Shown here: one piece after another, positions 1 to 58,129 of the stretch | Layout: each line of letters opens with the position of its first letter | How positions within the stretch are numbered: position 1 is the first letter of the stretch | Source of the DNA: Alicyclobacillus contaminans DSM 17975 | GTDB taxonomy: Bacteria > Bacillota > Bacilli > Alicyclobacillales > Alicyclobacillaceae | Direction of reading: 5' to 3' | Assembly (NCBI RefSeq): GCF_000429525.1 | Contig: NZ_KE386913.1 | Coordinates: 6,186-64,314 of the forward strand | DNA length: 58,129 nucleotides | The notes under the pieces: model-generated | The model's input: the letters and a program-made list of their open reading frames with translations, nothing else | Told to the model about the DNA's origin: nothing | The model's database searches: none | Program-made: the position numbers and the translations under genes

Positions 1-240
1 TGCACGTACGGCTGCCCTTTGCTTCTGGCGCCCGGCAGGATGCCACCCCATGAGACAGCCTACACTTCTGTTCCACGAGGCATCGTCACACCGCCCGTGA
101 GCAACAGATTGTATGACTCTGTATGAGCATCGTCCTGGAAATGGATGTTCTCCGGGTTCATGGGCAAGCCGCAGTTTTATGCCGCCGACGGCCAGGTAGA
201 AGTCCATGCTGGTCACCTCGCTTGAATTCAGGCTATTAAC
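1..240. other. Left edge, no convincing gene
   Basis: No clear gene is seen here. On the minus strand an ATG at 207, behind a good GAGGTGA site, opens a frame that runs off the left edge (MDFYLAVGGIKLRLAHEPGE...). Halfway along it loses protein-like composition. A second minus frame, 161 to 60 (33 codons, MNPENIHFQDDAHTE..., stop TAG), takes over in a different register. The simplest reading is the remnant of a small gene broken by a frameshift, or two short unrelated frames. I do not recognise either peptide. Confidence 0.2.
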
Positions 241-241
241 A

Positions 242-276
242 CGTATAAAAAATACACACAACAGCATTGGTGTGTA
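242..276 (+). promoter_or_regulatory. Candidate operator upstream of hicA-like gene
   Basis: Two copies of a GTATAAAAAAT element flank a perfect inverted repeat, TACACAC (253-259) and GTGTGTA (270-276), with a 10-base spacer. It lies about 45 bases before the TTG start of the hicA-like gene in an AT-rich stretch unlike the flanking DNA. HicB antitoxins usually repress their own operon through a ribbon-helix-helix domain, and the downstream HicB has one, so this is a plausible autoregulatory site. Binding is inferred. Confidence 0.4.
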
Positions 277-319
277 TAAAAAATGTGTTTTGTAATACTC
301 TCAGAAGGGAGCTCGCCCA

Positions 320-565
320 TTGAAGTCGTACTCTTCGTCCGAAATCATCAAACTCCTGAACGCGGACGGATGGTACTTGTCTTCAGTGAAGGGTAGCCAC
401 CATTACTACAGACATCCTAGTAAACTCGGCAAAGTTAAAGTGCCACATCCGAAGAAAGACCTAAAACCAAAGACAGGCCAGAGCCCCTGTATGGTGCCTG
501 TGGAGCTTGTGGGCAACGCGAAGCGTTATCCATCAAATCCACAGGATAAAAAAGAAGGCGTCTAA
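320..565 (+). CDS. hicA: HicA-like toxin with a replaced C-terminus
   Basis: HicA toxins are small double-stranded-RNA-binding-fold mRNA interferases. Residues 1-47 match the family: a start like MKSYSSSEIIKLLNADGW, the catalytic-histidine region KGSHHYYRHP, and VPHPKKDL. HicA normally ends about 12-15 residues later with a short helix (usually ...SILKQAGL). Here that helix is missing and 34 unrelated residues follow (GQSPCMVPVELVG...), giving 81 aa instead of about 60. The start is TTG at 320 behind AGAAGGGA (302-309). hicB lies 427 bases downstream rather than directly adjacent. An insertion that replaced the gene's 3' end is a likely cause, so toxin activity is doubtful. Confidence 0.65.
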   Translation: MKSYSSSEIIKLLNADGWYLSSVKGSHHYYRHPSKLGKVKVPHPKKDLKPKTGQSPCMVPVELVGNAKRYPSNPQDKKEGV

Positions 566-588
566 ACGCCTTTCTAAGAGATTTTTAA
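553..588 (+). terminator. Hairpin at the end of the hicA-like gene
   Basis: AAGGCGT (555-561) pairs with ACGCCTT (566-572) around a CTAA loop that contains the stop codon. A T-rich stretch (GATTTTT) follows after eight bases. It could be a weak intrinsic terminator or the end structure of an inserted element. Confidence 0.35.
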
Positions 589-667
589 ATGGGGGGTGTA
601 TACCGCATAATAAAATTGCAGAAAACCGCAGTGTAAAAGATGGTGTTTTTTGGGAGGGAGGTCAATT

Positions 668-868
668 TTGATATTTTGGCTTATAGTAATTATGCTGTTT
701 GGTCTGATTCTTCTGATTAGACCGGATTGGTCTTGGATGATCACGGAGAAATGGAAGTCAAACGATGCCACGGAGCCGTCGAATGTTTATAAGCTTTCAA
801 CACGGTTTGGTGGAGTGATTTGTATCTTACTGGGTGGTGTTGGGTTACTAGTCTTATTGTTGACTTAA
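668..868 (+). CDS. Small two-helix membrane protein, DUF6199-like
   Basis: A 66-residue protein with two hydrophobic helices, one at the N-terminus (IFWLIVIMLFGLILLI) and one at the C-terminus. They flank a polar middle reading RPDWSWMITEKWKSNDATEP. The pattern RPDW..W..TE.WKS.DA.EPS is that of a family of short Firmicute membrane proteins (DUF6199-like). No function is known. I chose TTG 668 over the in-frame TTG 650 because GGGAGGGAGG (652-661) then sits 6 bases before the start. It separates hicA from hicB, which is unusual, and has its own ribosome-binding site. Membrane location is clear; any role in the toxin-antitoxin pair is unsupported. Confidence 0.5.
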   Translation: MIFWLIVIMLFGLILLIRPDWSWMITEKWKSNDATEPSNVYKLSTRFGGVICILLGGVGLLVLLLT

Positions 869-884
869 AATTTCGGTAGAGAAA

Positions 885-930
885 CATCAAACCGCCGGAA
901 ACCGCAATGCGAGCTTTCGGAGGTTTGATG
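885..930. repeat. Imperfect inverted repeat between the small membrane gene and hicB
   Basis: CATCAAACCGCCGGAAA (885-901) and TTTCGGAGGTTTGATG (915-930) pair except for a few bases around a 13-base loop. No T tract follows. It may be a terminator for the upstream gene or an end of the DNA that separates hicA from hicB. Confidence 0.4.
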
Positions 931-992
931 GTAACACTCAATACTCAAGCAGGCAGACCTTCTGCAATAGTCCCGCCGGAAGGAGGTTTAAC

Positions 993-1406
993 GTGGATAG
1001 ATACACTTTCCCGGCTGTATTTGAGCCGGACGAGAACGGGAACGGCTATACCGTCACATTCCCGGATCTTCCTGGCTGCATCACGGAAGGCGACACGCTC
1101 GAAGAGGCCAAAGGCATGGCACAGGAAGCACTCGAAGGCTACCTGTGGGAGGCTGAGCAACACCATGACCCCATCCCCGAACCCAGCCGTCCCGAGACGT
1201 TGCAACTTGATCCTGGAACTTTCATTGTCCCCATAGACGCATGGATGGACTTGGTTCGGGACGAAATGGCCAACAAAGTTGTACGAACCAACGTGACGCT
1301 GCCGAAGTGGCTGAAAGATGCTGCAGAAGAGCGCAAAATCAACTTTTCACAGCTTCTTCAGCAAGCGATTAAGGAGCGCCTTGGGATCCAAAATAAGACT
1401 CCTTGA
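993..1406 (+). CDS. hicB: HicB-family antitoxin
   Basis: HicB antitoxins block the HicA active site and repress the operon. Residues 1-60 form the degenerate RNase H-like fold seen in the family (YTFPAVFEPDENGNGYTVTF, DLPGC, EGDTLEEAK). Residues 98-132 form a ribbon-helix-helix DNA-binding segment (NVTLPKWLKDAAEE...NFSQLLQQAIKERL). At 137 aa it has the usual length for the two-domain type. The start is GTG 993 behind GGAAGGAGG (978-986). It looks intact, whereas the upstream hicA-like gene does not. An orphaned or still-repressing antitoxin is therefore possible. The next gene, jetA, starts about 255 bases downstream. Confidence 0.85.
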   Translation: MDRYTFPAVFEPDENGNGYTVTFPDLPGCITEGDTLEEAKGMAQEALEGYLWEAEQHHDPIPEPSRPETLQLDPGTFIVPIDAWMDLVRDEMANKVVRTNVTLPKWLKDAAEERKINFSQLLQQAIKERLGIQNKTP

Positions 1407-1660
1407 ACAAGGGGGCTTACCCTGTTGTATATCGGTACACCGCTTTGGACAGTCTGAGTAGAGAATGCTCTGTAGCGGTGATGCTGATGAGGTATTTCTC
1501 GTATGTAACGGGACATCGATCCGCAATGCGTATCCGACGGGTGGTCGAGTACGCGGATCAATCCACAAATGTGTCTGCCAATCCAAATTTCCCCGCGTTG
1601 TATACTTCGTCGACACAATTCGCTACCATGGAATCATCAAGAATTGACAGGGTGAACGCG

Positions 1661-3151
1661 GTGCCAGGATTGTTTGACGTTGTACCAGAGTCGTTTTTTT
1701 CTCTGCTGGCTTCCAAAAACAAAAGTATCTATTTTCGTGCCTTAATGGTGCTGCGTGAGTGCTATCAGGGTGAGTTGCGCTTTCAAAGAGGAGATTTGGT
1801 GGGATATCTGGTCCATCACATGATGACGGACCTGATGGCACTTATGGAAAACCCGGAGGATGAAGAGACGGTCAATCCCGGCGATTCTCTGGGACGAACT
1901 GGGATGGTCACCGAAGCGGACACGGAGACGACGCTGTCCGGACGGGCACATGCGTTGGTTCGGCGTTTGTTGGAAACGGGTTGGCTCACAGCGGTGCCGG
2001 ACGAAAGCTCGCTGGATGAGATCTTGCTCATTCCGGATTATGCCATCGCAATCTTGGACGTACTCCACAGCATTGTCCATCCAGTGGACAAGCCGTACAA
2101 TTCATTTGTGTACAGCACCTACTCAGTGTTGCGAACGGCGAACGAGGAACGGGACTATATGTTCCCGGCGTTGCAGGGAGCTTTCGACAATACACAGGCT
2201 TTACTTGGGAGTCTTCGCGCACTGCTTCATAACATTCACAAATTTTATCAGAGTCTTCAGCAACGAAATGATATCCACAGCCTGCTTCAGGAGCATTTTG
2301 ACGAATATCAGATGCTGGTTGCTGCGAGAACGTATCATCCCTTGAAGACGGTGGATAGTGTCCACCGGTTTCGGCCGCGTATTCTGACCATTTTACGCAA
2401 CTGGCTGCTTGACGTCGAGGTGATGGATTTGCTGGTCCAGTCCATGCAGACGCACCGAGGAGGCATAGATGCGGGAGAAGCGCGGTACGAAATCATCCGG
2501 ATGATTCAATTCATCATCGACAGCTTTGAGTCCATGGACTCGTTCCTCCGCGAAATTGATCGGCGGAACAGTGCGTACAGTCGGTCGTCGGTTGAGCGGA
2601 TCCAATACTTGCTCAACACGGACCGGGATTCAAAGGGGAAGCTGGTTGAAATTCTGAAACGTGCGCCGAAGCTGACCGACGACAGGCCATCTCCGTTGTA
2701 TCAGGCGATGGCGGAACTTCCCGTCTACCGCGTCGAATTGGCAGATCCAGACGGGCTCTACACCGAGCCGAGACGCCGTCAGCGAGGGAAGCCGCAGCCG
2801 CTCCGAACGAGGACGGATGTGGCCGATGCAAGGTTCGCAGAAGAGGCGCGTGAGTTGGTGGAGCGCGCGAATTCGTTGTTTTCACACGAACGCGTGGTGC
2901 AGTTCATTCTTTCGCGGATGTCGGCAGACGGGGTGCTGCATGCGAGGGATTTGCGGTTGAACGAGGTGGAGGATTACCTGCGGACAATGGTGGCGGTCAT
3001 CAAATCGGACGAACCGGACATTCCGTACCGCATCACCTGGGATGAGGCGGAGCGCTCGGTGCGGGTTGGCCGGTACAAAATCCCCGCGATTACATTCCTT
3101 AAGATTGCGGACCACAGATATGAGACGCCACAGAGGACGAGCATTGATTGA
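1661..3151 (+). CDS. jetA: Wadjet anti-plasmid complex subunit JetA
   Basis: JetA is the kleisin-like subunit of the Wadjet SMC complex, which extrudes and cuts small circular DNA. The match is the N-terminal pattern FDVVPESFFSLLASKNK and the downstream order B-C-D. The open frame reaches back to 1403, but its first 75 or so residues look non-coding. GTG 1661, with AGGGTGA five bases upstream, gives 496 aa, the usual JetA size; ATG 1628 is the alternative. The 254 bases after hicB contain a TATACT (1601-1606) that could be a -10 element but has no good -35. It ends 54 bases before the chosen jetB start. Family assignment is strong from sequence plus context. Confidence 0.85.
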   Translation: MPGLFDVVPESFFSLLASKNKSIYFRALMVLRECYQGELRFQRGDLVGYLVHHMMTDLMALMENPEDEETVNPGDSLGRTGMVTEADTETTLSGRAHALVRRLLETGWLTAVPDESSLDEILLIPDYAIAILDVLHSIVHPVDKPYNSFVYSTYSVLRTANEERDYMFPALQGAFDNTQALLGSLRALLHNIHKFYQSLQQRNDIHSLLQEHFDEYQMLVAARTYHPLKTVDSVHRFRPRILTILRNWLLDVEVMDLLVQSMQTHRGGIDAGEARYEIIRMIQFIIDSFESMDSFLREIDRRNSAYSRSSVERIQYLLNTDRDSKGKLVEILKRAPKLTDDRPSPLYQAMAELPVYRVELADPDGLYTEPRRRQRGKPQPLRTRTDVADARFAEEARELVERANSLFSHERVVQFILSRMSADGVLHARDLRLNEVEDYLRTMVAVIKSDEPDIPYRITWDEAERSVRVGRYKIPAITFLKIADHRYETPQRTSID

Positions 3152-3205
3152 GGCAGGCCTTGGGCCGGGAAGGCAAGCTGTGCTCTTGTGAACACGGAGG
3201 TGGGT

Positions 3206-3889
3206 ATGATGGATTGGCAACGAGAGTTTGAGGCATTGCCGGAGCGGGATAAGGAGCAGTTTTCCCGCTTGCTCAGTCTGTTGTTTGACCAGACGTTTCT
3301 CTTGAGGGACGTCTGGGATGCTCAGACAGGGCGATTGACGAGCAATCGCGAATATCGTTTTGCGGAACGCGTTCGCCCGTTGTTGGAAGCGTACCTCGCG
3401 GTGAGCGGCTGGGCTCTGCAGGTGGATAGTCTCCGCGGCGTGATGGCACTGTACAACCGATACGGCCGTAATCGACAGACGCTCGACAAACTGACCACTT
3501 ACATCCTCTTTATCTTGCGTCTCATCTACGACGAACAACTGGAGCAGGTTTCAGGGCGGCGTGAAGTGTTGATTTGGTTGCGGGACGTCTACGAGAAGCT
3601 GCATGCGTTCGGATTTACGGAAAAGAAAATCTCTATGGTTCGGCTGCAGACCACCATGATGAAACTGCGTCGGTTATCGGTCATAGAACGAACGGATGGG
3701 GAGGGGCTGCAGCCGGACAGTCGATGGATTGTGTATCCGACCATTCGCATTCTGGTTTCGGACGAGCGGATCAATCAGATATACGAAAAGATAGAACAGG
3801 AACCGTGGGATTCGGAGGAAGAAGGGGAAGACGAGTTGCCCGGCGTGTATGATACCAACGACAGTGAGGAGGCGCGGAAACGCGCATGA
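3206..3889 (+). CDS. jetB: Wadjet anti-plasmid complex subunit JetB
   Basis: JetB is the MukE/KITE-like winged-helix subunit (DUF4194 type) that binds the JetA kleisin on the JetC SMC ring. The 227-residue product is mostly helical, has a central ALYNRYG...TLDKLTTYILF region typical of the family, and ends in an acidic tail (SEEEGEDELPG). An upstream GTG at 3188 is in frame. ATG 3206 (or 3209) is preferred because GGAGG (3196-3200) lies 5-8 bases before it. Its end overlaps the jetC start by four bases (ATGA), indicating translational coupling. Confidence 0.85.
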   Translation: MMDWQREFEALPERDKEQFSRLLSLLFDQTFLLRDVWDAQTGRLTSNREYRFAERVRPLLEAYLAVSGWALQVDSLRGVMALYNRYGRNRQTLDKLTTYILFILRLIYDEQLEQVSGRREVLIWLRDVYEKLHAFGFTEKKISMVRLQTTMMKLRRLSVIERTDGEGLQPDSRWIVYPTIRILVSDERINQIYEKIEQEPWDSEEEGEDELPGVYDTNDSEEARKRA

Positions 3890-6800
3890 AGCGATTGGAC
3901 AAGCTCCTGCTTATCAACTGGCACTACATCGTTCACGATGTGCTGCACCTTGAACCGGTCACGTTTCTGACGGGGAAGAATGGTGCGGGAAAGTCAACCA
4001 TTCTCGATGCGCTCCAAATGATCATCCTCGGGGATACGAGTGGTCACTTCTTCAATAAGGCAGCCAACGACAACTCGCGGCGGACGTTGCGTGGATATTT
4101 GTACGGTGAGGTCGGCGAAGGTGAGGAGACCGGCGTCGTATATTTGCGCGGGAACGAGACGTTCTCCAGCTATGTTGTGGCCGAGTTCACCGACACGGTG
4201 AAAAAGAAACGTTTCTGTATGGGCGCGGTGTTCGATTGCGAAGCGGACGGCACGTTCAACCATCGCTTCTTCTCTCTGATGGACGAATTGCCAGCGTTTC
4301 ACTTCATCCGCGACGACATTCCCATGGGGATTCAGGAGCTACGGCAGTGGGGGGCGCGCCTTGGCAAGGGAAAATTTGAGCTGTATGAAACCAACAAGCG
4401 GTACCAGGATATGTTTCGAAGCCATATGGGCAACCTGGGCGAGAAATTTTTTCAATTGTTCCGCAAGGCGGTGCCTTTCTCACCCATCATGGACGTGGCA
4501 GGGTTCATTTCCGAATTTGTGTGCGACGTGGAGCACCGGCTGGACATCGAAGACATGCGGGAAAACATCCGTCACTATCGACGGCTGGAAGCGGAACTCG
4601 GGTATATCCAGCGAAAGGTGGATGCGCTGGAGAAAATCTGCAAGCAGGCCGAAGCGGTGGAGGTGATCAAAGAGCGTCTTCGGGTCAACGAATTTCTGTT
4701 GGACCGCGCGCGTGTGGCAGAACTGGAGCATACATTGCAGCGGATGGACGAGGAGATTGCACGGGATGAGGCAAGGTTGCAGGAACTCATCGGTGTGTTG
4801 GAACGGGACGATGCTCGGTTGAAACAGTTGCGGGCGCAACGGGACACATGGCGCGAGGAACAGGCGAGATCGGACGTGTTCACCACCAAACAACGGTTGG
4901 AAGACCAGCAAAAACTGTTGGAAACGGAGTATCTGGCGATTCGTCAATCGCTGCAACGGCAGGAGCGTTTGCTGCTGGAGGTATCGTCGCGGTGGATGGC
5001 GACGTTGGCGGATGTCCGCGGTTCAGTTTCATGGTTTGACCACTCGCCGGATGGGGCGGCGCTTGTGGCAGCGCACCGGGAATTTGGCAATGTCGGCGCC
5101 GCGCTGGAGCGCGCGTGCGCCTGCATCAACGATGCGATGCGCCAGTTGCGAAAACCATATGATCTTCAAGGCCAAGGGCTACTCAATCTGGACGTACGCG
5201 CTTGTGAAGTGGATTTGGCGGGCTTTGAGGAGGCGGCATTGCGGTTCAGCGAAGCGTCGGAAGACCTTCAGACAATCCGCCGCGCCATTGAGTCTGCCTT
5301 GGCGGCTTGGAGGGAAGAGTCTAAGGAACTGCAACAGGTCATCGCAGAGTTGAAGAAAGGAATTAAACCTTATGAACCCAAGGTAACGTCGCTCCAGCAG
5401 GTCATCGCCGATGCGCTCCGAGAACAGACGGGCGAGTTCGTGCCGGTCACCATCTTCGCGGAAGCGTTGGATATTCCGAATCCCACGTGGCACAGGGCGA
5501 TAGAGGGATATCTGCACACGCAGCGCTTTTACCTGCTGGTTCCGCCGGAACATTTCCAACGGGCGTTGGAAGTGTACGACCGCGTGAAGCGTGAACGACG
5601 CATTTATGATGTGGGCCTGGTCGACGTGGGACGCATTCTGGCGCGAAAGCCGGATCGACTGCCGGGCAGTTTGGCGGAAGAGGTGGAGACGGACAACCCG
5701 TACGCACGTGCATATGCCGACTACCTGTTGGGGCGGGTCATGAAGTGTGAACGGGTACAGGATCTCCGAAAGCATCACACGGCCATCACTCCGGACGGAA
5801 TGCTGTACCAAAACTACGTGGCACGCCAGTTAGATCCTAAACGTTGGGAGAGCCTATTCATTGGTAAACGCGCGCTTGCACAACAATTGGAGCAAAAGAC
5901 AGCGCGTTTGGCCGAAGTGGACCGTCACGTGGAGACTTGGACAGAACGAGGGAGACGGGCGAGTGGTTGGGCCCGGACAGCACCGTTGAGCGAAGGGGAT
6001 CTGCGGGATGTCCGCGAAGCGCAGGAAGCGTTGATGCGCATTCCTCCGATGCAGAAAGAGTTGCAACGGGTGATTGCGGAACTCGGTGCACTGGATCTGT
6101 CGTATCTGCTTGACTTGGAAAAGAAGATTGAACACTGCGAGGCGCAGATTTCGGAAGTGGAGAAACATCGCGACGTGGTGCTCCGCGAGCAAGCGCAGGT
6201 GGCGGAGCACGTGAGGCGGATAGCGGAAGAACGTCGTCCGGCGGTGGAGGCGGAGCGAGCTGAGGCCGCTGGTAAGATCCGCAATGATTACGATGAGGCG
6301 TTTGTGTCTGAACAGGGGGAACCGAAATTTCAGCAAGAGTTGGCGCGTTTACAATCGCCTGCTGCGATACTGGCGAATTTTGGTCGGCAGGTGCAGGCGG
6401 ACCTCACCCGACGACAAAGTCTCTTCGCGGAACTGGTGTCACTGCGCGCGAACTACAACCGCGACTTTCAGGCTGGATTCGATATTCAGCGGGAAGACAA
6501 CGAAGCGTATGCCACGGAACTGAAGCGCTTGGTGGAGTCGCATCTGACAGAGTATGAGGAGAAAATCAAACAGGCGAAGGAGCGAGCCCAGATTCAGTTT
6601 CAGGAAGACTTTGTGAGCAAGCTCCAGAGCAACATCTACACCGTGGAAGCTCAGATTCGAGATTTGAACGCGGCCCTGCGGGGTATTTCCTTTGGACGAG
6701 ATCAATATCGTTTCCAGGTCACGCCGAATCCGCAGTATCTCCGATTCTACCAGATGATCATGGATGATCTGTTGATGGAAGGATACGGGTTGTTCTCGCA

Positions 6801-7347
6801 GAGCTTCCAGGAGAAGCACGGGGACGTGGTGGAAGAATTGTTCCGCAACATCGTGGACGTGGATGAGTCCGATCCGTTGGCCATGACGGAACTGGAGAAA
6901 AACCTGGAGCGTTTCACGGACTATCGCACGTTCCTCAACTTTGACCTGATTGTAAAGGACGAGGAAGGACGCGAGTCCAGACTGTCGCGCGTGATTGCGA
7001 AGAAATCCGGAGGGGAGACGCAGACTCCGTTTTATATCTCGGTCCTCGCATCCTTTGTACAACTCTATCGCGTCGGTCGGGTGGGCTCGGATAATACATT
7101 GCGACTCATTGTGTTCGACGAGGCGTACAGCAAAATGGACCACCAGCGCATCCGCGAAAGCGTAAAGCTGATTCGCGAACTCGGCCTTCAGGTCATTCTG
7201 TCAGCGCCGACGGAGAAATTGGCGGACATCGCACCATTGGTGGATCGAACGCTGATTGTCACGCGTATACAAAGCCAGACCAAAGTGCTGGAATTCGACA
7301 TGTTGGACGAGGCGGTGACGGGCAACCGTGGCGGCAAGGTGGGATGA
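3886..7347 (+). CDS. jetC: Wadjet SMC-like ATPase JetC
   Basis: This is the MukB/SMC-type motor of Wadjet, which loads on and extrudes DNA loops by ATP hydrolysis. At 1153 aa it shows the SMC plan: Walker A GKNGAGKST at 30-38, long coiled coils on both sides of a central hinge-like region, the ABC signature KKSGGE at 1039-1044, and Walker B RLIVFDEAYSKMD with the catalytic pair D1078-E1079. The helical arms carry many alternating Glu/Arg/Gln repeats. It starts within the jetB stop (ATGA) and runs into jetD. Every motif needed for ATPase activity is present, so the motor appears intact. Confidence 0.92.
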   Translation: MKRLDKLLLINWHYIVHDVLHLEPVTFLTGKNGAGKSTILDALQMIILGDTSGHFFNKAANDNSRRTLRGYLYGEVGEGEETGVVYLRGNETFSSYVVAEFTDTVKKKRFCMGAVFDCEADGTFNHRFFSLMDELPAFHFIRDDIPMGIQELRQWGARLGKGKFELYETNKRYQDMFRSHMGNLGEKFFQLFRKAVPFSPIMDVAGFISEFVCDVEHRLDIEDMRENIRHYRRLEAELGYIQRKVDALEKICKQAEAVEVIKERLRVNEFLLDRARVAELEHTLQRMDEEIARDEARLQELIGVLERDDARLKQLRAQRDTWREEQARSDVFTTKQRLEDQQKLLETEYLAIRQSLQRQERLLLEVSSRWMATLADVRGSVSWFDHSPDGAALVAAHREFGNVGAALERACACINDAMRQLRKPYDLQGQGLLNLDVRACEVDLAGFEEAALRFSEASEDLQTIRRAIESALAAWREESKELQQVIAELKKGIKPYEPKVTSLQQVIADALREQTGEFVPVTIFAEALDIPNPTWHRAIEGYLHTQRFYLLVPPEHFQRALEVYDRVKRERRIYDVGLVDVGRILARKPDRLPGSLAEEVETDNPYARAYADYLLGRVMKCERVQDLRKHHTAITPDGMLYQNYVARQLDPKRWESLFIGKRALAQQLEQKTARLAEVDRHVETWTERGRRASGWARTAPLSEGDLRDVREAQEALMRIPPMQKELQRVIAELGALDLSYLLDLEKKIEHCEAQISEVEKHRDVVLREQAQVAEHVRRIAEERRPAVEAERAEAAGKIRNDYDEAFVSEQGEPKFQQELARLQSPAAILANFGRQVQADLTRRQSLFAELVSLRANYNRDFQAGFDIQREDNEAYATELKRLVESHLTEYEEKIKQAKERAQIQFQEDFVSKLQSNIYTVEAQIRDLNAALRGISFGRDQYRFQVTPNPQYLRFYQMIMDDLLMEGYGLFSQSFQEKHGDVVEELFRNIVDVDESDPLAMTELEKNLERFTDYRTFLNFDLIVKDEEGRESRLSRVIAKKSGGETQTPFYISVLASFVQLYRVGRVGSDNTLRLIVFDEAYSKMDHQRIRESVKLIRELGLQVILSAPTEKLADIAPLVDRTLIVTRIQSQTKVLEFDMLDEAVTGNRGGKVG

Positions 7348-8644
7348 GTTGGATCCGTGGTCGCGCGTGATCCTGAACAGGCTTTTGGACAAGTACGAAA
7401 CCAGTGCTGCGTTTCTACGGGGCGAGCGGACGACCCGGCGGGTACAGGTTCCCATGACAGACGCGGTGGTACCGCGCTATCGTTCTGGCGGGATGGATCC
7501 CGACGAGCGCAAAACCTTGCACGACACGCTTGAGCGCTTGGAACGGCTCGGATGGGTGGAATTGGACTGGGATCGGTTTGAACGCGGCAATCTGCTTACG
7601 CGCGTCATCCTTCAATGGGACGGGATAGATCTTGTCTATGATGGATTGGGCCGCAAGCGAAAGGAGGATGTGCTGCAATCCGTCCGCGAGGAGTTGGCTG
7701 CGTATCGGACGCGTTTGACGCCGCATTGGATGCAGCGTTGGCTGGACGACGTGGAGGCGGCGATGGACGCCAAGAAAGCCATTCCGGAGTCTCTGCTTCC
7801 GGCGCAGCCGGAGAAGCGGCAGTTGTTGTTGGAGTCGTTGGCCGGCCTCGTGGACAAAGGGGATGAAGTGATGGCCATGCGTCTATTTTCCAAACGCTAC
7901 CTCAAGTCGAGTAAAGCGTTTGAACAAGGCATTCGCTCCCGATTTGAATCCTTGTTGCGCCAGTATTGGCTACCCACGGAAGCGAGTGCTGAATTCAGGA
8001 CGATCGAGGACGAGGCTTCAGTGCTGCTGAACGAGGTGGGGATAGAGGTAGCGCATGAAGATGTGGCGTTCTGTGGCCCGCTCGTTCTGATGCAGAACGG
8101 ACGCCGGCTCGACTGCTGTGCGGTGTCCACGGGCGTGGCGGTGGATGCGGAATCACTGGGGCGTATGGACGTGGTGGAATGGGGCGCGGTGCGTCGTGTC
8201 CTCTCCATCGAGAACAAGGCAAACTATCGATATTACGTCCGGACGGATCGGAAACCGGACGACTTGGTGATTTATCTTGGCGGGTTCCCAAGCCCTGCGA
8301 AGCGCAGATTTCTGAAGAAGCTATGGGACGTTGTACGTCATGGTTGCCTCGGTGATTCCGGTGGACATGCTGAGGTGGTCTTCCAGCATTGGGGAGATCT
8401 CGACTACGGTGGCATCCTGATTGGTCAGTTACTGCGCGACACCGTTTGGCCGGACATGACGCCCTGGCGGATGGAGCCTAAGTGGCTGGACACGCTCGCT
8501 GACTTTGTTGAACCATTCACGGACAGCTATCGCAAAAAATTGGAGACTCTACTTCAGCAGCCCCGTTACGCATTATGGTACGATTTGATACGGAAATTGT
8601 TGGATGTCGGTGGAACGTTGGAGCAGGAGGCGTTCCTGGTGTAG
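7328..8644 (+). CDS. jetD: Wadjet Toprim nuclease subunit JetD
   Basis: JetD is the topoisomerase VI-like nuclease that cleaves circular DNA trapped by JetABC. The N-terminal half is the helical arm domain (DUF3322 type). The C-terminal half is a Toprim domain (DUF2220 type) with catalytic Glu295 in VLSIENKANY and the D357-L-D359 pair in HWGDLDYGG. All acidic metal ligands are present. GTG 7328 overlaps jetC by 20 bases behind AGGCGGTGA. TTG 7349, with AAGGTGG six bases upstream, would give 431 aa and is an equal alternative. Last gene of the operon; only 55 bases separate it from the converging radical SAM gene. Confidence 0.9.
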   Translation: MAARWDELDPWSRVILNRLLDKYETSAAFLRGERTTRRVQVPMTDAVVPRYRSGGMDPDERKTLHDTLERLERLGWVELDWDRFERGNLLTRVILQWDGIDLVYDGLGRKRKEDVLQSVREELAAYRTRLTPHWMQRWLDDVEAAMDAKKAIPESLLPAQPEKRQLLLESLAGLVDKGDEVMAMRLFSKRYLKSSKAFEQGIRSRFESLLRQYWLPTEASAEFRTIEDEASVLLNEVGIEVAHEDVAFCGPLVLMQNGRRLDCCAVSTGVAVDAESLGRMDVVEWGAVRRVLSIENKANYRYYVRTDRKPDDLVIYLGGFPSPAKRRFLKKLWDVVRHGCLGDSGGHAEVVFQHWGDLDYGGILIGQLLRDTVWPDMTPWRMEPKWLDTLADFVEPFTDSYRKKLETLLQQPRYALWYDLIRKLLDVGGTLEQEAFLV

Positions 8645-8699
8645 TGAGGTGGTTGAACCCCTGTCGACCAACGTGAATAGAGCGTCGCAGACGTCATCC

Positions 8700-9680
8700 T
8701 CAAATCGGCAGCCGCAGTTGCTCCGATGGACGGTCATCGCTGTTCATCGGCGGTAGGATGGCCTGATCCGGCTGTATCCTCGGCGGTAAAGGACGCTCGC
8801 CATACCGCAGCGTCGGGACTCCGTGCTTCAACATCAAGCCTCGGGCGCGCTGCATCACGCGTTCGGCGTAGCTGCGGGGAGGGTATGCCTGCTTGTACAA
8901 CTGCTCAAGGCGCGGGGCCACGTCCGGGTAATGGCGGGCCACCGTTTGCAGAAACCAGGGTTTCACGTCGTCCGCCAACCGCAGCAGGGAGGGAACCACA
9001 AAAGTGGCACCGTGCGCCTTGGCGGCGCCAATCACCGCTTCCAGGTCCTCGTCAGAATCGGTCAGGTAGGGCACGATGGGGGCGACGAAGACGCCGGCAG
9101 GCAGTCCGTGGCGCACCAGTTCGCGCACGGCCTCGAGGCGCTTCATCGGCGCGGGCGACGCCGGTTCGAGTTTGCGCCAGATGTCTTTGTTGAGTGTGTG
9201 CACGCTCAGTTGGATGGACACCACGTTCATCTGCTGCAACAGGGGAATGTCCCGCAGAATCAGCGGCGAGCGCGTGGTCACTGTCACGGGCACCTGATAC
9301 CGCGCCAATACCATCAAACACCGCCGCGTCAACTCGCATCTGGCTTCCACCGGTTGATACGGATCTGTGGCCGTGCCAATCGCCACGCGCCCGATGTGCA
9401 CAGCGAGCGCCTGCAGGTCGTTGTGAAACCGCTTGGCCATCCTCTTCAACTGCGCCTCCAGGGCCTCCGGCGCGTTTGCCTTTACGAAAATGTGCGTCTG
9501 AAACGTATCGTCCGCAGTCAGCCCCATATAGGAATGGGTGGAGCGGGCGTAGCAGAAGCTGCAGCCATGCGTGCAGCCCCGATATGGATTGAGCGACCAT
9601 TCAAACGGCATGCTCGGCGCCGTGACCCGGTTCATCACCTGTTTGGCGCGCATTTCTTCAAACTCCGGTCCTCGCCGCAT
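8700..9680 (-). CDS. SplB-like radical SAM protein
   Basis: A 326-residue radical SAM protein of the SplB/COG1533 group. The [4Fe-4S] cysteines are C36, C40 and C43 in RGCTHGCSFCYAR. The lead-in PFEWSLNPYRG and the following GTATDPYQPVE and APIVPYLTD segments are typical of this group. It is related to spore photoproduct lyase but lacks clear evidence for that activity, and many members are uncharacterised. It starts at ATG 9680 behind GAGGGGCGAAAG and has its own promoter (9729-9757). It converges on jetD and is probably monocistronic. The family call is firm; the substrate is unknown. Confidence 0.8.
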   Translation of the reverse strand: MRRGPEFEEMRAKQVMNRVTAPSMPFEWSLNPYRGCTHGCSFCYARSTHSYMGLTADDTFQTHIFVKANAPEALEAQLKRMAKRFHNDLQALAVHIGRVAIGTATDPYQPVEARCELTRRCLMVLARYQVPVTVTTRSPLILRDIPLLQQMNVVSIQLSVHTLNKDIWRKLEPASPAPMKRLEAVRELVRHGLPAGVFVAPIVPYLTDSDEDLEAVIGAAKAHGATFVVPSLLRLADDVKPWFLQTVARHYPDVAPRLEQLYKQAYPPRSYAERVMQRARGLMLKHGVPTLRYGERPLPPRIQPDQAILPPMNSDDRPSEQLRLPI

Positions 9681-9728
9681 CTTTCGCCCCTCTTCCCGTT
9701 AAGAACTCGAACACACGTTCGTATTCAT

Positions 9729-9757
9729 ACTGTAATACGGAATCGGGACGGGTGCAA
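9729..9757 (-). promoter_or_regulatory. SigA-type promoter for the radical SAM gene
   Basis: On the minus strand, TTGCAC (9757-9752) and TACAGT (9734-9729) are separated by 17 bases. They lie about 50 bases before the start codon and just downstream of the psuG terminator, so the gene is transcribed separately from psuG. Confidence 0.6.
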
Positions 9758-9760
9758 CTC

Positions 9761-9805
9761 AAAACAAGAGCGTGTGAGGACGATCCGTTCGTGCTCACAC
9801 GCTCT
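9761..9805 (-). terminator. Intrinsic terminator of the psuK-psuG operon
   Basis: A 12-bp perfect stem, AGAGCGTGTGAG paired with CTCACACGCTCT (9767-9778 and 9794-9805), is followed on the minus strand by TTGTTTT. It lies about 45 bases past the psuG stop. Confidence 0.85.
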
Positions 9806-9851
9806 GCGCGCCGCGCTGGTCGTCCGGACCGGCACGGCGTGTCAGGCTGCA

Positions 9852-10793
9852 TCAAGCCGTCTGTGATTTGGCGAGCTCCACCGCCAGCTGTGCGCCGAGG
9901 TGCGCGTTGTTCTTGACGAGCGCCACGTTGGTCTCGAGGCTCTTTCCGCCCGTGAGTTCCTTGATTTTGTCGAGGAGGAACGGGGTGACGGCTTTCCCGT
10001 GGATGTGCTTGGCTTCCGCCTCCTGCAGGGCCTCGGCAATCACGGATTCCATGTCCGCGGCGTTCATCGCCGCGTCCTCCGGCACCGGATTGGCGATGAC
10101 CGTGCCGCCCTGTAAGCCGAGCGCCCATTTGGTCCGCAGAAACACAGCGATGTCCGCGGGGGTTTCCAGTGAAAAGTTGGTGGGAAACCCGCTGGTGCGG
10201 CTGTAGAAAGCAGGGAACTCGTCCGTCCGGTATCCCACCACAGGCACGCCGTGCGTCTCCAGGTACTCGAGGGTGAGTCCCAGATCCAGAATCGACTTGG
10301 CTCCGGCGCACACCACCGCGACGTTGGTCTGGGCCAATTCCATCAAATCGGCCGAGATGTCCATCGTTCGCTCGGCGCCGCGATGCACGCCGCCAATGCC
10401 GCCGGTCACAAACACCTCAATACCGGCCAGCCGCGCGCAGATCATGGTCGCCGCCACTGTGGTCGCGCCATGGCGGCCCTGCGACAGCACGTAGGCGAGG
10501 TCTCTTCGGCTGACTTTGGCGATGCTGTCGCGGTTTTCCGGGCGTCCGAGAAATTCCAGATCATCGTCGGACAAGCCGACGCGGATGCGTCCGTTGAGGA
10601 TGGCGATGGTGGCGGGCACCGCTCCGTGGCTGCGCACAATCGCCTCGACCTCGCGCGCCGTTTGCACATTGGTGGGATACGGCATGCCGTGCGAGATGAT
10701 GGTCGACTCCAGCGCCACAATCGGTTGACCGGCCGCTTTGGCCGCCTTCACTTCGTCTGAAAAACTGAGCCATGTTTCCAACGTCAGGTTCAT
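9852..10793 (-). CDS. psuG: Pseudouridine-5'-phosphate glycosidase
   Basis: PsuG splits pseudouridine 5'-phosphate into uracil and ribose 5-phosphate, breaking the C-C glycosidic bond so that pseudouridine from RNA turnover can be reused. The 313-residue protein has the family core: [15 protein letters not shown] with the catalytic Glu, AKVSRRDL with the active-site Lys, [24 protein letters not shown] and [10 protein letters not shown]. It starts at ATG 10793 behind GAGGAGATGAAG. It lies 12 bases after the kinase gene that makes its substrate, so the two form an operon that ends at the 9761-9805 terminator. Confidence 0.93.
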
Positions 10794-10805
10794 CTCTTCA
10801 TCTCC

Positions 10806-11918
10806 TCAATCCAGGGACCGAGACTCCGCCAGCCAGGTGTGGGCAAGTTTCGGTGTGATGTCCGTTGCTACGGTTTCCTGCGTGAGCAGGGTGATTCTGG
10901 ATAGCTGCGCGCCAAACCAACAGGCCTGCCGAATGCGCAACGAATGCAGCATGGCGTACGCAAAGCCAGCGACGAACGCGTCTCCAGCGCCGGTGACGTC
11001 GACCGCCTGTACGCGGTCCACCGGCAGGTGCTGGAAGGTGCCCGCCTCGTCCATCCAGGCGACGCCTTCCGCGCCGAGAGTGACCACCACCGTGGCGCAG
11101 CCGCGGCGGAGAAGCGACGTGCAGGCTTGTTGAAGGTCCGCCTCGTCCACCACGGGCAGTCCGGAGATGGCAGCCAACTCGTCCCGGTTGGCAATCAGCG
11201 TTCGGACGCCGTCCAGGCGCTCGGGCAAGCGTTTCGCCTTCGGGCTCGACACAGGCGCCACCACCAGGTGGGTTCCCGTCTCGGCCGCCGCCGATATGAC
11301 GAACGCGAGACTGTCCGAGGGCAGGTTGGTATCCACCACCGTCACGGCGCACTGGGCCATGACGCGAACCTTCGGCGCCAAGCGATCCACCGTGAACCGG
11401 TCGTAAATCTCCATGTCGGCAAGGGCAACGGCCAGGTTTCCGTCCGCGTCGAGCACGGCTGTGTACGTCCCGGTCCGAGCGTCGGACGTTTGAATCGTTT
11501 GTCCGACATCCACGCCAAGCCCGCGGACGTGCGCCAACAGCGCCTCCCCTTCCTTATCGTCGCCCACCATCGTCACGAGCGCGGGCGGCAGTCCGAGGCG
11601 CGCCAGGTTTTCCGCCACATTTCTCGCCACGCCACCGTGGGATTCCACCACCTCGGCGGGATTCGACGTACCGTACACGAGTGGCGCGCGGGTCTGAAGC
11701 TTGCGGTCGACGTTCGCGCCGCCGATGCACAGAACACCGCGCCGTTCCGGAAACACGTACGCGCGGCCGAGGATTTCCCCGTCCCGCATCAGGGCTGAGA
11801 TGTGAGCGGCCACGGCGGATCGGGAGATCTGAAACCGGTCAGCCAGCTCTCGCTGCGAGATGAACGGATTTTCACGAATGCACTGCAGGATGTCCAGCCG
11901 TTTGTCCGGATGGGGCAT
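10806..11918 (-). CDS. psuK: PfkB-family pseudouridine kinase with N-terminal winged helix
   Basis: A PfkB sugar kinase that, given its partner psuG, most likely phosphorylates pseudouridine. Residues about 10-55 are a winged-helix DNA-binding domain (FISQRELADRFQISRSAVAAH). The kinase follows: VLCIGGANVDRKL, the GGVARNVAENLARLG site and the anion-hole motif DVTGAGDAFVAGF with the catalytic Asp. The frame extends to 11939, but ATG 11918 directly follows GGGAGGTGA, giving 370 aa. The DNA-binding domain makes this a bifunctional enzyme-regulator. The palindrome upstream (11941-11979) is the natural target, so autoregulation is inferred. Confidence 0.85.
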   Translation of the reverse strand: MPHPDKRLDILQCIRENPFISQRELADRFQISRSAVAAHISALMRDGEILGRAYVFPERRGVLCIGGANVDRKLQTRAPLVYGTSNPAEVVESHGGVARNVAENLARLGLPPALVTMVGDDKEGEALLAHVRGLGVDVGQTIQTSDARTGTYTAVLDADGNLAVALADMEIYDRFTVDRLAPKVRVMAQCAVTVVDTNLPSDSLAFVISAAAETGTHLVVAPVSSPKAKRLPERLDGVRTLIANRDELAAISGLPVVDEADLQQACTSLLRRGCATVVVTLGAEGVAWMDEAGTFQHLPVDRVQAVDVTGAGDAFVAGFAYAMLHSLRIRQACWFGAQLSRITLLTQETVATDITPKLAHTWLAESRSLD

Positions 11919-11940
11919 GGGGTCACCTCCCAGGCTCACT

Positions 11941-11979
11941 GAATAACACTTGTTAGTTCATTATAAACAATTGTTATTC
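11941..11979 (-). promoter_or_regulatory. Palindromic operator around the psuK-psuG -10 element
   Basis: GAATAACACTTGTT (11941-11954) and AACAATTGTTATTC (11966-11979) are inverted repeats matching at 13 of 14 positions. Between them, on the minus strand, is a perfect -10 box TATAAT (11965-11960). No good -35 is present. A protein bound here would cover the promoter, fitting repression by the winged-helix domain of the first gene product. Confidence 0.7.
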
Positions 11980-12041
11980 AGAACGCACGTCTGATGCCGA
12001 GGTGGGCGGGGGGATGTTCCGCGACGAGGTTGTGGAGACGT

Positions 12042-12069
12042 AAAAAAATCAGGACGGTTTCCCGTCCTG
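12042..12069 (-). terminator. Intrinsic terminator of fdhA
   Basis: AGGACGG and CCGTCCT form a 7-bp stem around a four-base GAAA loop (12051-12068), followed on the minus strand by ATTTTTTT. It lies 20 bases past the fdhA stop. Confidence 0.85.
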
Positions 12070-12088
12070 GCGATGCATGCCCTGCACT

Positions 12089-13342
12089 TCAGCCGTTCAC
12101 GAACTCCGCCACGTGGTCGGGGTGGCGTTTACGGACCAGGCCGTGCGGATCGATCACGAATTTGCGGGCCACGCCCTGGTCGAAGTCGCGGTAGCCCTCC
12201 TGGGCGTGGTCGAGGTCGATGATGGTCGCGTTGACCGCCTTGGCGATGTTCGCCCGTCCGCTGAGGATGGCGTTCATCAATTGCCGGTGGTAGCGCATGA
12301 CCGGCGTCTGGCCCGTGACGAAGGAGTGCGCCTTTGCCCAGCCGAGACCAATGCGGATTTTCAGCGATCCGATTTTCGCGTCTTCGTCCTGCGCCCCCGG
12401 ATCTCCGGTCACATACAGCCCGGGAATCCCCAACCGGCCGCCGGCTCGGGTGACCTGCATGATGGAGTTGAGCACCGTGGCGGGAGCCTCGGTGTGGTTC
12501 TTGCCGTGGCCGTGCGCTTCGAAGCCCACGCAGTCCACCGCGCAGTCGACTTCCGGAACGCCGAGAATCTGTTCAATCTGTTCGCCGAGGTCGTCGTGCT
12601 CGCTCAGGTTGATGGTTTCGCAGCCGAAACTGCGGGCCTGCTCCAGCCGTTTGGCGTTCAAGTCGCCCACAATGACCACGGACGCGCCGAGCAGTTGGGC
12701 GGCGTGTGCCGCGGCCAGGCCGACCGGTCCGGCGCCGGCGATGTACACGGTCGATCCGGTCGTGACGCCGGCACTGACCACGCCGTGGTAGCCGGTGGGG
12801 AAGATATCGGAGAGCATGGTCAGGTCGAGGATTTTTTCCAATGCCTGGTCCTTATCCGGGAACTTGAGCAGCTGGAAGTCGGCGTACGGTACCATGACGT
12901 ACTCCGCCTGCCCGCCGACCCAGCCTCCCATGTCCACGTACCCGTAGGCGGAGCCGGGACGGTCGGGATTGACGTTCAGGCAGATGTGGGTGTCGCCGGT
13001 TTTGCAGTTGCGGCACCGGCCGCAGGCGATGTTGAAAGGCACGGAGACGAGGTCGCCCTTCTTGATGAATTCCACATCGCGCCCGATTTCAATAACCTCG
13101 CCGGTGATCTCGTGGCCCAGCACCAACCCCTCGGGGGCAGTGGTCCGGCCGCGGACCATGTGTTGGTCGCTGCCGCAGATGTTGGTCGAAATCACTTTCA
13201 GAATCACGCCGTGCTCGCACTTGCGGCCGACATTCAGCGGATTGACGCCGGGGCCGTCCTTCAGCACCAATTCCGGATAATCAATGGTTTCCACCCCGAC
13301 TCGTCCTGGTCCTTTGTACACCACAGCCCGATTCCCTGGCAT
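12089..13342 (-). CDS. fdhA: Glutathione-independent formaldehyde dehydrogenase
   Basis: A zinc-dependent medium-chain dehydrogenase of the FdhA type, which oxidises formaldehyde to formate (in some members by dismutation) with tightly bound NAD. Catalytic zinc ligands lie in NICGSDQHM and GHEITGEV. The structural-zinc cysteines are in CGRCRNCKTGDTHIC. The NAD site is YIAGAGPVGLAAAHAA. The long GSAYGYVDMGGWVGGQ segment is typical of this family rather than ordinary alcohol dehydrogenases. ATG 13342, with GGAGGTGG upstream, gives 417 aa; the frame extends to 13366. It is divergent from a PucR-type regulator, which may control it. Confidence 0.9.
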   Translation of the reverse strand: MPGNRAVVYKGPGRVGVETIDYPELVLKDGPGVNPLNVGRKCEHGVILKVISTNICGSDQHMVRGRTTAPEGLVLGHEITGEVIEIGRDVEFIKKGDLVSVPFNIACGRCRNCKTGDTHICLNVNPDRPGSAYGYVDMGGWVGGQAEYVMVPYADFQLLKFPDKDQALEKILDLTMLSDIFPTGYHGVVSAGVTTGSTVYIAGAGPVGLAAAHAAQLLGASVVIVGDLNAKRLEQARSFGCETINLSEHDDLGEQIEQILGVPEVDCAVDCVGFEAHGHGKNHTEAPATVLNSIMQVTRAGGRLGIPGLYVTGDPGAQDEDAKIGSLKIRIGLGWAKAHSFVTGQTPVMRYHRQLMNAILSGRANIAKAVNATIIDLDHAQEGYRDFDQGVARKFVIDPHGLVRKRHPDHVAEFVNG

Positions 13343-13394
13343 GGATGCCACCTCCGAAAGCCACAATTTGTGATACTCTTTTCTCGGAGAATTC

Positions 13395-13423
13395 TATAAA
13401 ATAACGGCCTTGGAATGATTGAA
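13395..13423 (-). promoter_or_regulatory. Candidate fdhA promoter
   Basis: On the minus strand, TTCAAT (13423-13418) and TTTATA (13400-13395) are separated by 17 bases, about 50 bases upstream of the fdhA start. Both hexamers are imperfect. Confidence 0.4.
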
Positions 13424-13550
13424 AGCGGTTACTTTCAGGCATCTGCATAACCTTTCTTGTGCATGGATACAACGCTCGTTTGGATGCGGGCTGGGCTGCC
13501 GCCGCCGGACCGCCGGGGGACGGCGGACAGCGGGGAAAGGAGGGGTTGGG

Positions 13551-14696
13551 ATGCGAGAGTTGGTGCCTTCGAGCGGAGGAAACAGGCGGTCGGACGCACA
13601 TTTCTCCACCCTGCGGCGCGGGGAGACGCTGTTGGCGGAACTGGACCGTACGTTGCAGGCGCTGCGCGAGCGGTTTCCGGACGTGCCGATGGTGCTGGAG
13701 GATCCGTATGGGGTGCCCGTTCGTGCACTGGGAGGGGCGGCGGAAGGCGAGCGGAACACATTCGCATGGCACTGCATTCCGCTCACGTTGAACGGTCGAT
13801 GGTTTGGCTGCATTCGCTGCGCTGGGCCGATGGTGACCCTGGGAAGCGCGGATGTGGCGCCGATTGTCCTCATGCTCAGCGAGTTGGAGCGCTGGTTGCA
13901 GACGGAGGGGGAGCGCCGCGGGGAGAAGATTCAGAAGCTGTTGGCGGAGGGGGTCACGGCGGAGGTGGAGCATCTGCTCACCCTATGCGGCCTGCCTGCG
14001 GCATCGGCGTACACGCTGGTCGGCTTGGAATTGGCGGCGGGGCCGGATCGATTCCTGTACATGGATGTGCTGCGGATGTTCATGCTGGTGCGCATGTGGC
14101 GGTACCGCCCGACCATGGATTTTGTGGCATTTCGCAGTGGCGGGCTGGTGGGCATTTTTCCGGACAGCGCAGCCGAGGCGTGGGAGCGTCAACTGGAAAT
14201 GTGGATGGGAGAATGGCAGACGTATCAGGCGCATGCCGGCATGCAGCCGCCGCTGGCCGTGCGGGGATGCGTGACCTCGGTGGCCACGGTGCACGAGCTC
14301 GACCAGGCGGTGCGCGACATCGACGCCACGCTGCAATTCGCGGAACGCGCCTGTGTGACCGGCGTAGTGCGGCCGCGGAGGCACAGCGGATTGACGTCGC
14401 TGCTGCTGCAGTTGTCGGAGGAGCAGGTGTACGAGTGGGTGTACCGCACATTAGGCCCGATATTGGCGCTGGAACACGCCGATCTGCTGAAGACGTTGCG
14501 CCTCTACCTGTTACTCAATCAGAACGTGACCCACGCGGCCAAGGCCCTGTTCATCCATCGCAACACGCTGATGTATCGCTTGAAGCATATTGAGGAACTG
14601 CTGGGCATGAATCTGCGAAACACCGCGGAGTTGTCGACTGTGTGGGCCGCGTTGGAGGGGCTGGAACTTTTATCATCGCGGGGACACCCGCTGTGA
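13551..14696 (+). CDS. PucR-type transcriptional regulator
   Basis: A 381-residue regulator with the C-terminal PucR/CdaR helix-turn-helix: LLKTLRLYLLLNQNVTHAAK then LFIHRNTLMYRLKHIEELLG (about residues 318-357). The middle resembles the GGDEF-like sensor region of this family. The N-terminal 150 residues are unassigned. The reading frame begins at 13419, but ATG 13551 directly follows GGAAAGGAGGGG, so the first 44 codons are not translated. It is divergent from fdhA, with about 200 bases between the two starts. Control of formaldehyde oxidation is a reasonable guess but unproven. Confidence 0.75.
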   Translation: MRELVPSSGGNRRSDAHFSTLRRGETLLAELDRTLQALRERFPDVPMVLEDPYGVPVRALGGAAEGERNTFAWHCIPLTLNGRWFGCIRCAGPMVTLGSADVAPIVLMLSELERWLQTEGERRGEKIQKLLAEGVTAEVEHLLTLCGLPAASAYTLVGLELAAGPDRFLYMDVLRMFMLVRMWRYRPTMDFVAFRSGGLVGIFPDSAAEAWERQLEMWMGEWQTYQAHAGMQPPLAVRGCVTSVATVHELDQAVRDIDATLQFAERACVTGVVRPRRHSGLTSLLLQLSEEQVYEWVYRTLGPILALEHADLLKTLRLYLLLNQNVTHAAKALFIHRNTLMYRLKHIEELLGMNLRNTAELSTVWAALEGLELLSSRGHPL

Positions 14697-14797
14697 TGGG
14701 AGGCATGCGTGGACCTGGCCGGGCCGCGGGCGGAGGCGTGAGTCTCGCCACTCGATTCCGCCCGCCGCCGGTCGGCCTCAATCCATCATGGCTGGGG

Positions 14798-15274
14798 TCA
14801 TCCCCCGTAGAAGAGTCCGGTTTCCTGCAGCGTCATCGGGTTGCCCGAGCGGTGTACGCCAGCGTCTACCACTTCTCCGATGTACACCACGTGGTCGCCC
14901 TGGTCGTACTCGTGCACCACTTTGCACTCAAACCAGGACAGCGCGTCCTTCAGGATGGGGCTGCCGGTGGTCTGCGTGTAGAATTCGACGTCGCCAAACT
15001 TGTTGCCGACGCGGGAGACGGGTTTGAAAAACGCGAACGCCAAATCCTTCTGTCCGCTCTCAAGCACGTTCACCGAAAACACGCCACTCTCGTGGATCCC
15101 TTCGGTGGACGTGGTCCCTTTCTTCGCCGCAATCGCGACCAGCGGCGGCGAGAACGACGTCTGCGTCACCCAGTTGCCGGTGAACGCGTTGACATCGTCG
15201 CCCACCTTGGTGCCAATCACGTACAGACCGTAGGAGATGCCTCGCAGCGCGGTTTTCTTCGCTTGTTCGTCCAT
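14798..15274 (-). CDS. Flavin reductase-like FMN-binding protein
   Basis: A 158-residue protein of the DIM6/NTAB flavin reductase family, which bind FMN in a split barrel and often supply reduced flavin to monooxygenases. The family features are ISYGLYVIGTK near the start, NAFTGNWVTQTSFSPPLVAIA in the FMN site, GVFSVNVL and GDHVVYIGEV. The start is ATG 15274. It converges with the PucR-type gene, about 100 bases away, and no terminator-like structure is obvious between them. It has no monooxygenase neighbour, so its partner cannot be named from context. Confidence 0.8.
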   Translation of the reverse strand: MDEQAKKTALRGISYGLYVIGTKVGDDVNAFTGNWVTQTSFSPPLVAIAAKKGTTSTEGIHESGVFSVNVLESGQKDLAFAFFKPVSRVGNKFGDVEFYTQTTGSPILKDALSWFECKVVHEYDQGDHVVYIGEVVDAGVHRSGNPMTLQETGLFYGG

Positions 15275-15484
15275 GTGCAACGCCCCTTCGCTCGTGATCT
15301 ATCGAAACGTGGAGTGAACCTTCCAATCATGATGATATCGAACTTGCGGCGCGATTCAAACCGGGCGTCGCCCTCGCGCTTCATCGGGTGCGCAAAGACA
15401 CCCTGTCGTTGTGGAAATTTTCGCTTTACTTTTACCCTGCTCTGTATTAAGATGAGTCACAATCAAAGGATCGAAGATACGCAC

Positions 15485-15772
15485 AAACACGAGGAACGGG
15501 AGCAGTAGGGCGTTCGCACCGGTTCAGAGAGCTGCGGTTCGCTGCGACGCAGTCCGGTGCACCACCGAACTCGCCCGGGAGTGGCAAGGTGGAACGTGAT
15601 TCCAGTATACCTTGACGTTTGCCCGCGTTACGGGAGCCGCCATCGGAAGCGGCGCAAAGGGGATGTCGCGTAGGAGAACCGCAAGGTTTAGTTCCGGATG
15701 CGATGTCAACAAGAGTGGTACCGCGGCAGTCACGGACTGATCGTCTCTTGAGAGAAGATCAAGTCCGTTTTT
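15485..15772 (+). promoter_or_regulatory. First T-box riboswitch of leuA
   Basis: A T-box leader senses uncharged tRNA and controls a terminator/antiterminator switch. The antiterminator core AAGAGTGGTACCGCGG is at 15711-15726. The terminator is at 15733-15772 (CGGACTGATC pairing with GATCAAGTCCG, then five T). Stem I is recognisable upstream: AGTA (15504-15507), AGAGAGCTG (15526-15534), and GGGCG (15508-15512) pairing with CGCCC (15572-15576). A CTC triplet at 15570-15572 is a possible leucine specifier, which fits the leuA target but is not certain. A second leader follows. Confidence 0.85.
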
Positions 15773-15774
15773 CA

Positions 15775-15962
15775 TTTCTGGGACGAGGATATCCGCTAGA
15801 ATCCGTTCCTGGACCGCCGCCGTCACTCCTCCCGTTTGCGTGGCCGCAATCCGGTGGCGGGCGGAGCGGGCCTTCTTTGCGAAGGCCAACAAGAGTGGTA
15901 CCGCGGTGCGGCGGATGAAACGGCCCATCGTCTCTTTCGGGAGTCGATGCGGCCGTTTTCTT
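15775..15962 (+). promoter_or_regulatory. Second, compact T-box riboswitch of leuA
   Basis: A second antiterminator core, AAGAGTGGTACCGCGG, is at 15891-15906 and is identical to the first. Its terminator is at 15920-15960 (ACGGCCCATCG pairing with CGATGCGGCCGT, then TTTTCTTT). Only about 118 bases separate the first terminator from this core, so stem I must be short. GGGACGAGGA (15779-15788) can pair with the TCACTCCTCCC segment (15823-15833), which contains a CTC triplet at 15826-15828. The specifier call is tentative. leuA starts 80 bases after the terminator. Confidence 0.75.
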
Positions 15963-16042
15963 TCTGGGCCAAGCGTCGCGGGACCGGCGTCGATGCATCG
16001 GTGGTGTGTCAGAAGTTTCGAAAACACAGGGAGGCGGTTCAG

Positions 16043-17602
16043 ATGGAACGACGGCAAATTGTGATCTTTGATACCACCCTGCGTGACGGGGAACAGGCGC
16101 CGGGATGCAGTTTGTATCCCGAGGAAAAGGTCCGGATTGCCCGTCAGTTGGAAAACCTGGGGGTGGACGTCATTGAGCCCGGTTTCCCGGCTTCCAGCCC
16201 CGGCGATTTCGAAGCGGTGCAGACGATTTCGAGAGCGGCGACCCGAGCTGAAATTTGTGGGTTCGCCCGTGCGATTTTTTCCGACATCGACGCGGCGGTG
16301 CGAGCTACGGAGGACGCTCCGAAGCGGCGCCTGCATCTGTTCATCTCGTCGTCGCAGATCCACCTGGATTTTCAACTGCGCAAATCGCGCGAGGAGGTGC
16401 TGCGGATTGCCCGGGAATGCATCGCCTACGCGAAACAGTTTGTCGACAAGATTGAGTTCTCGCCGATGGACGCCAGCCGCACCGATGAGGCGTTTCTTTG
16501 GGAAATGATTGAAACCGCGATTGAAGCGGGCGCCACCATCATCAACGTGCCGGACACGGTCGGGTACGCACTGCCGGAGGAGTACGGTGCCATTTTTCGA
16601 CGGATCCGGGAGAATGTCCGCGGCATTGACCGGGTGATGCTGAGCGCCCACTGCCACAATGATCTGGGGCTGGCCGTGGCCAACAGTCTCGCGGCGCTGC
16701 GGAACGGTGCTGAGCAGGTGGAGGTGACCGTCAACGGCGTCGGCGAGCGGACGGGTAACTGTTCCCTGGAGGAACTGGTGATGGCCATTGATACGCGCGG
16801 CGAGGCGCTGCAGCTCGCCACCGCCATCGACCCGTCGCAAATTTACGAGACCTGTCGGCTGGTCAGTCGCACGATGAACTTTCCCATCGCGCACAACAAG
16901 CCGGTGGTGGGGCGCAATGCGTTTCAGCACGAGTCCGGCATTCACCAGGACGGCCTGCTCAAGCACCGCAGCACGTACGAGATCATGGATCCGGAGCGAC
17001 TGGGCGTTCCACGCAATATGATTGTGCTCGGCAAGCATTCGGGACGCCACGCCCTGCAGCATCGTCTGGCCCAGTTCGGGATTCATCTGTCCGATCCGGA
17101 ACTGGACGATGTCTTTCGCCGGTTCAAGGACGCGGCCGATGCGAAGAAAACGGTGTCCGACGACGATCTCATCCGGCTCGCGGCAGAGGGAACGGGTGAG
17201 ATGATGACGTCGTACACTCTGGTGCACATGCAGGTGATGACCGCGAACGACCAGGTTCGGGTGGCGTCCGTAACGGTGCGGGACAACCGGACGGGGGTGG
17301 AGGAGAGCCATTCGTGCACCGGCAGTGGGCCGGTGGAAGCGGTGATTGGCAGTCTGAAGAAAGCCTTCCCGTTCCCGACGGAGTTTGTGGACCTGGAACT
17401 GCACTCGCTCAGCGTCGGAGAGACCGCCAACGGCGAGGCGACGGTCACCATCGCCATGGGCGGAGAGACGTTCCGCGGCACGGGCGTGCATCCGGATATC
17501 ATCGTCGCGGTGGCGCACGCGTACATGTCCGCCTGCAACCAGGCGGCGCAGGAGGCGCACTCGCTGCATGCGGTGCAGGAAGCGCTGGCGGCCCGCAACT
17601 GA
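16043..17602 (+). CDS. leuA: 2-Isopropylmalate synthase
   Basis: LeuA condenses acetyl-CoA with 2-oxoisovalerate, the first committed step of leucine synthesis. The 519-residue protein opens with the catalytic barrel motif IVIFDTTLRDGEQAPG. It has the metal-binding SAHCHNDLGLAVANS, NGVGERTGNCSLEE, and HESGIHQDG in the acceptor region. Residues from about 390 on are the leucine-sensing regulatory domain. The frame extends back to 15836 but overlaps the second T-box. ATG 16043 with AGGGAGGCGG upstream is the start. It is preceded by two T-boxes and followed by a terminator, and no other leu gene is adjacent. Confidence 0.95.
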   Translation: MERRQIVIFDTTLRDGEQAPGCSLYPEEKVRIARQLENLGVDVIEPGFPASSPGDFEAVQTISRAATRAEICGFARAIFSDIDAAVRATEDAPKRRLHLFISSSQIHLDFQLRKSREEVLRIARECIAYAKQFVDKIEFSPMDASRTDEAFLWEMIETAIEAGATIINVPDTVGYALPEEYGAIFRRIRENVRGIDRVMLSAHCHNDLGLAVANSLAALRNGAEQVEVTVNGVGERTGNCSLEELVMAIDTRGEALQLATAIDPSQIYETCRLVSRTMNFPIAHNKPVVGRNAFQHESGIHQDGLLKHRSTYEIMDPERLGVPRNMIVLGKHSGRHALQHRLAQFGIHLSDPELDDVFRRFKDAADAKKTVSDDDLIRLAAEGTGEMMTSYTLVHMQVMTANDQVRVASVTVRDNRTGVEESHSCTGSGPVEAVIGSLKKAFPFPTEFVDLELHSLSVGETANGEATVTIAMGGETFRGTGVHPDIIVAVAHAYMSACNQAAQEAHSLHAVQEALAARN

Positions 17603-17662
17603 CCCCGCGGGCGGGAGGATGTCCGGATTTCGTCCGGCTTGGCACCTGGTTTGACACAAATG

Positions 17663-17700
17663 GCCTCAGGCGGGGGCAACCTCGCCTGAGGCGCTTTCTC
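17663..17700 (+). terminator. Intrinsic terminator of leuA
   Basis: GCCTCAGGCG (17663-17672) pairs perfectly with CGCCTGAGGC (17683-17692) and is followed by GCTTTCTCT. It lies 60 bases past the leuA stop. Confidence 0.75.
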
Positions 17701-17704
17701 TGTA

Positions 17705-17713
17705 TGCTATAAT
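17705..17713 (+). promoter_or_regulatory. Extended -10 promoter for the UDG-like gene
   Basis: TGCTATAAT is a perfect extended -10 element, 53 bases before ATG 17766. No -35 is visible because the leuA terminator occupies that position. A TTGACA at 17651 is too far upstream to serve. Confidence 0.55.
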
Positions 17714-17765
17714 CGGGGACGATGGATTCTTGGGGAATTTTGCCCATTTCACGGTGGTGCATCGC

Positions 17766-18443
17766 ATGGCCATGCAGAATGTGCAAGAAGAACTGAAGGA
17801 AGCGCTGCGACGAGCGTGCAACGAGTTGGCGGACGGGTACATGGTGCCGGATATTGTGCCAACCACTGCATCGTTCGTGTTTCTGTTGGAGAGTCCGCAC
17901 GTCCAGGAACTCAAGTACGGAGCTCCGGTGTCCGGCAGTTCGGGGGCATCCATGAGCCGCCATTTGTTCGGCGAAGCGTACGGGCATCTGCCCTTGGGGA
18001 TTATCGTCAAAAAGAATCGCGACGAACAGCTGCATCGTCCGTCGCTGGACAAAGTCGGCCTGATGAACGTCTGCAACATTCCCATGCAGGGAAGCGCCTA
18101 TGGGAATCCGGACGTCGTCCGGAAATACGCGGACCTGCTGCGCGCGCTGGAGACCCTGCGCACCGCTGGTCAGTCCACGTCGTACAAAGATCCGGCGCTC
18201 GCGCTGACGCAGGATATCCTCCTCGAGAACCTGCGCAAGCGGCTTCGCAAACTGTGGGACAGGTCCTTGTTCCTGGTGCCCTGCGGGCGATTCGCACAAA
18301 AATTCTTCGCTCTGGCAGATCTGGTATCTCCGCAATGGCAGGTGGTGACGGGGATTCCGCACCCGTCTTACAACAATTGGAGCAAACCGCAATACGCTGG
18401 CGCGGTGTCTCGGCTCGTATCGCTGTTTCAGAACGAGTCGTGA
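17766..18443 (+). CDS. Uracil-DNA glycosylase-like protein
   Basis: A protein of about 225 residues with features of the uracil-DNA glycosylase fold. Near the N-terminus FVFLLESPHVQE...YGAPVSGSSG resembles motif 1 and its glycine-rich loop. Near the C-terminus GIPHPSYNNW resembles the HPS motif, and LVPCGRFAQKF precedes it as in family 4-type enzymes. The spacing is longer than in standard members, with a VGLMNVCNIPMQGS segment between. The start is uncertain: the frame opens at TTG 17730, and ATG 17766 or 17772 follows GGTGGTG. It may be a base-excision enzyme or a non-catalytic relative. The FMN reductase gene follows closely. Confidence 0.5.
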   Translation: MAMQNVQEELKEALRRACNELADGYMVPDIVPTTASFVFLLESPHVQELKYGAPVSGSSGASMSRHLFGEAYGHLPLGIIVKKNRDEQLHRPSLDKVGLMNVCNIPMQGSAYGNPDVVRKYADLLRALETLRTAGQSTSYKDPALALTQDILLENLRKRLRKLWDRSLFLVPCGRFAQKFFALADLVSPQWQVVTGIPHPSYNNWSKPQYAGAVSRLVSLFQNES

Positions 18444-18488
18444 CCGATGGTCATTGCGTCAACCGCGGTGGAAAGGAATGCTTCTCAC

Positions 18489-19061
18489 ATGAAACCCATT
18501 GTGCTCTACGGCAGTTCCCGCCGGCAAGGAAATTCCGAACTGTTGGCGGACAGAGTTTTGGACGGCATACCGCACACGAAGCGTTACCTCATGGACTTGA
18601 AGATTCAACCCATTGTCGACCAACGGCACAGTCCCGCTGGATTTGCGGATGTGGACGACGATTACGATGCGCTGATTCAAGAAGTCCTGGCGCACGACGC
18701 CTTGGTGCTTGTCACACCCTTGTATTGGTACGGCATGTCCGGATTGATGAAAAACTTCGTGGATCGCTGGAGCCAAAGCCTGCGCCAGCCGGGGCTTGGC
18801 TTTCGTGAGCGGATGCAGGCCATCCCCGGCTACGTCGTGATTGCTGGAGGCGATCATCCGCACGAGAAAGCCAAGCCGCTGGTTCAGCAGTTTCAGCTCA
18901 TCTTTGATTTCATGGGCATGTCGCTGGACGGATGGGTGATTGGCGAGGGCAACCGACCGGGGGACGTGTTGGCGGATGAAGCGGCCCTTCGTTCCGCCGC
19001 GGCATTGAATCAACGGCTGCGCCAGCGTTCCGCAGGACCCGGGCCCACAGCCAATGCGTGA
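18489..19061 (+). CDS. NAD(P)H-dependent FMN reductase/flavodoxin-fold oxidoreductase
   Basis: A 190-residue flavodoxin-fold protein. The phosphate-binding loop is VLYGSSRRQGNSELL near the N-terminus, and VTPLYWYGMSGLMKNFVDRW contacts the flavin ring. This is the NADPH-dependent FMN reductase or quinone reductase class. The frame extends to 18447, inside the noise after the UDG-like gene. ATG 18489 is preferred because the GSS motif must be close to the N-terminus; its ribosome-binding site (GGAAAGGA) is somewhat distant. The physiological acceptor cannot be told. Confidence 0.75.
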   Translation: MKPIVLYGSSRRQGNSELLADRVLDGIPHTKRYLMDLKIQPIVDQRHSPAGFADVDDDYDALIQEVLAHDALVLVTPLYWYGMSGLMKNFVDRWSQSLRQPGLGFRERMQAIPGYVVIAGGDHPHEKAKPLVQQFQLIFDFMGMSLDGWVIGEGNRPGDVLADEAALRSAAALNQRLRQRSAGPGPTANA

Positions 19062-19204
19062 CCTGCGGTTGGAACGGCCTGACCGCCCCGCCGCATCGGA
19101 TTGAAATGTTCACCAAGGATTCGGCAGAACAAAACGGAATGTCTGGCCATCGTTGCGCCGACGGCCATTTGCGTCGATTCGCCGTGGAATCGGCGGTCGC
19201 ACAA

Positions 19205-19894
19205 TCAATAGGCCCGCGAACTTGTCCAGTCCATCACCTCTGCGATGGTCCGAAGGCCGATGCGTTGGCATAACGCAATCTCTTTGCGCCACACCTCGGC
19301 CGTCATGCGAACGTCGGCATCCGCCCTGTGCCGATCCCGCACGTCCACATTCAGCCAGGCGCACACCTCGTCCAAGGTGGGAACTCTCGTCATCCGGCCC
19401 AGGGCCTGGGCGACCACCGCCGTATCCACGACGATGGGGCGCAGTTTCAGCTTCCACAGCAGGCGCGCCTGGCGTCCCAGAAAAGACAATTCGTGGCGTG
19501 CATGGTGGGCAATCCACACCCGGTTGACAGAGAGGGTCAGCACGCGGCGCAGCACCTGCTCCAAATCCCGGCCCGCCCTCACCTGTTCCGGCGACAGTCC
19601 CGTCAGGTTCCAAACCGCCTGCGGCACGCCTTCGAGGTGCTCGTGGCGGATGAGCTCGTACATGGTTTCCGTGAACTGTGGGTCCACGCCTGTGAAACAC
19701 GCGGCGGCGAGGGACAGAATGAGGTCCTTTTCCGCGGAGAATCCACTCGTTTCCATGTCCACGACAAAGTAGTCCGCCGCCGTGAGCGGAGACTCCCACA
19801 GCTTCACCGCGCTGGCGGCCGCCGCCTCCTCTGACACTCCTGGTCGATACAGCGACGATTCTCGATTGGCGCCTCGAAACCACCTCATCTTCAT
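19205..19894 (-). CDS. DnaQ-like DEDDh 3'-5' exonuclease
   Basis: A 229-residue exonuclease. ExoI is FVVDMETSGFS with the Asp and Glu ligands, ExoII is around AHHARHELSFL, and ExoIII is RHRADADVRMTAE with the His-x4-Asp pattern of the DEDDh group. The N-terminal 40 residues are extra. The frame extends 58 codons upstream into the preceding gene. ATG 19894 overlaps that gene's stop (ATGA), and GGGGG lies just before it, which settles the start. It is co-translated with a DUF294-type nucleotidyltransferase, a recurrent pairing. The role may be RNA or DNA trimming; the target is unknown. Confidence 0.85.
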   Translation of the reverse strand: MKMRWFRGANRESSLYRPGVSEEAAAASAVKLWESPLTAADYFVVDMETSGFSAEKDLILSLAAACFTGVDPQFTETMYELIRHEHLEGVPQAVWNLTGLSPEQVRAGRDLEQVLRRVLTLSVNRVWIAHHARHELSFLGRQARLLWKLKLRPIVVDTAVVAQALGRMTRVPTLDEVCAWLNVDVRDRHRADADVRMTAEVWRKEIALCQRIGLRTIAEVMDWTSSRAY

Positions 19895-20919
19895 CCCCCG
19901 CGTTTCGGAAAAGTACGGTGCACCATCCGTTCCAGCGTCTTGACCGCGCGCACGTGGATCGCCGCCTCGCGTTTGTTTGCCTCGCTCAGCGCATGCCAAC
20001 GCACCGCATCCTGCGGCTCCCGATGCGCGAGGAGATCGTTCATCTGTTGATCCAGTCGAAGGCGCCATCCGAACAGGAGCGCCTCTCGGAGGTGTTGCGC
20101 TAAATCTTGAGTCAGCAGCCCCGCCGACTGCAGGAAGTGCAGTCGTTCCAGCGTCGGCAGCGCCTCGCAGCCGTTCACCAGCGCGAGCAGGCGAACCGCC
20201 TGCACCAGGGGATTCAGCAGGCCTTCCTTAACGGGGAAGTATTCCTGCGCCTCCATCCGGGTGGTCTTCACCTGACCGCGCAGGGTCACCGCCACGCTTT
20301 TGTGGATCCCGAGGTGCGCCATCTCCCAACAGATGAATGGGGACTGGCGGATGGCTGCGCGGACGTTCGCCACAACTCCAGTCCAGTCGTCCTCGCCCGC
20401 TCCGAGCGGACGGCTGTCGACCATGATGAACAGGTATCGCGTATTCGTCCAGTCGGGAAACGCCAGATACTCTTGGATTCGCTGCTGCCATTCCGCCGCT
20501 GTGCCGACCCAGCGAGGGTTGCTCCCCATCACAAAGCCCTGGCACGGCGGGAAACCGAACCCGTGCATGAGGCGAATGAATTTCCGCATGTGTGAAATGA
20601 CATCCTCTGTGGACAGTCGGCCGTTCGACACCACGGCGAAATCAAGGTCGCTGCCTGGGAGTTCTTCGCCTCTGGCCGCCGAACCAAAGCGAATGTGCTG
20701 CAGGTGCAGCCGGTGTTTCGCAGGAACGGTGGCTTCCCATCCGAGCTCGAGCATTCGCGTTCTCCACCGTTGGAAGGCGTCCATCCAGACCAGCAGGTCC
20801 CCGCCGTCCGACAGGTAGGACTGAGATAATTCGAGCACACTCCGAATGTATTGCGTTCGGGCATCCACGTCTTGGTCTGGGGAAAACAGGGCGCCATCCG
20901 GCGGTGGAAAAGCAATCAT
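19891..20919 (-). CDS. DUF294-type nucleotidyltransferase-like protein
   Basis: A 342-residue protein with a Pol beta-type nucleotidyltransferase core: IRFGSAARGEELPGSDLDFAVV at about residues 76-97 carries the GS...G...DxD metal site. The rest is helical and corresponds to the DUF294 C-terminal region. The CBS domains often found in GlnD-like relatives of this group are absent. It overlaps the downstream exonuclease gene by four bases. It is divergent from a glutamine synthetase, with about 120 bases between. Relatives are called signal-transduction proteins, but no substrate is established. Confidence 0.75.
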   Translation of the reverse strand: MIAFPPPDGALFSPDQDVDARTQYIRSVLELSQSYLSDGGDLLVWMDAFQRWRTRMLELGWEATVPAKHRLHLQHIRFGSAARGEELPGSDLDFAVVSNGRLSTEDVISHMRKFIRLMHGFGFPPCQGFVMGSNPRWVGTAAEWQQRIQEYLAFPDWTNTRYLFIMVDSRPLGAGEDDWTGVVANVRAAIRQSPFICWEMAHLGIHKSVAVTLRGQVKTTRMEAQEYFPVKEGLLNPLVQAVRLLALVNGCEALPTLERLHFLQSAGLLTQDLAQHLREALLFGWRLRLDQQMNDLLAHREPQDAVRWHALSEANKREAAIHVRAVKTLERMVHRTFPKRGG

Positions 20920-21041
20920 GTCCGTACGCCTCGTTTCTCTTCGTTATATAATACTATCCAGAACTTTCTGCATAACGTCAAACGTTCGTCCGTGTCCCAT
21001 CGTGGGAACGACGGATATCCCCATTCCTGGAGAGATGCGGC
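20920..21041. promoter_or_regulatory. Divergent promoter region of the nucleotidyltransferase and first glutamine synthetase
   Basis: A TATAAT occurs at 20947-20952 in an AT-rich patch (TTATATAATAC) readable on both strands. Neither direction has a clear -35. Unlike the amt and second glutamine synthetase promoters, I see no TGTNA-N7-TNACA box here, so this synthetase may not be under GlnR control. Confidence 0.35.
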
Positions 21042-22376
21042 ATGTTCAACAAATCCGAAATCCTGGCGGCCGCCCGACGTGCCGGCGTCCGGTTTGTGCG
21101 GCTGCAATTCTTAGATCTGTTTGGCATCCTGAAGAATGTGGAAATTCCGGTGACCGAGCTCGAGGATGCCCTGGATGGGCGCATCATGTTCGACGGTTCC
21201 TCCATCCAGGGATTCGTCCGCATTGAAGAGTCGGATATGTACCTCCGACCGGATCTGCGCACGTGGCTCGTCTTTCCGCCGGCGTTCACCGACGCCACCG
21301 TGGCCCGTCTCATCTGCAACGTATGCCTGCCGGACGGCAGACCGTTCGCGGGGGATCCGCGTGCGATTCTCCAACGGGTCGTCTCCGAAGCTGCAGCATC
21401 CGGACTCGACGCGTGCCGGGTGGGTGTGGAACTGGAGTTCTTCCTGCTGAAGCAGGATGCCCGGGGCAAACCCACACCCGAGCCCAATGATTTCGGCGGC
21501 TACTTCGACATCGCACCCACCGATGCGGGCGAAAATTGCCGGCGCGACATTGTGCTGGCGCTGGAGCGCATGGGGATGGACGTGGCCGGATCCCACCATG
21601 AAACGTCGCCGGGCCAGCATGAAATCGACTTCGGTTTGGTGGACATTCTGACGGCCGCAGACAACGTGGCCACCGCGAAGCTGGTGGCTCGGACCATCAG
21701 CCGCAAACATGGCCTGCACGCCACGTTCATGCCAAAGCCGCTGCAGGACGAGGACGGGTGCAGCATGCACTGTCACTTCGTTTTGCCCGCGGAACGCTCT
21801 TCCGCTGACCGGGGCAAAGCGCGCGAGGATGGCACATTTTCGCTCAGCCGCACCGTGCAGTCGTACATCGCCGGTCTGCTTCGTCACGCGCCAGCCCTCA
21901 CCTGCATCACCAATCCGGTGGTGAACAGCTACAAACGCTTGGTTCCCGGGTTTGAAGCGCCGTCTCACATCTTTTGGTCCACGAGACATCGGATGCCGTT
22001 CATCCGGGTCGCGGTGGAGGAGGGGACGGGTGTAAAAATTGAACTCCGCTCTCCGGATCCGTCCTGCAATCCCTACCTGGCTTTCGCGGTGGCGTTGAAA
22101 GCGGGATTGGACGGCGTTCAAAATGATATGGACGCGCCGCCGCCCGTGTACGCATCGGTGGCGTCGATGTCGGAAGAGGAGCGCTTTCGCGAGGGGATTG
22201 CCACCCTGCCGCGAAATTTGGAACAGGCGTTGGAGGCGCTCGAAGAAGACGAGATCATCCGCGACGCCCTCGGTGAACACGCCTATCACCATTTTGTTCA
22301 GGCAAAGCTCCTCGAGTGGGAACAGTACGAAAAAACCGTGCATCCGTGGGAGTGGGAACAGTATCTGACGCTGTGA
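21042..22376 (+). CDS. Divergent glutamine synthetase, type I-alpha-like
   Basis: A 444-residue protein of exactly the length of Bacillus-type GlnA. It keeps [17 protein letters not shown] (including the feedback-inhibition Arg), [28 protein letters not shown] with the flap Glu, and ELRSPDPSCNPYLAF. It departs at the ATP/glutamate-site loop: the usual NGSGMHCN reads DGCSMHCHFVLP, and APCYVAWS reads APSHIFWS. It could be a true second glutamine synthetase, a regulator-like paralogue, or a ligase for another amine. The ATG follows GGAGAG. It converges on amt across a strong hairpin. Confidence 0.8.
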   Translation: MFNKSEILAAARRAGVRFVRLQFLDLFGILKNVEIPVTELEDALDGRIMFDGSSIQGFVRIEESDMYLRPDLRTWLVFPPAFTDATVARLICNVCLPDGRPFAGDPRAILQRVVSEAAASGLDACRVGVELEFFLLKQDARGKPTPEPNDFGGYFDIAPTDAGENCRRDIVLALERMGMDVAGSHHETSPGQHEIDFGLVDILTAADNVATAKLVARTISRKHGLHATFMPKPLQDEDGCSMHCHFVLPAERSSADRGKAREDGTFSLSRTVQSYIAGLLRHAPALTCITNPVVNSYKRLVPGFEAPSHIFWSTRHRMPFIRVAVEEGTGVKIELRSPDPSCNPYLAFAVALKAGLDGVQNDMDAPPPVYASVASMSEEERFREGIATLPRNLEQALEALEEDEIIRDALGEHAYHHFVQAKLLEWEQYEKTVHPWEWEQYLTL

Positions 22377-22409
22377 CGTGCGGCGATGCAACAACGCCCG
22401 CCCAGCGAG

Positions 22410-22447
22410 AGAAGAGGGCCTGGCACCTGTGTGCCGGGCCCTCTTCT
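22410..22447. terminator. Bidirectional hairpin between glutamine synthetase and amt
   Basis: AGAAGAGGGCC (22410-22420) pairs with GGCCCTCTTCT (22437-22447), with an inner GGCAC/GTGCC stem. It lies between two convergent genes. No long T tract follows on either strand. Confidence 0.6.
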
Positions 22448-22494
22448 GAATCCCTGGTTCCATGACCAAAAGCCGTACGGGGCCGAGCGTCGGG

Positions 22495-23883
22495 TCAGTC
22501 CTTGGCTGGGATGGTGATTGGCGGGGTCCCGAGAATTTTCGGAAGTTCTTCGCGGGTCAGTTGCTCCGGATAGGCCGACTCGTGGTGCAGCGCCACATCC
22601 AGGCCCATGAGCTCCTCTTCCTTGGTGACACGGAGTCCCATGATGAGATCGACCACTTTCAACAGAATGAACGTGCCAATGCCTGAGAACGCCCAGGTGG
22701 CCGCCACGCCGATGAGCTGCACCAGCAACTGGTGCGGATTGCCTGCAAACAGGCCGTTCGCGCCCGCGGAGTTGACTGACGTGGTGGCAAACAGTCCAGT
22801 CGCAATGGCGCCCCAGGTGCCGCCGATACCGTGGCCGCCGAAGGCGTCCAGCGCGTCATCGTAGCCGAGCTTCGCCTTCATGAAGGTGGATGCCCAGTAG
22901 CAGATGGCGCCGCCGAGCACACCGAGAATGATGGATCCGCCGGGGGTCACGAAGCCAGCGGCCGGCGTGACGGCGACCAACCCCGCCACGGCGCCGGCGC
23001 AGGCGCCGACGAGCGAAACGTGGCCGGTGCGCAGCCGCTCGGCAATCATCCAACCGATGGATGCCGCAGCGGTTGCCGTATTGGTGGTGATGAAGGCGTC
23101 GGCCGACAGCGCATTGGCGCCGAGGGCGCTGCCCGCGTTGAACCCGAACCAGCCAAACCACAGGAGCGCGGTGCCGAGCAGGACAAACGGCACATTGTGC
23201 GCCTTGATGGAACCGGAGCCCAGTTCCGTGCGCCGACCGAGGTAGATGGCCGCCACCAACCCGGCGACGCCGGAGGAGATGTGGACAACGGTACCGCCCG
23301 CGAAGTCGAGCACGCCTTGTTGATGCAGCCAACCGCCGGCGCCCCAGACCCAGTGGGCGAGCGGATCGTAAATCAGTGTGGCCCAGAGGACGGTGAACAG
23401 GACGAATGCCGAAAACTTGACTCGTTCCGCCAATCCTCCGACGATGAGGGCCGGAGTGATGATGGCAAACATCATCTGGAAGATGCTGAACACCATGCTC
23501 GGAATGGTCGCCGCGTAGTCGCTGTCCGGCTGCGCGCCGACGCCGTGAAGCATGAACCACTGCAAGCCACCCACGATGTGATGGAAGTCAGGGCCAAACG
23601 CCAAGCTGTAACCGATCACGACCCATTGGATGGACACCACGAGGATGACCGCAATGACCTGGAGCATGGTGGTGATGACGTTTTTGGCGCGGACCAACCC
23701 GCCGTAGAAGAACGCCAGGCCGGGCGTCATCAGCAGCACGAGCGCGGAAGACACGAGAATCCAGGCCGTGTCGCCAGTATCCACCTTGGATGTTGTGTCA
23801 GCAAAACTTACGCACGGAATGGACAGCAGGCCAAAGAATGAAGCCAGAAATAAGGCCCATTTCGAACGAAACGCTTTAGCCAT
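22495..23883 (-). CDS. amt: Ammonium transporter of the Amt family
   Basis: A 462-residue Amt/Mep/Rh channel that conducts ammonium or ammonia across the membrane. An N-terminal signal-like segment (WALFLASFFGLLSIPCVSFAD) precedes about eleven membrane helices. Family marks include FFYGGLVRAKNVI, HISSGVAGLVAA, FGWFGFNAGSA, the pore histidine region DDALDAFGGHGIGGTWGA, and the acidic C-terminal tail contacted by PII proteins in relatives. The frame extends to 23925, but GGAGGTG before ATG 23883 fixes the start. No PII gene (glnK) is in the window. A GlnR/TnrA box lies about 75 bases upstream. Confidence 0.93.
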   Translation of the reverse strand: MAKAFRSKWALFLASFFGLLSIPCVSFADTTSKVDTGDTAWILVSSALVLLMTPGLAFFYGGLVRAKNVITTMLQVIAVILVVSIQWVVIGYSLAFGPDFHHIVGGLQWFMLHGVGAQPDSDYAATIPSMVFSIFQMMFAIITPALIVGGLAERVKFSAFVLFTVLWATLIYDPLAHWVWGAGGWLHQQGVLDFAGGTVVHISSGVAGLVAAIYLGRRTELGSGSIKAHNVPFVLLGTALLWFGWFGFNAGSALGANALSADAFITTNTATAAASIGWMIAERLRTGHVSLVGACAGAVAGLVAVTPAAGFVTPGGSIILGVLGGAICYWASTFMKAKLGYDDALDAFGGHGIGGTWGAIATGLFATTSVNSAGANGLFAGNPHQLLVQLIGVAATWAFSGIGTFILLKVVDLIMGLRVTKEEELMGLDVALHHESAYPEQLTREELPKILGTPPITIPAKD

Positions 23884-23956
23884 TACCACACCTCCGGAAT
23901 TCACTGAATTTTTTATTGTAAACATACCAGCGAGCTATAGGAAAGTCAACGATTTA

Positions 23957-23973
23957 TGTTATATTATCTAACA
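23957..23973 (-). promoter_or_regulatory. GlnR/TnrA box upstream of amt
   Basis: TGTTATATTATCTAACA matches TGTNA-N7-TNACA exactly, with near-perfect dyad symmetry extending to TTATGTTA...TAACATAA. It sits about 75 bases before the amt start in AT-rich DNA, so nitrogen-dependent control of amt is strongly suggested. Confidence 0.8.
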
Positions 23974-24215
23974 TAAAGGCGTCGGATTTCTTTGCGAAGT
24001 TGACACGACGAGGGCGTTCTTTCCAGGGTTGGCGGGCATGGGACCACCATGCATCCAAGTGAACAGCAAGTCGGTTGTGAGGACGTGGTCGATGGAACGC
24101 ATGTCAATGGCAGGGGGTTGATGGCGCCGCTTCCATTCGACTTGGAAAGAGGCATGGAAAAATGAATTTGGAACGTGGGTAAAATCAGGATAACCGGTGA
24201 GGGGTGATGTGGTTC

Positions 24216-24404
24216 ATGAAGCGACGGGATGGGAGGCCAATCCACGTGACAAAGTGGCATGTCACCGACGCATTCCTGCCGATGGGGGCTGCGCTTGGGG
24301 TGGCGTTTCACCACCTGCTGTGGGGAGCCATCGCGGGGACCCTCGCGTCTGGGATGGCGCTGGTGTATCGCTCGAAGTCCATACGCAGGCAGGCGGACTG
24401 CTGA
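24216..24404 (+). CDS. Small hypothetical membrane protein
   Basis: A 62-residue peptide with a basic N-terminus (MKRRDGRP), one hydrophobic stretch (PMGAALGVAFHHLLWGAIAG running into TLASGMALVY) and a basic tail. AGGGGTGAT lies 7-8 bases before ATG 24216; GTG 24204 and ATG 24207 are alternatives. It is followed 50 bases later by a strong terminator, which supports real transcription. No family is recognised. The 200 bases between the amt promoter and this gene show nothing else. Confidence 0.45.
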   Translation: MKRRDGRPIHVTKWHVTDAFLPMGAALGVAFHHLLWGAIAGTLASGMALVYRSKSIRRQADC

Positions 24405-24455
24405 CTTGTGGAAGGTTTTCGTGAAAACCAAGCGTGTTATCAGGGTGTCGGCTAG

Positions 24456-24497
24456 GCGCGCTCCGTGCATCCACCGATGCACGGAGCGCGCATTTGT
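24456..24497 (+). terminator. Strong hairpin terminator before the second glutamine synthetase
   Basis: A perfect 15-bp stem, GCGCGCTCCGTGCAT (24456-24470) with ATGCACGGAGCGCGC (24477-24491), has a 6-base loop and is followed by ATTTGTT. It isolates the following gene from upstream transcription. Confidence 0.75.
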
Positions 24498-24555
24498 TCT
24501 TCCGGCAGGCGCGGGCGGTGGCAGTCGCCAATTTCAACAAAAAATACGCTATTCG

Positions 24556-24572
24556 TGTCATGTTTCCTTACA
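24556..24572 (+). promoter_or_regulatory. GlnR/TnrA box upstream of glnA
   Basis: TGTCATGTTTCCTTACA fits TGTNA-N7-TNACA exactly. It ends 7 bases upstream of the -35 element at 24580, a position compatible with nitrogen control of the glutamine synthetase. Confidence 0.8.
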
Positions 24573-24579
24573 TAAAGTG

Positions 24580-24608
24580 TTGACGGAATTGCACCTCATT
24601 TCTATAGT
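24580..24608 (+). promoter_or_regulatory. SigA-type promoter of glnA
   Basis: TTGACG (24580-24585) and TATAGT (24603-24608) are separated by 17 bases. The start codon follows 33 bases later. Confidence 0.8.
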
Positions 24609-24641
24609 ACTATTGAGCACACGCTTAAGGAGTGAAAAAAG

Positions 24642-26063
24642 GTGACCCCACAAGACATACTGAGGCTGATGAAAGAGAACAACGTTGAGATGGTGGACTT
24701 CCGGATTGTGGACGTTCCTGGTCGGCAGCATCATGTCACCATTCCGGCGGTTGAAATCGACGAGGAAGTGCTTGAGCGCGGTGTGGCGTTCGACGGTTCG
24801 AGTATTCAGGGCTTTCGGGGGATTGAGGAAAGTGACATGGTCATGCGGCCCGTGTTGGAGACCGCGTTCATTGATCCGTTCATGGCTGCCCCCACGTTAT
24901 CCCTCGCATGCACCGTTTATGAACCCAATGGCACCCGGTATGACAGAGATCCGCGGTATATTGCAGAGAAGGCGGAGGCGTATCTCCAACAGAGTGGTAT
25001 CGCGAGCGCTGCCTATTTCGGCCCGGAACTGGAGTTCTTCATTTTCGACGACGTTCGCTTTGACAGCAGCCATCAGGGAGCGTTTTACCAGGTGGACTCC
25101 GAAGAAGCGATGTGGAACACGGGAACCGGGGAAAAGAACCTCGGCTACAAGGTGAAGAACAAAGGGGGGTATTTCCCGGTACCGCCTCTGGATTCTCAAC
25201 AAGATATCCGAACCGAGATGGTCAAAGAGTTGATGAACGCCGGCATTCGTGTGGAGCGCCATCACCACGAAGTGGCCACGGCGGGCCAGGCGGAAATCAA
25301 TTTCCGCTTCAGCACCCTCACGCGGACGGCGGACAATGTCATGACCTACAAATACATCATTCGCAACGTCGCTCGAAAATTCGGCAAATCGGTGACCTTC
25401 ATGCCGAAGCCCATCTTTGGCGACAATGGTTCCGGCATGCACGTTCACCAAAGCCTGTTTGACGGAGATCAGCCGCTGTTCTACGAGGAAGGCAAGTATG
25501 CGAATCTGAGTGAGTTGGCGTTGTACTATATCGGCGGTATTCTCGAGCACGCGCCGGCCATCCTGGCTTTCTCCAATCCGAGCACGAACTCGTACAAGCG
25601 ACTGGTTCCCGGATTCGAAGCACCCGTCAATCTGGTGTTCTCGAAGGGGAATCGCAGTGCCGCGGTTCGCGTTCCGGTGGCGGCTGTTTCGCCGAAGACG
25701 GCGCGCATTGAATTCCGCACACCAGACTGTACTTCCAACCCGTACCTCGCATTCGCAGCGATGTTGATGGCGGGTCTCGACGGCATCAAGCGGAAAATCA
25801 ACCCAATTGAACTCGGCTATGGTCCGCTGGACAAGAATATCTATGAACTGTCCGGCGACGAGAAGGCGAAGATTCGCAGTGTTCCGGGCTCCCTCGATGA
25901 GGTGCTCGCGGCTCTGGAATCCGACTACGAATTCTTGTTGGAAGGCGGCGTATTTACGAAAGACTTCATTCAAAACTGGATTTCGTTCAAGCGCAACAAC
26001 GAAGTGGCGCCGCTCAGTCTTCGTCCGCATCCGTACGAGTTCCAACTCTACTACGACCTGTAA
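24642..26063 (+). CDS. glnA: Glutamine synthetase, type I-beta-like
   Basis: Makes glutamine from glutamate, ammonia and ATP. At 473 aa it is longer than the 444-residue Bacillus type and carries the insertion typical of type I-beta enzymes (around [20 protein letters not shown]). All core motifs are standard: [51 protein letters not shown] and [15 protein letters not shown]. The tyrosine that is adenylylated in enteric enzymes has a counterpart in [13 protein letters not shown], but no glnE is seen here. GTG start behind AAGGAGTG. Its promoter carries a GlnR/TnrA box, so this is probably the main assimilatory enzyme. Confidence 0.93.
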
Positions 26064-26101
26064 TTTTTCCGATAGTTGTCCCTGTGGACGTTATCGCAAC
26101 C

Positions 26102-26141
26102 AGAGGGTGTTTCGGCCCGCCACGGCCGCAACACCCTCTTT
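26102..26141 (+). terminator. Intrinsic terminator of glnA
   Basis: AGAGGGTGTT (26102-26111) pairs with AACACCCTCT (26130-26139), with an inner CGGCC-containing stem, followed by TTTC. It lies 39 bases past the glnA stop. Confidence 0.7.
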
Positions 26142-26195
26142 CGGTGAGGAAGGGTCCGCATCCATGCCGCCACCGATGAACGATACCCCGTCGCC

Positions 26196-26223
26196 TTGCG
26201 ATTGGGGCTGTTTTCACTATACT
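26196..26223 (+). promoter_or_regulatory. Promoter of the MDR oxidoreductase
   Basis: TTGCGA and TATACT are separated by 16 bases. The start codon lies 66 bases downstream. Confidence 0.55.
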
Positions 26224-26289
26224 TACAGAAGTAGATGAAAAAACTGCTGCTTTCGAGCTGAATCGGAGTGGAAGCGGGGAGAGGAAAAC

Positions 26290-27285
26290 ATGATGAAGGC
26301 CATTGTCGCTGAAGGTGGGGCTGGGCTCGCCGGTGTGCGTTACAAGGATGTTCCCATACCCGAACCGGGGCCTGGACAGGTCCGGATTCAATTGCGGACC
26401 GCAGGCTTGAACCGCCGCGATCTGCGGGTGATTGCACTCGCCAAGACGGGTAATCCGCCGGTCATCCTCGGCTCCGACGGCGCGGGCGTCGTTGACGCGC
26501 TGGGATCGGGCGTGGAGAATTTGGCGCTTGGGGACGAGGTCATCATTCATCCGGCGCTGAAGTGGATCCGCAATACGCCAGCGCCACCGCCGGATTACGA
26601 AATTCTCGGCTCCCCCACCGACGGTACATTCGCTGAGTACATCGTGGTGGATGCGGATCATGTGGCGAAAAAACCGGACCATCTCAGTTTTGAAGAGGCC
26701 GGCGTCCTGCCGTTGGCCGCCTTGACCGCGTATCGCGCACTGTTCACACGGGGTGAGCTGCATCAGGGGCAAACCGTTCTGCTTCCCGGCGTGGGGGGTG
26801 GCGTGGCCACCTACCTGGTTCAGTTCGCAAAGGCCCGCAAAGCCCGCGTGGTGGTGACCTCGCGCAGCGCCGACAAGCGGGAATCCGCCCTCCGTCTGGG
26901 AGCGGATATGGCCATCGATTCCACGCAGGACTGGCTGCCCCAGTTGAACGGAGAGCGGGTGGATTTGGTCGTGGACAGCGTGGGTGCGGCAACGTTCGAC
27001 CAGTGTTTTTCCGTGCTCAAGCCGGGCGGTACACTGGTGACATTCGGTGCGACAGCCGGCGACGAAGTGCGCTTTGACCTGCGTTCGTTCTTCTACGGCC
27101 AATTCAATCTCAAGGGTTCCACCATGGGAAGTCGGGAGGAGTTCGATGAGATGCTTCGATTCGTGTCGGAACATCGGATTCACCCCGTTGTGGACGCGAT
27201 GTTTCCTCTTGCGGAAGCCGTGTCCGCGTTGACGCGGCTGCAGGACACCCGGAACTTTGGAAAGATTGGCCTCATCATCGGTTGA
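26290..27285 (+). CDS. Zinc-less MDR-type alcohol dehydrogenase/quinone oxidoreductase
   Basis: A 331-residue medium-chain dehydrogenase. The N-terminal GroES-like domain (residues 1-125) has AGLNRRDLRVIALAK in place of the catalytic-zinc cysteine motif, and no structural-zinc cysteines are seen. It therefore fits the YogA/quinone-oxidoreductase side of the family. The NADP domain has LLPGVGGGVATYLVQFAKA, TSRSADKRESALRLGAD and VDSVGAATFDQC. ATG 26290 (or 26293) follows GGGAGAGG. Its own promoter and the upstream terminator make it monocistronic. The substrate is unknown. Confidence 0.8.
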   Translation: MMKAIVAEGGAGLAGVRYKDVPIPEPGPGQVRIQLRTAGLNRRDLRVIALAKTGNPPVILGSDGAGVVDALGSGVENLALGDEVIIHPALKWIRNTPAPPPDYEILGSPTDGTFAEYIVVDADHVAKKPDHLSFEEAGVLPLAALTAYRALFTRGELHQGQTVLLPGVGGGVATYLVQFAKARKARVVVTSRSADKRESALRLGADMAIDSTQDWLPQLNGERVDLVVDSVGAATFDQCFSVLKPGGTLVTFGATAGDEVRFDLRSFFYGQFNLKGSTMGSREEFDEMLRFVSEHRIHPVVDAMFPLAEAVSALTRLQDTRNFGKIGLIIG

Positions 27286-27328
27286 TGGTGGCAGCGGGGC
27301 CGGCCGGCGGCGAAGGCGGCGGACAGCC

Positions 27329-27598
27329 TCAGCATCCCGCCAGCCGGCCACTTCGCCAGTGACCGGGGGACACTTTCCCATGGGCCGTCGGGTCGGGCTC
27401 CAAGGGATGGTGTTCGGCTGGATTGCGCAGACGTCGGTAGAAAATCACCAGTTCTTCTTTATTCCGTTGGATGTCCACAACCTTGATCTCGTGTTGCTCA
27501 ATCTCCTGTTGAATACGACGAAGCAGATGTGGGTTTTCGGCCACCTGTCGCCTGGACAGGGTGTATGTCAAAAAATCCTTGGCGGTGCGTCCTTCCAT
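27329..27598 (-). CDS. Small hypothetical protein overlapping the hydrolase gene
   Basis: An 89-residue product, MEGRTAKDFLTYTLSRRQ..., with a helical, charged, protein-like middle (IQQEIEQHEIKVVDIQRNKE). It reads in a different frame from the hydrolase and overlaps its last 33 codons. In the overlap the hydrolase frame looks poor (GRTHRQGFFDIHPVQ), while this frame looks real. A run of seven G just upstream of ATG 27598 can act as a ribosome-binding site. It could also be a slippage or sequencing-error site joining the two frames. No family is recognised. Confidence 0.4.
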   Translation of the reverse strand: MEGRTAKDFLTYTLSRRQVAENPHLLRRIQQEIEQHEIKVVDIQRNKEELVIFYRRLRNPAEHHPLEPDPTAHGKVSPGHWRSGRLAGC

Positions 27599-28433
27599 CC
27601 ACAACCCCCCCATTTTCCAGAGAAACGATTTTCCAATCGAATTCCGCCGACCGACGGGACTGTAGCCACGACCGTGTCAGCGTTCGAACCGCCCTGGCGC
27701 TGCCAGGGGTGGAAAACGTGTGGTCCGCATTTTGCAGAATTTCCAGTTGACAGCACGCGCCATGCCTCTCCAGCTGTTGGTAATAGAGCGACGCGTTGCG
27801 GACGGGAACCTCTGCATCGGCCGCACCATGCACGATGAGCGCGTTGCCGGTGAACTGCGCCGCCGCGTCGACGGGGCAATGGCGCTTGAGCGAGTCAAAG
27901 AAACCGGGTTTCAGCGTGTAGCCGAGGTAGTTGGCCCCGCCCTGTTCGTACGCGCGCCGCACCACGTCGGGTCCGGTGATGGCGCAGATCTCGGCATACG
28001 GGTGAGCCACAGCCGCCCACAGGATCACTTGCCGAATGGCCGGTTCTTGGACGGCTGTCAGCATCGCGACGGCACCACCCAAACTGTGCCCGAGCAACGT
28101 GATGCGGTCCGCGTCCACAAACGGCAGAGACGACGTATATTCAAGTACAGCGCGGGTCTGGTCCACCATCGATGTCAACCCAGTATCGCCGTACCGGCCC
28201 GTACTCTCGCCGCATCCCGCGTAGTCAAAGCGAACCACCGCGTAGCCGGCTTGCTCAAAACAGCGAGCCGCCTGCACAAACAATCGGTTGACCCCGATGC
28301 GCGTACCGACAAAACCATGACAGATGACCACCGCCGGCCAGCGCTGCCCGTCGTTGCCCAGCGCGGCTTCTGGTTGGTGAACGGTGAGTGCCAATTGATA
28401 ATCCCCGCAATGAAGTTGACAACAGTATTCCAC
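27498..28433 (-). CDS. Alpha/beta hydrolase (serine esterase-like)
   Basis: An alpha/beta hydrolase. The oxyanion region is VVICHGFVGTRIG, followed by VRFDYAGCGESTG. The nucleophile elbow is LLGHSLGGAVA, the catalytic acid is probably in IVHGAADAEVPV, and the catalytic His is in NADHTFST. This resembles small acyl esterases or dienelactone hydrolase-like proteins. The frame starts at 28499, but GTG 28433 lies 7 bases after AAAGGGGG and gives 311 aa. The fold is complete by WLQSRRS; the last 30 or so residues follow a 7-G run and do not look protein-like. Divergent from the ssuE operon. Confidence 0.75.
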   Translation of the reverse strand: MEYCCQLHCGDYQLALTVHQPEAALGNDGQRWPAVVICHGFVGTRIGVNRLFVQAARCFEQAGYAVVRFDYAGCGESTGRYGDTGLTSMVDQTRAVLEYTSSLPFVDADRITLLGHSLGGAVAMLTAVQEPAIRQVILWAAVAHPYAEICAITGPDVVRRAYEQGGANYLGYTLKPGFFDSLKRHCPVDAAAQFTGNALIVHGAADAEVPVRNASLYYQQLERHGACCQLEILQNADHTFSTPGSARAVRTLTRSWLQSRRSAEFDWKIVSLENGGVVDGRTHRQGFFDIHPVQATGGRKPTSASSYSTGD

Positions 28434-28649
28434 ATGCAAGCCCCCTTTTTGGGCCTGTGATGCCGATGGCGATCGCAGACAGTTCATTGTCAGTTCCAAT
28501 ACTAAGTAATCCGATTTTAATTACAGGAATTATAACACGATCTCGTTCGTCCATGAAACCCCCTGCCTGGGCACCCTCCGACGAAATCCAAGCTCATCAT
28601 CACGTTATATCCAATTCGGATAAAACAGCTTTGTTTTGTCGATATTTCA

Positions 28650-28679
28650 TTGAGCGGTTGGCCACGCGGCACATATACT
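28650..28679 (+). promoter_or_regulatory. Promoter of the organosulfur operon
   Basis: TTGAGC (28650-28655) and TATACT (28674-28679) are separated by 18 bases, 52 bases before the ssuE start. The 250-base divergent region upstream is AT-rich and has several short dyads, such as GTAATCCGATTTTAATTAC at about 28507. Confidence 0.6.
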
Positions 28680-28731
28680 CGTCGCATCCACGAATTTTCC
28701 GTGGCGGACCCAGGGTGAGGAGGATTCACGG

Positions 28732-29289
28732 ATGACACGGATTGCATTGGTTTCTGGAAGTCCGTCGGAGCCGTCCAGAGTGGCATCACTGCTGGCCTGG
28801 CTGAGCCGGCGCCTCGAGACGCACGGGATTGAGACGCAGACCATTTACGTTCGGAATCTACCGCCGGACGACCTGCTCCATGCCCGCACCCAGAGTCCAG
28901 CCATTGCTCGCGCGAACCACGTGATTAGCGAGGCGGACGCCGTCGTTGTTGGAACGCCGATTTACAAAGCCGCGTACACCGGCATCCTCAAGGCGTATCT
29001 GGACCTGCTGCCCAACGGGGCCCTGGCCAATAAGCCAGTGCTGCCCGTCGCGGTGGGGGGCACCATCGCGCACCTGTTGGCGCTCGAATACGCCTTGAAG
29101 CCCGTGTTGGCGGTGCTTGGCGCGACCGTGTTGGAGAAGAGCGTGTTCGGTTTGGAGACGCAGTTTTCCCGACTGGATTCTCTGGATGGTTACGAAGTCG
29201 CGCCGGACCTGGAGCCCCGTTTGGCGGAGGCGGCGGAGCATCTGGTGCAACAGGTGAACCCGGTCTTGCTTCGCGCTGCTACGCATTAA
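28732..29289 (+). CDS. ssuE: NAD(P)H-dependent FMN reductase
   Basis: SsuE/MsuE-type flavin reductase supplying FMNH2 to the monooxygenases encoded downstream. The 185-residue flavodoxin-like protein has [15 protein letters not shown] near the N-terminus and [20 protein letters not shown] contacting the flavin, as in SsuE. It ends with [11 protein letters not shown]...LDSLDGYE typical of the group. ATG start behind GTGAGGAGGA. First gene of a six-gene operon, 34 bases before ssuD. It is probably the common reductase for the four flavin-dependent monooxygenases that follow. Confidence 0.9.
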
Positions 29290-29323
29290 TCCGAAGCTTC
29301 GACGGAGAAGGGAGGAGTGCCTG

Positions 29324-30490
29324 GTGGAACTGTTTTGGTTCATCCCAACACATGGCGATGGCCGCTATTTGGGGACGCGGAAGGGTGCGCGCGCGGTGAA
29401 TCACGCGTACTGTCGGCAAATTGCGCAAGCCGCTGATGAACTCGGCTTCAGCGGCGTTCTGCTGCCGACCGGGAAATCTTGCGAAGACGCCTGGATTGTG
29501 GCCTCCACATTGGCGCCGCTGACGCAACGACTCAAATTTCTCGTGGCCGTACGGCCTGGTTTGATGTCGCCGACGCTCGCCGCACGCATGGCTGCGACGC
29601 TGGATCGGTTTTCCGATGGTCGTTTGCTCATCAACGTGGTGACCGGTGGAGATCCGGTGGAAAACGCGGGCGATGGGTTGTTCCTGTCCCATGACGAACG
29701 ATATGCGGTGACGGATGAGTTTCTCTCCATCTGGCGAAAGGTGCTGACGGAGGAAGGGAAGACCGACTTTCAAGGGGAGTACCTTCGCGTAGAGGGAGCC
29801 GAGGTGCTCTATCCGCCGTTGCAAAAACCACATCCTCCGCTCTATTTCGGCGGCTCGTCATCGGCCGCCATCCAGGTGGCCGCGCGCCATGTGGACGTGT
29901 ATTTGACGTGGGGCGAACCGCCGGCGCAAGTGAAGGAGAAAATCGCTAAGGTACGCGAACTGGCCGCGGCAGCGGGACGGACAGTCCGCTTCGGGATTCG
30001 CCTGCACGTGATTGTCCGGGAAACGGAGGAAGCGGCGTGGCAAGCGGCGGACGAACTGATTCAGTATGTGACCGATGACACCATCGCGGCCGCGCAATCC
30101 GTGTTCGCTCGCATGGATTCGGTTGGGCAGCAGCGCATGAGTCAACTGCATCGCGGCGATCGGTCACACCTGGAGATAAGCCCCAACCTGTGGGCGGGCG
30201 TTGGACTGGTACGCGGCGGAGCGGGGACCGCGTTGGTGGGAGATCCAGAGAGCGTCGCGGCGCGAATGAGGGAATACGCCGATCTCGGGATCGAAACGTT
30301 CATTCTCTCGGGCTACCCGCATCTGGAAGAAGCGTACCGCGTCGCGGAATTACTGTTCCCGCTGTTGCCAGTCAACGTACCGCGCAATCCAGAAGAACGA
30401 ACTTACATCAGTCCGTTTGGAGAGATGATTGCCAACGAGCTGATTCCAAATCCACACGGTGCGGTTGAATCGGGGACAACCACTTCGTGA
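29324..30490 (+). CDS. ssuD: FMNH2-dependent alkanesulfonate monooxygenase
   Basis: SsuD uses FMNH2 and oxygen to cleave the C-S bond of alkanesulfonates, releasing sulfite and an aldehyde. The 388-residue luciferase-like barrel opens with [15 protein letters not shown], the diagnostic SsuD start. It keeps [30 protein letters not shown] and [10 protein letters not shown]. The mobile loop [18 protein letters not shown] is near the C-terminus. GTG start behind GGGAGGAG. The substrate could be methanesulfonate (MsuD-like) or longer alkanesulfonates; sequence alone does not settle this. Confidence 0.93.
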
Positions 30491-30515
30491 AAGGGATGGA
30501 GGAATCTGAACCGTC

Positions 30516-31952
30516 ATGACGAGGGGACAGCGTTTTTTGAACAGTTTGAACGACGGTCGTACGGTCTGGCTGGACGGGCAGCAGGTGCCCGATGTGACGC
30601 GGCACCCCGCCTTCACCGGCACTCTGGAGACGATTGCGCGCTTGTTTGACAGTTTGGATACCGCCGGCGTTCGTGAGCAAATTGGTTTTCCAAGCCCCCG
30701 TGTCGGCCAATATGCACACAACGCGTTTCTGGTGCCGCGAACGCGGGAGGACCTGGCTCGGCGAACCGCCGCGTTCACATACTGGGCTGAACAGACCCAC
30801 GGCGTGATGAGCCGATTGTCCGATTACGCCCGTTCCATGGTCACCGGTTGGTACGCGGTGCGGGATGCGTTTTCCCAGGATGATCCGCACTTCGCCGATA
30901 AAATCAGCCGCTACTACGAGGCGGCGCGCGACCAGGACCTGTTTCTCACCACCGCACTGCTCGATCCGCAGATCAATCGCGCCAAGCGCATCGACGAAGA
31001 GAATCCGGACGCGGTCCTGCGCATTGTTTCGGAAAACCACGAGGGTGTGGTGGTGCGCGGCGCCAAGATGATTGCCACGGCAGCTCCCTACACGCACGAT
31101 TTTCTCATTTTCCCGTTCCACCACGTGGACAGCGCGCATCCGCAATACGCCCACGCGTTGATTGTGCCGGCGAATCTCAAAGGACTGCACATCGTCTGTC
31201 GGGAGTCGTTCGCCAGCGTGGATGCGGTGCAGCATCCGCTCAGCAGCCGCTATGACGAGATGGACGCGGTGTTGATCTTTGACGACGTTCTCGTGCCCTG
31301 GGAACGCGTGCTGCTCAAGGACAACCCAGAGGCGGTCTGGCGCCTGCGCCAGAACACGTCCGCCAACGCACTCGCATTTCACCAAACCGTGGTCCGGGCG
31401 GCGGCCAAATTGCGGTTTGTGGCCGGCGTGGCCTGCGCCATTGCTGAATCCATCGGGGTGGATGGATTCCTGCACGTTCAGGAAAAGCTCGGCGAACTGC
31501 TGACACAGGTGGACACGTTGCAGGCACTGGCCATCGCGTCGGAGGTGCATTCCTACACCGACGACTTCGGCAATCAAATTCCGGCCATTGGCTTCTTGGA
31601 GACGGCTCGCAACCTGAACAGCCGCTATTATCCACGCGCCATTGAGATCCTGCAGCAAATCGGGGCCGGGGGATTTATGCAGGTGCCCTCTCAAGCCACG
31701 GACTACACGGGTTCCGTGTCGCAGTTGATTGACAAATATTTCGCCGGCGCCAGGGTGTCAGCTGAGGCCAAAATCAAGCTGTTCCAACTGGGCTGGGATC
31801 TCATTGGCAGCCAACTGGGGGCGCGGCATCAACTGTACGAGCGCTACTACGCGGGAGATCCGGTCCGGACGTTCGCCAATCAATATGTCAACGCGGACAA
31901 GGCGCGTTACACGAAACCGGTCTGGGATTTGATTCGTCAAGCGGGTGTGTGA
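30516..31952 (+). CDS. HpaB-family FADH2-dependent monooxygenase
   Basis: A 478-residue protein of the 4-hydroxyphenylacetate 3-monooxygenase (HpaB/PvcC) family, acyl-CoA dehydrogenase fold, which needs reduced FAD from a partner reductase. Marks are YFLNSLNDGRTVWLDGQQV-like opening residues (here FLNSLNDGRTVWLDGQ), GAKMIATAAPYTHDFLIFP in the flavin site, FDDVLVPWERVLL, and a C-terminal segment LFQLGWDLIGSQLGARHQLYE. In HpaB relatives the substrate is a phenol. Its place between sulfonate and sulfone monooxygenases is unusual and suggests an aromatic or quinol-type sulfur compound, or an early ring oxidation. ATG 30516 follows GGATGGAGG. Confidence 0.8.
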   Translation: MTRGQRFLNSLNDGRTVWLDGQQVPDVTRHPAFTGTLETIARLFDSLDTAGVREQIGFPSPRVGQYAHNAFLVPRTREDLARRTAAFTYWAEQTHGVMSRLSDYARSMVTGWYAVRDAFSQDDPHFADKISRYYEAARDQDLFLTTALLDPQINRAKRIDEENPDAVLRIVSENHEGVVVRGAKMIATAAPYTHDFLIFPFHHVDSAHPQYAHALIVPANLKGLHIVCRESFASVDAVQHPLSSRYDEMDAVLIFDDVLVPWERVLLKDNPEAVWRLRQNTSANALAFHQTVVRAAAKLRFVAGVACAIAESIGVDGFLHVQEKLGELLTQVDTLQALAIASEVHSYTDDFGNQIPAIGFLETARNLNSRYYPRAIEILQQIGAGGFMQVPSQATDYTGSVSQLIDKYFAGARVSAEAKIKLFQLGWDLIGSQLGARHQLYERYYAGDPVRTFANQYVNADKARYTKPVWDLIRQAGV

Positions 31953-32030
31953 TGGGAGCTGGCCGCACCGGCGAGGCGACGCGGAGCCGGTGAATCGCTT
32001 GCGGGAATCCAACAAGGGGTGGAAACAAAC

Positions 32031-33446
32031 GTGAAGCATGGACGGATCTATCTCAATGCATTCGTGATGAACTGCGTGGGCCACCAGTCTCCGGGGCTCT
32101 GGACGCACCCTGCAGACGAGAGCTATCGCTACACGGATATGGAGTACTGGAGCGAATTGGCCCGGACGTTGGAGCGTGGGCGGTTTGACGCCGTATTCTT
32201 GGCGGACGTGCTCGGCGTATACGACGTCTACCAGGGTTCGCGCGACGCGTCGGTGCGCGACGCCGCTCAGGTTCCCGTGAACGATCCGCTGCTCGTGGTG
32301 CCGGTCATGGCGCAGGTCACCAAACACCTGGGCTTTGGCGTGACCTCGTCCGTCAGTTACGAGCCCCCATACCTGTTCGCTCGCCGCATGTCTACGCTGG
32401 ATCACCTGACCAAGGGCCGGGTGGGCTGGAACATTGTCACCTCCTACTTGGACAGTGCCGCCCGCAACCTGGGCTTGCAGCGTCAGGTCAGCCACGATGC
32501 GCGCTATGACATTGCCGACGAATATTTGGATGTCTGCTACAAATTGTGGGAGGGGAGCTGGGAAGATGATGCGGTCGTCCGCGACCGCAATCAGAAAATC
32601 TACGCAGATCCGGCCAAAGTGCACGAGATTGGGCACCAGGGCAAGTACTTCAGCGTGCCTGGCATTCACCTGTGCGAACCTTCGCCGCAGCGGACGCCGG
32701 TGCTGTACCAGGCTGGGGCTTCCGCCCGCGGGCGCGCCTTTGCCGCCAAGCACGCAGAGTGCGTTTTCATCATTGCGCCGACCATCCCCATGGCGAGAAC
32801 CTATGTCCGGGCGCTACGGCAAGAGGCGGAGAAGATAGGCAGGGATCCTGCGGAAATTCGCGTGTTCTCCATGTTCACGCCGATTGTGGGGCGGACGCAG
32901 GCGGAGGCGGAAGAGAAGTATCTGGACTACGCCAGGCACGCCAGTTACCACGGTGCGCTGGCGCTGTACGGCGGCTGGAGCGGACTCGACTTGTCTCAGT
33001 ACGGGCCGGATGAGCCCTTGCAATACGTGCGCAACGAGGCCATTTATTCGGCCGTCGAGGTGTTCACGAAGATGGATCCGGACAGGCAGTGGACGGTCGC
33101 GGAAATTGCGAAGTTCATTGGGATTGGCGGCCGTGGCCCAGTCTTTGTGGGCACGCCCGAGTCCATTGCCGACACCATGCAGGCATGGGTGGATGAAGCG
33201 GATGTGGACGGGTTCAACATCGCCTATGCGGTGACGCCCGGCACCTTTGTCGACTTTGTCAACCTGGTGGTACCCGAGCTGCAGGCGCGGGGCTTGGTCT
33301 GGCGCGACTATGCGGCTGACACGCTGCGCGGCAATCTGTACGGCGGCCGCCGGCACTTGCCGGATCATCATCCGGCGCGGCAGTACCGCCGCCAGGGGCA
33401 AGGCGAGTCAGCCGATGTCGGCGCCGTGGCAGGCACGTCTTCCTGA
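32031..33446 (+). CDS. DszA/NtaA-family FMNH2-dependent monooxygenase
   Basis: A 471-residue bacterial luciferase-like monooxygenase of the NtaA/SnaA/DszA group. The opening MKHGRIYLNAFVMNC, then WTHPADESYRYTDMEYW and KGRVGWNIVTSYLDSAARN, are group signatures, as is VLYQAGASARGRAFAAKHAE. In DszA the reaction is opening of dibenzothiophene sulfone to a sulfinate; other members attack nitrilotriacetate or dialkyl sulfones. In this operon a sulfone is the likely class of substrate. GTG 32031, eight bases after AAGGGGTGG, is preferred over GTG 32019. The C-terminal 30 residues are extra and low in complexity. Confidence 0.85.
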   Translation: MKHGRIYLNAFVMNCVGHQSPGLWTHPADESYRYTDMEYWSELARTLERGRFDAVFLADVLGVYDVYQGSRDASVRDAAQVPVNDPLLVVPVMAQVTKHLGFGVTSSVSYEPPYLFARRMSTLDHLTKGRVGWNIVTSYLDSAARNLGLQRQVSHDARYDIADEYLDVCYKLWEGSWEDDAVVRDRNQKIYADPAKVHEIGHQGKYFSVPGIHLCEPSPQRTPVLYQAGASARGRAFAAKHAECVFIIAPTIPMARTYVRALRQEAEKIGRDPAEIRVFSMFTPIVGRTQAEAEEKYLDYARHASYHGALALYGGWSGLDLSQYGPDEPLQYVRNEAIYSAVEVFTKMDPDRQWTVAEIAKFIGIGGRGPVFVGTPESIADTMQAWVDEADVDGFNIAYAVTPGTFVDFVNLVVPELQARGLVWRDYAADTLRGNLYGGRRHLPDHHPARQYRRQGQGESADVGAVAGTSS

Positions 33447-33505
33447 ACTGCTGGCGTGGTAGGGTCCTGCCAAACGAAGGATGGCAAGTCGAAGGAGGGA
33501 TGACC

Positions 33506-34882
33506 ATGGAACAGGACCTTTTCCTGGCACAGCCTGAGGCCCGCGTCTCGGGAAAGCTGAATTTGTTGCAACGCATCACGTACTTCTTCGCCGTCTTAAT
33601 GGAAAAGTATCTGCCTGATCCCTTTGTGCTGGTGATTGTCCTGACGCTGGTGATGATCTTGCTCGGTGTGACGATTGTCCACCAGAGCCTGGCGGCCATG
33701 GTCAGCGACTGGTCCAGCGGTTTTTGGGATTTCCTCGAATTTTCGATGCAGGTTGCGCTCGTGGTGGTGACTGGCTACGCATTGGCCGTTTCGCGTCCCG
33801 TGGCCAAGTTGCTCGGCTGGGTGGCAACGCGTGTTCACGGGCCGAAGGGCGCCATTGTCTGCACCACCGTGGTGGCCGGCATCGCTTCCTACATCAGCTG
33901 GGGCTTCGGCTTAGTGGCAGGGACCCTGATGGCGCAGCAATTGGCCAAACGCATTCGCGGCATTCACTACCCACTGCTCATTGCCAGCGCCTATTCCGGC
34001 TGGATTCTGTACGGTCTCGGTGTATCAGCGACCATTCCCATCACGCTTGCGACGGCGGGCAACCCGTTCGCCGCGTCCATGGGCGGTGTGGTGCCGCTGA
34101 CCCATACCATCTTCTTGCCTGCTGTGCTCGTCGACGTGGTTGTCCTGATGGTGACGCTGTCCCTGCTCAACATGTGGATTCATCCCAAAGCCCAGGATGT
34201 GCTCGACGTCAATCCTGCCACCTGGGAAACGGAAAGTCAGCCGGCACCGGTGCAGAGGACAGGGACGTTCGCGGAACGCCTGGAGCATACGTGGTGGCTG
34301 AGTGCGGTGGTGGTGCTCCTCGGCGCAGGGTATCTCATCTATCATTTCCACACAGGCGGATCGTTCGACATCAATACGCTCAACGCTGTCTTTCTCTTCC
34401 TCGGGATTTTGTTTCACGGGACGCCGGCCGCCTACGTGCGCGCGGTGACCGACGGGGTGCGCAGTGTTGGCGGTATTGTCCTGCAGTTTCCGTTTTACGC
34501 CGGGATGATGGGGATGATGAAAGGTTCGGGCTTGGCGGTCGCCATTTCGAAATGGATGGTTGGCATTTCCACTGTCCACACCCTTCCGTTCTTCGGACTG
34601 CTCAGCTCATTTCTGATTAACTTCTTTGCGCCGTCTTCGGGTGGACATTGGGCCATTCAGGGGCCGTTCATGATACAGGCGGCACAGCGCCTCGGTGCCG
34701 ATATGGCCAAAACCAGCATGGCGGTGCAAATGGGGTGTTCCTGGAACGACCTCGTCCAACCATTTTGGCTGATTCCGATTCTGACCTTGGCCCGTTTGAA
34801 CGTGCGTCAGATGATGGGTTACACCATTGTACCGTTCCTTTGGGTGGGTGTGGTCTATGCGGTCACCGTGCTCATCTGGTGA
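33506..34882 (+). CDS. AtoE-like short-chain fatty acid transporter
   Basis: A 458-residue integral membrane protein with about ten to twelve helices, of the AtoE/short-chain fatty acid transporter family. Typical segments are YLPDPFVLVIVLTLVMILL, VTGYALAVSRPVAKLLGW, SWGFGLVAGTLMAQQLA and LINFFAPSSGGHWAIQGPFM. ATG 33506 follows AAGGAGG by seven bases. Known relatives are associated with short-chain carboxylates such as acetoacetate. Its place among desulfurisation enzymes suggests uptake of an organosulfur acid, or handling of the carboxylate left after sulfur removal. Neither is shown by sequence. Confidence 0.85.
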   Translation: MEQDLFLAQPEARVSGKLNLLQRITYFFAVLMEKYLPDPFVLVIVLTLVMILLGVTIVHQSLAAMVSDWSSGFWDFLEFSMQVALVVVTGYALAVSRPVAKLLGWVATRVHGPKGAIVCTTVVAGIASYISWGFGLVAGTLMAQQLAKRIRGIHYPLLIASAYSGWILYGLGVSATIPITLATAGNPFAASMGGVVPLTHTIFLPAVLVDVVVLMVTLSLLNMWIHPKAQDVLDVNPATWETESQPAPVQRTGTFAERLEHTWWLSAVVVLLGAGYLIYHFHTGGSFDINTLNAVFLFLGILFHGTPAAYVRAVTDGVRSVGGIVLQFPFYAGMMGMMKGSGLAVAISKWMVGISTVHTLPFFGLLSSFLINFFAPSSGGHWAIQGPFMIQAAQRLGADMAKTSMAVQMGCSWNDLVQPFWLIPILTLARLNVRQMMGYTIVPFLWVGVVYAVTVLIW

Positions 34883-34937
34883 CAGAGTGGCAAGATTTTG
34901 ATGGATGCCGAATGACTTGAAGCAGGGAGGAGATCTT

Positions 34938-36122
34938 GTGTCCATCGCACCCCCTGGCCAGAACTACGATTATCTGCAGACCGCTGTCGCTCTGGCGGAA
35001 CGATTTGGCGTTGACGCGGCGGAGCGCGACAAGCGTGGCGGGACACCGAAACTGCAGCGCGATTGGATCCGTGAGAGTGGACTGTTGAGATTGCTGATTC
35101 CCGCTGCGTACGGCGGAGACGGCCAACCGTGGTCGGCGGTGTTGCGGGTGGTCCGCGAGTTTGCCCGCACCGACGCCGCCTTGGCACACCTCTACGGGTA
35201 TCACTTCCTGAGCTTGTCCGCGGTGCACCTGGCGGGCAGCGAAGAACAAAAACGGCGCTATTACGAAGAAACGGTCAAGCACAATTATTTCTGGGGCAAT
35301 TCCGTGAACCCCTTGGACGACCGTACGATTGGAGAGCGGACCGAAGGAGGGGTCATTGTCAACGGCGCGAAATCCTTCAGTTCCGGTTCTCCTGATTCGG
35401 ATATGCTGGTGATATCCTGGCGGGATCGGGAGACGGGCGAATTCTACAAAGGCATGGTGCCAACCCGCCGCCTCGGGGTGCAGGTGCACGATGACTGGGA
35501 TTGCATGGGTCAGCGGCAGACGGGCAGCGGTACGGTGTCGTTCCACAACCTGAGGTTGGAGGATGAAGAGATTCTGGTTCGCCCGTATGCGCAGGACACG
35601 GCGTTCTCGACATTGACACCGATTCTGTCGCAGAGCATTCTGGCTTCCGTGTTCGTGGGCAGCGCCATCGGCGCGTTGGAGGCCGCGAGAAACTACACCA
35701 CCACAAAGGCGAGAGCCTGGTATCGCTCCGGCGTGTCCAGCGCCGCCGAAGAACCGTCCACGCAGAGCCGCTACGGCGAGATGTGGGCGAGTGTTCAGGC
35801 GGCGTTGAGTCTGGTGGAGAAGGCGGCGGCCGCGTTGGACCAGATTTGGGCCAAAGATGTCGCGTTGACGCAGGCGGAGAGAGGCGAATGCGCCGTACTG
35901 GTGGCGGCGGCCAACGTGCACGCCGGCAACACGGCGCTGGAGATCACATCGCGCATCTTTGAGGTGATGGGCGCCAGGTCGACGGCTGGGCACTACGGAT
36001 TTGACCGGTTTTGGCGCAACGTTCGAACACATACGTTGCATAATCCCGCTGAGTTCAAGCTGCGCAACGTCGGCAATTGGTTCCTCAATGGTCAATGGCC
36101 GGAACCCGGCTATTATTCCTGA
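34938..36122 (+). CDS. DszC/MsuC-like acyl-CoA dehydrogenase-fold monooxygenase
   Basis: A 394-residue acyl-CoA dehydrogenase-fold flavoprotein of the DszC/SfnC/MsuC group. These use FMNH2 to oxidise sulfur compounds: dibenzothiophene to its sulfone, or methanesulfinate to methanesulfonate. Features are LLRLLIPAAYGGDGQPWSAV, FWGNSVNPLDDR, NGAKSFSSGSPDSDMLVISW, DDWDCMGQRQTGSGTVSF and the C-terminal HNPAEFKLRNVGNWFL. The catalytic base Glu of true acyl-CoA dehydrogenases is not evident. GTG 34938, directly after GGGAGGAG, is preferred over ATG 34905. Last gene of the organosulfur operon. Confidence 0.85.
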   Translation: MSIAPPGQNYDYLQTAVALAERFGVDAAERDKRGGTPKLQRDWIRESGLLRLLIPAAYGGDGQPWSAVLRVVREFARTDAALAHLYGYHFLSLSAVHLAGSEEQKRRYYEETVKHNYFWGNSVNPLDDRTIGERTEGGVIVNGAKSFSSGSPDSDMLVISWRDRETGEFYKGMVPTRRLGVQVHDDWDCMGQRQTGSGTVSFHNLRLEDEEILVRPYAQDTAFSTLTPILSQSILASVFVGSAIGALEAARNYTTTKARAWYRSGVSSAAEEPSTQSRYGEMWASVQAALSLVEKAAAALDQIWAKDVALTQAERGECAVLVAAANVHAGNTALEITSRIFEVMGARSTAGHYGFDRFWRNVRTHTLHNPAEFKLRNVGNWFLNGQWPEPGYYS

Positions 36123-36132
36123 CACCCTGTTG

Positions 36133-36210
36133 ATGCCGCGGACGGATACCGCTGGATGCTTCACCTGACAAAGCGTACGGCAGGTGAAGCAGTACCACCG
36201 TCCGCGGCAT
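36133..36210. repeat. Large two-part hairpin after the organosulfur operon
   Basis: An outer 13-bp perfect stem (ATGCCGCGGACGG, 36133-36145, with CCGTCCGCGGCAT, 36198-36210) encloses an inner 11-bp perfect stem (TGCTTCACCTG, 36157-36167, with CAGGTGAAGCA, 36181-36191). Bulges of 11 and 6 bases lie between them. It starts 10 bases past the operon's stop codon. No T tract follows. It may terminate or protect the operon mRNA, or be a small palindromic repeat element. The rest of the 500-base gap holds no gene I can support. Confidence 0.7.
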
Positions 36211-36500
36211 ACCTCCTTCCACAATCACCCGCTTGAATTCTGACTTCAAAACCCTCACCCTCTTTCTCAAGGCACTGGCGATGTGATTGAAAAAGTGGAT
36301 TCCTCCCACCGAACTCATCGTCCGAATTCCCCGTCGATACCGGCCGCGTGAATCATCCCGAGCACGGGGTCGATGAACGTTGGATGAACGTCAATCCGGA
36401 GACGGAACGAAGGGGGCTCGTGGCATGCAAAAAACGGTCAAAAATCCGAACGATCCGAAAAGGAAAATGGAATTTTGACGTCGACAGGACAAAACTGACC

Positions 36501-36534
36501 TTTATCCATCGGATTTATTGGAATATAATCGGAT
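36501..36534 (+). promoter_or_regulatory. Promoter of the GntR gene with flanking direct repeats
   Basis: TTTATC (36501-36506) and a perfect TATAAT (36524-36529) are 17 bases apart. ATCGGAT occurs at 36508-36514 and again at 36528-36534, overlapping the -10, at a 20-base period. Two more ATCCGA copies occur about 60 bases upstream. These could be binding sites for the GntR product, but this is a guess. Confidence 0.55.
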
Positions 36535-36634
36535 GCACAGTCCTACTTTGGTTCTTTGATCCGTTTGAAACGAAGCAGGGGGCTTTGCACACGCTGCAAC
36601 CATTTCATCCATACATTGCTGAGGAGGGATGCGT

Positions 36635-37360
36635 GTGAAGACGAGTGTTCCGCTGTATCAACACTTGAAAGCCGAGATTCTCCGCGAAATTCAAGCTGGG
36701 AGATGGCGCCCGGGTGAGCAGATTCCGTCTGAGGCGGAGTTGGCTCAGGAGATGGGTGTCAGCCGGATCACGGTGCGGCAGGCGGTGGGGGACTTGGTTT
36801 CGCTCGGATATCTGACGCGCCGGCAGGGGAAGGGCACGTTTCTCGTGGATCAAAGACACTCTGTGGCGGCATCCAAGCTGCACGGTTTTGCTGAAGAGCT
36901 GCGCGCCCGCGGATATCAGGTGGACATTGAAGTCAAAGGGCTGCGCACGATGACATGCCCGCAGACGGTGGCTGAATCGCTGCGCATTGCGCCGTCTGCG
37001 CAGGTGATTCAAATCCGTCGCGTTGCCACGGTTGGGGACAGTCCGATATTTCGGGAGACGTCCTATCTGGTTCCGCCGCCGCAAGCCACACTGGCCGTTT
37101 TGGCGGAACACGGGGACACATACAATCATGTCTACGGATTTTTTGAACAGCATGGCGTAAAAATCTCGTTTGGGACGCAACAGGTTTCGGCAACACGGGC
37201 CGTGTACGAAGACATGCAGGAGTTGAACGTCCGCAGTGACGAACCCATCCTCATGATTCGCCGAGTCACCTGTGATCAAACCGGTACGCCGGTGGAATTT
37301 TCTGAAGTTCGCTATCCTTCCAGCCGTTATCAATTTGAGGTGAAACTGACCCGAGAATGA
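36635..37360 (+). CDS. GntR-family regulator with UTRA domain
   Basis: A 241-residue regulator of the HutC subfamily. The GntR winged helix is at residues 1-68 (VPLYQHLKAEIL, IPSEAELAQEMGVSRITVRQ, RRQGKGTFLV). The UTRA ligand-binding domain follows, with IQIRRVATVGDSPIFRETSYL and ILMIRRVTCDQTGTPVEFSE. GTG 36635, six bases after GGAGGG, is preferred over ATG 36629. It lies between the organosulfur operon and the sulfate transporter genes, all on the same strand, so it is a candidate regulator of either. Its effector is unknown. Confidence 0.85.
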   Translation: MKTSVPLYQHLKAEILREIQAGRWRPGEQIPSEAELAQEMGVSRITVRQAVGDLVSLGYLTRRQGKGTFLVDQRHSVAASKLHGFAEELRARGYQVDIEVKGLRTMTCPQTVAESLRIAPSAQVIQIRRVATVGDSPIFRETSYLVPPPQATLAVLAEHGDTYNHVYGFFEQHGVKISFGTQQVSATRAVYEDMQELNVRSDEPILMIRRVTCDQTGTPVEFSEVRYPSSRYQFEVKLTRE

Positions 37361-37488
37361 ATCCGTCGGTTGCCCCAGGACTGCGTGCCGCTGTCTTCGC
37401 CGCATGGTATGGCCACCCCCTGGCCATCTCCCTCAACTTGTTATAACAACAGAACAATATAAACAAAATGCATCGGAATTCTATTATA

Positions 37489-37522
37489 TTGGCTGGCCGC
37501 CGTGACGTCCGGGGCATATACT
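37489..37522 (+). promoter_or_regulatory. Candidate promoter of the sulfate transporter operon
   Basis: A TATACT -10 element is at 37517-37522, about 95 bases before the sbp start, within GGGGCATATACTC. This closely resembles GGCACATATACTC at the ssuE promoter. The nearest -35-like sequence, TTGGCT (37489-37494), is 22 bases away, so the promoter may need an activator. Confidence 0.4.
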
Positions 37523-37617
37523 CTTCACAATGATTCAACATGCCAGCGTCAGGCGCGCAGACGCCTGACCGGTCTTGTATCGTAGCAGTATTCGTTGCGG
37601 GGGAGGAGTGAAACGCC

Positions 37618-38649
37618 TTGAAACGACAGGCAGCGGGAATTGCAGCGATTTTGACAGCATCGATGGGGTTGATTGGATGCGGTTCTGGTGGGAGTACAAA
37701 CAATCAGACCACCGGCACGGAATCTTCCAAACCAGTTACCATCTACTTTGGTTCCTATAGCGTCACAAAGGATGTCTACGAGAATAAGTTGTTTCCGGCA
37801 TTTGAAGCTTATTGGAAACAGAAGACGGGGCAAACCGTCACGTTTCAGGCCTCGTTTGACGCATCTGGGGCAGAAGCGCGCGCCATTGCCAGTGGATTGC
37901 CCGTGGACGTGGCGGCTCTTTCGCTGGAGGACGATATCAACAAGATTCAGAAGGCCGGATTGATTACGCACAACTGGAAAGATACACCGACCGGCGGCAT
38001 GCTGACCGATTCGGTGGTGGCCATCGCGGTGCGCAAAGGAAATCCCAAGCATATCGAATCCTGGGCGGATCTGGCCAAACCGGGGGTTGTGGTGGACCTG
38101 CCCAACCCAGCCACATCTGGCGGGGCAAAGTGGGATATCAACGCGATTTACTATGCCGCCGAGCGGCACGGCGGGGCAGCGGCCGCCAAAGATCTCCTGG
38201 CGAACATTGTGAAAAACGTGAAGGTATTGGACAAGTCCGGTGAGGCGTCCATGACCACGTTTGTCAATGGCACCGGAGATGCGGCGGTGAGCTACGAGAA
38301 TGAAATCCTGGAATCCAGCGACAATCTCCAGAAGTTTGACGAGGTGTTGCCCAACTCCACCATGCTCATCGAAAATCCGGTGGCTCTCGTGGACAAGAAC
38401 GTTGACAAGCACGGCAACCGAAAAGTGGTGGAAGCGTTCATCGACTGGCTCGAGGGCTCTCAGGCGCAGCAGATCTTTGAATCCGCCGGGTTCCGGCCGG
38501 TGCTGCCGTCGCTGCAGCAGAGCGCCGCGGCGAAATTCAAGACGCCAGAGGATCTGTTCACGGTGAAAGAATTGGGCGGTTGGTCGACCATCAATCAGCA
38601 GTTGTACTCGACCAGCGGTTTGTGGAATCAGGTGTTGGAGGCAAAGTGA
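37618..38649 (+). CDS. sbp: Sulfate/thiosulfate-binding lipoprotein
   Basis: Extracellular substrate-binding protein of a sulfate/thiosulfate ABC importer. The N-terminus is a lipoprotein signal with lipobox LIGC (Cys21). The 343-residue product follows the Sbp/CysP pattern: FGSYSVTKDVYENKLFPAFE, FDASGAEARAIASGLPVDVA, DSVVAIAVRKGNPKHI, DLPNPATSGGAKWD and YENEILES. TTG start behind GAGGAGTGA. Its stop overlaps the cysT start by one base. First of four co-transcribed genes. Confidence 0.92.
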   Translation: MKRQAAGIAAILTASMGLIGCGSGGSTNNQTTGTESSKPVTIYFGSYSVTKDVYENKLFPAFEAYWKQKTGQTVTFQASFDASGAEARAIASGLPVDVAALSLEDDINKIQKAGLITHNWKDTPTGGMLTDSVVAIAVRKGNPKHIESWADLAKPGVVVDLPNPATSGGAKWDINAIYYAAERHGGAAAAKDLLANIVKNVKVLDKSGEASMTTFVNGTGDAAVSYENEILESSDNLQKFDEVLPNSTMLIENPVALVDKNVDKHGNRKVVEAFIDWLEGSQAQQIFESAGFRPVLPSLQQSAAAKFKTPEDLFTVKELGGWSTINQQLYSTSGLWNQVLEAK

Positions 38650-39524
38650 TGAAAACTCTTGGCGGGAGGGTCACGTTTCTCAGTGTTGGCGCATACGCAC
38701 TGCTGTTGATTGTGCTGCCGGTGGCGTCCATCTTTCAACAGGCGTTCGCGGCGGGCTGGGGCGCGTTTGCAGCCGCTGTCGTCCAGCCGATGGGGGTGGC
38801 GGCGTTGCGGCTGACGCTGGAGACAGCCCTGCTCGCCGCAGTCATCAACACGGTGGCGGGCACCGTGGTGGCGTACGTGTTTGAACGCATGCAACTTCCG
38901 GGCCGGTCCATTCTGAACGCCCTTGTGGACCTTCCGTTTGCGGTGCCAACCACGGTCGGCGGGCTGATGCTGGTGTTTCTGTACGGCCCCGCGTCCCCCG
39001 TGGGAGCCTGGTTCGCCAGACACGGGATCCAGCTCATCTATTCCCCCTTCGCCATTGTGCTGGCGATGATGTTTGTGACGCTGCCCTATAGTATTCGCAC
39101 TGTTCAGCCGATACTGGACCACGAAGATGCGCGGATGGAGGAAGCGGCTTACACGCTCGGCGCGAGCCCCGCGCGGGTCTTTTGGTCCATCGTGCTGCCG
39201 ACGCTCCGTCCCGGCATTCTCAGCGGTTTCGCATTGACGTTCAGCCGGGCGCTGGCGGAGTTCGGCGCCGTGGTGATTGTGTCCGGCAATCTGCCCATGC
39301 ACACGCAAATTTCCGCTGTGTATCTGTACGGCCTGTTGGAGAACTACGATACGCAAGGGGCTGCGGCCGTCTCGGTGGTACTGCTGGTATTGTCGCTGCT
39401 GGCCATGGTGGCTGAAGTGTGGCTGCAACGGCGGGAGCGGCGCGGATGGCGACAGGCCTCGGTGGTATCCACACCCGGTCAGGCGGGGAGGGTGATCCAT
39501 GATTCGGCGAATGGGACTGTATAG
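38649..39524 (+). CDS. cysT: Sulfate ABC transporter permease CysT
   Basis: One of two membrane permeases of the sulfate importer. The 291-residue protein has about six helices, FAVPTTVGGLMLVFLYG in the pore region, and the EAAYTLGASPARVFWSIVLP loop that couples to the ATPase. The frame opens at 38580, but the start is ATG 38649, one base into the sbp stop, since the MVDHQS... leader is out of frame with sbp. The last 26 bases overlap cysW. Confidence 0.92.
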   Translation: MKTLGGRVTFLSVGAYALLLIVLPVASIFQQAFAAGWGAFAAAVVQPMGVAALRLTLETALLAAVINTVAGTVVAYVFERMQLPGRSILNALVDLPFAVPTTVGGLMLVFLYGPASPVGAWFARHGIQLIYSPFAIVLAMMFVTLPYSIRTVQPILDHEDARMEEAAYTLGASPARVFWSIVLPTLRPGILSGFALTFSRALAEFGAVVIVSGNLPMHTQISAVYLYGLLENYDTQGAAAVSVVLLVLSLLAMVAEVWLQRRERRGWRQASVVSTPGQAGRVIHDSANGTV

Positions 39525-40299
39525 TTTTGTGTATTTCTGGCTTCTGGTGCTCCTGGTCCTGCCGGCGGTGGGCATTGTTGTCGGTGCCTTTCAAGGAGGG
39601 GCGGATCAGGTCTGGATGGCCCTGACCAGCCCGGAAGGACGGTTTGCACTGCGCTTGACGCTGGAAATTACCGTCTTGACCGTTGTCATCAATACGGTGT
39701 TCGGCGTTCTTGCAGCGCTCCACATCGCCCGGCGTCACATGCGAGGGTGGCGCATTCTCAACGCGGTTGTCGACTTGCCGTTTGCAGTCTCGCCGGTGAT
39801 TGCGGGGTTGGCCTTGGTGCTGGTGTACGGGCCGAACACATTCATTGGAGGATGGCTGCAAGCGCAGGGCGCCCAGGTGATGTTTGCCTTTCCCGGCATG
39901 GTGCTCGCAACCCTGTTTGTCACGTTTCCGTTTGTGGTGCGTGAGCTGGTACCCGTGCTGCGAGCTGCCGGAGTGACCGAGGAAGAAGCGGCTTTCACCC
40001 TCGGGGCGTCCGCTTGGCGCACGTTTTGGCAGGTCACATTTCCCAACATCCGCTGGAGTTTGTGGTATGGCATCACGCTGACCATCGCGCGGGCGCTGGG
40101 GGAGTTCGGGGCGGTATTGGTGGTCTCCGGAAGTGTCATCATGAAAACCCAGACGGCCACACTCTATATCTATCAAGCCACGGAAGACGGTCAGATGCAG
40201 GTGGCCTATGCGATGTCGCTTTTGTTGGCGGCCATCTCTTTTGTGATTCTCCTCATCCTTCAGTACCTGAAAAAGCGGCAAAGGAGGTTCACGGCATGA
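39499..40299 (+). CDS. cysW: Sulfate ABC transporter permease CysW
   Basis: The second permease of the sulfate importer, 266 residues, with six predicted helices. It has DLPFAVSPVIAGLALVLVYG and the ATPase-coupling loop EEEAAFTLGASAWRTFWQVT, followed by ALGEFGAVLVVSG. ATG 39499 follows GGGAGGGTGA inside the end of cysT. The stop overlaps the cysA start (ATGA), so the proteins are made in stoichiometric coupling. Confidence 0.92.
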   Translation: MIRRMGLYSFVYFWLLVLLVLPAVGIVVGAFQGGADQVWMALTSPEGRFALRLTLEITVLTVVINTVFGVLAALHIARRHMRGWRILNAVVDLPFAVSPVIAGLALVLVYGPNTFIGGWLQAQGAQVMFAFPGMVLATLFVTFPFVVRELVPVLRAAGVTEEEAAFTLGASAWRTFWQVTFPNIRWSLWYGITLTIARALGEFGAVLVVSGSVIMKTQTATLYIYQATEDGQMQVAYAMSLLLAAISFVILLILQYLKKRQRRFTA

Positions 40300-41384
40300 G
40301 CATTGAAGTGCGCCAGGTCGTTCGCCGATTTACGGCGGAAACGGCTGCCCTAAACGACGTCACGTTTCGTGTGGAAGAAGGCGAATTGATAGGGTTCCTC
40401 GGGCCCAGCGGCAGCGGCAAGACGACGCTCCTGCGCCTGATTGCCGGTTTGGACCAGCCCACGTCCGGCGAGATTCGCATTCGCGGACAGGTGGTGAATC
40501 AGGTGCCTCCCCAGCGCCGCGGCGTCGGGGTGGTGTTCCAGAATTACGCGTTGTTTCGTCACATGACGGTGTTCGACAATATCGCCTTCGGCCTGCGCGT
40601 ACAGAAGCGCGACAAGGCGTTCATCCGCGAACGGGTGCACACCTTGTTGGAGTTGGTCCGCCTCTCCGGACTGGAATCGCGTTACCCCCATCAACTGTCC
40701 GGTGGGCAAGCGCAGCGGGTGGCGTTGGCTCGTGCGTTGGCGCCGGAACCGAGTGTGTTGCTGTTGGATGAACCGTTCGCGGCCATCGACACCAAGATCC
40801 GTCGTGAGTTGAGGAAATGGGTGCGGAAGATCCACGACGAAATTGGCATCACCAGCATTTTTGTGACGCATGACCAGGAGGAAGCGCTCGAGATTGCAGA
40901 CAGAGTTTTGGTGATGAACCAAGGCAGGTTGGAACAGCTCGGTACGCCGGAGGAGGTCTACCATCAGCCGAAGAGTCTGTTCGTCGCGAATTTTGTCGGC
41001 GAGGCCAACCACGGGCAAGGGACGGTTGAGCGCGGGAAATTGGTGGTCGGGCCCCTGATGTTCTCTGTGGATCAAGCCGACGGGGCCAAGCTGAGCGTCG
41101 TGTTTCGTCCGTCGGATGTACAACTGTCCCCCGTGGGAGGCGAAAGAGGGAACAGCGTGAATGCTGAGGGCGAGATCATCCACCTGACGTACAAGGGAAC
41201 ATACTACACCGCAGACGTTCGACTCCAGGGCGGGATGCAGATTCAGGCGTCTCTCAGTCCGGATCAAACGGCCGCGCTCGGCGTTGGCAGTCGCGTGGGC
41301 ATTCACGTGAAGCGAGTATTGATGTTTGACAGCGAGGGACGTGCGCTTCCTACGGAGAACGCCGTTGCCGTGGGCGCGGTATGA
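40296..41384 (+). CDS. cysA: Sulfate ABC transporter ATPase CysA
   Basis: The ATP-hydrolysing subunit of the sulfate importer, 362 residues. Walker A GPSGSGKTT is at 36-44, the Q-loop is in VFQNYALFRHM, the signature is HQLSGGQAQRVALARAL, Walker B is VLLLDEPFAAID, and the switch His is in FVTHDQEEALEI. The C-terminal 120 residues are the TOBE-like regulatory domain (VVFRPSDVQLSP). The frame reaches back to 40014, but ATG 40296, overlapping the cysW stop and preceded by AAAGGAGG, is the start. A short GC hairpin about 25 bases past the stop is a possible weak terminator. Confidence 0.93.
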   Translation: MSIEVRQVVRRFTAETAALNDVTFRVEEGELIGFLGPSGSGKTTLLRLIAGLDQPTSGEIRIRGQVVNQVPPQRRGVGVVFQNYALFRHMTVFDNIAFGLRVQKRDKAFIRERVHTLLELVRLSGLESRYPHQLSGGQAQRVALARALAPEPSVLLLDEPFAAIDTKIRRELRKWVRKIHDEIGITSIFVTHDQEEALEIADRVLVMNQGRLEQLGTPEEVYHQPKSLFVANFVGEANHGQGTVERGKLVVGPLMFSVDQADGAKLSVVFRPSDVQLSPVGGERGNSVNAEGEIIHLTYKGTYYTADVRLQGGMQIQASLSPDQTAALGVGSRVGIHVKRVLMFDSEGRALPTENAVAVGAV

Positions 41385-41510
41385 ACTGAACGGGACCCGT
41401 ACTGCATGGGGCCCCTCGGTTTCGGGGGGCAGATACCCCGCGCACTCCGGTTTGATGGTCCCCGCGTTGGAGCGGGACGGGTCTTCGCCCGACGAAATGT
41501 CCACATTAGA

Positions 41511-41942
41511 CTATTTCATCAGCAACACCGGCACCTGGGCCATGTGCGCCACGCCGTAACTAACACTTCCCAGCAGCATGCGGTCGACTTTTCCGTTTCT
41601 GCGATGGTCGAGCAGAATGAGGTCTGCCTGCCGATCCTCCGCCACAACGCAAATGCTTGGTGCCGGTTTTCCAATCACCGTGCAAAACTCCATTCTGTCC
41701 ACATGATCCTGGAACAACGTGGTTCTGACAAACGTTTCAATTTGATCTGCCAGGCCATTTTCCCTCGCCACTTCCCGCGGCAGCAGGGCCTGGTAAGGGT
41801 AGACTGAATCTGGCTGAATGTCTGGAATCACGTGCAGCACTATCCACTCCGCCTTGGGCCAAGCCTGCATCAAGTCACGGATCACGGCGACCGCCCGCTC
41901 ACTCAAGGTGGGGGTTTTCATCGCCAGGAGAATTCTGTTCAT
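41511..41942 (-). CDS. Universal stress protein UspA family
   Basis: A 143-residue Usp-fold protein. It opens with MNRILLAMKTPTLSERAV, has WIVLHVIPD as the second strand, and ends with ADLILLDHRRNGKVDRMLLG, VSYGVAHMAQVPVLLMK. The usual ATP-binding loop G-x2-G-x9-G-S/T is degenerate here (DHRRNGKVDRMLLGS), so nucleotide binding is uncertain. The frame extends to 41978; ATG 41942 with GAAGGGTGA upstream is the start. It converges with the cysA operon. Confidence 0.8.
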   Translation of the reverse strand: MNRILLAMKTPTLSERAVAVIRDLMQAWPKAEWIVLHVIPDIQPDSVYPYQALLPREVARENGLADQIETFVRTTLFQDHVDRMEFCTVIGKPAPSICVVAEDRQADLILLDHRRNGKVDRMLLGSVSYGVAHMAQVPVLLMK

Positions 41943-42140
41943 CGCCTTCACCCTTCCGCGAACCCCGGGTATTCCCAACTCAACACCGAGGACATTCGGG
42001 TCCCTGACCAGAGACCCTGGTTCTGTTCTGATTTTACTGGACGCCCTCGTCCGATTCTGTGTCGTTTGTCACACATGGGTTCCTCCGATGGCGATTCGTC
42101 AGTCGAGGGGATGATGAGTGAAACAGAACATTCACAAAAT

Positions 42141-42194
42141 CTGTCGATTCACGATGATCGACAGATTGCGGCAATATTAGACAATTGGTATATT
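42141..42194 (+). promoter_or_regulatory. Promoter and upstream dyad of the globin-coupled sensor
   Basis: TTGCGG (42166-42171) and TATATT (42189-42194) are separated by 17 bases, 39 bases before the start codon. Immediately upstream is a perfect inverted repeat, CTGTCGA (42141-42147) and TCGACAG (42158-42164), with a 10-base spacer, placed like an activator site. Confidence 0.6.
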
Positions 42195-42232
42195 GACCAT
42201 ATCATGGGAGGTTAGGAGGCGGAAAGAGTGAC

Positions 42233-43234
42233 ATGATTCGTATACAAGATCCGAGTGTGCTCACGTATCTTCAGATTGTCGGCGTCACCGATCAGGACGT
42301 GCAAATTCTGCACCAACATCGACCGTTTTTTGAACGAATCGTATCTCAGGTTGTGGAACGGTTCTATGAACAAGTGCACGCTGTGGAGCGACTTAAGGAA
42401 AAGTTCATGCGCCACGGCGATCTGGAGCGCAACAAGCGTATGCAGTCACAGTACTTCCTGTCCCTGTCGGCCGGCGTCATTGATGCCGCGTATGTCGAGC
42501 TTCGATACAACATTGGACGAGTGCATGCGCGCATCGGCTTGCAACCGGAGGACTACGTGGGATTCTATCGTTTCTACACGGCGGAAACGATTCAGCGGAT
42601 TCCAAGCATACCGGGCATCGGCGTGGAGGAAGCGCTGACATTGGCCGCTGCCGTGGTCCGACTCGCGCTGTTTGACATGGTGTTAACGTTGGCCCAGTAC
42701 GAGGCGGATGACGAGGCTCGGCGCAACGCCGTGCTGCGAGCGGATTGGTTGGAGTTGTCGGATGCCCTATCGCACACAGCGATGGATTTGGCGGGTACCT
42801 CTACAGAATTCGCCAAGCACGCCGGTGTGCTGGCGGAATCCAACGTGGAAACGGTGGCGCTGGCCCAGAAACTGTTGGCGCACATGGACATGATTTCGGA
42901 CATCAACGCGGCCGTTCAACAAATTTCCAAAGAGACGAACATGCTGGGGCTGAACGCCGCCATCGAAGCGGTCCGGGCCGGCGACAAAGGACGTGGATTT
43001 CGCGTTGTGGCAGCGGAAATTCGCCGATTGGCGGACGAAGCAAAGCGGTCGGCGCTCGAGATTTCGGAAAAGCTGAACAACTTGAAGGCGCTGATTGGCC
43101 AAATCATGACGCACTCCGAGGCAGTGTCCGGCATTGGTCAAGAGCAGGCCGCGGGCGCGCAGGAATTGGCTGCGGCGGTGGAGCACATCGAACAGTTGGC
43201 CAACGCGTTGAAACAGCGAACCGCTGCCCTGTAA
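42233..43234 (+). CDS. hemAT: HemAT-like globin-coupled sensor with a short MCP domain
   Basis: A haem-based oxygen sensor. Residues 1-165 form a protoglobin-like sensor domain with proximal His98 in [11 protein letters not shown]. Residues about 225-270 are the methyl-accepting chemotaxis signalling tip ([34 protein letters not shown]). At 333 aa it is about 100 residues shorter than Bacillus HemAT: the coiled-coil signalling arms are cut down and few methylation sites are likely. No membrane helix is present, so it is cytoplasmic. ATG behind TTAGGAGG. No chemotaxis gene is adjacent. It could signal to an array or act in a non-chemotactic pathway. Confidence 0.85.
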
Positions 43235-43286
43235 GTCGAAGTGCTCATCGTGTTCGGTTTGTCTCTGTGCCGCGAATCCCCGCAGC

Positions 43287-44471
43287 CTAAGGTCCGGAGA
43301 AGTGCGATTGCAGCACCAGCGATGCGGCACCAATCGCGCAGGACAACGGACCGAATGCGGATCCCTGGACGCGCGGGGGAGAATACGGGTGAATGAATGA
43401 ACGTTCGCGCAAGACTGCCGAAATGCTCTCTGTCAACAGGTGGTTGACCGATTGAAATCGAGTGCTGATGAGAATGAGCGCCGGGTTCAGTCCGTTCGCC
43501 AAAGACGCGAGGCCAATGCCCAGGTGCTGACCGGCCAATCGAATCGCATCCACAGCGTATGGGTCCCCGGCGTCCATACGGCGAACGATGTCCACAAAGG
43601 CATGGGACTCTCCCGATAACTCGAGGTAACGATTGACCACCGCCTTTTCCGAGGCGTACAGTTCCAGGCAGCCGCGGTTTCCGCAGGAGCACGTGGGCCC
43701 GTTCAGATCTATCGTCATATGGCCGAATTCACCCGCCACCCCGGACTCTCCGCGGATCAGTTGGTTGTTGAGGATGATTCCCGTGCCGATACCTCTCGCC
43801 AAGCTGAGGTAGACCATATTCGCCACACCCTTGCCCGCGCCGTACAACTGTTCGCCAATCGCACCGGCGTTGGCTTCGTTGTCAATCACGATGGGCAGCC
43901 CCAGTGCCTCATCCAGCATGGCGCGAAGGGGGACATCGCGCCAGCGCAGGTTCGGCGCGTTCAACACCACGCCCCGTTTGGCGTCGACAAGACCCGGGAT
44001 GCCAATGCCTACGCCTATCACACCGAGCCGCGTCGATCCCGACTGCGCCACGGCCCGTTTGAGGTCCCGCAGCATCGGTTCCATCGCCTCGTCCACGCGA
44101 CTGGCGTCGTGCAGGGTACCTTCGTAATGCTGCACCACGGACGCCGACAAATCGAGGACCAACACGCGGTAGTAGTCGACGCCGAGGTCAACGCCAATCA
44201 CCCGTCCAGCGTCGGGATTGAAGCGGATGGACACCGGTTTGCGGCCCACTCCCTTGGACGGAGCCTGACCCACCTCGAGCACGTACGCCTCCTTGATCAA
44301 CTGGTCCACAATGCTGGATACGGTCGCTTTGGTCAGTCCCGTCCTGCGCGCGATTTCCACGCGGGTCAACGGACTGTGAAACCTCAGCAGGTTGAGGACG
44401 ATGGAGCGATTTAAATTTTTGATATAGGCCTGATCTCCTGTAATTGTCACTTCCAATGACCGCCTTCTCAT
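43287..44471 (-). CDS. xylR: ROK-family xylose repressor
   Basis: A 394-residue ROK repressor. The N-terminal winged helix is at residues about 20-85 (LTRVEIARRTGLTKATVSS). The sugar-kinase-like domain has GVGIGIPGLVD, RGIGTGIILN, GEFGHMTIDL and the zinc motif CSCGNRGCLE. It is divergent from xylA across an operator-like sequence (44566-44590), which supports the xylose assignment over a NagC-type one. ATG 44471 lacks a strong ribosome-binding site. GTG 44450, preceded by GAAGGCGG, would give MTITGDQAYIKNLN..., a common XylR start. Confidence 0.85.
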   Translation of the reverse strand: MRRRSLEVTITGDQAYIKNLNRSIVLNLLRFHSPLTRVEIARRTGLTKATVSSIVDQLIKEAYVLEVGQAPSKGVGRKPVSIRFNPDAGRVIGVDLGVDYYRVLVLDLSASVVQHYEGTLHDASRVDEAMEPMLRDLKRAVAQSGSTRLGVIGVGIGIPGLVDAKRGVVLNAPNLRWRDVPLRAMLDEALGLPIVIDNEANAGAIGEQLYGAGKGVANMVYLSLARGIGTGIILNNQLIRGESGVAGEFGHMTIDLNGPTCSCGNRGCLELYASEKAVVNRYLELSGESHAFVDIVRRMDAGDPYAVDAIRLAGQHLGIGLASLANGLNPALILISTRFQSVNHLLTESISAVLRERSFIHPYSPPRVQGSAFGPLSCAIGAASLVLQSHFSGP

Positions 44472-44565
44472 CCGTGTCGGACATGCGTATGTTTCTCATT
44501 GTGAGGGATGAACGCGACTCTCTGCAACGATCACATTGCGGGCATTCAAATGTTCTGATACTATA

Positions 44566-44590
44566 TAAATAAGTTTAGTAAACGAACTAA
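44566..44590. promoter_or_regulatory. Candidate XylR operator
   Basis: The right half AACGAACTAA (44581-44590) matches the half-site AACAAACTAA of Bacillus xyl operators at 9 of 10 positions. The left half (44566-44576) is weaker. An inner dyad TTAGT/ACTAA has a 6-base spacer. It overlaps a TATATAAAT -10 region (44562-44570) reading toward xylA and lies between xylR and xylA, so repression of both is likely. Confidence 0.6.
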
Positions 44591-44699
44591 TAGGTTGTAT
44601 TTTACTTGATCCGTCGCTGTTTCGCAAAGGGTAAGTTCTCTGGTTTGAAAACGCTATCAGACGAAGGCGGCGGATTCACCACACGGGAGGGATGGCTGC

Positions 44700-46013
44700 A
44701 TGGTGTACTTTCCAGAAGTATCCAAGGTGGAATACGAGGGACCAAAGTCCCGCAATCCACTGGCGTTCAAGTACTACAATCCACAGGAGCGGGTGCTCGG
44801 CAAGACGATGGCGGAGCATCTGCGCTTTGCGGTGAGCTACTGGCACACGTTCACGCTGCAGGGGAACGATCCGTTTGGGCTGCCCACCATGATTCGCCCT
44901 TGGGACGGGTATCAAGGCATGGATCTGGCCAAACGGCGTGTGGAGGCGGCGTTTGAGTTCTTCGATAAACTGAACGTCACGTATTTTTGCTTCCACGACC
45001 GCGACATCGCGCCGGAGGGCGCCACCCTTCGTGAGACGAATCGATACCTCGACGAAATTGTCGATATGCTGGAAGAATACATGAAATCCACGGGAAAGAA
45101 GCTCCTTTGGAACACGGCGAATCTGTTCTCCCATCCGCGGTTTGTGCACGGGGCCGCGACTTCGCCGAACGCCGATGTATTCGCGTACGCAGCCGCTCAG
45201 GTCAAGAAAGGACTGGAGGTCGCCAAGCGGCTCGGCGCGGAGAACTACGTGTTTTGGGGTGGCCGCGAAGGGTACGAGACGCTGTTGAATACGAATCTTC
45301 AACTGGAGCTGGATAATCTCGCTCGCCTCCTGCGGATGGCTGCGGACTACGCGGACGAGATTGGATTCACGGGACAGCTGTTGATTGAGCCCAAGCCCAA
45401 AGAACCCACCAAGCACCAGTACGATTTCGACGCGGCGACGACGATTGCGTTCCTGAAGACGCACGGCTTGGCTGACCGGTTCAAGCTGAACCTGGAAGCC
45501 AACCATGCGACGTTGGCCGGACACACGTTCGAGCACGAGTTGTACGTGAGCCGGATTCACGGCATGTTGGGGTCCGTGGACGCCAATCAGGGGGATCCGC
45601 TGCTCGGCTGGGACACGGATGAGTTCCCGACGGATCTGTACAGCACCACGTTGGCGATGTATCAAATTCTGCAGAACGGTGGGTTGCACAAGGGAGGCTT
45701 GAACTTCGACGCCAAAGTTCGGCGCGCTTCGATGACGCCCGTTGATCTGTTCCACGGCCACATTGCGGGGATGGACGCGTTTGCCCGCGGCCTGCAGGTG
45801 GCAGCCAAATTGCTGGAGGACAAGGTATTTGAACAGGTGGTGGAAGAGCGCTATCAGAGCTACTCGGACGGCATCGGCGCAACCATTGTGAACGGCACCG
45901 CCACGCTGTCATCGCTGGAGGCGTACATTCTTGACAAGGAACTGTCGGTCCACAGCTCCGGCCGTCAGGAACAACTGCTGGCCATTTTGAACCAATATCT
46001 GTTGGAGACCTGA
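44700..46013 (+). CDS. xylA: Xylose isomerase
   Basis: Converts D-xylose to D-xylulose with two divalent metal ions. The 437-residue protein has the catalytic His in [31 protein letters not shown] with metal ligand Glu and the active-site Lys, [19 protein letters not shown], and [21 protein letters not shown]. This is the longer class II type, which carries an N-terminal extension ([19 protein letters not shown]). ATG 44700 follows GGGAGGGA. The gene is divergent from xylR. Confidence 0.96.
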
Positions 46014-46102
46014 TCTTCTGATCCTGCATGGGTCGCCGGATTGCCGAGATACTCGCCCATCCTTTGACGGGATCGCGGCATTCCGGCTGATCCTGCAGCG
46101 GT

Positions 46103-47101
46103 TTACAACGGCAGCGTCTCCACGAACAAGCGACTGTTTTCGCTCCACTGTTGTCCGGGCTCAAGCATCTGCAGACCGGTCTCCACGTCGGGAAGGTTCA
46201 GGTTCGGCGCGTTCACGGCGATGGTTTGCGGTTCCGGGCACAGCACGGTTCCATCGGCCCCGTGATTCCAAATCATCCAGTGACGGTATTTTAGGCCGAC
46301 GTCGTAGATGAGTCGGAGCCCCACCTGCGAATCCGTCATGGTGACCCGGTTGTGTCCGCCCTGGGGGTTCGCGGTGTAATGATTGTCCAGAGGAGCAAAG
46401 AATGGGCTGATACCACCGTGGCGAATGGCTTCCTCCTGCGCGTTGAGCGGCAGGCGCCGTCCAGTCGGCAGCATGCGGCCATCCATTTCCCACCGTTCGC
46501 CGATGGTCGCGGTAAACGTGACGTGGTCGGCACTGCTGTGTTCGGCGAAGGGGATGTTGAATGCCGTATGAAATCCGAGCATCAGAGGCATCGGACGGGT
46601 GTCCAGGTTGTGAACCGTCACCTGTTGACGCAGTCCGTCGTCCGACAGCCGATATTCGAGCGTCATCCGGAATCGGTGTGGAAACCACCGGAATACGTCG
46701 TGGTGTTCATCGACGTGAATGGAAAGGGTGACAAATGCGTCATGGACCGTGAGGCCTGCCGCGTCCACGTTCCACGCGGCGCTGTGCAAAAAGCCGTGCA
46801 GGTGGTTGTGGGTGGACGTTTCGTTGACGGGAAAGGTGTACGATACGCCGGATATGGTGCACTTTCCATCGCGAATGCGATTCGGCGGAAAGAGCACAGG
46901 GATGCCATGCGTTGTGGGATTCGCCCGGAATGCGTCCATCGCCTCCGGGTGCGGCTCGCGCAGGATGGACAGTCCGCGCGCGGGATCTTTGAGGGAAATG
47001 AGGTTTGCGCCAATCTGCGGAAGCACAACCGCTTCGTAGGGGCCAAACCCGAATCGAACGGCTCGCTCGCCCTGGTAGTGGGTTTCCTGAATGCTGGCCA
47101 T
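46103..47101 (-). CDS. Aldose 1-epimerase-like protein
   Basis: A 332-residue galactose mutarotase-fold protein that would interconvert alpha and beta anomers of a sugar. Marks are FGPYEAVVLPQIGANLISL, GIPVLFPPNRI, NHLHGFLHSAAWNV with the catalytic His region, and LGFHTAFNIPF. It differs from standard GalM in the C-terminal half, closer to the YeaD/LacX side of the family. The frame extends to 47170, but GGAGAGGAG before ATG 47101 fixes the start. It sits between xylA and xylB on the opposite strand, so xylose or xylan-derived sugar is the likely substrate. Confidence 0.8.
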   Translation of the reverse strand: MASIQETHYQGERAVRFGFGPYEAVVLPQIGANLISLKDPARGLSILREPHPEAMDAFRANPTTHGIPVLFPPNRIRDGKCTISGVSYTFPVNETSTHNHLHGFLHSAAWNVDAAGLTVHDAFVTLSIHVDEHHDVFRWFPHRFRMTLEYRLSDDGLRQQVTVHNLDTRPMPLMLGFHTAFNIPFAEHSSADHVTFTATIGERWEMDGRMLPTGRRLPLNAQEEAIRHGGISPFFAPLDNHYTANPQGGHNRVTMTDSQVGLRLIYDVGLKYRHWMIWNHGADGTVLCPEPQTIAVNAPNLNLPDVETGLQMLEPGQQWSENSRLFVETLPL

Positions 47102-47321
47102 GGTCGTTCTCCTCTCCATTGCGTGTGCAGTCGTTCCGACTCCCCGATGATACCAAATTCCGGCGGTCACACGGTATCCACCGGATGGATGTGGGATGGG
47201 GAACTTGTATTCCTACGAAAAGCTATGTGATGAAGCTGTAGCACAGGTTCATCGATGCATTGCGGGACCCGGATGCGGGGGCGGTGAATGCGTTGACAGC
47301 CTGCTGAACGGAGGGATGGCA

Positions 47322-48818
47322 GTGAAGTACGTCATCGGTATTGACCTCGGCACCAGCGCCGTGAAGGTCATCCTCGTCAACCAACAGGGCGAGGTGTGTC
47401 AGGAAGTGTCCAAGGCTTACCCGCTTTTGCAACCGCAGTCAGGGTACAGCGAACAAGATCCGGAGTCGTGGGTGGAGCAAACCGCCGCCGCACTCGGCGA
47501 ATTGATGGCGACATCCGGAGTTCGGCCGGAGGACGTGGAAGGGCTCAGCTACTCGGGCCAGATGCATGGCCTGGTGCTGCTGAACGAACAACGGCAGGTG
47601 CTGCGCAACGCCATCCTCTGGAACGACACGAGAACCACTCCGCAGTGCCGTCAGATCACGGATGCGCTGGGCGATGATTTGTTGCGCATCACCAAGAATG
47701 CAGCGTTGGAAGGGTTTACGCTGCCCAAGATTTTGTGGGTGATGCAGCACGAACCGGACGTTTTCCGGCAAGCGCGATGTTTCTTGCTGCCGAAGGACTA
47801 TCTGCGCTTCCGGATGACGGGTGTGGTCTGCATGGAGTTTTCGGATGCGGCGGGCACGCTGATGCTGGACGTGGCCGATGCCCACTGGAGCAAGGAAATC
47901 TGCGACCGGTTCGAAATTCCGGACCATCTGTGTCCGCCGTTGGTCGAATCCTGCGCCGAGGTGGGAACGCTGTTGCCCGAATTCGCGGAGCGCGTGGGAT
48001 TGCGCCCGGAAACCAAGGTGTTTGCCGGAGGTGCAGATAATGCGTGCGGCGCGGTGGGCGCGGGCATTCTGTCTCCGGGCGCCACGCTCTGCAGCATTGG
48101 GACATCCGGTGTGGTGTTGTCCTACGAGGACGACGCAACGAAGGATTATCGCGGGAAAGTTCACTTTTTCAACCATGCTCAGTCGAACGCCTACTATTCA
48201 ATGGGCGTCACCCTGGCGGCCGGATTCAGTCTCAGTTGGTTCCGGGACACGTTTGCGAGGAACGAAAGCTTTGAAGCGTTGGTGGCGGAGGTGGGCAGCA
48301 CGCCCATCGGATCCAACGGGCTGTTGTTCACGCCGTATCTCGTTGGCGAACGCACGCCTCATGCCGACAGCGTGATTCGAGGGAGTTTCATCGGTGTGGA
48401 CGGATCACATAGACGATCCGACTTCGTGCGCGCCGTGATGGAGGGCATCACCTTCTCTCTACATGAATCCATCGAGATCTTCCGCAGGGAAGGGAAACGC
48501 GTTGACACCATTGTGTCCATCGGCGGCGGCGCGAAGAACGACGACTGGCTGCAGATGCAGGCGGACATTTTCAACGCGACCGTTCTGAAGTTGGCCAACG
48601 AACAGGGGCCGGGCATGGGGGCGGCGGTGATTGCGGCGTGTGGCTGCGGTTGGTTTAACAGCTTGGCGGACTGTGCCAATGCATTCATCCGCGTGGCCAA
48701 GGCGTTTCATCCCGTCGCGGAGCACGTGGAGCGATACCGCGAACTGTACCGGGCATACACCGAAGTGTATCCCGCCACGCGGTCCATCAGCGAACGGCTG
48801 CAGCCATTCCGGAGATGA
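47322..48818 (+). CDS. xylB: Xylulokinase
   Basis: Phosphorylates D-xylulose to xylulose 5-phosphate. The 498-residue FGGY kinase opens with MKYVIGIDLGTSAVK and has YSGQMHGLVLL, LWNDTRT, PKILWV, CSIGTSGVVLS, GERTPHAD and IVSIGGGAKNDDWLQMQADI. The frame reaches back to 47196. ATG 47316 is too close to GGAGGG, whereas GTG 47322 is six bases from it and gives the conserved MKYVIG start. It is separated from xylA by the epimerase gene on the other strand, so it needs its own promoter, which I could not identify. Confidence 0.93.
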   Translation: MKYVIGIDLGTSAVKVILVNQQGEVCQEVSKAYPLLQPQSGYSEQDPESWVEQTAAALGELMATSGVRPEDVEGLSYSGQMHGLVLLNEQRQVLRNAILWNDTRTTPQCRQITDALGDDLLRITKNAALEGFTLPKILWVMQHEPDVFRQARCFLLPKDYLRFRMTGVVCMEFSDAAGTLMLDVADAHWSKEICDRFEIPDHLCPPLVESCAEVGTLLPEFAERVGLRPETKVFAGGADNACGAVGAGILSPGATLCSIGTSGVVLSYEDDATKDYRGKVHFFNHAQSNAYYSMGVTLAAGFSLSWFRDTFARNESFEALVAEVGSTPIGSNGLLFTPYLVGERTPHADSVIRGSFIGVDGSHRRSDFVRAVMEGITFSLHESIEIFRREGKRVDTIVSIGGGAKNDDWLQMQADIFNATVLKLANEQGPGMGAAVIAACGCGWFNSLADCANAFIRVAKAFHPVAEHVERYRELYRAYTEVYPATRSISERLQPFRR

Positions 48819-48977
48819 AGGGGCTGTCCCAAAGTGCCGGCGCGCTGAGGAGCAGATTACGGCCGAGATGTCGGAATCTCGTATATATCTCAAGACATGT
48901 CAAAACTGATGGGAAATAGGGTTGCTTGCGTGTCGGTTGTTTTCAGATGTACCGATGAGGCGTGAAGGGCCGCGCGG

Positions 48978-49568
48978 CTAATCGTTGCGCCGGCCCTCCG
49001 AATAGGTCTGCTGATGTTCCATCTCTTGAAACATTTTTTCCAGGCGGGACAGCTCGTTCGTCGCCTGTTGAAGCTCTTTGTTGTTGGCGTGCTCACTGTG
49101 CAGCGGAAAGAGCAGAAAGCGAATGGCGGCAAGCGATGATCGAATTTCATTGACCGCGTTCCACGACATCACCTGGTCCGGATACGCCTCGGTGATGGCC
49201 CGTTGTTGGGTTTGCTTGAGGCGCTGGTGGCGATATCCGAGCCATGCGATGTTCACGTAACCGACCAATTCCACCATGATGGTTCCGGATGCTGCATGGG
49301 TGTGGTGCAGCCACAATACGTCGACGGCTGCGGCGATGGGCACCGCACTGATGGACACGGTCAGTCCAGCGAAGTAGCCGAGCGCACCGATGACCACCAT
49401 GCCGAGCAGATATTCGCCCATCCCCACGAAGCACGTCCATATCAGGATGATCAGGTTGACCAATAGGAGCAGCAAATTGGTGTGGTTCTTCGTCCACTGG
49501 ATCAGATGTCTGTCCCACTTTGCCAACCGCCGTTCATGGTCTGCGCGATTCCCCGCTTGTCTCGTCAT
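48978..49568 (-). CDS. Membrane protein with a HisKA-like helix lacking the histidine
   Basis: A 196-residue protein. Two or three hydrophobic helices (NLLLLLVNLIILIWTCF, GMVVIGALGYFAGLTVSI, VPIAAAVDVLWL) are followed by a cytoplasmic helical tail. The tail contains VNEIRSSLAAIRFLLFPL...KELQQATNELSRLEKMFQEME, which matches the dimerisation helix of sensor kinases (usually HELRNPLAAI). The phosphorylatable His is replaced by Asn, and no ATPase domain follows. It may be a decayed kinase or a sensory partner of one. ATG 49568 is preferred over the frame start at 49613. No terminator or operon partner is evident. Confidence 0.5.
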   Translation of the reverse strand: MTRQAGNRADHERRLAKWDRHLIQWTKNHTNLLLLLVNLIILIWTCFVGMGEYLLGMVVIGALGYFAGLTVSISAVPIAAAVDVLWLHHTHAASGTIMVELVGYVNIAWLGYRHQRLKQTQQRAITEAYPDQVMSWNAVNEIRSSLAAIRFLLFPLHSEHANNKELQQATNELSRLEKMFQEMEHQQTYSEGRRND

Positions 49569-49868
49569 GTTCTCATCACCAGGCGTCAGGATTCCAGGAT
49601 GACCGACTTGCAACTCAGTGTTCCAATTAGGCTGAGTGTACTAAATACAGGGGCTCGCTGCATGAGAAAAAAAGACTATTTTCAGCAGGAACATCGCGGC
49701 AGGACGGCGGCGTGGTCCATTCGGGGGATGGCGGCCATGGTCCGACCCAACCTGTGAAAATCGTTCAATCGGCTCTCCGAAGAGCGCGTGAATGCATCGA
49801 TAATGATGCTGTGTCCATTGAATCCGACTGGCGGGATTGGCGCTGGGACGGGGAAGGGGATGCTCCGA

Positions 49869-50291
49869 ATGAACATTTTGTTGGCTGCGGACAAAATCCA
49901 TGCCGGATCGAAATCGGTGAAGCTGGCCAAGAAGTGTTTGGAGATGGACTGCACCTGCCAATTGACCGTGTTGTATGTGTCCAATGACACACCACCGGTG
50001 TATTACCGTACGGATATCGGGCGTCAGGTCACGCTGCCGCGCCACGAACTGATTGTGAAGCAGCAGTTGGCGGACGCTGTGTCGAGAGAATTTCGGCCTT
50101 GGCCTGGACGCGTCCGGTTCCGGCACGAGACCGGGCACCCTGCCCGAACGATTTGCCGTATCGCCAATGAACTTGACGCGGATCTCCTGATTCTCGGCGG
50201 ACCGAACAGACGAAGCAGCGGGCTGCTCGGAGGTTCGGTGGTCGAAGCGGTGCTCAATTCGGTACAGCGGCCTGTGCTGATTGCCAAATAG
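49869..50291 (+). CDS. Universal stress protein UspA family
   Basis: A 140-residue Usp-fold protein: MNILLAADKIHAGSKSVKLA, LTVLYVSND, and at the C-terminus ADLLILGGPNRRSSGLLGGSVVEAVLNSVQRPVLIAK. The G-x2-x-R-x-S...G-G-S-V loop is close to the ATP-binding consensus, unlike the Usp at 41511-41942. The frame opens at 49788; ATG 49869 is supported by AAGGGG nine bases upstream and by alignment of the first strand. It precedes the CoA-transferase gene by about 20 bases, suggesting co-transcription. Confidence 0.8.
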   Translation: MNILLAADKIHAGSKSVKLAKKCLEMDCTCQLTVLYVSNDTPPVYYRTDIGRQVTLPRHELIVKQQLADAVSREFRPWPGRVRFRHETGHPARTICRIANELDADLLILGGPNRRSSGLLGGSVVEAVLNSVQRPVLIAK

Positions 50292-50312
50292 CGAGGAGTG
50301 GGGGAGTCGTTC

Positions 50313-51821
50313 ATGACGATGGAGGAACATCTGCGCATGCCCGCGCTTCGCTCGCGTGTGATGACCGCCGAGGAGGCGGCGGCCTGTATTGAAGATGGGA
50401 TGACTGTCGGCATCAGCGGCTTCACCCGCGCCGGCGACGCCAAGGTGGTGCCGATGGCGTTGGCCGACCGAGCGAAAGCCCTGGGACGACCTTTTCATAT
50501 CAACCTGTGGACGGGCGCGTCTGTGGCGGAGGAAGTGGACCGGACGCTGACGGAGGCGGGGGTGGTGGCGCGCCGACTGCCGTTTCAGTCCGAATCCACG
50601 ATGCGCGACGCCATCAACCGCGGCGACGTGATGTATGTGGATCAACATCTGAGTCTGACGGTGGAAATGATTCGCGAGGGTACGTTAGGGCATCTGGACG
50701 TCGCCGTGATTGAAGTGGTGGCCATCACGGAGGACGGGTACCTGGTGCCCTCCACATCCGTTGGAAACGCGCCGACATTTGCCGCCCACGCGGATAAGAT
50801 CATTCTTGAGTGGAACAAAAGGCAATCCCCGTTGTTGGAGGGGATTCACGATATCTACATGCCGCACGCGCGTCCCAACCGCGCTCCCATTCCCATTCTG
50901 TCGGTGGACTCGCGGATTGGGACCCCGTACATCCCGGTGGATCCGAAAAAAATCGTGGCGATTGTCCCCACCGACCGGGAGGACCACTTTGTGGAACTGG
51001 CGCCTCCCGATGCGGATACGGAGCGCATTGCGGGACATCTGATGGACTTTTTGAGCCACGAGTTGAAGAGAGGTCGCTTGCCGTCGCCGCTGCCTCCGCT
51101 GCAGTCCGGTGTTGGATCCGTTGCCAACGCAGTGCTCGCCGGCATGAAGGATACGCGTTTCGACGGATTGGTGATGTATTCGGAAGTTTTGCAGGATGCG
51201 GTGTTTGAATTGATGGACGCGGGCAAGCTTCGCTACGCTTCCGGATGCGCCATCACCGTGGCACCGCACAACGCCAAGCGGATTATGAACAATCTGCAGG
51301 CGTACCAGTCTCGGATGGTCCTGCGCCCACAGGAGATTTCCAACCACCCGGAGGTGATTCGGAGACTCGGCGTCATTGCCATGAACACGGCGCTGGAAGT
51401 CGACATCTACGGCAACGTGAACTCGACACATGTGCTTGGCACGCACATCATGAATGGAATCGGGGGTTCGGGCGATTTTGCGCGAAATGCGCTGTTGTCC
51501 ATCTTTATGACAAAGTCGACGGCGAAAGGTGGACGGATTTCTTCAATTGTTCCCATGGTGTCGCACGTCGATCACACGGAACATGACGTGGACGTGGTGG
51601 TGACGGAACAGGGTATCGCGGATCTGCGCGGGCTTGCTCCGAGAGAGCGCGTTTCGCGAATCATTGAGCACTGCGCGCATCCGATGTACCGGGAAATGCT
51701 GTGGGATTATGTGAAAATCGCGGCCAAATACGGCGGACACACGCCGCATGCACTGGAACAGGCATTCGCCTGGCACCTGCGCTACCGCGACGTCGGCGAC
51801 ATGCGCCAGGATGTCACGTGA
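50313..51821 (+). CDS. Acetyl-CoA hydrolase/succinyl-CoA:acetate CoA-transferase
   Basis: A 502-residue class I CoA-transferase of the Cat1/AarC/YgfH family, which moves CoA between acyl groups, typically succinyl-CoA and acetate. It has AEEAAACIEDGMTVGISGFT near the N-terminus, SGVGSVANAVLAGM, the catalytic Glu in LVMYSEVLQDAV, and GIGGSGDFARNALLSIF. ATG 50313 follows GGGGGAG by seven bases; GTG 50298 is also in frame. The exact CoA donor and acceptor are not determined by sequence. Ends before a strong bidirectional hairpin. Confidence 0.88.
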   Translation: MTMEEHLRMPALRSRVMTAEEAAACIEDGMTVGISGFTRAGDAKVVPMALADRAKALGRPFHINLWTGASVAEEVDRTLTEAGVVARRLPFQSESTMRDAINRGDVMYVDQHLSLTVEMIREGTLGHLDVAVIEVVAITEDGYLVPSTSVGNAPTFAAHADKIILEWNKRQSPLLEGIHDIYMPHARPNRAPIPILSVDSRIGTPYIPVDPKKIVAIVPTDREDHFVELAPPDADTERIAGHLMDFLSHELKRGRLPSPLPPLQSGVGSVANAVLAGMKDTRFDGLVMYSEVLQDAVFELMDAGKLRYASGCAITVAPHNAKRIMNNLQAYQSRMVLRPQEISNHPEVIRRLGVIAMNTALEVDIYGNVNSTHVLGTHIMNGIGGSGDFARNALLSIFMTKSTAKGGRISSIVPMVSHVDHTEHDVDVVVTEQGIADLRGLAPRERVSRIIEHCAHPMYREMLWDYVKIAAKYGGHTPHALEQAFAWHLRYRDVGDMRQDVT

Positions 51822-51952
51822 CTGGTGTGGGAGTCAGTGGGAATGGGCTCATTCACATCCCCCTCTCGATTGCGTCTCCCTTTGTTTCATCATTCGTTAT
51901 TGTGTGGACGGATCCCTTGTCGCGGGGGCGGTTGTGGGCGGGGATAAGCAGA

Positions 51953-51999
51953 CGGGCTGTGGTGGAACGCCGGTGGCTCGCGTGTTCCGCCACAGCCCG
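51953..51999. terminator. Bidirectional hairpin between CoA-transferase and GerP-like genes
   Basis: CGGGCTGTGGTGGAAC (51953-51968) pairs with GTTCCGCCACAGCCCG (51984-51999) with one G-T pair. It lies between two convergent genes. T tracts are short on both sides. Confidence 0.6.
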
Positions 52000-52003
52000 C
52001 ATG

Positions 52004-52252
52004 TCACACGTTGGCGGCTCCCAGTGTTTTCACGTCCTGGTCATTGATGACCCCGTCTGCAAATTCGAGATTATCAATATTGAAACTGGCGTGAAGTGGC
52101 AGGAAGTTGAAAAAACCAAACAGTGTTCCTTCGCCCTGGTTCTGCTTGGTGTTGGCATCCCAACCGGAAAAATTGTATTCTCCGATGAAAGAACCGGCGT
52201 TCGTTTGGGCGGTGTTCAAATTGAGTGCGCCGCAAAAGATCAGTGAAGGCAT
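52004..52252 (-). CDS. GerPA/GerPF-like spore protein (82 aa, copy 1)
   Basis: An 82-residue protein starting MPSLIFCGALNLN. It shares a gap-free register with the genes at 52284-52532 and 54056-54304: N18-A-G20-x-F22-x-G24-E25, then G30-W31-D32-x3-K36-x-N38-x-G40-x-G42, and near the end DQDVK. The G.F.IG...K.N.G.G pattern resembles GerPA/GerPF spore-coat germination proteins, which help germinants through the coat. The GWD triplet is not a standard GerP feature as I recall it. ATG 52252 follows GAAGGGGGCGAGG. Second gene of a minus-strand pair. A spore role is inferred. Confidence 0.6.
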   Translation of the reverse strand: MPSLIFCGALNLNTAQTNAGSFIGEYNFSGWDANTKQNQGEGTLFGFFNFLPLHASFNIDNLEFADGVINDQDVKTLGAANV

Positions 52253-52283
52253 TCCCTCGCCCCCTTCGTCAGCCGTCTACTAC

Positions 52284-52532
52284 TCATACATCGACCGCCA
52301 TGGTGACTTTGAGGTCCTGGTCGTTCATGACACCATCAAAAACCTCCAGATTATCCACGTTGACGCTGAGCCAGGCAGGGGCCACGTTGCCAACGCCAAA
52401 TGTACTGCCGTGCCCCTGATTCAGCTTGTAGTTTGAGTCCCAACCGCCAATGTTTCCCTCACCGAGAAATAATCCAGCGTTCTGCTGCGGGCTGTTCTGG
52501 TTGACCATTCCCAACACAATCAATGACGGCAT
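52284..52532 (-). CDS. GerPA/GerPF-like spore protein (82 aa, copy 2)
   Basis: An 82-residue paralogue starting MPSLIVLGMVNQN, with N18, G20, F22, G24-E25, G30-W31-D32, K36, N38, G40 and G42 at identical positions to copy 1 and ending DGVMNDQDLK. The frame extends to 52601, but GAGGAGGAG before ATG 52532 fixes the start, and this start aligns exactly with both paralogues. It lies 31 bases upstream of copy 1 on the same strand. A 200-base divergent region separates it from the plus-strand arm of the cluster. Confidence 0.65.
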   Translation of the reverse strand: MPSLIVLGMVNQNSPQQNAGLFLGEGNIGGWDSNYKLNQGHGSTFGVGNVAPAWLSVNVDNLEVFDGVMNDQDLKVTMAVDV

Positions 52533-52734
52533 ACCACTCCTCCTCGGAACCTGAATGGTCCTGCACTGGATTGTACGCTGAATACGGATGTCCCATGCCA
52601 ACCGGCTGTTTTCATCTCAGTCCTGACGCCACCGTTTGCGGTCTGGTGTCCTAAATCTTCGCTGGACAAACATAGACTGAATCGACGGGTGTCGCGGACA
52701 ACCGCAAAGTGTATCCCCGGCGGGAGGATGGGTT

Positions 52735-53115
52735 GTGTTTGGGCGCAGAAAGAAAGCGGAACAGCTCGCCGCAGAGCAGATGCTCCAGCTCACCCAACGC
52801 TTGATTGAAGCATTGGACAAGGCGTCGGAACATAGAATCCAAGTGATTGTACAAAGTCTGCACGTGGACAAAGGCGCACTGGAACAGTTGGTGTTCAAAC
52901 TGGATAGTCTGGATATTGATGAATTGAGCGGATCGTTGAATTTGGGGAATAACTTCGGAACCGATGTGGTGCGCCCAAAAAGCGACGTTCACATTGGCGG
53001 TCTCAAGTCTGCTGAGCAATCATCTCCAAAGGCCGCCGCAGCGGCGGATGGCGGGTGGACGATGGAACATACCGGCAACGGCTTCAAAGTGAAGCGTCCC
53101 AACGCCGCACAGTGA
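52735..53115 (+). CDS. GerPC-like spore protein
   Basis: A 126-residue protein. The N-terminal 45 residues are a helix (FGRRKKAEQLAAEQMLQLTQ). The middle reads LVFKLDSLDIDELSGSLNLG, very like the YkFDQLKIE.LEGTLNIG segment of GerPC. The C-terminal tail is low-complexity (SPKAAAAADGG). It is shorter than Bacillus GerPC (about 200 aa), lacking part of the N-terminal coiled coil. GTG 52735 follows GGGAGG by eight bases. First gene of the plus-strand arm, 11 bases before the next gene. Assigned on motif and context. Confidence 0.5.
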   Translation: MFGRRKKAEQLAAEQMLQLTQRLIEALDKASEHRIQVIVQSLHVDKGALEQLVFKLDSLDIDELSGSLNLGNNFGTDVVRPKSDVHIGGLKSAEQSSPKAAAAADGGWTMEHTGNGFKVKRPNAAQ

Positions 53116-53126
53116 GGAGTGACCGG

Positions 53127-53435
53127 ATGACCAGCACGCTATCGCCTACATTCATCATTGGCGCCATTCGAATTGGCCAAATTGAAGGAGCGTCCTGTCT
53201 GAATATGGGGAACAATTGGATATCTGATTTTCGCAGTTTCAAAAAGCACAACCAGGGGTTTGGATCCGTCCGCGGCGACAACAACGTGGTGCATGGAATT
53301 CGAAGTCTCCTGAACGATCCGGACACGGTTGACATGTTGGGCGCACCGCCCACTTCGTCAGAACTGCCGGAGTGGATGCGCAGACTCATCCAGGATTCGC
53401 CCACACCGGGTCATCCATCCACGACGACCACCTGA
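53127..53435 (+). CDS. GerP-like spore protein, divergent
   Basis: A 102-residue protein. Residues 8-65 match the GerP pattern loosely: FIIGAIRIGQIEGASCLNMG, then DFRSFKKHNQGFGSVRGDNN. It shares K.NQG.G with the 82-residue paralogues but lacks GWD and the terminal DQD. A 35-residue tail rich in Pro, Ser and Thr follows (PEWMRRLIQDSPTPGHPSTT). ATG 53127 lies behind GAGGAGTGA. It is tightly spaced between the GerPC-like gene and the Hsp20 gene, so one transcript is likely. Confidence 0.5.
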   Translation: MTSTLSPTFIIGAIRIGQIEGASCLNMGNNWISDFRSFKKHNQGFGSVRGDNNVVHGIRSLLNDPDTVDMLGAPPTSSELPEWMRRLIQDSPTPGHPSTTTT

Positions 53436-53507
53436 CGTCTGCCGTGGTGGGGCGTTTGCAACGGTTCCGAGGCGGTGGAGCTTCGATGCAGTGCTGGAGG
53501 GGTGGTC

Positions 53508-54023
53508 ATGGCCGCAAATCAAAACAGCAAATCCAACAATCCCTTCGACTTTCTCAACAACCTCGGAGATTTGGGAGACATTCGTAAATTCCTCGGTCCG
53601 GATTTCTTTAAAAACCTGCCCATGCCGAACATCAATGGGGGCTCTTTCTTCTCTGACTCGGACGGTTCGGATGCCTCGTCGTTTCCTCGTGTGGATCTGT
53701 ATGGCCGGGGGAGTCAAGAAATGATTGCCGTGATGGAACTGCCGGGATTGACGAGCAGCAAGGACGTACAGGTTGCGGTGCGCGGGAACATTCTGTCGGT
53801 GCGCGGGCATATCACGGCGCGTTTTCATCACCGCGGAGATTCGGTGATTCTCTCGGAATGCCACCACGGCGCCTTTGAACGAGAGATTGAACTGCCGGGG
53901 CGCGTGTTGACCGACGGTGTCCGCGCGGTGTATCGGAGCGGACTCCTGGTCGTCTATCTGACCAGAGATACGGCGGATGACGTGGTCGACAACCGGGTGG
54001 CCATCGACTTTGAGGGACAGTGA
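53508..54023 (+). CDS. Hsp20/alpha-crystallin protein, spore-coat type
   Basis: A 171-residue small heat-shock protein. The N-terminal 60 residues are flexible and rich in Asn, Phe and Gly (NPFDFLNNLGDLGDIRKFLG). The alpha-crystallin domain covers about 65-170: VDLYGRGSQEMIAVMELPGL, ILSVRGHITARF, CHHGAFEREIELPG, and YRSGLLVVYLTR in place of the usual GVL.I.IPK. No C-terminal I-x-I/V motif is evident. ATG 53508 follows GGAGGGG. Bacillus has spore-coat Hsp20 proteins (CotM, CotP), and the neighbours here are GerP-like, so a coat role is likely. The start of the next gene's frame overlaps its stop. Confidence 0.75.
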   Translation: MAANQNSKSNNPFDFLNNLGDLGDIRKFLGPDFFKNLPMPNINGGSFFSDSDGSDASSFPRVDLYGRGSQEMIAVMELPGLTSSKDVQVAVRGNILSVRGHITARFHHRGDSVILSECHHGAFEREIELPGRVLTDGVRAVYRSGLLVVYLTRDTADDVVDNRVAIDFEGQ

Positions 54024-54055
54024 CGGCGCGGCACAGGCGCCGAGGAGGAATGCGG

Positions 54056-54304
54056 ATGCCGACCATCATTTCGCTCGGGGTGGTGAACGCGCTGGCGGTT
54101 CAGCAGAATTCGGGCGTGTTCATTGGCGATATCAACGTCAATGGCTGGGATGCCCACATCAAGTACAACGCGGGGTATGGGTCACTGTACGGATCGTTCA
54201 ATGTCGTCATGGGATCCCGAAGCGTGAATTTCGATGGCCTGGAAGTCTTGGATGGCGTCATCCAGGACCAGGACTGGAAAACGTGTTGGGCGGTGCAGGG
54301 GTAG
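54056..54304 (+). CDS. GerPA/GerPF-like spore protein (82 aa, copy 3)
   Basis: An 82-residue protein starting MPTIISLGVVNAL. N18, G20, F22, G24-D25, G30-W31-D32, K36, N38, G40, G42 and the D71-Q72-D73-W-K75 end align without gaps to the two minus-strand copies. ATG 54056, six bases after GAGGAGGA, is preferred over ATG 54050 and the frame start at 54020, because it gives the same length and start as the paralogues. Part of the plus-strand operon; the next gene begins 35 bases later. Confidence 0.65.
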   Translation: MPTIISLGVVNALAVQQNSGVFIGDINVNGWDAHIKYNAGYGSLYGSFNVVMGSRSVNFDGLEVLDGVIQDQDWKTCWAVQG

Positions 54305-54338
54305 CGGTCGGTCCACTGCCAACGGGAGGGGAAGCGCC

Positions 54339-54842
54339 ATGGAAGTTCGCCAGACGAACGTGCCACTCAACTTGCAGATTCAAAACATTTCAGCCTGCTC
54401 GGGCGTCTTTGTATCGGGGCAGAACGTCATTTACGGTTGGAGCGCCCATTCGAAGTTGAATGCGGGCTTGGGAACGGTGGAATCTTCCAATTGGCTGTAC
54501 CAGAATATCAGCGCGGTTCACGACGCGGATGTGGTGGATACGCCGATTGACGACAGGGATGTGCATCTCTTGCGCCAATCCAACCATCAGCCGCAATTGA
54601 CCAACATCGGGTTTCGGTCGCTGGGCGTGAACACGATGCAACAGAATTGCGGCGTGTTTGTGGGAGACAGCAGCAACACTGGGTGGGATCAGCATCAAAA
54701 AACCAACAAAGGCCACGGGGACATTTATGGAGATGGCAACAAACAGGCGGTCAATGTCCACGTGAATTTCGATCCGGATCTCCTGGACACACCCGTCAGC
54801 GACCAGGATCTGAAGTCCGGTGTCTTTCATCGCTGGGGTTGA
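54339..54842 (+). CDS. Two-domain GerPF-like spore protein
   Basis: A 167-residue protein made of two copies of the GerPF-like unit. Unit 1 (residues about 8-83) has SGVFVSG...YGWSAHSKLNAGLG and VVDTPIDDRD. Unit 2 (about 90-164) has NCGVFVGDSSNTGWDQHQK, NKGHGDIYGDGN and LLDTPVSDQDLK. Unit 2 keeps GWD; unit 1 has GWS. Such a fused duplication is unusual for GerP proteins, which are normally single 70-80-residue units. ATG 54339 follows GGGAGGGG. Last gene of the arm; about 135 bases follow before the next gene. Confidence 0.6.
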   Translation: MEVRQTNVPLNLQIQNISACSGVFVSGQNVIYGWSAHSKLNAGLGTVESSNWLYQNISAVHDADVVDTPIDDRDVHLLRQSNHQPQLTNIGFRSLGVNTMQQNCGVFVGDSSNTGWDQHQKTNKGHGDIYGDGNKQAVNVHVNFDPDLLDTPVSDQDLKSGVFHRWG

Positions 54843-54976
54843 TCCGCACGAGCGCCGGAACTTTTCCCCAAGAAGTGTGTTAGACTGAGCGAGACAAAGC
54901 CTGACAACATTGGACAAGCCGCGATGATGCGAATCTGTCGGGCTGGGAACGTGTCTGCACAAGGAGGAATGGTGGC

Positions 54977-55954
54977 ATGGCGTCGTACAAAGTTGTGGTC
55001 ACCGGAAGAATACTGCCATCGGCCCTTGAAGTCATCAGCCGGCGCTGTGCGGTGCAACGCTGGGAGGAGGCGACCTCCATCCCGCGAGAGCTCCTGTATG
55101 AGTGGGTGAAGGACGCGGATGGGCTGTTTACGACCGGAGACGTCAGGGTGGATGATGAGCTGCTGGCGCATGCGCCGAAGTTGCGCGTGATCAGCCAGGC
55201 TTCGGTCGGATACGACAATGTGGACATCGATGCCTGCACGCGACGGGGCATTCCGTTTGGCAATACCCCCGGCGTGCTTGTGGATGCCACGGCAGACCTG
55301 GCGTTTGGCCTGGTGCTGTGCGCTGCGCGACGCATCTTCGAAGGCGCGGCGCAGGTGCGCAACGGGGCGTGGAAGAACGGGTACGACATCCCCTACGGAG
55401 TGGATTTGTTCGGGAAGACGCTGGGGATTGTCGGCATGGGCAGCATCGGCGCCGCCGTGGCCAAGCGGGCGCAGGCCAGCGGGATGCGGGTCATTTACCA
55501 CAATCGCCGGAAGCGGTCCGACGACGCCGTGCTGGGGACCACTTACAGCGAATTCGATGCGCTGCTCGAATCCTCTGATTTTGTGCTCGTATTGGCCCCC
55601 TTGACGAATGAGAGCCGCGGGATGTTCGGGAAGGAACAATTTGCGAGGATGAAGCCGACCGCCTACTTCGTCAACGTGGCGCGGGGCGCGGTGGTGGACA
55701 CCGACGCGCTGTACGAAGCGTTGAAGACGAAGCAAATCGCTTACGCGGCGCTGGACGTGACAGATCCGGAACCCCTTCCCGGAGACCATCCGCTGCTCAC
55801 GCTCGGCAACGTGTTGATTACGCCCCACATCGGGAGCGCCACGCACGAGACGCGGCACAGAATGGCTCTGCTTGCGGCGGAAAATCTCATGGCCGGACTG
55901 GATGGAAAGCCGCTCCCGGCCTGTGTGAACGGGTCGGTGAACTACCGCGGCTGA
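54977..55954 (+). CDS. D-2-hydroxyacid dehydrogenase (glyoxylate/hydroxypyruvate reductase-like)
   Basis: A 325-residue NAD(P)-dependent D-2-hydroxyacid dehydrogenase. Substrate-loop residues are in VISQASVGYDNVDIDA, the nucleotide fold is GKTLGIVGMGSIGAAVAKRA, the catalytic Arg is in VNVARGAVVDTDAL, Glu is in DVTDPEPLP, and His is in LITPHIGSATHE. The opening VVVTGRILPSALEVI and the NRRKR stretch after the fold fit the GyaR/GhrB group and suggest NADP preference. The ATG follows AAGGAGGA. No partner gene names the pathway. Confidence 0.88.
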   Translation: MASYKVVVTGRILPSALEVISRRCAVQRWEEATSIPRELLYEWVKDADGLFTTGDVRVDDELLAHAPKLRVISQASVGYDNVDIDACTRRGIPFGNTPGVLVDATADLAFGLVLCAARRIFEGAAQVRNGAWKNGYDIPYGVDLFGKTLGIVGMGSIGAAVAKRAQASGMRVIYHNRRKRSDDAVLGTTYSEFDALLESSDFVLVLAPLTNESRGMFGKEQFARMKPTAYFVNVARGAVVDTDALYEALKTKQIAYAALDVTDPEPLPGDHPLLTLGNVLITPHIGSATHETRHRMALLAAENLMAGLDGKPLPACVNGSVNYRG

Positions 55955-56038
55955 TTCGGGATACTGTGTGGCTCGCGTTTCGTGCGCGGGCCGTGTTTTT
56001 GTGGATTCAGTCGACGACAACGAGGAGGCGGTTTTGTG

Positions 56039-57310
56039 ATGAAGAATGATACTCGACCGACGGCACGTACCCATAGCGATGCCGCAACGGAGGCCGTTCA
56101 GCGGCTGATGGGTGCAAACGCGGTGCGGGCTGCGCTGGCCTTCGCCGAGACGGATCATGCCCGGACGGTGGAGGATCAAATCCGACTCACGGAAATCCCA
56201 GCGCCCACATTCCACGAACATGACAGGGGACAGGCGTTTCTGGCGGAGCTCGAGTCGCTCGGCCTGTCCGATGTAAAAGTGGACGCGACAGGGAATGTGT
56301 ACGGAGTTCGAAAAGGTGCGGGGCGTGGACCGACTGTGTTTGTTTCCGCCCATTTGGACACGGTGTTCCCGGAAGGAACGGACACGGAGGTGCGCCAACG
56401 AAATGGTGTGCTGTACGCGCCGGGCATTGCGGACGACGGCCGGGGATTGGCCGTGGTTTTGGCCGTGTTGCGCGCGTTGAACCACGCGAACGTACAAACT
56501 GTGGGAGATCTTTGGTTCGGCGCCACCGTGGGCGAGGAAGGCTTGGGAGACTTGCGCGGTGTCAAAGCTTTCTTTGATGAGAATCAGGTGGATGGGTTCA
56601 TCTCGGTGGAACCGGACGCCCCGAATCGCATCACGTACCTGGCCACAGGGAGTCATCGTTACCGCATCACGTTTCGGGGGCCGGGTGGCCACAGTTTTGG
56701 CGACTTCGGGACCCCGAGCGCCATTCACGCGATGGGGAGGGCCATTGCGGCCATCGCGGATTTGGAGGTGCCGGAGAATCCGAAGACCACGTTCACCGTA
56801 GGGGTGGTTCGTGGTGGCACATCCATCAACACCATCGCGGCGGAGGCGGAGATGATGGTGGATATCCGATCCGATTCAGAACCCGCGCTGCTCGCCCTCG
56901 AGTCCAATCTGCTGGCGTGTGTCCATGAAGCGGTCTCCGCTGAGAACGCCCGATGGAACCAGCAGGGGATACAGGTGTCGGTGGAGTTGGTTGGAAATCG
57001 GCCGGCGGGGCAACAATCGGTGGACAGCCCGGCGGTTCAGAACGCGATGGCGGCCATTCGGTCGCTTGGCTTCATGCCGTCGTTGGATGAGCCCAGCAGC
57101 ACCGATGCGAATGTGCCTATTCATCTCGGTGTGCCTGCGGTCACTCTGGGTGGGGGTGGTCGTTGCGGCGGCATCCACACGCTGCAGGAGTTCTATCATC
57201 CAGAGGATGGACACCACGGAGTTCAGGTGGTTCTGCTGACGGCCCTCGCCATGGTCGGCGTATCAGAAGTGAGCGAGCCGACCCTCTCCGTCTCTCCGTC
57301 GCGGGCATAG
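56039..57310 (+). CDS. M20-family metallopeptidase
   Basis: A 423-residue M20 peptidase, probably a cytoplasmic tripeptide- or dipeptide-type aminopeptidase or a related deacylase. Metal ligands are the His and Asp of VSAHLDTVFP, the Asp of GIADDGRGLAVV, the Glu pair of TVGEEGLGD, Glu in ISVEPDAPN, and His in GGIHTLQEFYH. The dimerisation domain lies between (SHRYRITFRGPGGHSFGDFG). The frame opens at 55982; ATG 56039 (or GTG 56036) follows GAGGAGG. It ends just before a bidirectional terminator shared with the tRNA genes. Substrate unknown. Confidence 0.85.
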   Translation: MKNDTRPTARTHSDAATEAVQRLMGANAVRAALAFAETDHARTVEDQIRLTEIPAPTFHEHDRGQAFLAELESLGLSDVKVDATGNVYGVRKGAGRGPTVFVSAHLDTVFPEGTDTEVRQRNGVLYAPGIADDGRGLAVVLAVLRALNHANVQTVGDLWFGATVGEEGLGDLRGVKAFFDENQVDGFISVEPDAPNRITYLATGSHRYRITFRGPGGHSFGDFGTPSAIHAMGRAIAAIADLEVPENPKTTFTVGVVRGGTSINTIAAEAEMMVDIRSDSEPALLALESNLLACVHEAVSAENARWNQQGIQVSVELVGNRPAGQQSVDSPAVQNAMAAIRSLGFMPSLDEPSSTDANVPIHLGVPAVTLGGGGRCGGIHTLQEFYHPEDGHHGVQVVLLTALAMVGVSEVSEPTLSVSPSRA

Positions 57311-57312
57311 GT

Positions 57313-57380
57313 GAAAAAAGAGGAGACGAATCGATCCGCATACCCACGCGGCATCGTTCGTCTCCTCGTTGTTTCTTGCT
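57313..57380. terminator. Bidirectional terminator between peptidase and tRNA genes
   Basis: GAGGAGACGAA (57320-57330) pairs with TTCGTCTCCTC (57357-57367). T-rich sequence (GTTGTTTCTT) follows on the plus strand, and the AAAAAAG on the left gives a T tract on the minus strand. It can end both the peptidase gene and the tRNA transcript. Confidence 0.85.
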
Positions 57381-57381
57381 C

Positions 57382-57458
57382 TGGCGTGCCCGGAGAGATT
57401 CGAACTCCCGACCTCTTGATTCGTAGTCAAGCACTCTATCCAGCTGAGCTACGGGCAC
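57382..57458 (-). tRNA. tRNA-Arg (anticodon ACG)
   Basis: A 77-base cloverleaf on the minus strand. Acceptor GTGCCCG pairs with CGGGCAC, the D arm is TAGCTCAGCTGGATAGAG, the anticodon loop is CTACGAA with ACG at 57424-57422, and the T arm is GTTCGAATC. The 3' CCA is encoded. ACG reads CGN arginine codons after A34 deamination. It follows tRNA-His by nine bases on one transcript. Confidence 0.95.
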
Positions 57459-57467
57459 AAGGAACCG

Positions 57468-57544
57468 TGGGGTGAGTGATGGGAATCGAACCCATGCGTG
57501 CCGGAACCACAATCCGGTGCGTTAACCACTTCGCCACACTCACC
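57468..57544 (-). tRNA. tRNA-His (anticodon GTG)
   Basis: A 77-base tRNA on the minus strand. The 8-bp acceptor GGTGAGTG/CACTCACC includes the extra G-1 opposite C73 that marks tRNA-His. The anticodon GTG is at 57510-57508, the T loop is GTTCGATTC, and CCA is encoded. It is the first gene of the tRNA-His/tRNA-Arg transcript. Confidence 0.95.
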
Positions 57545-57603
57545 ATGACTGCAGATGTTCTGTTCGCATACGACCATGGTTGCCTACGAACAGTGCGGCA
57601 AAT

Positions 57604-57632
57604 AGATTACCACGGTCCATCACGCGGGTCAA
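57604..57632 (-). promoter_or_regulatory. Promoter of the tRNA-His/tRNA-Arg transcript
   Basis: On the minus strand, TTGACC (57632-57627) and TAATCT (57609-57604) are separated by 17 bases, about 60 bases upstream of tRNA-His. Confidence 0.65.
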
Positions 57633-57828
57633 GCGTCCGACACAAAGCAAAAGCTGGGATCCCCGGCAGGTCCGGTGCGCACAACGTCGCTCACGTTCTC
57701 GGACAGGCATTGTATTTTGCATCGATACAACGTACGCGACTGGCCGCCCACCACTTTTCGCCCAGAAGGTTGATTCTGCTATGACACATGGATGCGAACT
57801 ATCACCAGGGACTTCAAACATTTTCCTG

Positions 57829-57857
57829 TTGATCCGCACGAGGCAGGGTGGTATATT
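57829..57857 (+). promoter_or_regulatory. rRNA operon promoter P1
   Basis: TTGATC (57829-57834) and TATATT (57852-57857) are separated by 17 bases, about 170 bases upstream of 16S. The preceding 200 bases hold no gene I can support. Confidence 0.6.
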
Positions 57858-57912
57858 ACACATTGTCGCTCCGGTGACGGCGCGGCAAACGGTGAGAACA
57901 TCACCCCGACAC

Positions 57913-57942
57913 TTGACAAGTGCAGGGGTTGCGTGGTAAGGT
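57913..57942 (+). promoter_or_regulatory. rRNA operon promoter P2
   Basis: A perfect TTGACA (57913-57918) is followed after 18 bases by TAAGGT (57937-57942). Tandem P1-P2 promoters are usual for Firmicute rRNA operons. Confidence 0.6.
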
Positions 57943-57960
57943 GTTCGAGCTGTTTTGAGT

Positions 57961-57980
57961 GGTTCCTTGAAAACTAAACA
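57961..57980 (+). promoter_or_regulatory. boxA-like antitermination site in the rRNA leader
   Basis: GGTTCCTTGAAAACTAAACA resembles the boxA-containing leader before Firmicute 16S genes (TTCTTTGAAAACT). It lies about 50 bases before the mature 16S 5' end. Confidence 0.55.
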
Positions 57981-58028
57981 CGCACAGAGAGTGAATCAAC
58001 ACGCAAGTGTTGTTTTGAGCGAGTCAAC

Positions 58029-58129
58029 TTTTTTGAGAGTTTGATCCTGGCTCAGGACGAACGCTGGCGGCGTGCCTAATACATGCAAGTCGAGCGGACG
58101 GAAGGGAGCTTGCTCCTGGAAGTCAGCGG
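58029..58129 (+). rRNA. 16S ribosomal RNA, 5' end (partial)
   Basis: The universal 5' region AGAGTTTGATCCTGGCTCAG begins at 58036, which corresponds to position 8 of E. coli 16S, placing the mature 5' end near 58029. It continues with GACGAACGCTGGCGGCGTGC and ATGCAAGTCGAGCGG, then variable region V1 with GAAGGGAGCTTGCTCC. The gene runs off the right edge. The fragment is Firmicute-like but too short for a genus call. Confidence 0.98.

Follow-up and report, generated by a model that had tools for sequence, protein, structure and literature searches.

A six-gene run in Alicyclobacillus contaminans DSM 17975 is probably a sulfur-acquisition operon that would free sulfite from small organosulfur compounds. 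Its HpaB-like protein is predicted from sequence to be an S-oxygenase instead of a phenol hydroxylase, which is our main new claim. The run lies in a stretch of 58,129 nt (NZ_KE386913.1 positions 6,186-64,314; GCF_000429525.1), hereafter the window, in which all coordinates are given. We give even odds that the Bacillota branch of HpaB marked by Thr at position 142 and by loss of the Ser197-Thr198 segment forms a novel class of FAD-dependent oxygenases acting on sulfides and sulfoxides, which would carry out S-oxidation during sulfur assimilation of the DMS/DMSO2 type in genomes lacking DszC, MsuC, and SfnB.

Organization of the Operon

Six co-directional ORFs on the + strand occupy positions 28732-36122 with tight spacing (intergenic gaps of 34, 25, 66-78, 53, and 22-55 bp), and they proved to be real at the place where the first-pass annotation had put them. 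Their Pfam families are, in full, FMN_red/Flavodoxin_2, Bac_luciferase, HpaB, SCFA_trans/Na_H_antiporter, and Acyl-CoA_dh. Family models bear out the annotated set, a single flavin reductase alongside four oxygenases that use reduced flavin, and a Pfam scan of the six genes found no DszB-like desulfinase among them, as had been noted for the run.

The first gene, ssuE (28732..29289, +), encodes an NAD(P)H:FMN reductase that provides the reduced flavin; its product exceeds the curated cut-off of TIGR03567 (197.2 vs. 164.05 bits) but not that of PRK10569 (167.4 vs. 225), and its best solved relative is the E. coli-type SsuE 4pty. The second gene, ssuD (29324..30490, +), encodes an FMNH2-dependent alkanesulfonate monooxygenase that exceeds the curated cut-offs of both PRK00719 (677.5 vs. 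510) and TIGR03565 (632.3 vs. 518.2), with 7jv3, 1nqk, and 1m41 as its best solved relatives. The reading of the run as an organosulfur operon, in which SsuE provides reduced flavin and SsuD the final step, is supported by these scores, by a sulfate transporter encoded downstream, and by the recurrence of its oxygenases in sulfur loci elsewhere; taken as a whole, the earlier reading of the operon is partly supported, and the parts that changed concern individual oxygenases.

The HpaB-Like Protein and the Thr142 Clade

The hpaB-like gene (30516..31952, +) is placed in a sulfur-linked Thr142 clade by the HpaB-1 model, an active-site table, a tree, and neighbor counts. Its product, a predicted S-oxygenase, shares ~40% identity with TtHpaB, whose residue numbering is used here, and scores 399.8 bits against the HpaB-1 model, below the curated cut-off of 480.2. 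According to the partial text of the TtHpaB study, His142 serves as the base that deprotonates the phenol, and the carboxylate is bound by Ser197/Thr198 (PMC10537072). The window protein shares with TtHpaB and the HpaB-1 type of 4-hydroxyphenylacetate 3-monooxygenase the fold family, Arg100, Tyr104, Gln148/Arg151, and Thr185. In contrast, the catalytic set Arg100-Tyr104-His142 is incomplete, with Thr, at residue 146 of the window protein, in place of His, the carboxylate contact Ser197-Thr198 is missing, the model score is sub-cut-off, and the gene sits in a sulfur operon.

These features extend to the clade. After removal of six identical rows, 117 of 123 HpaB rows were retained; matches with <85% coverage or <430 aa, including L095, L163, and an interrupted copy in G335, had been excluded, and rows L015_1501 and L026_1501 were left out of the neighbor counts and the final residue counts. 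Among the Thr-type rows of this Bacillota clade, Thr replaces His142 in 64/64, Arg100 is kept in 64/64 and Tyr104 in 62/64, and the flavin-loop residues Gln148 and Arg151 are kept in all 64. The Ser197-Thr198 segment is gone in 64/64 Thr-type rows, and both positions are gaps in all 98 non-His rows.

Neighboring genes also differ between the two kinds of HpaB. Of the 64 Thr-type copies, 58 have an SsuD- or SfnG-type gene within 10 kb, compared with one of the eight His-type copies with flanks (the exception shares its locus with a Thr-type copy) and 5/34 of the other non-His rows; the rows are related, so these counts are not independent. Most of the non-His, non-Thr rows (28 of 34) lack a nearby sulfur gene, so the HpaB clade taken in full cannot be called a sulfur family. 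Genome G025 carries both a His-type and a Thr-type HpaB. Across the 79 named loci, an SsuD-type gene is found in 44, an SfnG-type gene in 27, and both in 24.

The first-pass annotation had proposed an added phenol-hydroxylase-type step. We rejected this step on the active-site table and the neighbor genes: Thr stands in place of His142, the protein lacks the Ser197-Thr198 segment, and the genes next to clade members are sulfur genes. Judging from sequence, the HpaB-like protein probably performs no such step. The accompanying idea, that the substrate is an aromatic sulfur compound or aryl sulfonate and that HpaB hydroxylates a phenolic intermediate, is consistent with the HpaB fold and with the conserved Arg100/Tyr104, but we consider it very unlikely. 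His142 and the Ser197-Thr198 segment are lost in 64/64 Thr-type rows, and a Pfam scan of 20 window ORFs found no ring-cleavage family. Moreover, in the two His-type control loci scanned, HpaB adjoins FAA-hydrolase, DHDPS-family, and dioxygenase-superfamily genes; ring-cleavage-type genes thus accompany the His-type controls, not the Thr clade.

A role for the Thr-type enzyme in S-oxidation is suggested by genomes in which the usual S-oxygenases are missing. Among 12 genomes selected from those with an hpaB-sfnG locus, 10 showed no DszC/MsuC/SfnB homolog genome-wide (E 1e-25); the 12 were chosen from 19 named SfnG loci, three with an MsuC-like gene (63-70% identity) at the locus being omitted, and genome completeness is unstated. 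Seven of these 10 genomes, however, carry AcDH29, an acyl-CoA-dehydrogenase-fold gene, at the locus. SfnG itself was detected at E 1e-100 in 12/17 Thr-type genomes as against 10/381 others, but above the curated cut-off in 7/17. No link between an HpaB-family enzyme and organosulfur use appeared in titles or abstract openings among the matches listed from open-license literature, a scope that makes this weak evidence of novelty.

The DmoA-Like and DszC-Like Oxygenases

The gene at 32031..33446 (+; the ORF opens at 32019) encodes a DmoA/LadA-type class C flavin monooxygenase with predicted C-S cleavage activity, which exceeds the NtaA/DmoA subfamily cut-off (TIGR03860, 586.8 vs. 279.7). It had been labeled DszA-like, an identity that we rejected since the solved relatives rank DszA fifth: DmoA (572.4 bits), LadA (544.7), HcbA1 (361.9), riboflavin lyase (319.4), and DszA (275.6). 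Plain alkane oxidation as by LadA is not favored because the gene stands in a sulfur operon, yet overall identity is higher to LadA of Geobacillus (57%) than to DmoA of Hyphomicrobium (53%). Unlike these two relatives, the window gene is set among SsuED, HpaB-like, and DszC-like genes.

The last gene of the run, at 34938..36122 (+), encodes a DszC/MsuC-family oxygenase of acyl-CoA-dehydrogenase fold, a predicted S-oxygenase; the ORF opens at 34905, but the start at 34938 has the better ribosome-binding site. The protein scores 377.5 bits with MsuC and 320.9 with DszC. The DszC catalytic residues His92, Tyr96, Ser163, His388, and His391 are all present in the window protein and in 10/10 rows of at least 59% identity; in MsuC, Phe replaces Tyr96 and Gln replaces His388. 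The annotated name DszC-like is modified, as the protein, with the catalytic residues of DszC, is slightly nearer MsuC (45% identity) than DszC (43%), and it falls below the curated cut-offs of both the DszC model (350 vs. 850) and the SfnB model (276.8 vs. 430.9).

A Proposed Pathway

In the pathway that we favor, SsuE would reduce flavin for all four oxygenases, and the HpaB-like and DszC-like proteins would oxygenate sulfur, from sulfide to sulfoxide to sulfone. The DmoA-like protein would then cleave a C-S bond, most likely of an oxidized sulfur compound, and in so doing would take the slot filled by SfnG elsewhere. SsuD, as assigned from curated models, would convert the resulting sulfonate to an aldehyde and sulfite, and the AtoE-like permease might carry a small anion of the pathway.

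The DmoA-like enzyme might instead remove an alkyl group from an unoxidized sulfide, yielding a thiol in the manner of DmoA acting on DMS, so that the route would run via the thiol and not the sulfone. The protein keeps 18/20 named DmoA binding residues, as against 14/20 in LadA, although the list itself comes from an alignment to LadA, as described in the partial text of its source (PMC9259527). DmoA is also its best solved relative and groups with it in the tree at 100/100. The DmoA branch is long, however, identity is higher to LadA (57 vs. 53%), and two S-oxygenase-like neighbors would be superfluous for a thiol route. In addition, the Thr-type genomes without SfnG are those with the DmoA-like gene, which fits a sulfone role; all five such genomes (E 1e-100) carry hpaB-dmoA-atoE-dszC. 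We therefore find the thiol route doubtful.

The HpaB-like enzyme could also act later, oxidizing sulfinate to sulfonate in place of MsuC, with the early oxidations left to other enzymes. Two loci with only hpaB, ssuD, and sfnG (L119 and L128) lie in genomes where an MsuC homolog is missing genome-wide, so the sulfinate step is open there too. Nevertheless, HpaB-like and DszC/MsuC-like genes occur together in the window operon and in most loci of the Alicyclobacillaceae. In Acinetobacter, according to the portion of the paper available, an msuC deletion left growth normal and sulfinate oxidation was possible with FMNH2 alone (PMC13352529), making the sulfinate step the one that least needs an enzyme. 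Such a role seems quite unlikely to us, and early S-oxidation remains our preferred function for the HpaB-like protein.

The permease bears on the choice of substrate. AtoE-family proteins are carriers of short carboxylates, and the atoE-like gene (33500..34882, +) exceeds the Pfam SCFA_trans cut-off (416.3 vs. 27). Short sulfur carboxylates such as methylthiopropionate might accordingly be imported, with the oxygenases acting as in the favored pathway, and dmoA adjoins atoE in 9/9 family genomes with this HpaB. Still, the permease falls below the TIGR00366 cut-off (409.5 vs. 575.75), and AtoE occurs in only 5/79 named loci, all Alicyclobacillus, from which it follows that the Thr142 clade does not need it. 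We judge these substrates unlikely.

Conservation and Known Systems

The hpaB-dmoA-atoE order is found in eight of nine Alicyclobacillaceae genomes carrying Thr-type HpaB. It is thus kept in seven genomes besides that of the window at 69-85% protein identity, which makes the grouping more than chance; a dszC-like gene follows in six of these seven, one only a fragment. Co-occurrence of the gene set elsewhere, on which the earlier reading was to be judged, therefore holds for the core of four genes and for the set of oxygenases, but the exact six-gene order was seen in the window only. In A. kakegawensis and A. shizuokensis, and partly in A. herbarius, SsuABC-type genes separate ssuD from hpaB. 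No SfnG above cut-off was found in the window's own genome, the best match being SsuD itself (169.5 vs. 382.95).

The closest described counterpart is the DMS pathway of Acinetobacter baylyi ADP1 (Dms1-3, SfnG-type MsuD, MsuC, SsuD, and MsuE), which, in the partial text available, has one flavin reductase with several two-component monooxygenases, as in the window, and shares with our model the order of S-oxidation, C-S cleavage, and SsuD (PMC13352529). No HpaB-family enzyme is among the S-oxygenases described in that text, and the words Bacillota and Firmicutes are absent from the paper's main text (PMC13352529). The window differs in having a DmoA-like enzyme and an AtoE-like permease and no SfnG above cut-off. 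With msuEDC, sfnFG, and ssuEADCBF of Pseudomonas it shares the SsuE and SsuD families and an MsuC/DszC-fold enzyme, but it adds the HpaB-like and DmoA-like proteins and lacks SfnG, MsuD, and in-operon SsuABC. With dszABC (4S pathway) it shares a DszC-fold S-oxygenase with the DszC His/Tyr/Ser/His/His set and an enzyme from the broader family to which DszA belongs. In contrast to that system, its DmoA-like protein is far closer to DmoA/LadA than to DszA, its DszC-like protein reaches 350 of the 850 bits required by the DszC model, and a DszB-like gene is missing from the run.

If the proposal is true, many proteins of Paenibacillus, Cohnella, Brevibacillus, and Alicyclobacillus that carry the name 4-hydroxyphenylacetate 3-monooxygenase are wrongly named and serve in the use of organosulfur compounds, with position 142 as a single-residue marker separating two kinds of HpaB. 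The C4a-hydroperoxyflavin chemistry of HpaB would have been redirected from phenols to sulfur via loss of the substrate base, and Bacillota would gain a way to use sulfur from DMS, DMSO, and sulfones beyond the recent Acinetobacter work, as far as its partial text goes (PMC13352529).

Downstream Region and Regulation

The first-pass annotation had stopped short of a same-strand GntR gene and sulfate ABC transporter downstream. The interval between the operon and gntR contains a long hairpin (36133..36210, +) with perfect 13-nt and 11-nt inverted arms (fold z -5.81; 0/200 shuffles equally stable), which does not match an intrinsic terminator because it has no T-run. The GntR/UTRA protein (36629..37360, +; Pfam GntR and UTRA) is a candidate regulator of the operon; in two related genomes (G019 and G004), the dszC-like gene is followed by a copy with 75% identity.

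The sulfate transporter genes span 37618-41384 on the strand of the operon. They encode a sulfate-type substrate-binding protein (37618..38649, +; TIGR00971, 210.4 vs. 155.5) and a CysT-type permease (38580..39524, +, start probably further in; TIGR00969, 271.8 vs. 240; TIGR02139, 259.3 vs. 246.1), followed by a CysW-type permease (39499..40299, +; TIGR00969, 287.1 vs. 240; TIGR02140 (CysW) 289.1, below 329.1) and a CysA-type ATPase (40296..41384, +; TIGR00968, 354.1 vs. 342.75; PRK10851 363.7, below 502). The CysA-type ORF was listed from 40014, and its domain match starts at residue 95-97. In G019 the gene that comes next to gntR lies on the opposite strand, and linkage to the sulfate transporter was not observed there.

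A promoter scan gave four sites vs. 2.5 expected by chance, and terminator-like sites numbered eight vs. 8.4; neither set informs our reading. An ATCCGAT-like core, the one shared element sought among repeats upstream of ssuE and gntR, is not claimed as an operator, being short and occurring in two-copy families. No RNA element was found in the operon at the Rfam gathering score; elsewhere in the window, Rfam identified a T-box at 15483-15751.

Gene set and its distribution

Multi-oxygenase sulfur assimilation is an already known kind of system, and an HpaB-fold enzyme within it appears, in the searchable literature, to be new. The six-gene run described in the first-pass annotation (28732-36122) was recovered in full: ssuE, ssuD, an hpaB-like gene, D (DmoA/LadA-type, previously called DszA-like), an atoE-like gene and F (DszC/MsuC-type) all lie on the forward strand, with intergenic gaps of 34, 25, 66-78, 53, and 22-55 bp. 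SsuE (TIGR03567, 197; cut-off 164), SsuD (family model, 678; cut-off 510) and D (NtaA/DmoA-family model, 587; cut-off 280) exceeded their cut-offs, while the HpaB-family protein (400) fell below that of HpaB-1 (480). The fifth ORF is an SCFA_trans permease by family model, and F is an acyl-CoA-dehydrogenase-fold oxygenase scoring below the cut-offs of the DszC and SfnB models alike.

A window-type HpaB was found at E 1e-120 in 9 of 41 Alicyclobacillaceae genomes. The survey for the six-gene order, suggested earlier, returned the exact order only in the window, but hpaB-dmoA-atoE is kept in eight of these nine. A dszC-like gene follows in seven of the nine, one of which, Alicyclobacillus herbarius, retains a mere fragment of it; A. 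shizuokensis has a frame break in dmoA and no dszC-like gene between atoE and the contig end. In A. kakegawensis and A. shizuokensis, and partially in A. herbarius, ssuD is separated from hpaB by SsuABC-type genes. The congener G001 shows the order ssuE-dmoA-atoE-sfnG-hpaB, and its hpaB-like gene was matched at residues 3-279 and 369-473 only, as if ~90 residues were lost; cluster genes are likewise broken or partial in A. herbarius and A. shizuokensis. The wider HpaB clade was present (E 1e-120) in 35 of 398 genomes of the class Bacilli and in 4 of 398 of a phylum sample, all four from the same class. A second place in the window's own genome (contig C26, ~24963-27361) carries an SsuA-like protein (32%) close to a luciferase-type oxygenase.

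HpaB active site and linkage to sulfur genes

In TtHpaB, a 4-hydroxyphenylacetate 3-monooxygenase, Arg100, Tyr104, and His142 act in catalysis, His142 deprotonating the phenol, and Ser197/Thr198 hold the substrate carboxylate (PMC10537072). Among 115 HpaB-family proteins, residue 142 was Thr in 64, another non-His residue in 34, and His in 17. All 64 Thr-type proteins keep Arg100, Gln148, Arg151, and Thr185, and 62 keep Tyr104 (Phe in the other two); Ser197-Thr198 is found in none of them and in 15 of 17 His-type proteins. Judging from the motif rather than structure, Gln148/Arg151 can be read as the counterpart of the HadA FAD-loop pair, Gln158/Arg161 (PMC8342789).

An SsuD/SfnG-type gene lay within 10 kb of 58 of the 64 Thr-type genes (five more had another oxygenase of the set, one none), near 5 of the 34 other non-His genes (SsuE near one more, none near 28), and near one of eight His-type genes with flanks, counts that are not independent, as some flanks are short and many rows are close relatives. 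Each of those five non-His genes is the second member of a tandem pair, and the locus of the lone sulfur-linked His-type gene (L127_4208) also holds a Thr-type copy. Two His-type loci examined by Pfam scan adjoin FAA hydrolase, DHDPS-family, IclR, and glyoxalase/dioxygenase-superfamily genes, as would be expected of 4-hydroxyphenylacetate catabolism; another (L042) has a weak acyl-CoA-dehydrogenase match nearby. Both kinds of HpaB are present in one genome (G025). In a tree made by a quick method, with several long branches flagged, the His-type proteins all fell to the same side of a branch supported at 93. The HpaB clade has a sister group carrying Ile at 142 (L133-L146 and similar Paenibacillus loci), whose neighbours are genes for FtsX-type permeases, histidine kinases, and glycosidases; sulfur genes are absent from its surroundings.

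A two-pattern scan of 84,980 species genomes yielded 79 named HpaB loci (78 at ≥47% identity, one at 31%); their neighbouring genes were identified in tblastn searches that used proteins of the window and of the loci as queries. SsuD-type genes occur in 44, SfnG-type (SfnG, dimethylsulfone monooxygenase) in 27, both in 24, and any of the SsuD, SfnG, LadA, or MsuC types in 52; the gene directly after hpaB is SsuD-type in 36, SfnG-type in six, LadA-type in five, and MsuC-like in three. Four arrangements are seen repeatedly. One is hpaB-ssuD-sfnG, in some cases joined by an acyl-CoA-dehydrogenase gene; a second combines tandem hpaB copies with SfnG-like genes and NlpA/MetI-type transporter genes; a third has hpaB-ssuD together with SfnB (one tested, 525; cut-off 431) and two LadA-type genes; and the fourth is the Alicyclobacillus core. 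Cohnella laeviribosi (L097) and Paenibacillus pinihumi (L154) have the same four oxygenases without atoE.

Candidate step served by HpaB

What the analysis shows is the gene set with its surroundings and conservation, the altered residues, and the neighbour counts; the reaction steps and their sequence, the cofactor, and the cargo of the permease are inferred. Of 19 named loci with SfnG, 12 were chosen; those set aside were three that themselves carry an MsuC-like gene (63-70%) and four more. Searches at E 1e-25 recovered no DszC/MsuC/SfnB homologue from 10 of these 12 genomes (completeness not stated), and three of the ten loci (L119, L122, L128) also lack an acyl-CoA-dehydrogenase-fold gene. 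This makes HpaB a candidate either for the S-oxidation that would precede SfnG or for the sulfinate step, the latter being able to proceed without an enzyme (PMC13352529).

Among 398 genomes, SfnG was detected at E 1e-100 in 12 of 17 Thr-type genomes versus 10 of 381 others (Fisher 1e-13, with no correction for relatedness), and above the curated cut-off in 7 of 17 versus 10 of 381. The five SfnG-less Thr-type genomes, including that of the window, are all Alicyclobacillaceae with hpaB-dmoA-atoE-dszC, which suggests that the DmoA-like enzyme occupies the slot SfnG would fill, although three genomes carry both.

D is 57% identical to LadA and 53% to DmoA, yet has 18 of 20 published DmoA binding residues versus 14 in LadA, and groups with DmoA (on a long branch) and L097 at 100/100. 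F is 45% identical to MsuC and 43% to DszC. Five catalytic residues of DszC are kept in all ten sequences of at least 59% identity, while MsuC differs at two; the window's own genome holds no second F-type enzyme, the next match being 27%.

LadA is known as a long-chain alkane monooxygenase. The Geobacillus protein (3b9n) groups at 95/98 with Paenibacillus/Cohnella genes of 66-68% identity (L094, L095, L102, L104, L106, L108, L112, L115, L127, L129), which adjoin SfnB-like genes (one tested, above its cut-off) and NlpA-type ABC transporters; the relatives of LadA may act on sulfur compounds.

Flanking genes

A GntR/UTRA gene lies 3' of the operon, followed by sbp-cysT-cysW-cysA of the sulfate ABC family. 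Sbp (TIGR00971, 210; cut-off 155), the two permeases (TIGR00969, 272 and 287; cut-off 240), and the ATPase (TIGR00968, 354; cut-off 343) exceeded their cut-offs; scores with the CysW-specific model and with PRK10851 stayed below the respective cut-offs. The related genomes G019 and G004 also have gntR at this place. Its downstream neighbour in G019 lies on the opposite strand, so the sulfate-transporter linkage is not general. Between operon and gntR lies a strong hairpin (36133-36210) of nested perfect inverted repeats (fold z -5.81) without a T-run. Genes for glnA, a zinc-type dehydrogenase, and an alpha/beta hydrolase lie 5' of the operon, and further upstream is a T-box leader (15483-15751, forward strand, 114.9 bits). 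A protoglobin fused to a chemotaxis signalling domain (42233-43234) is likely an oxygen-sensing globin-coupled receptor.
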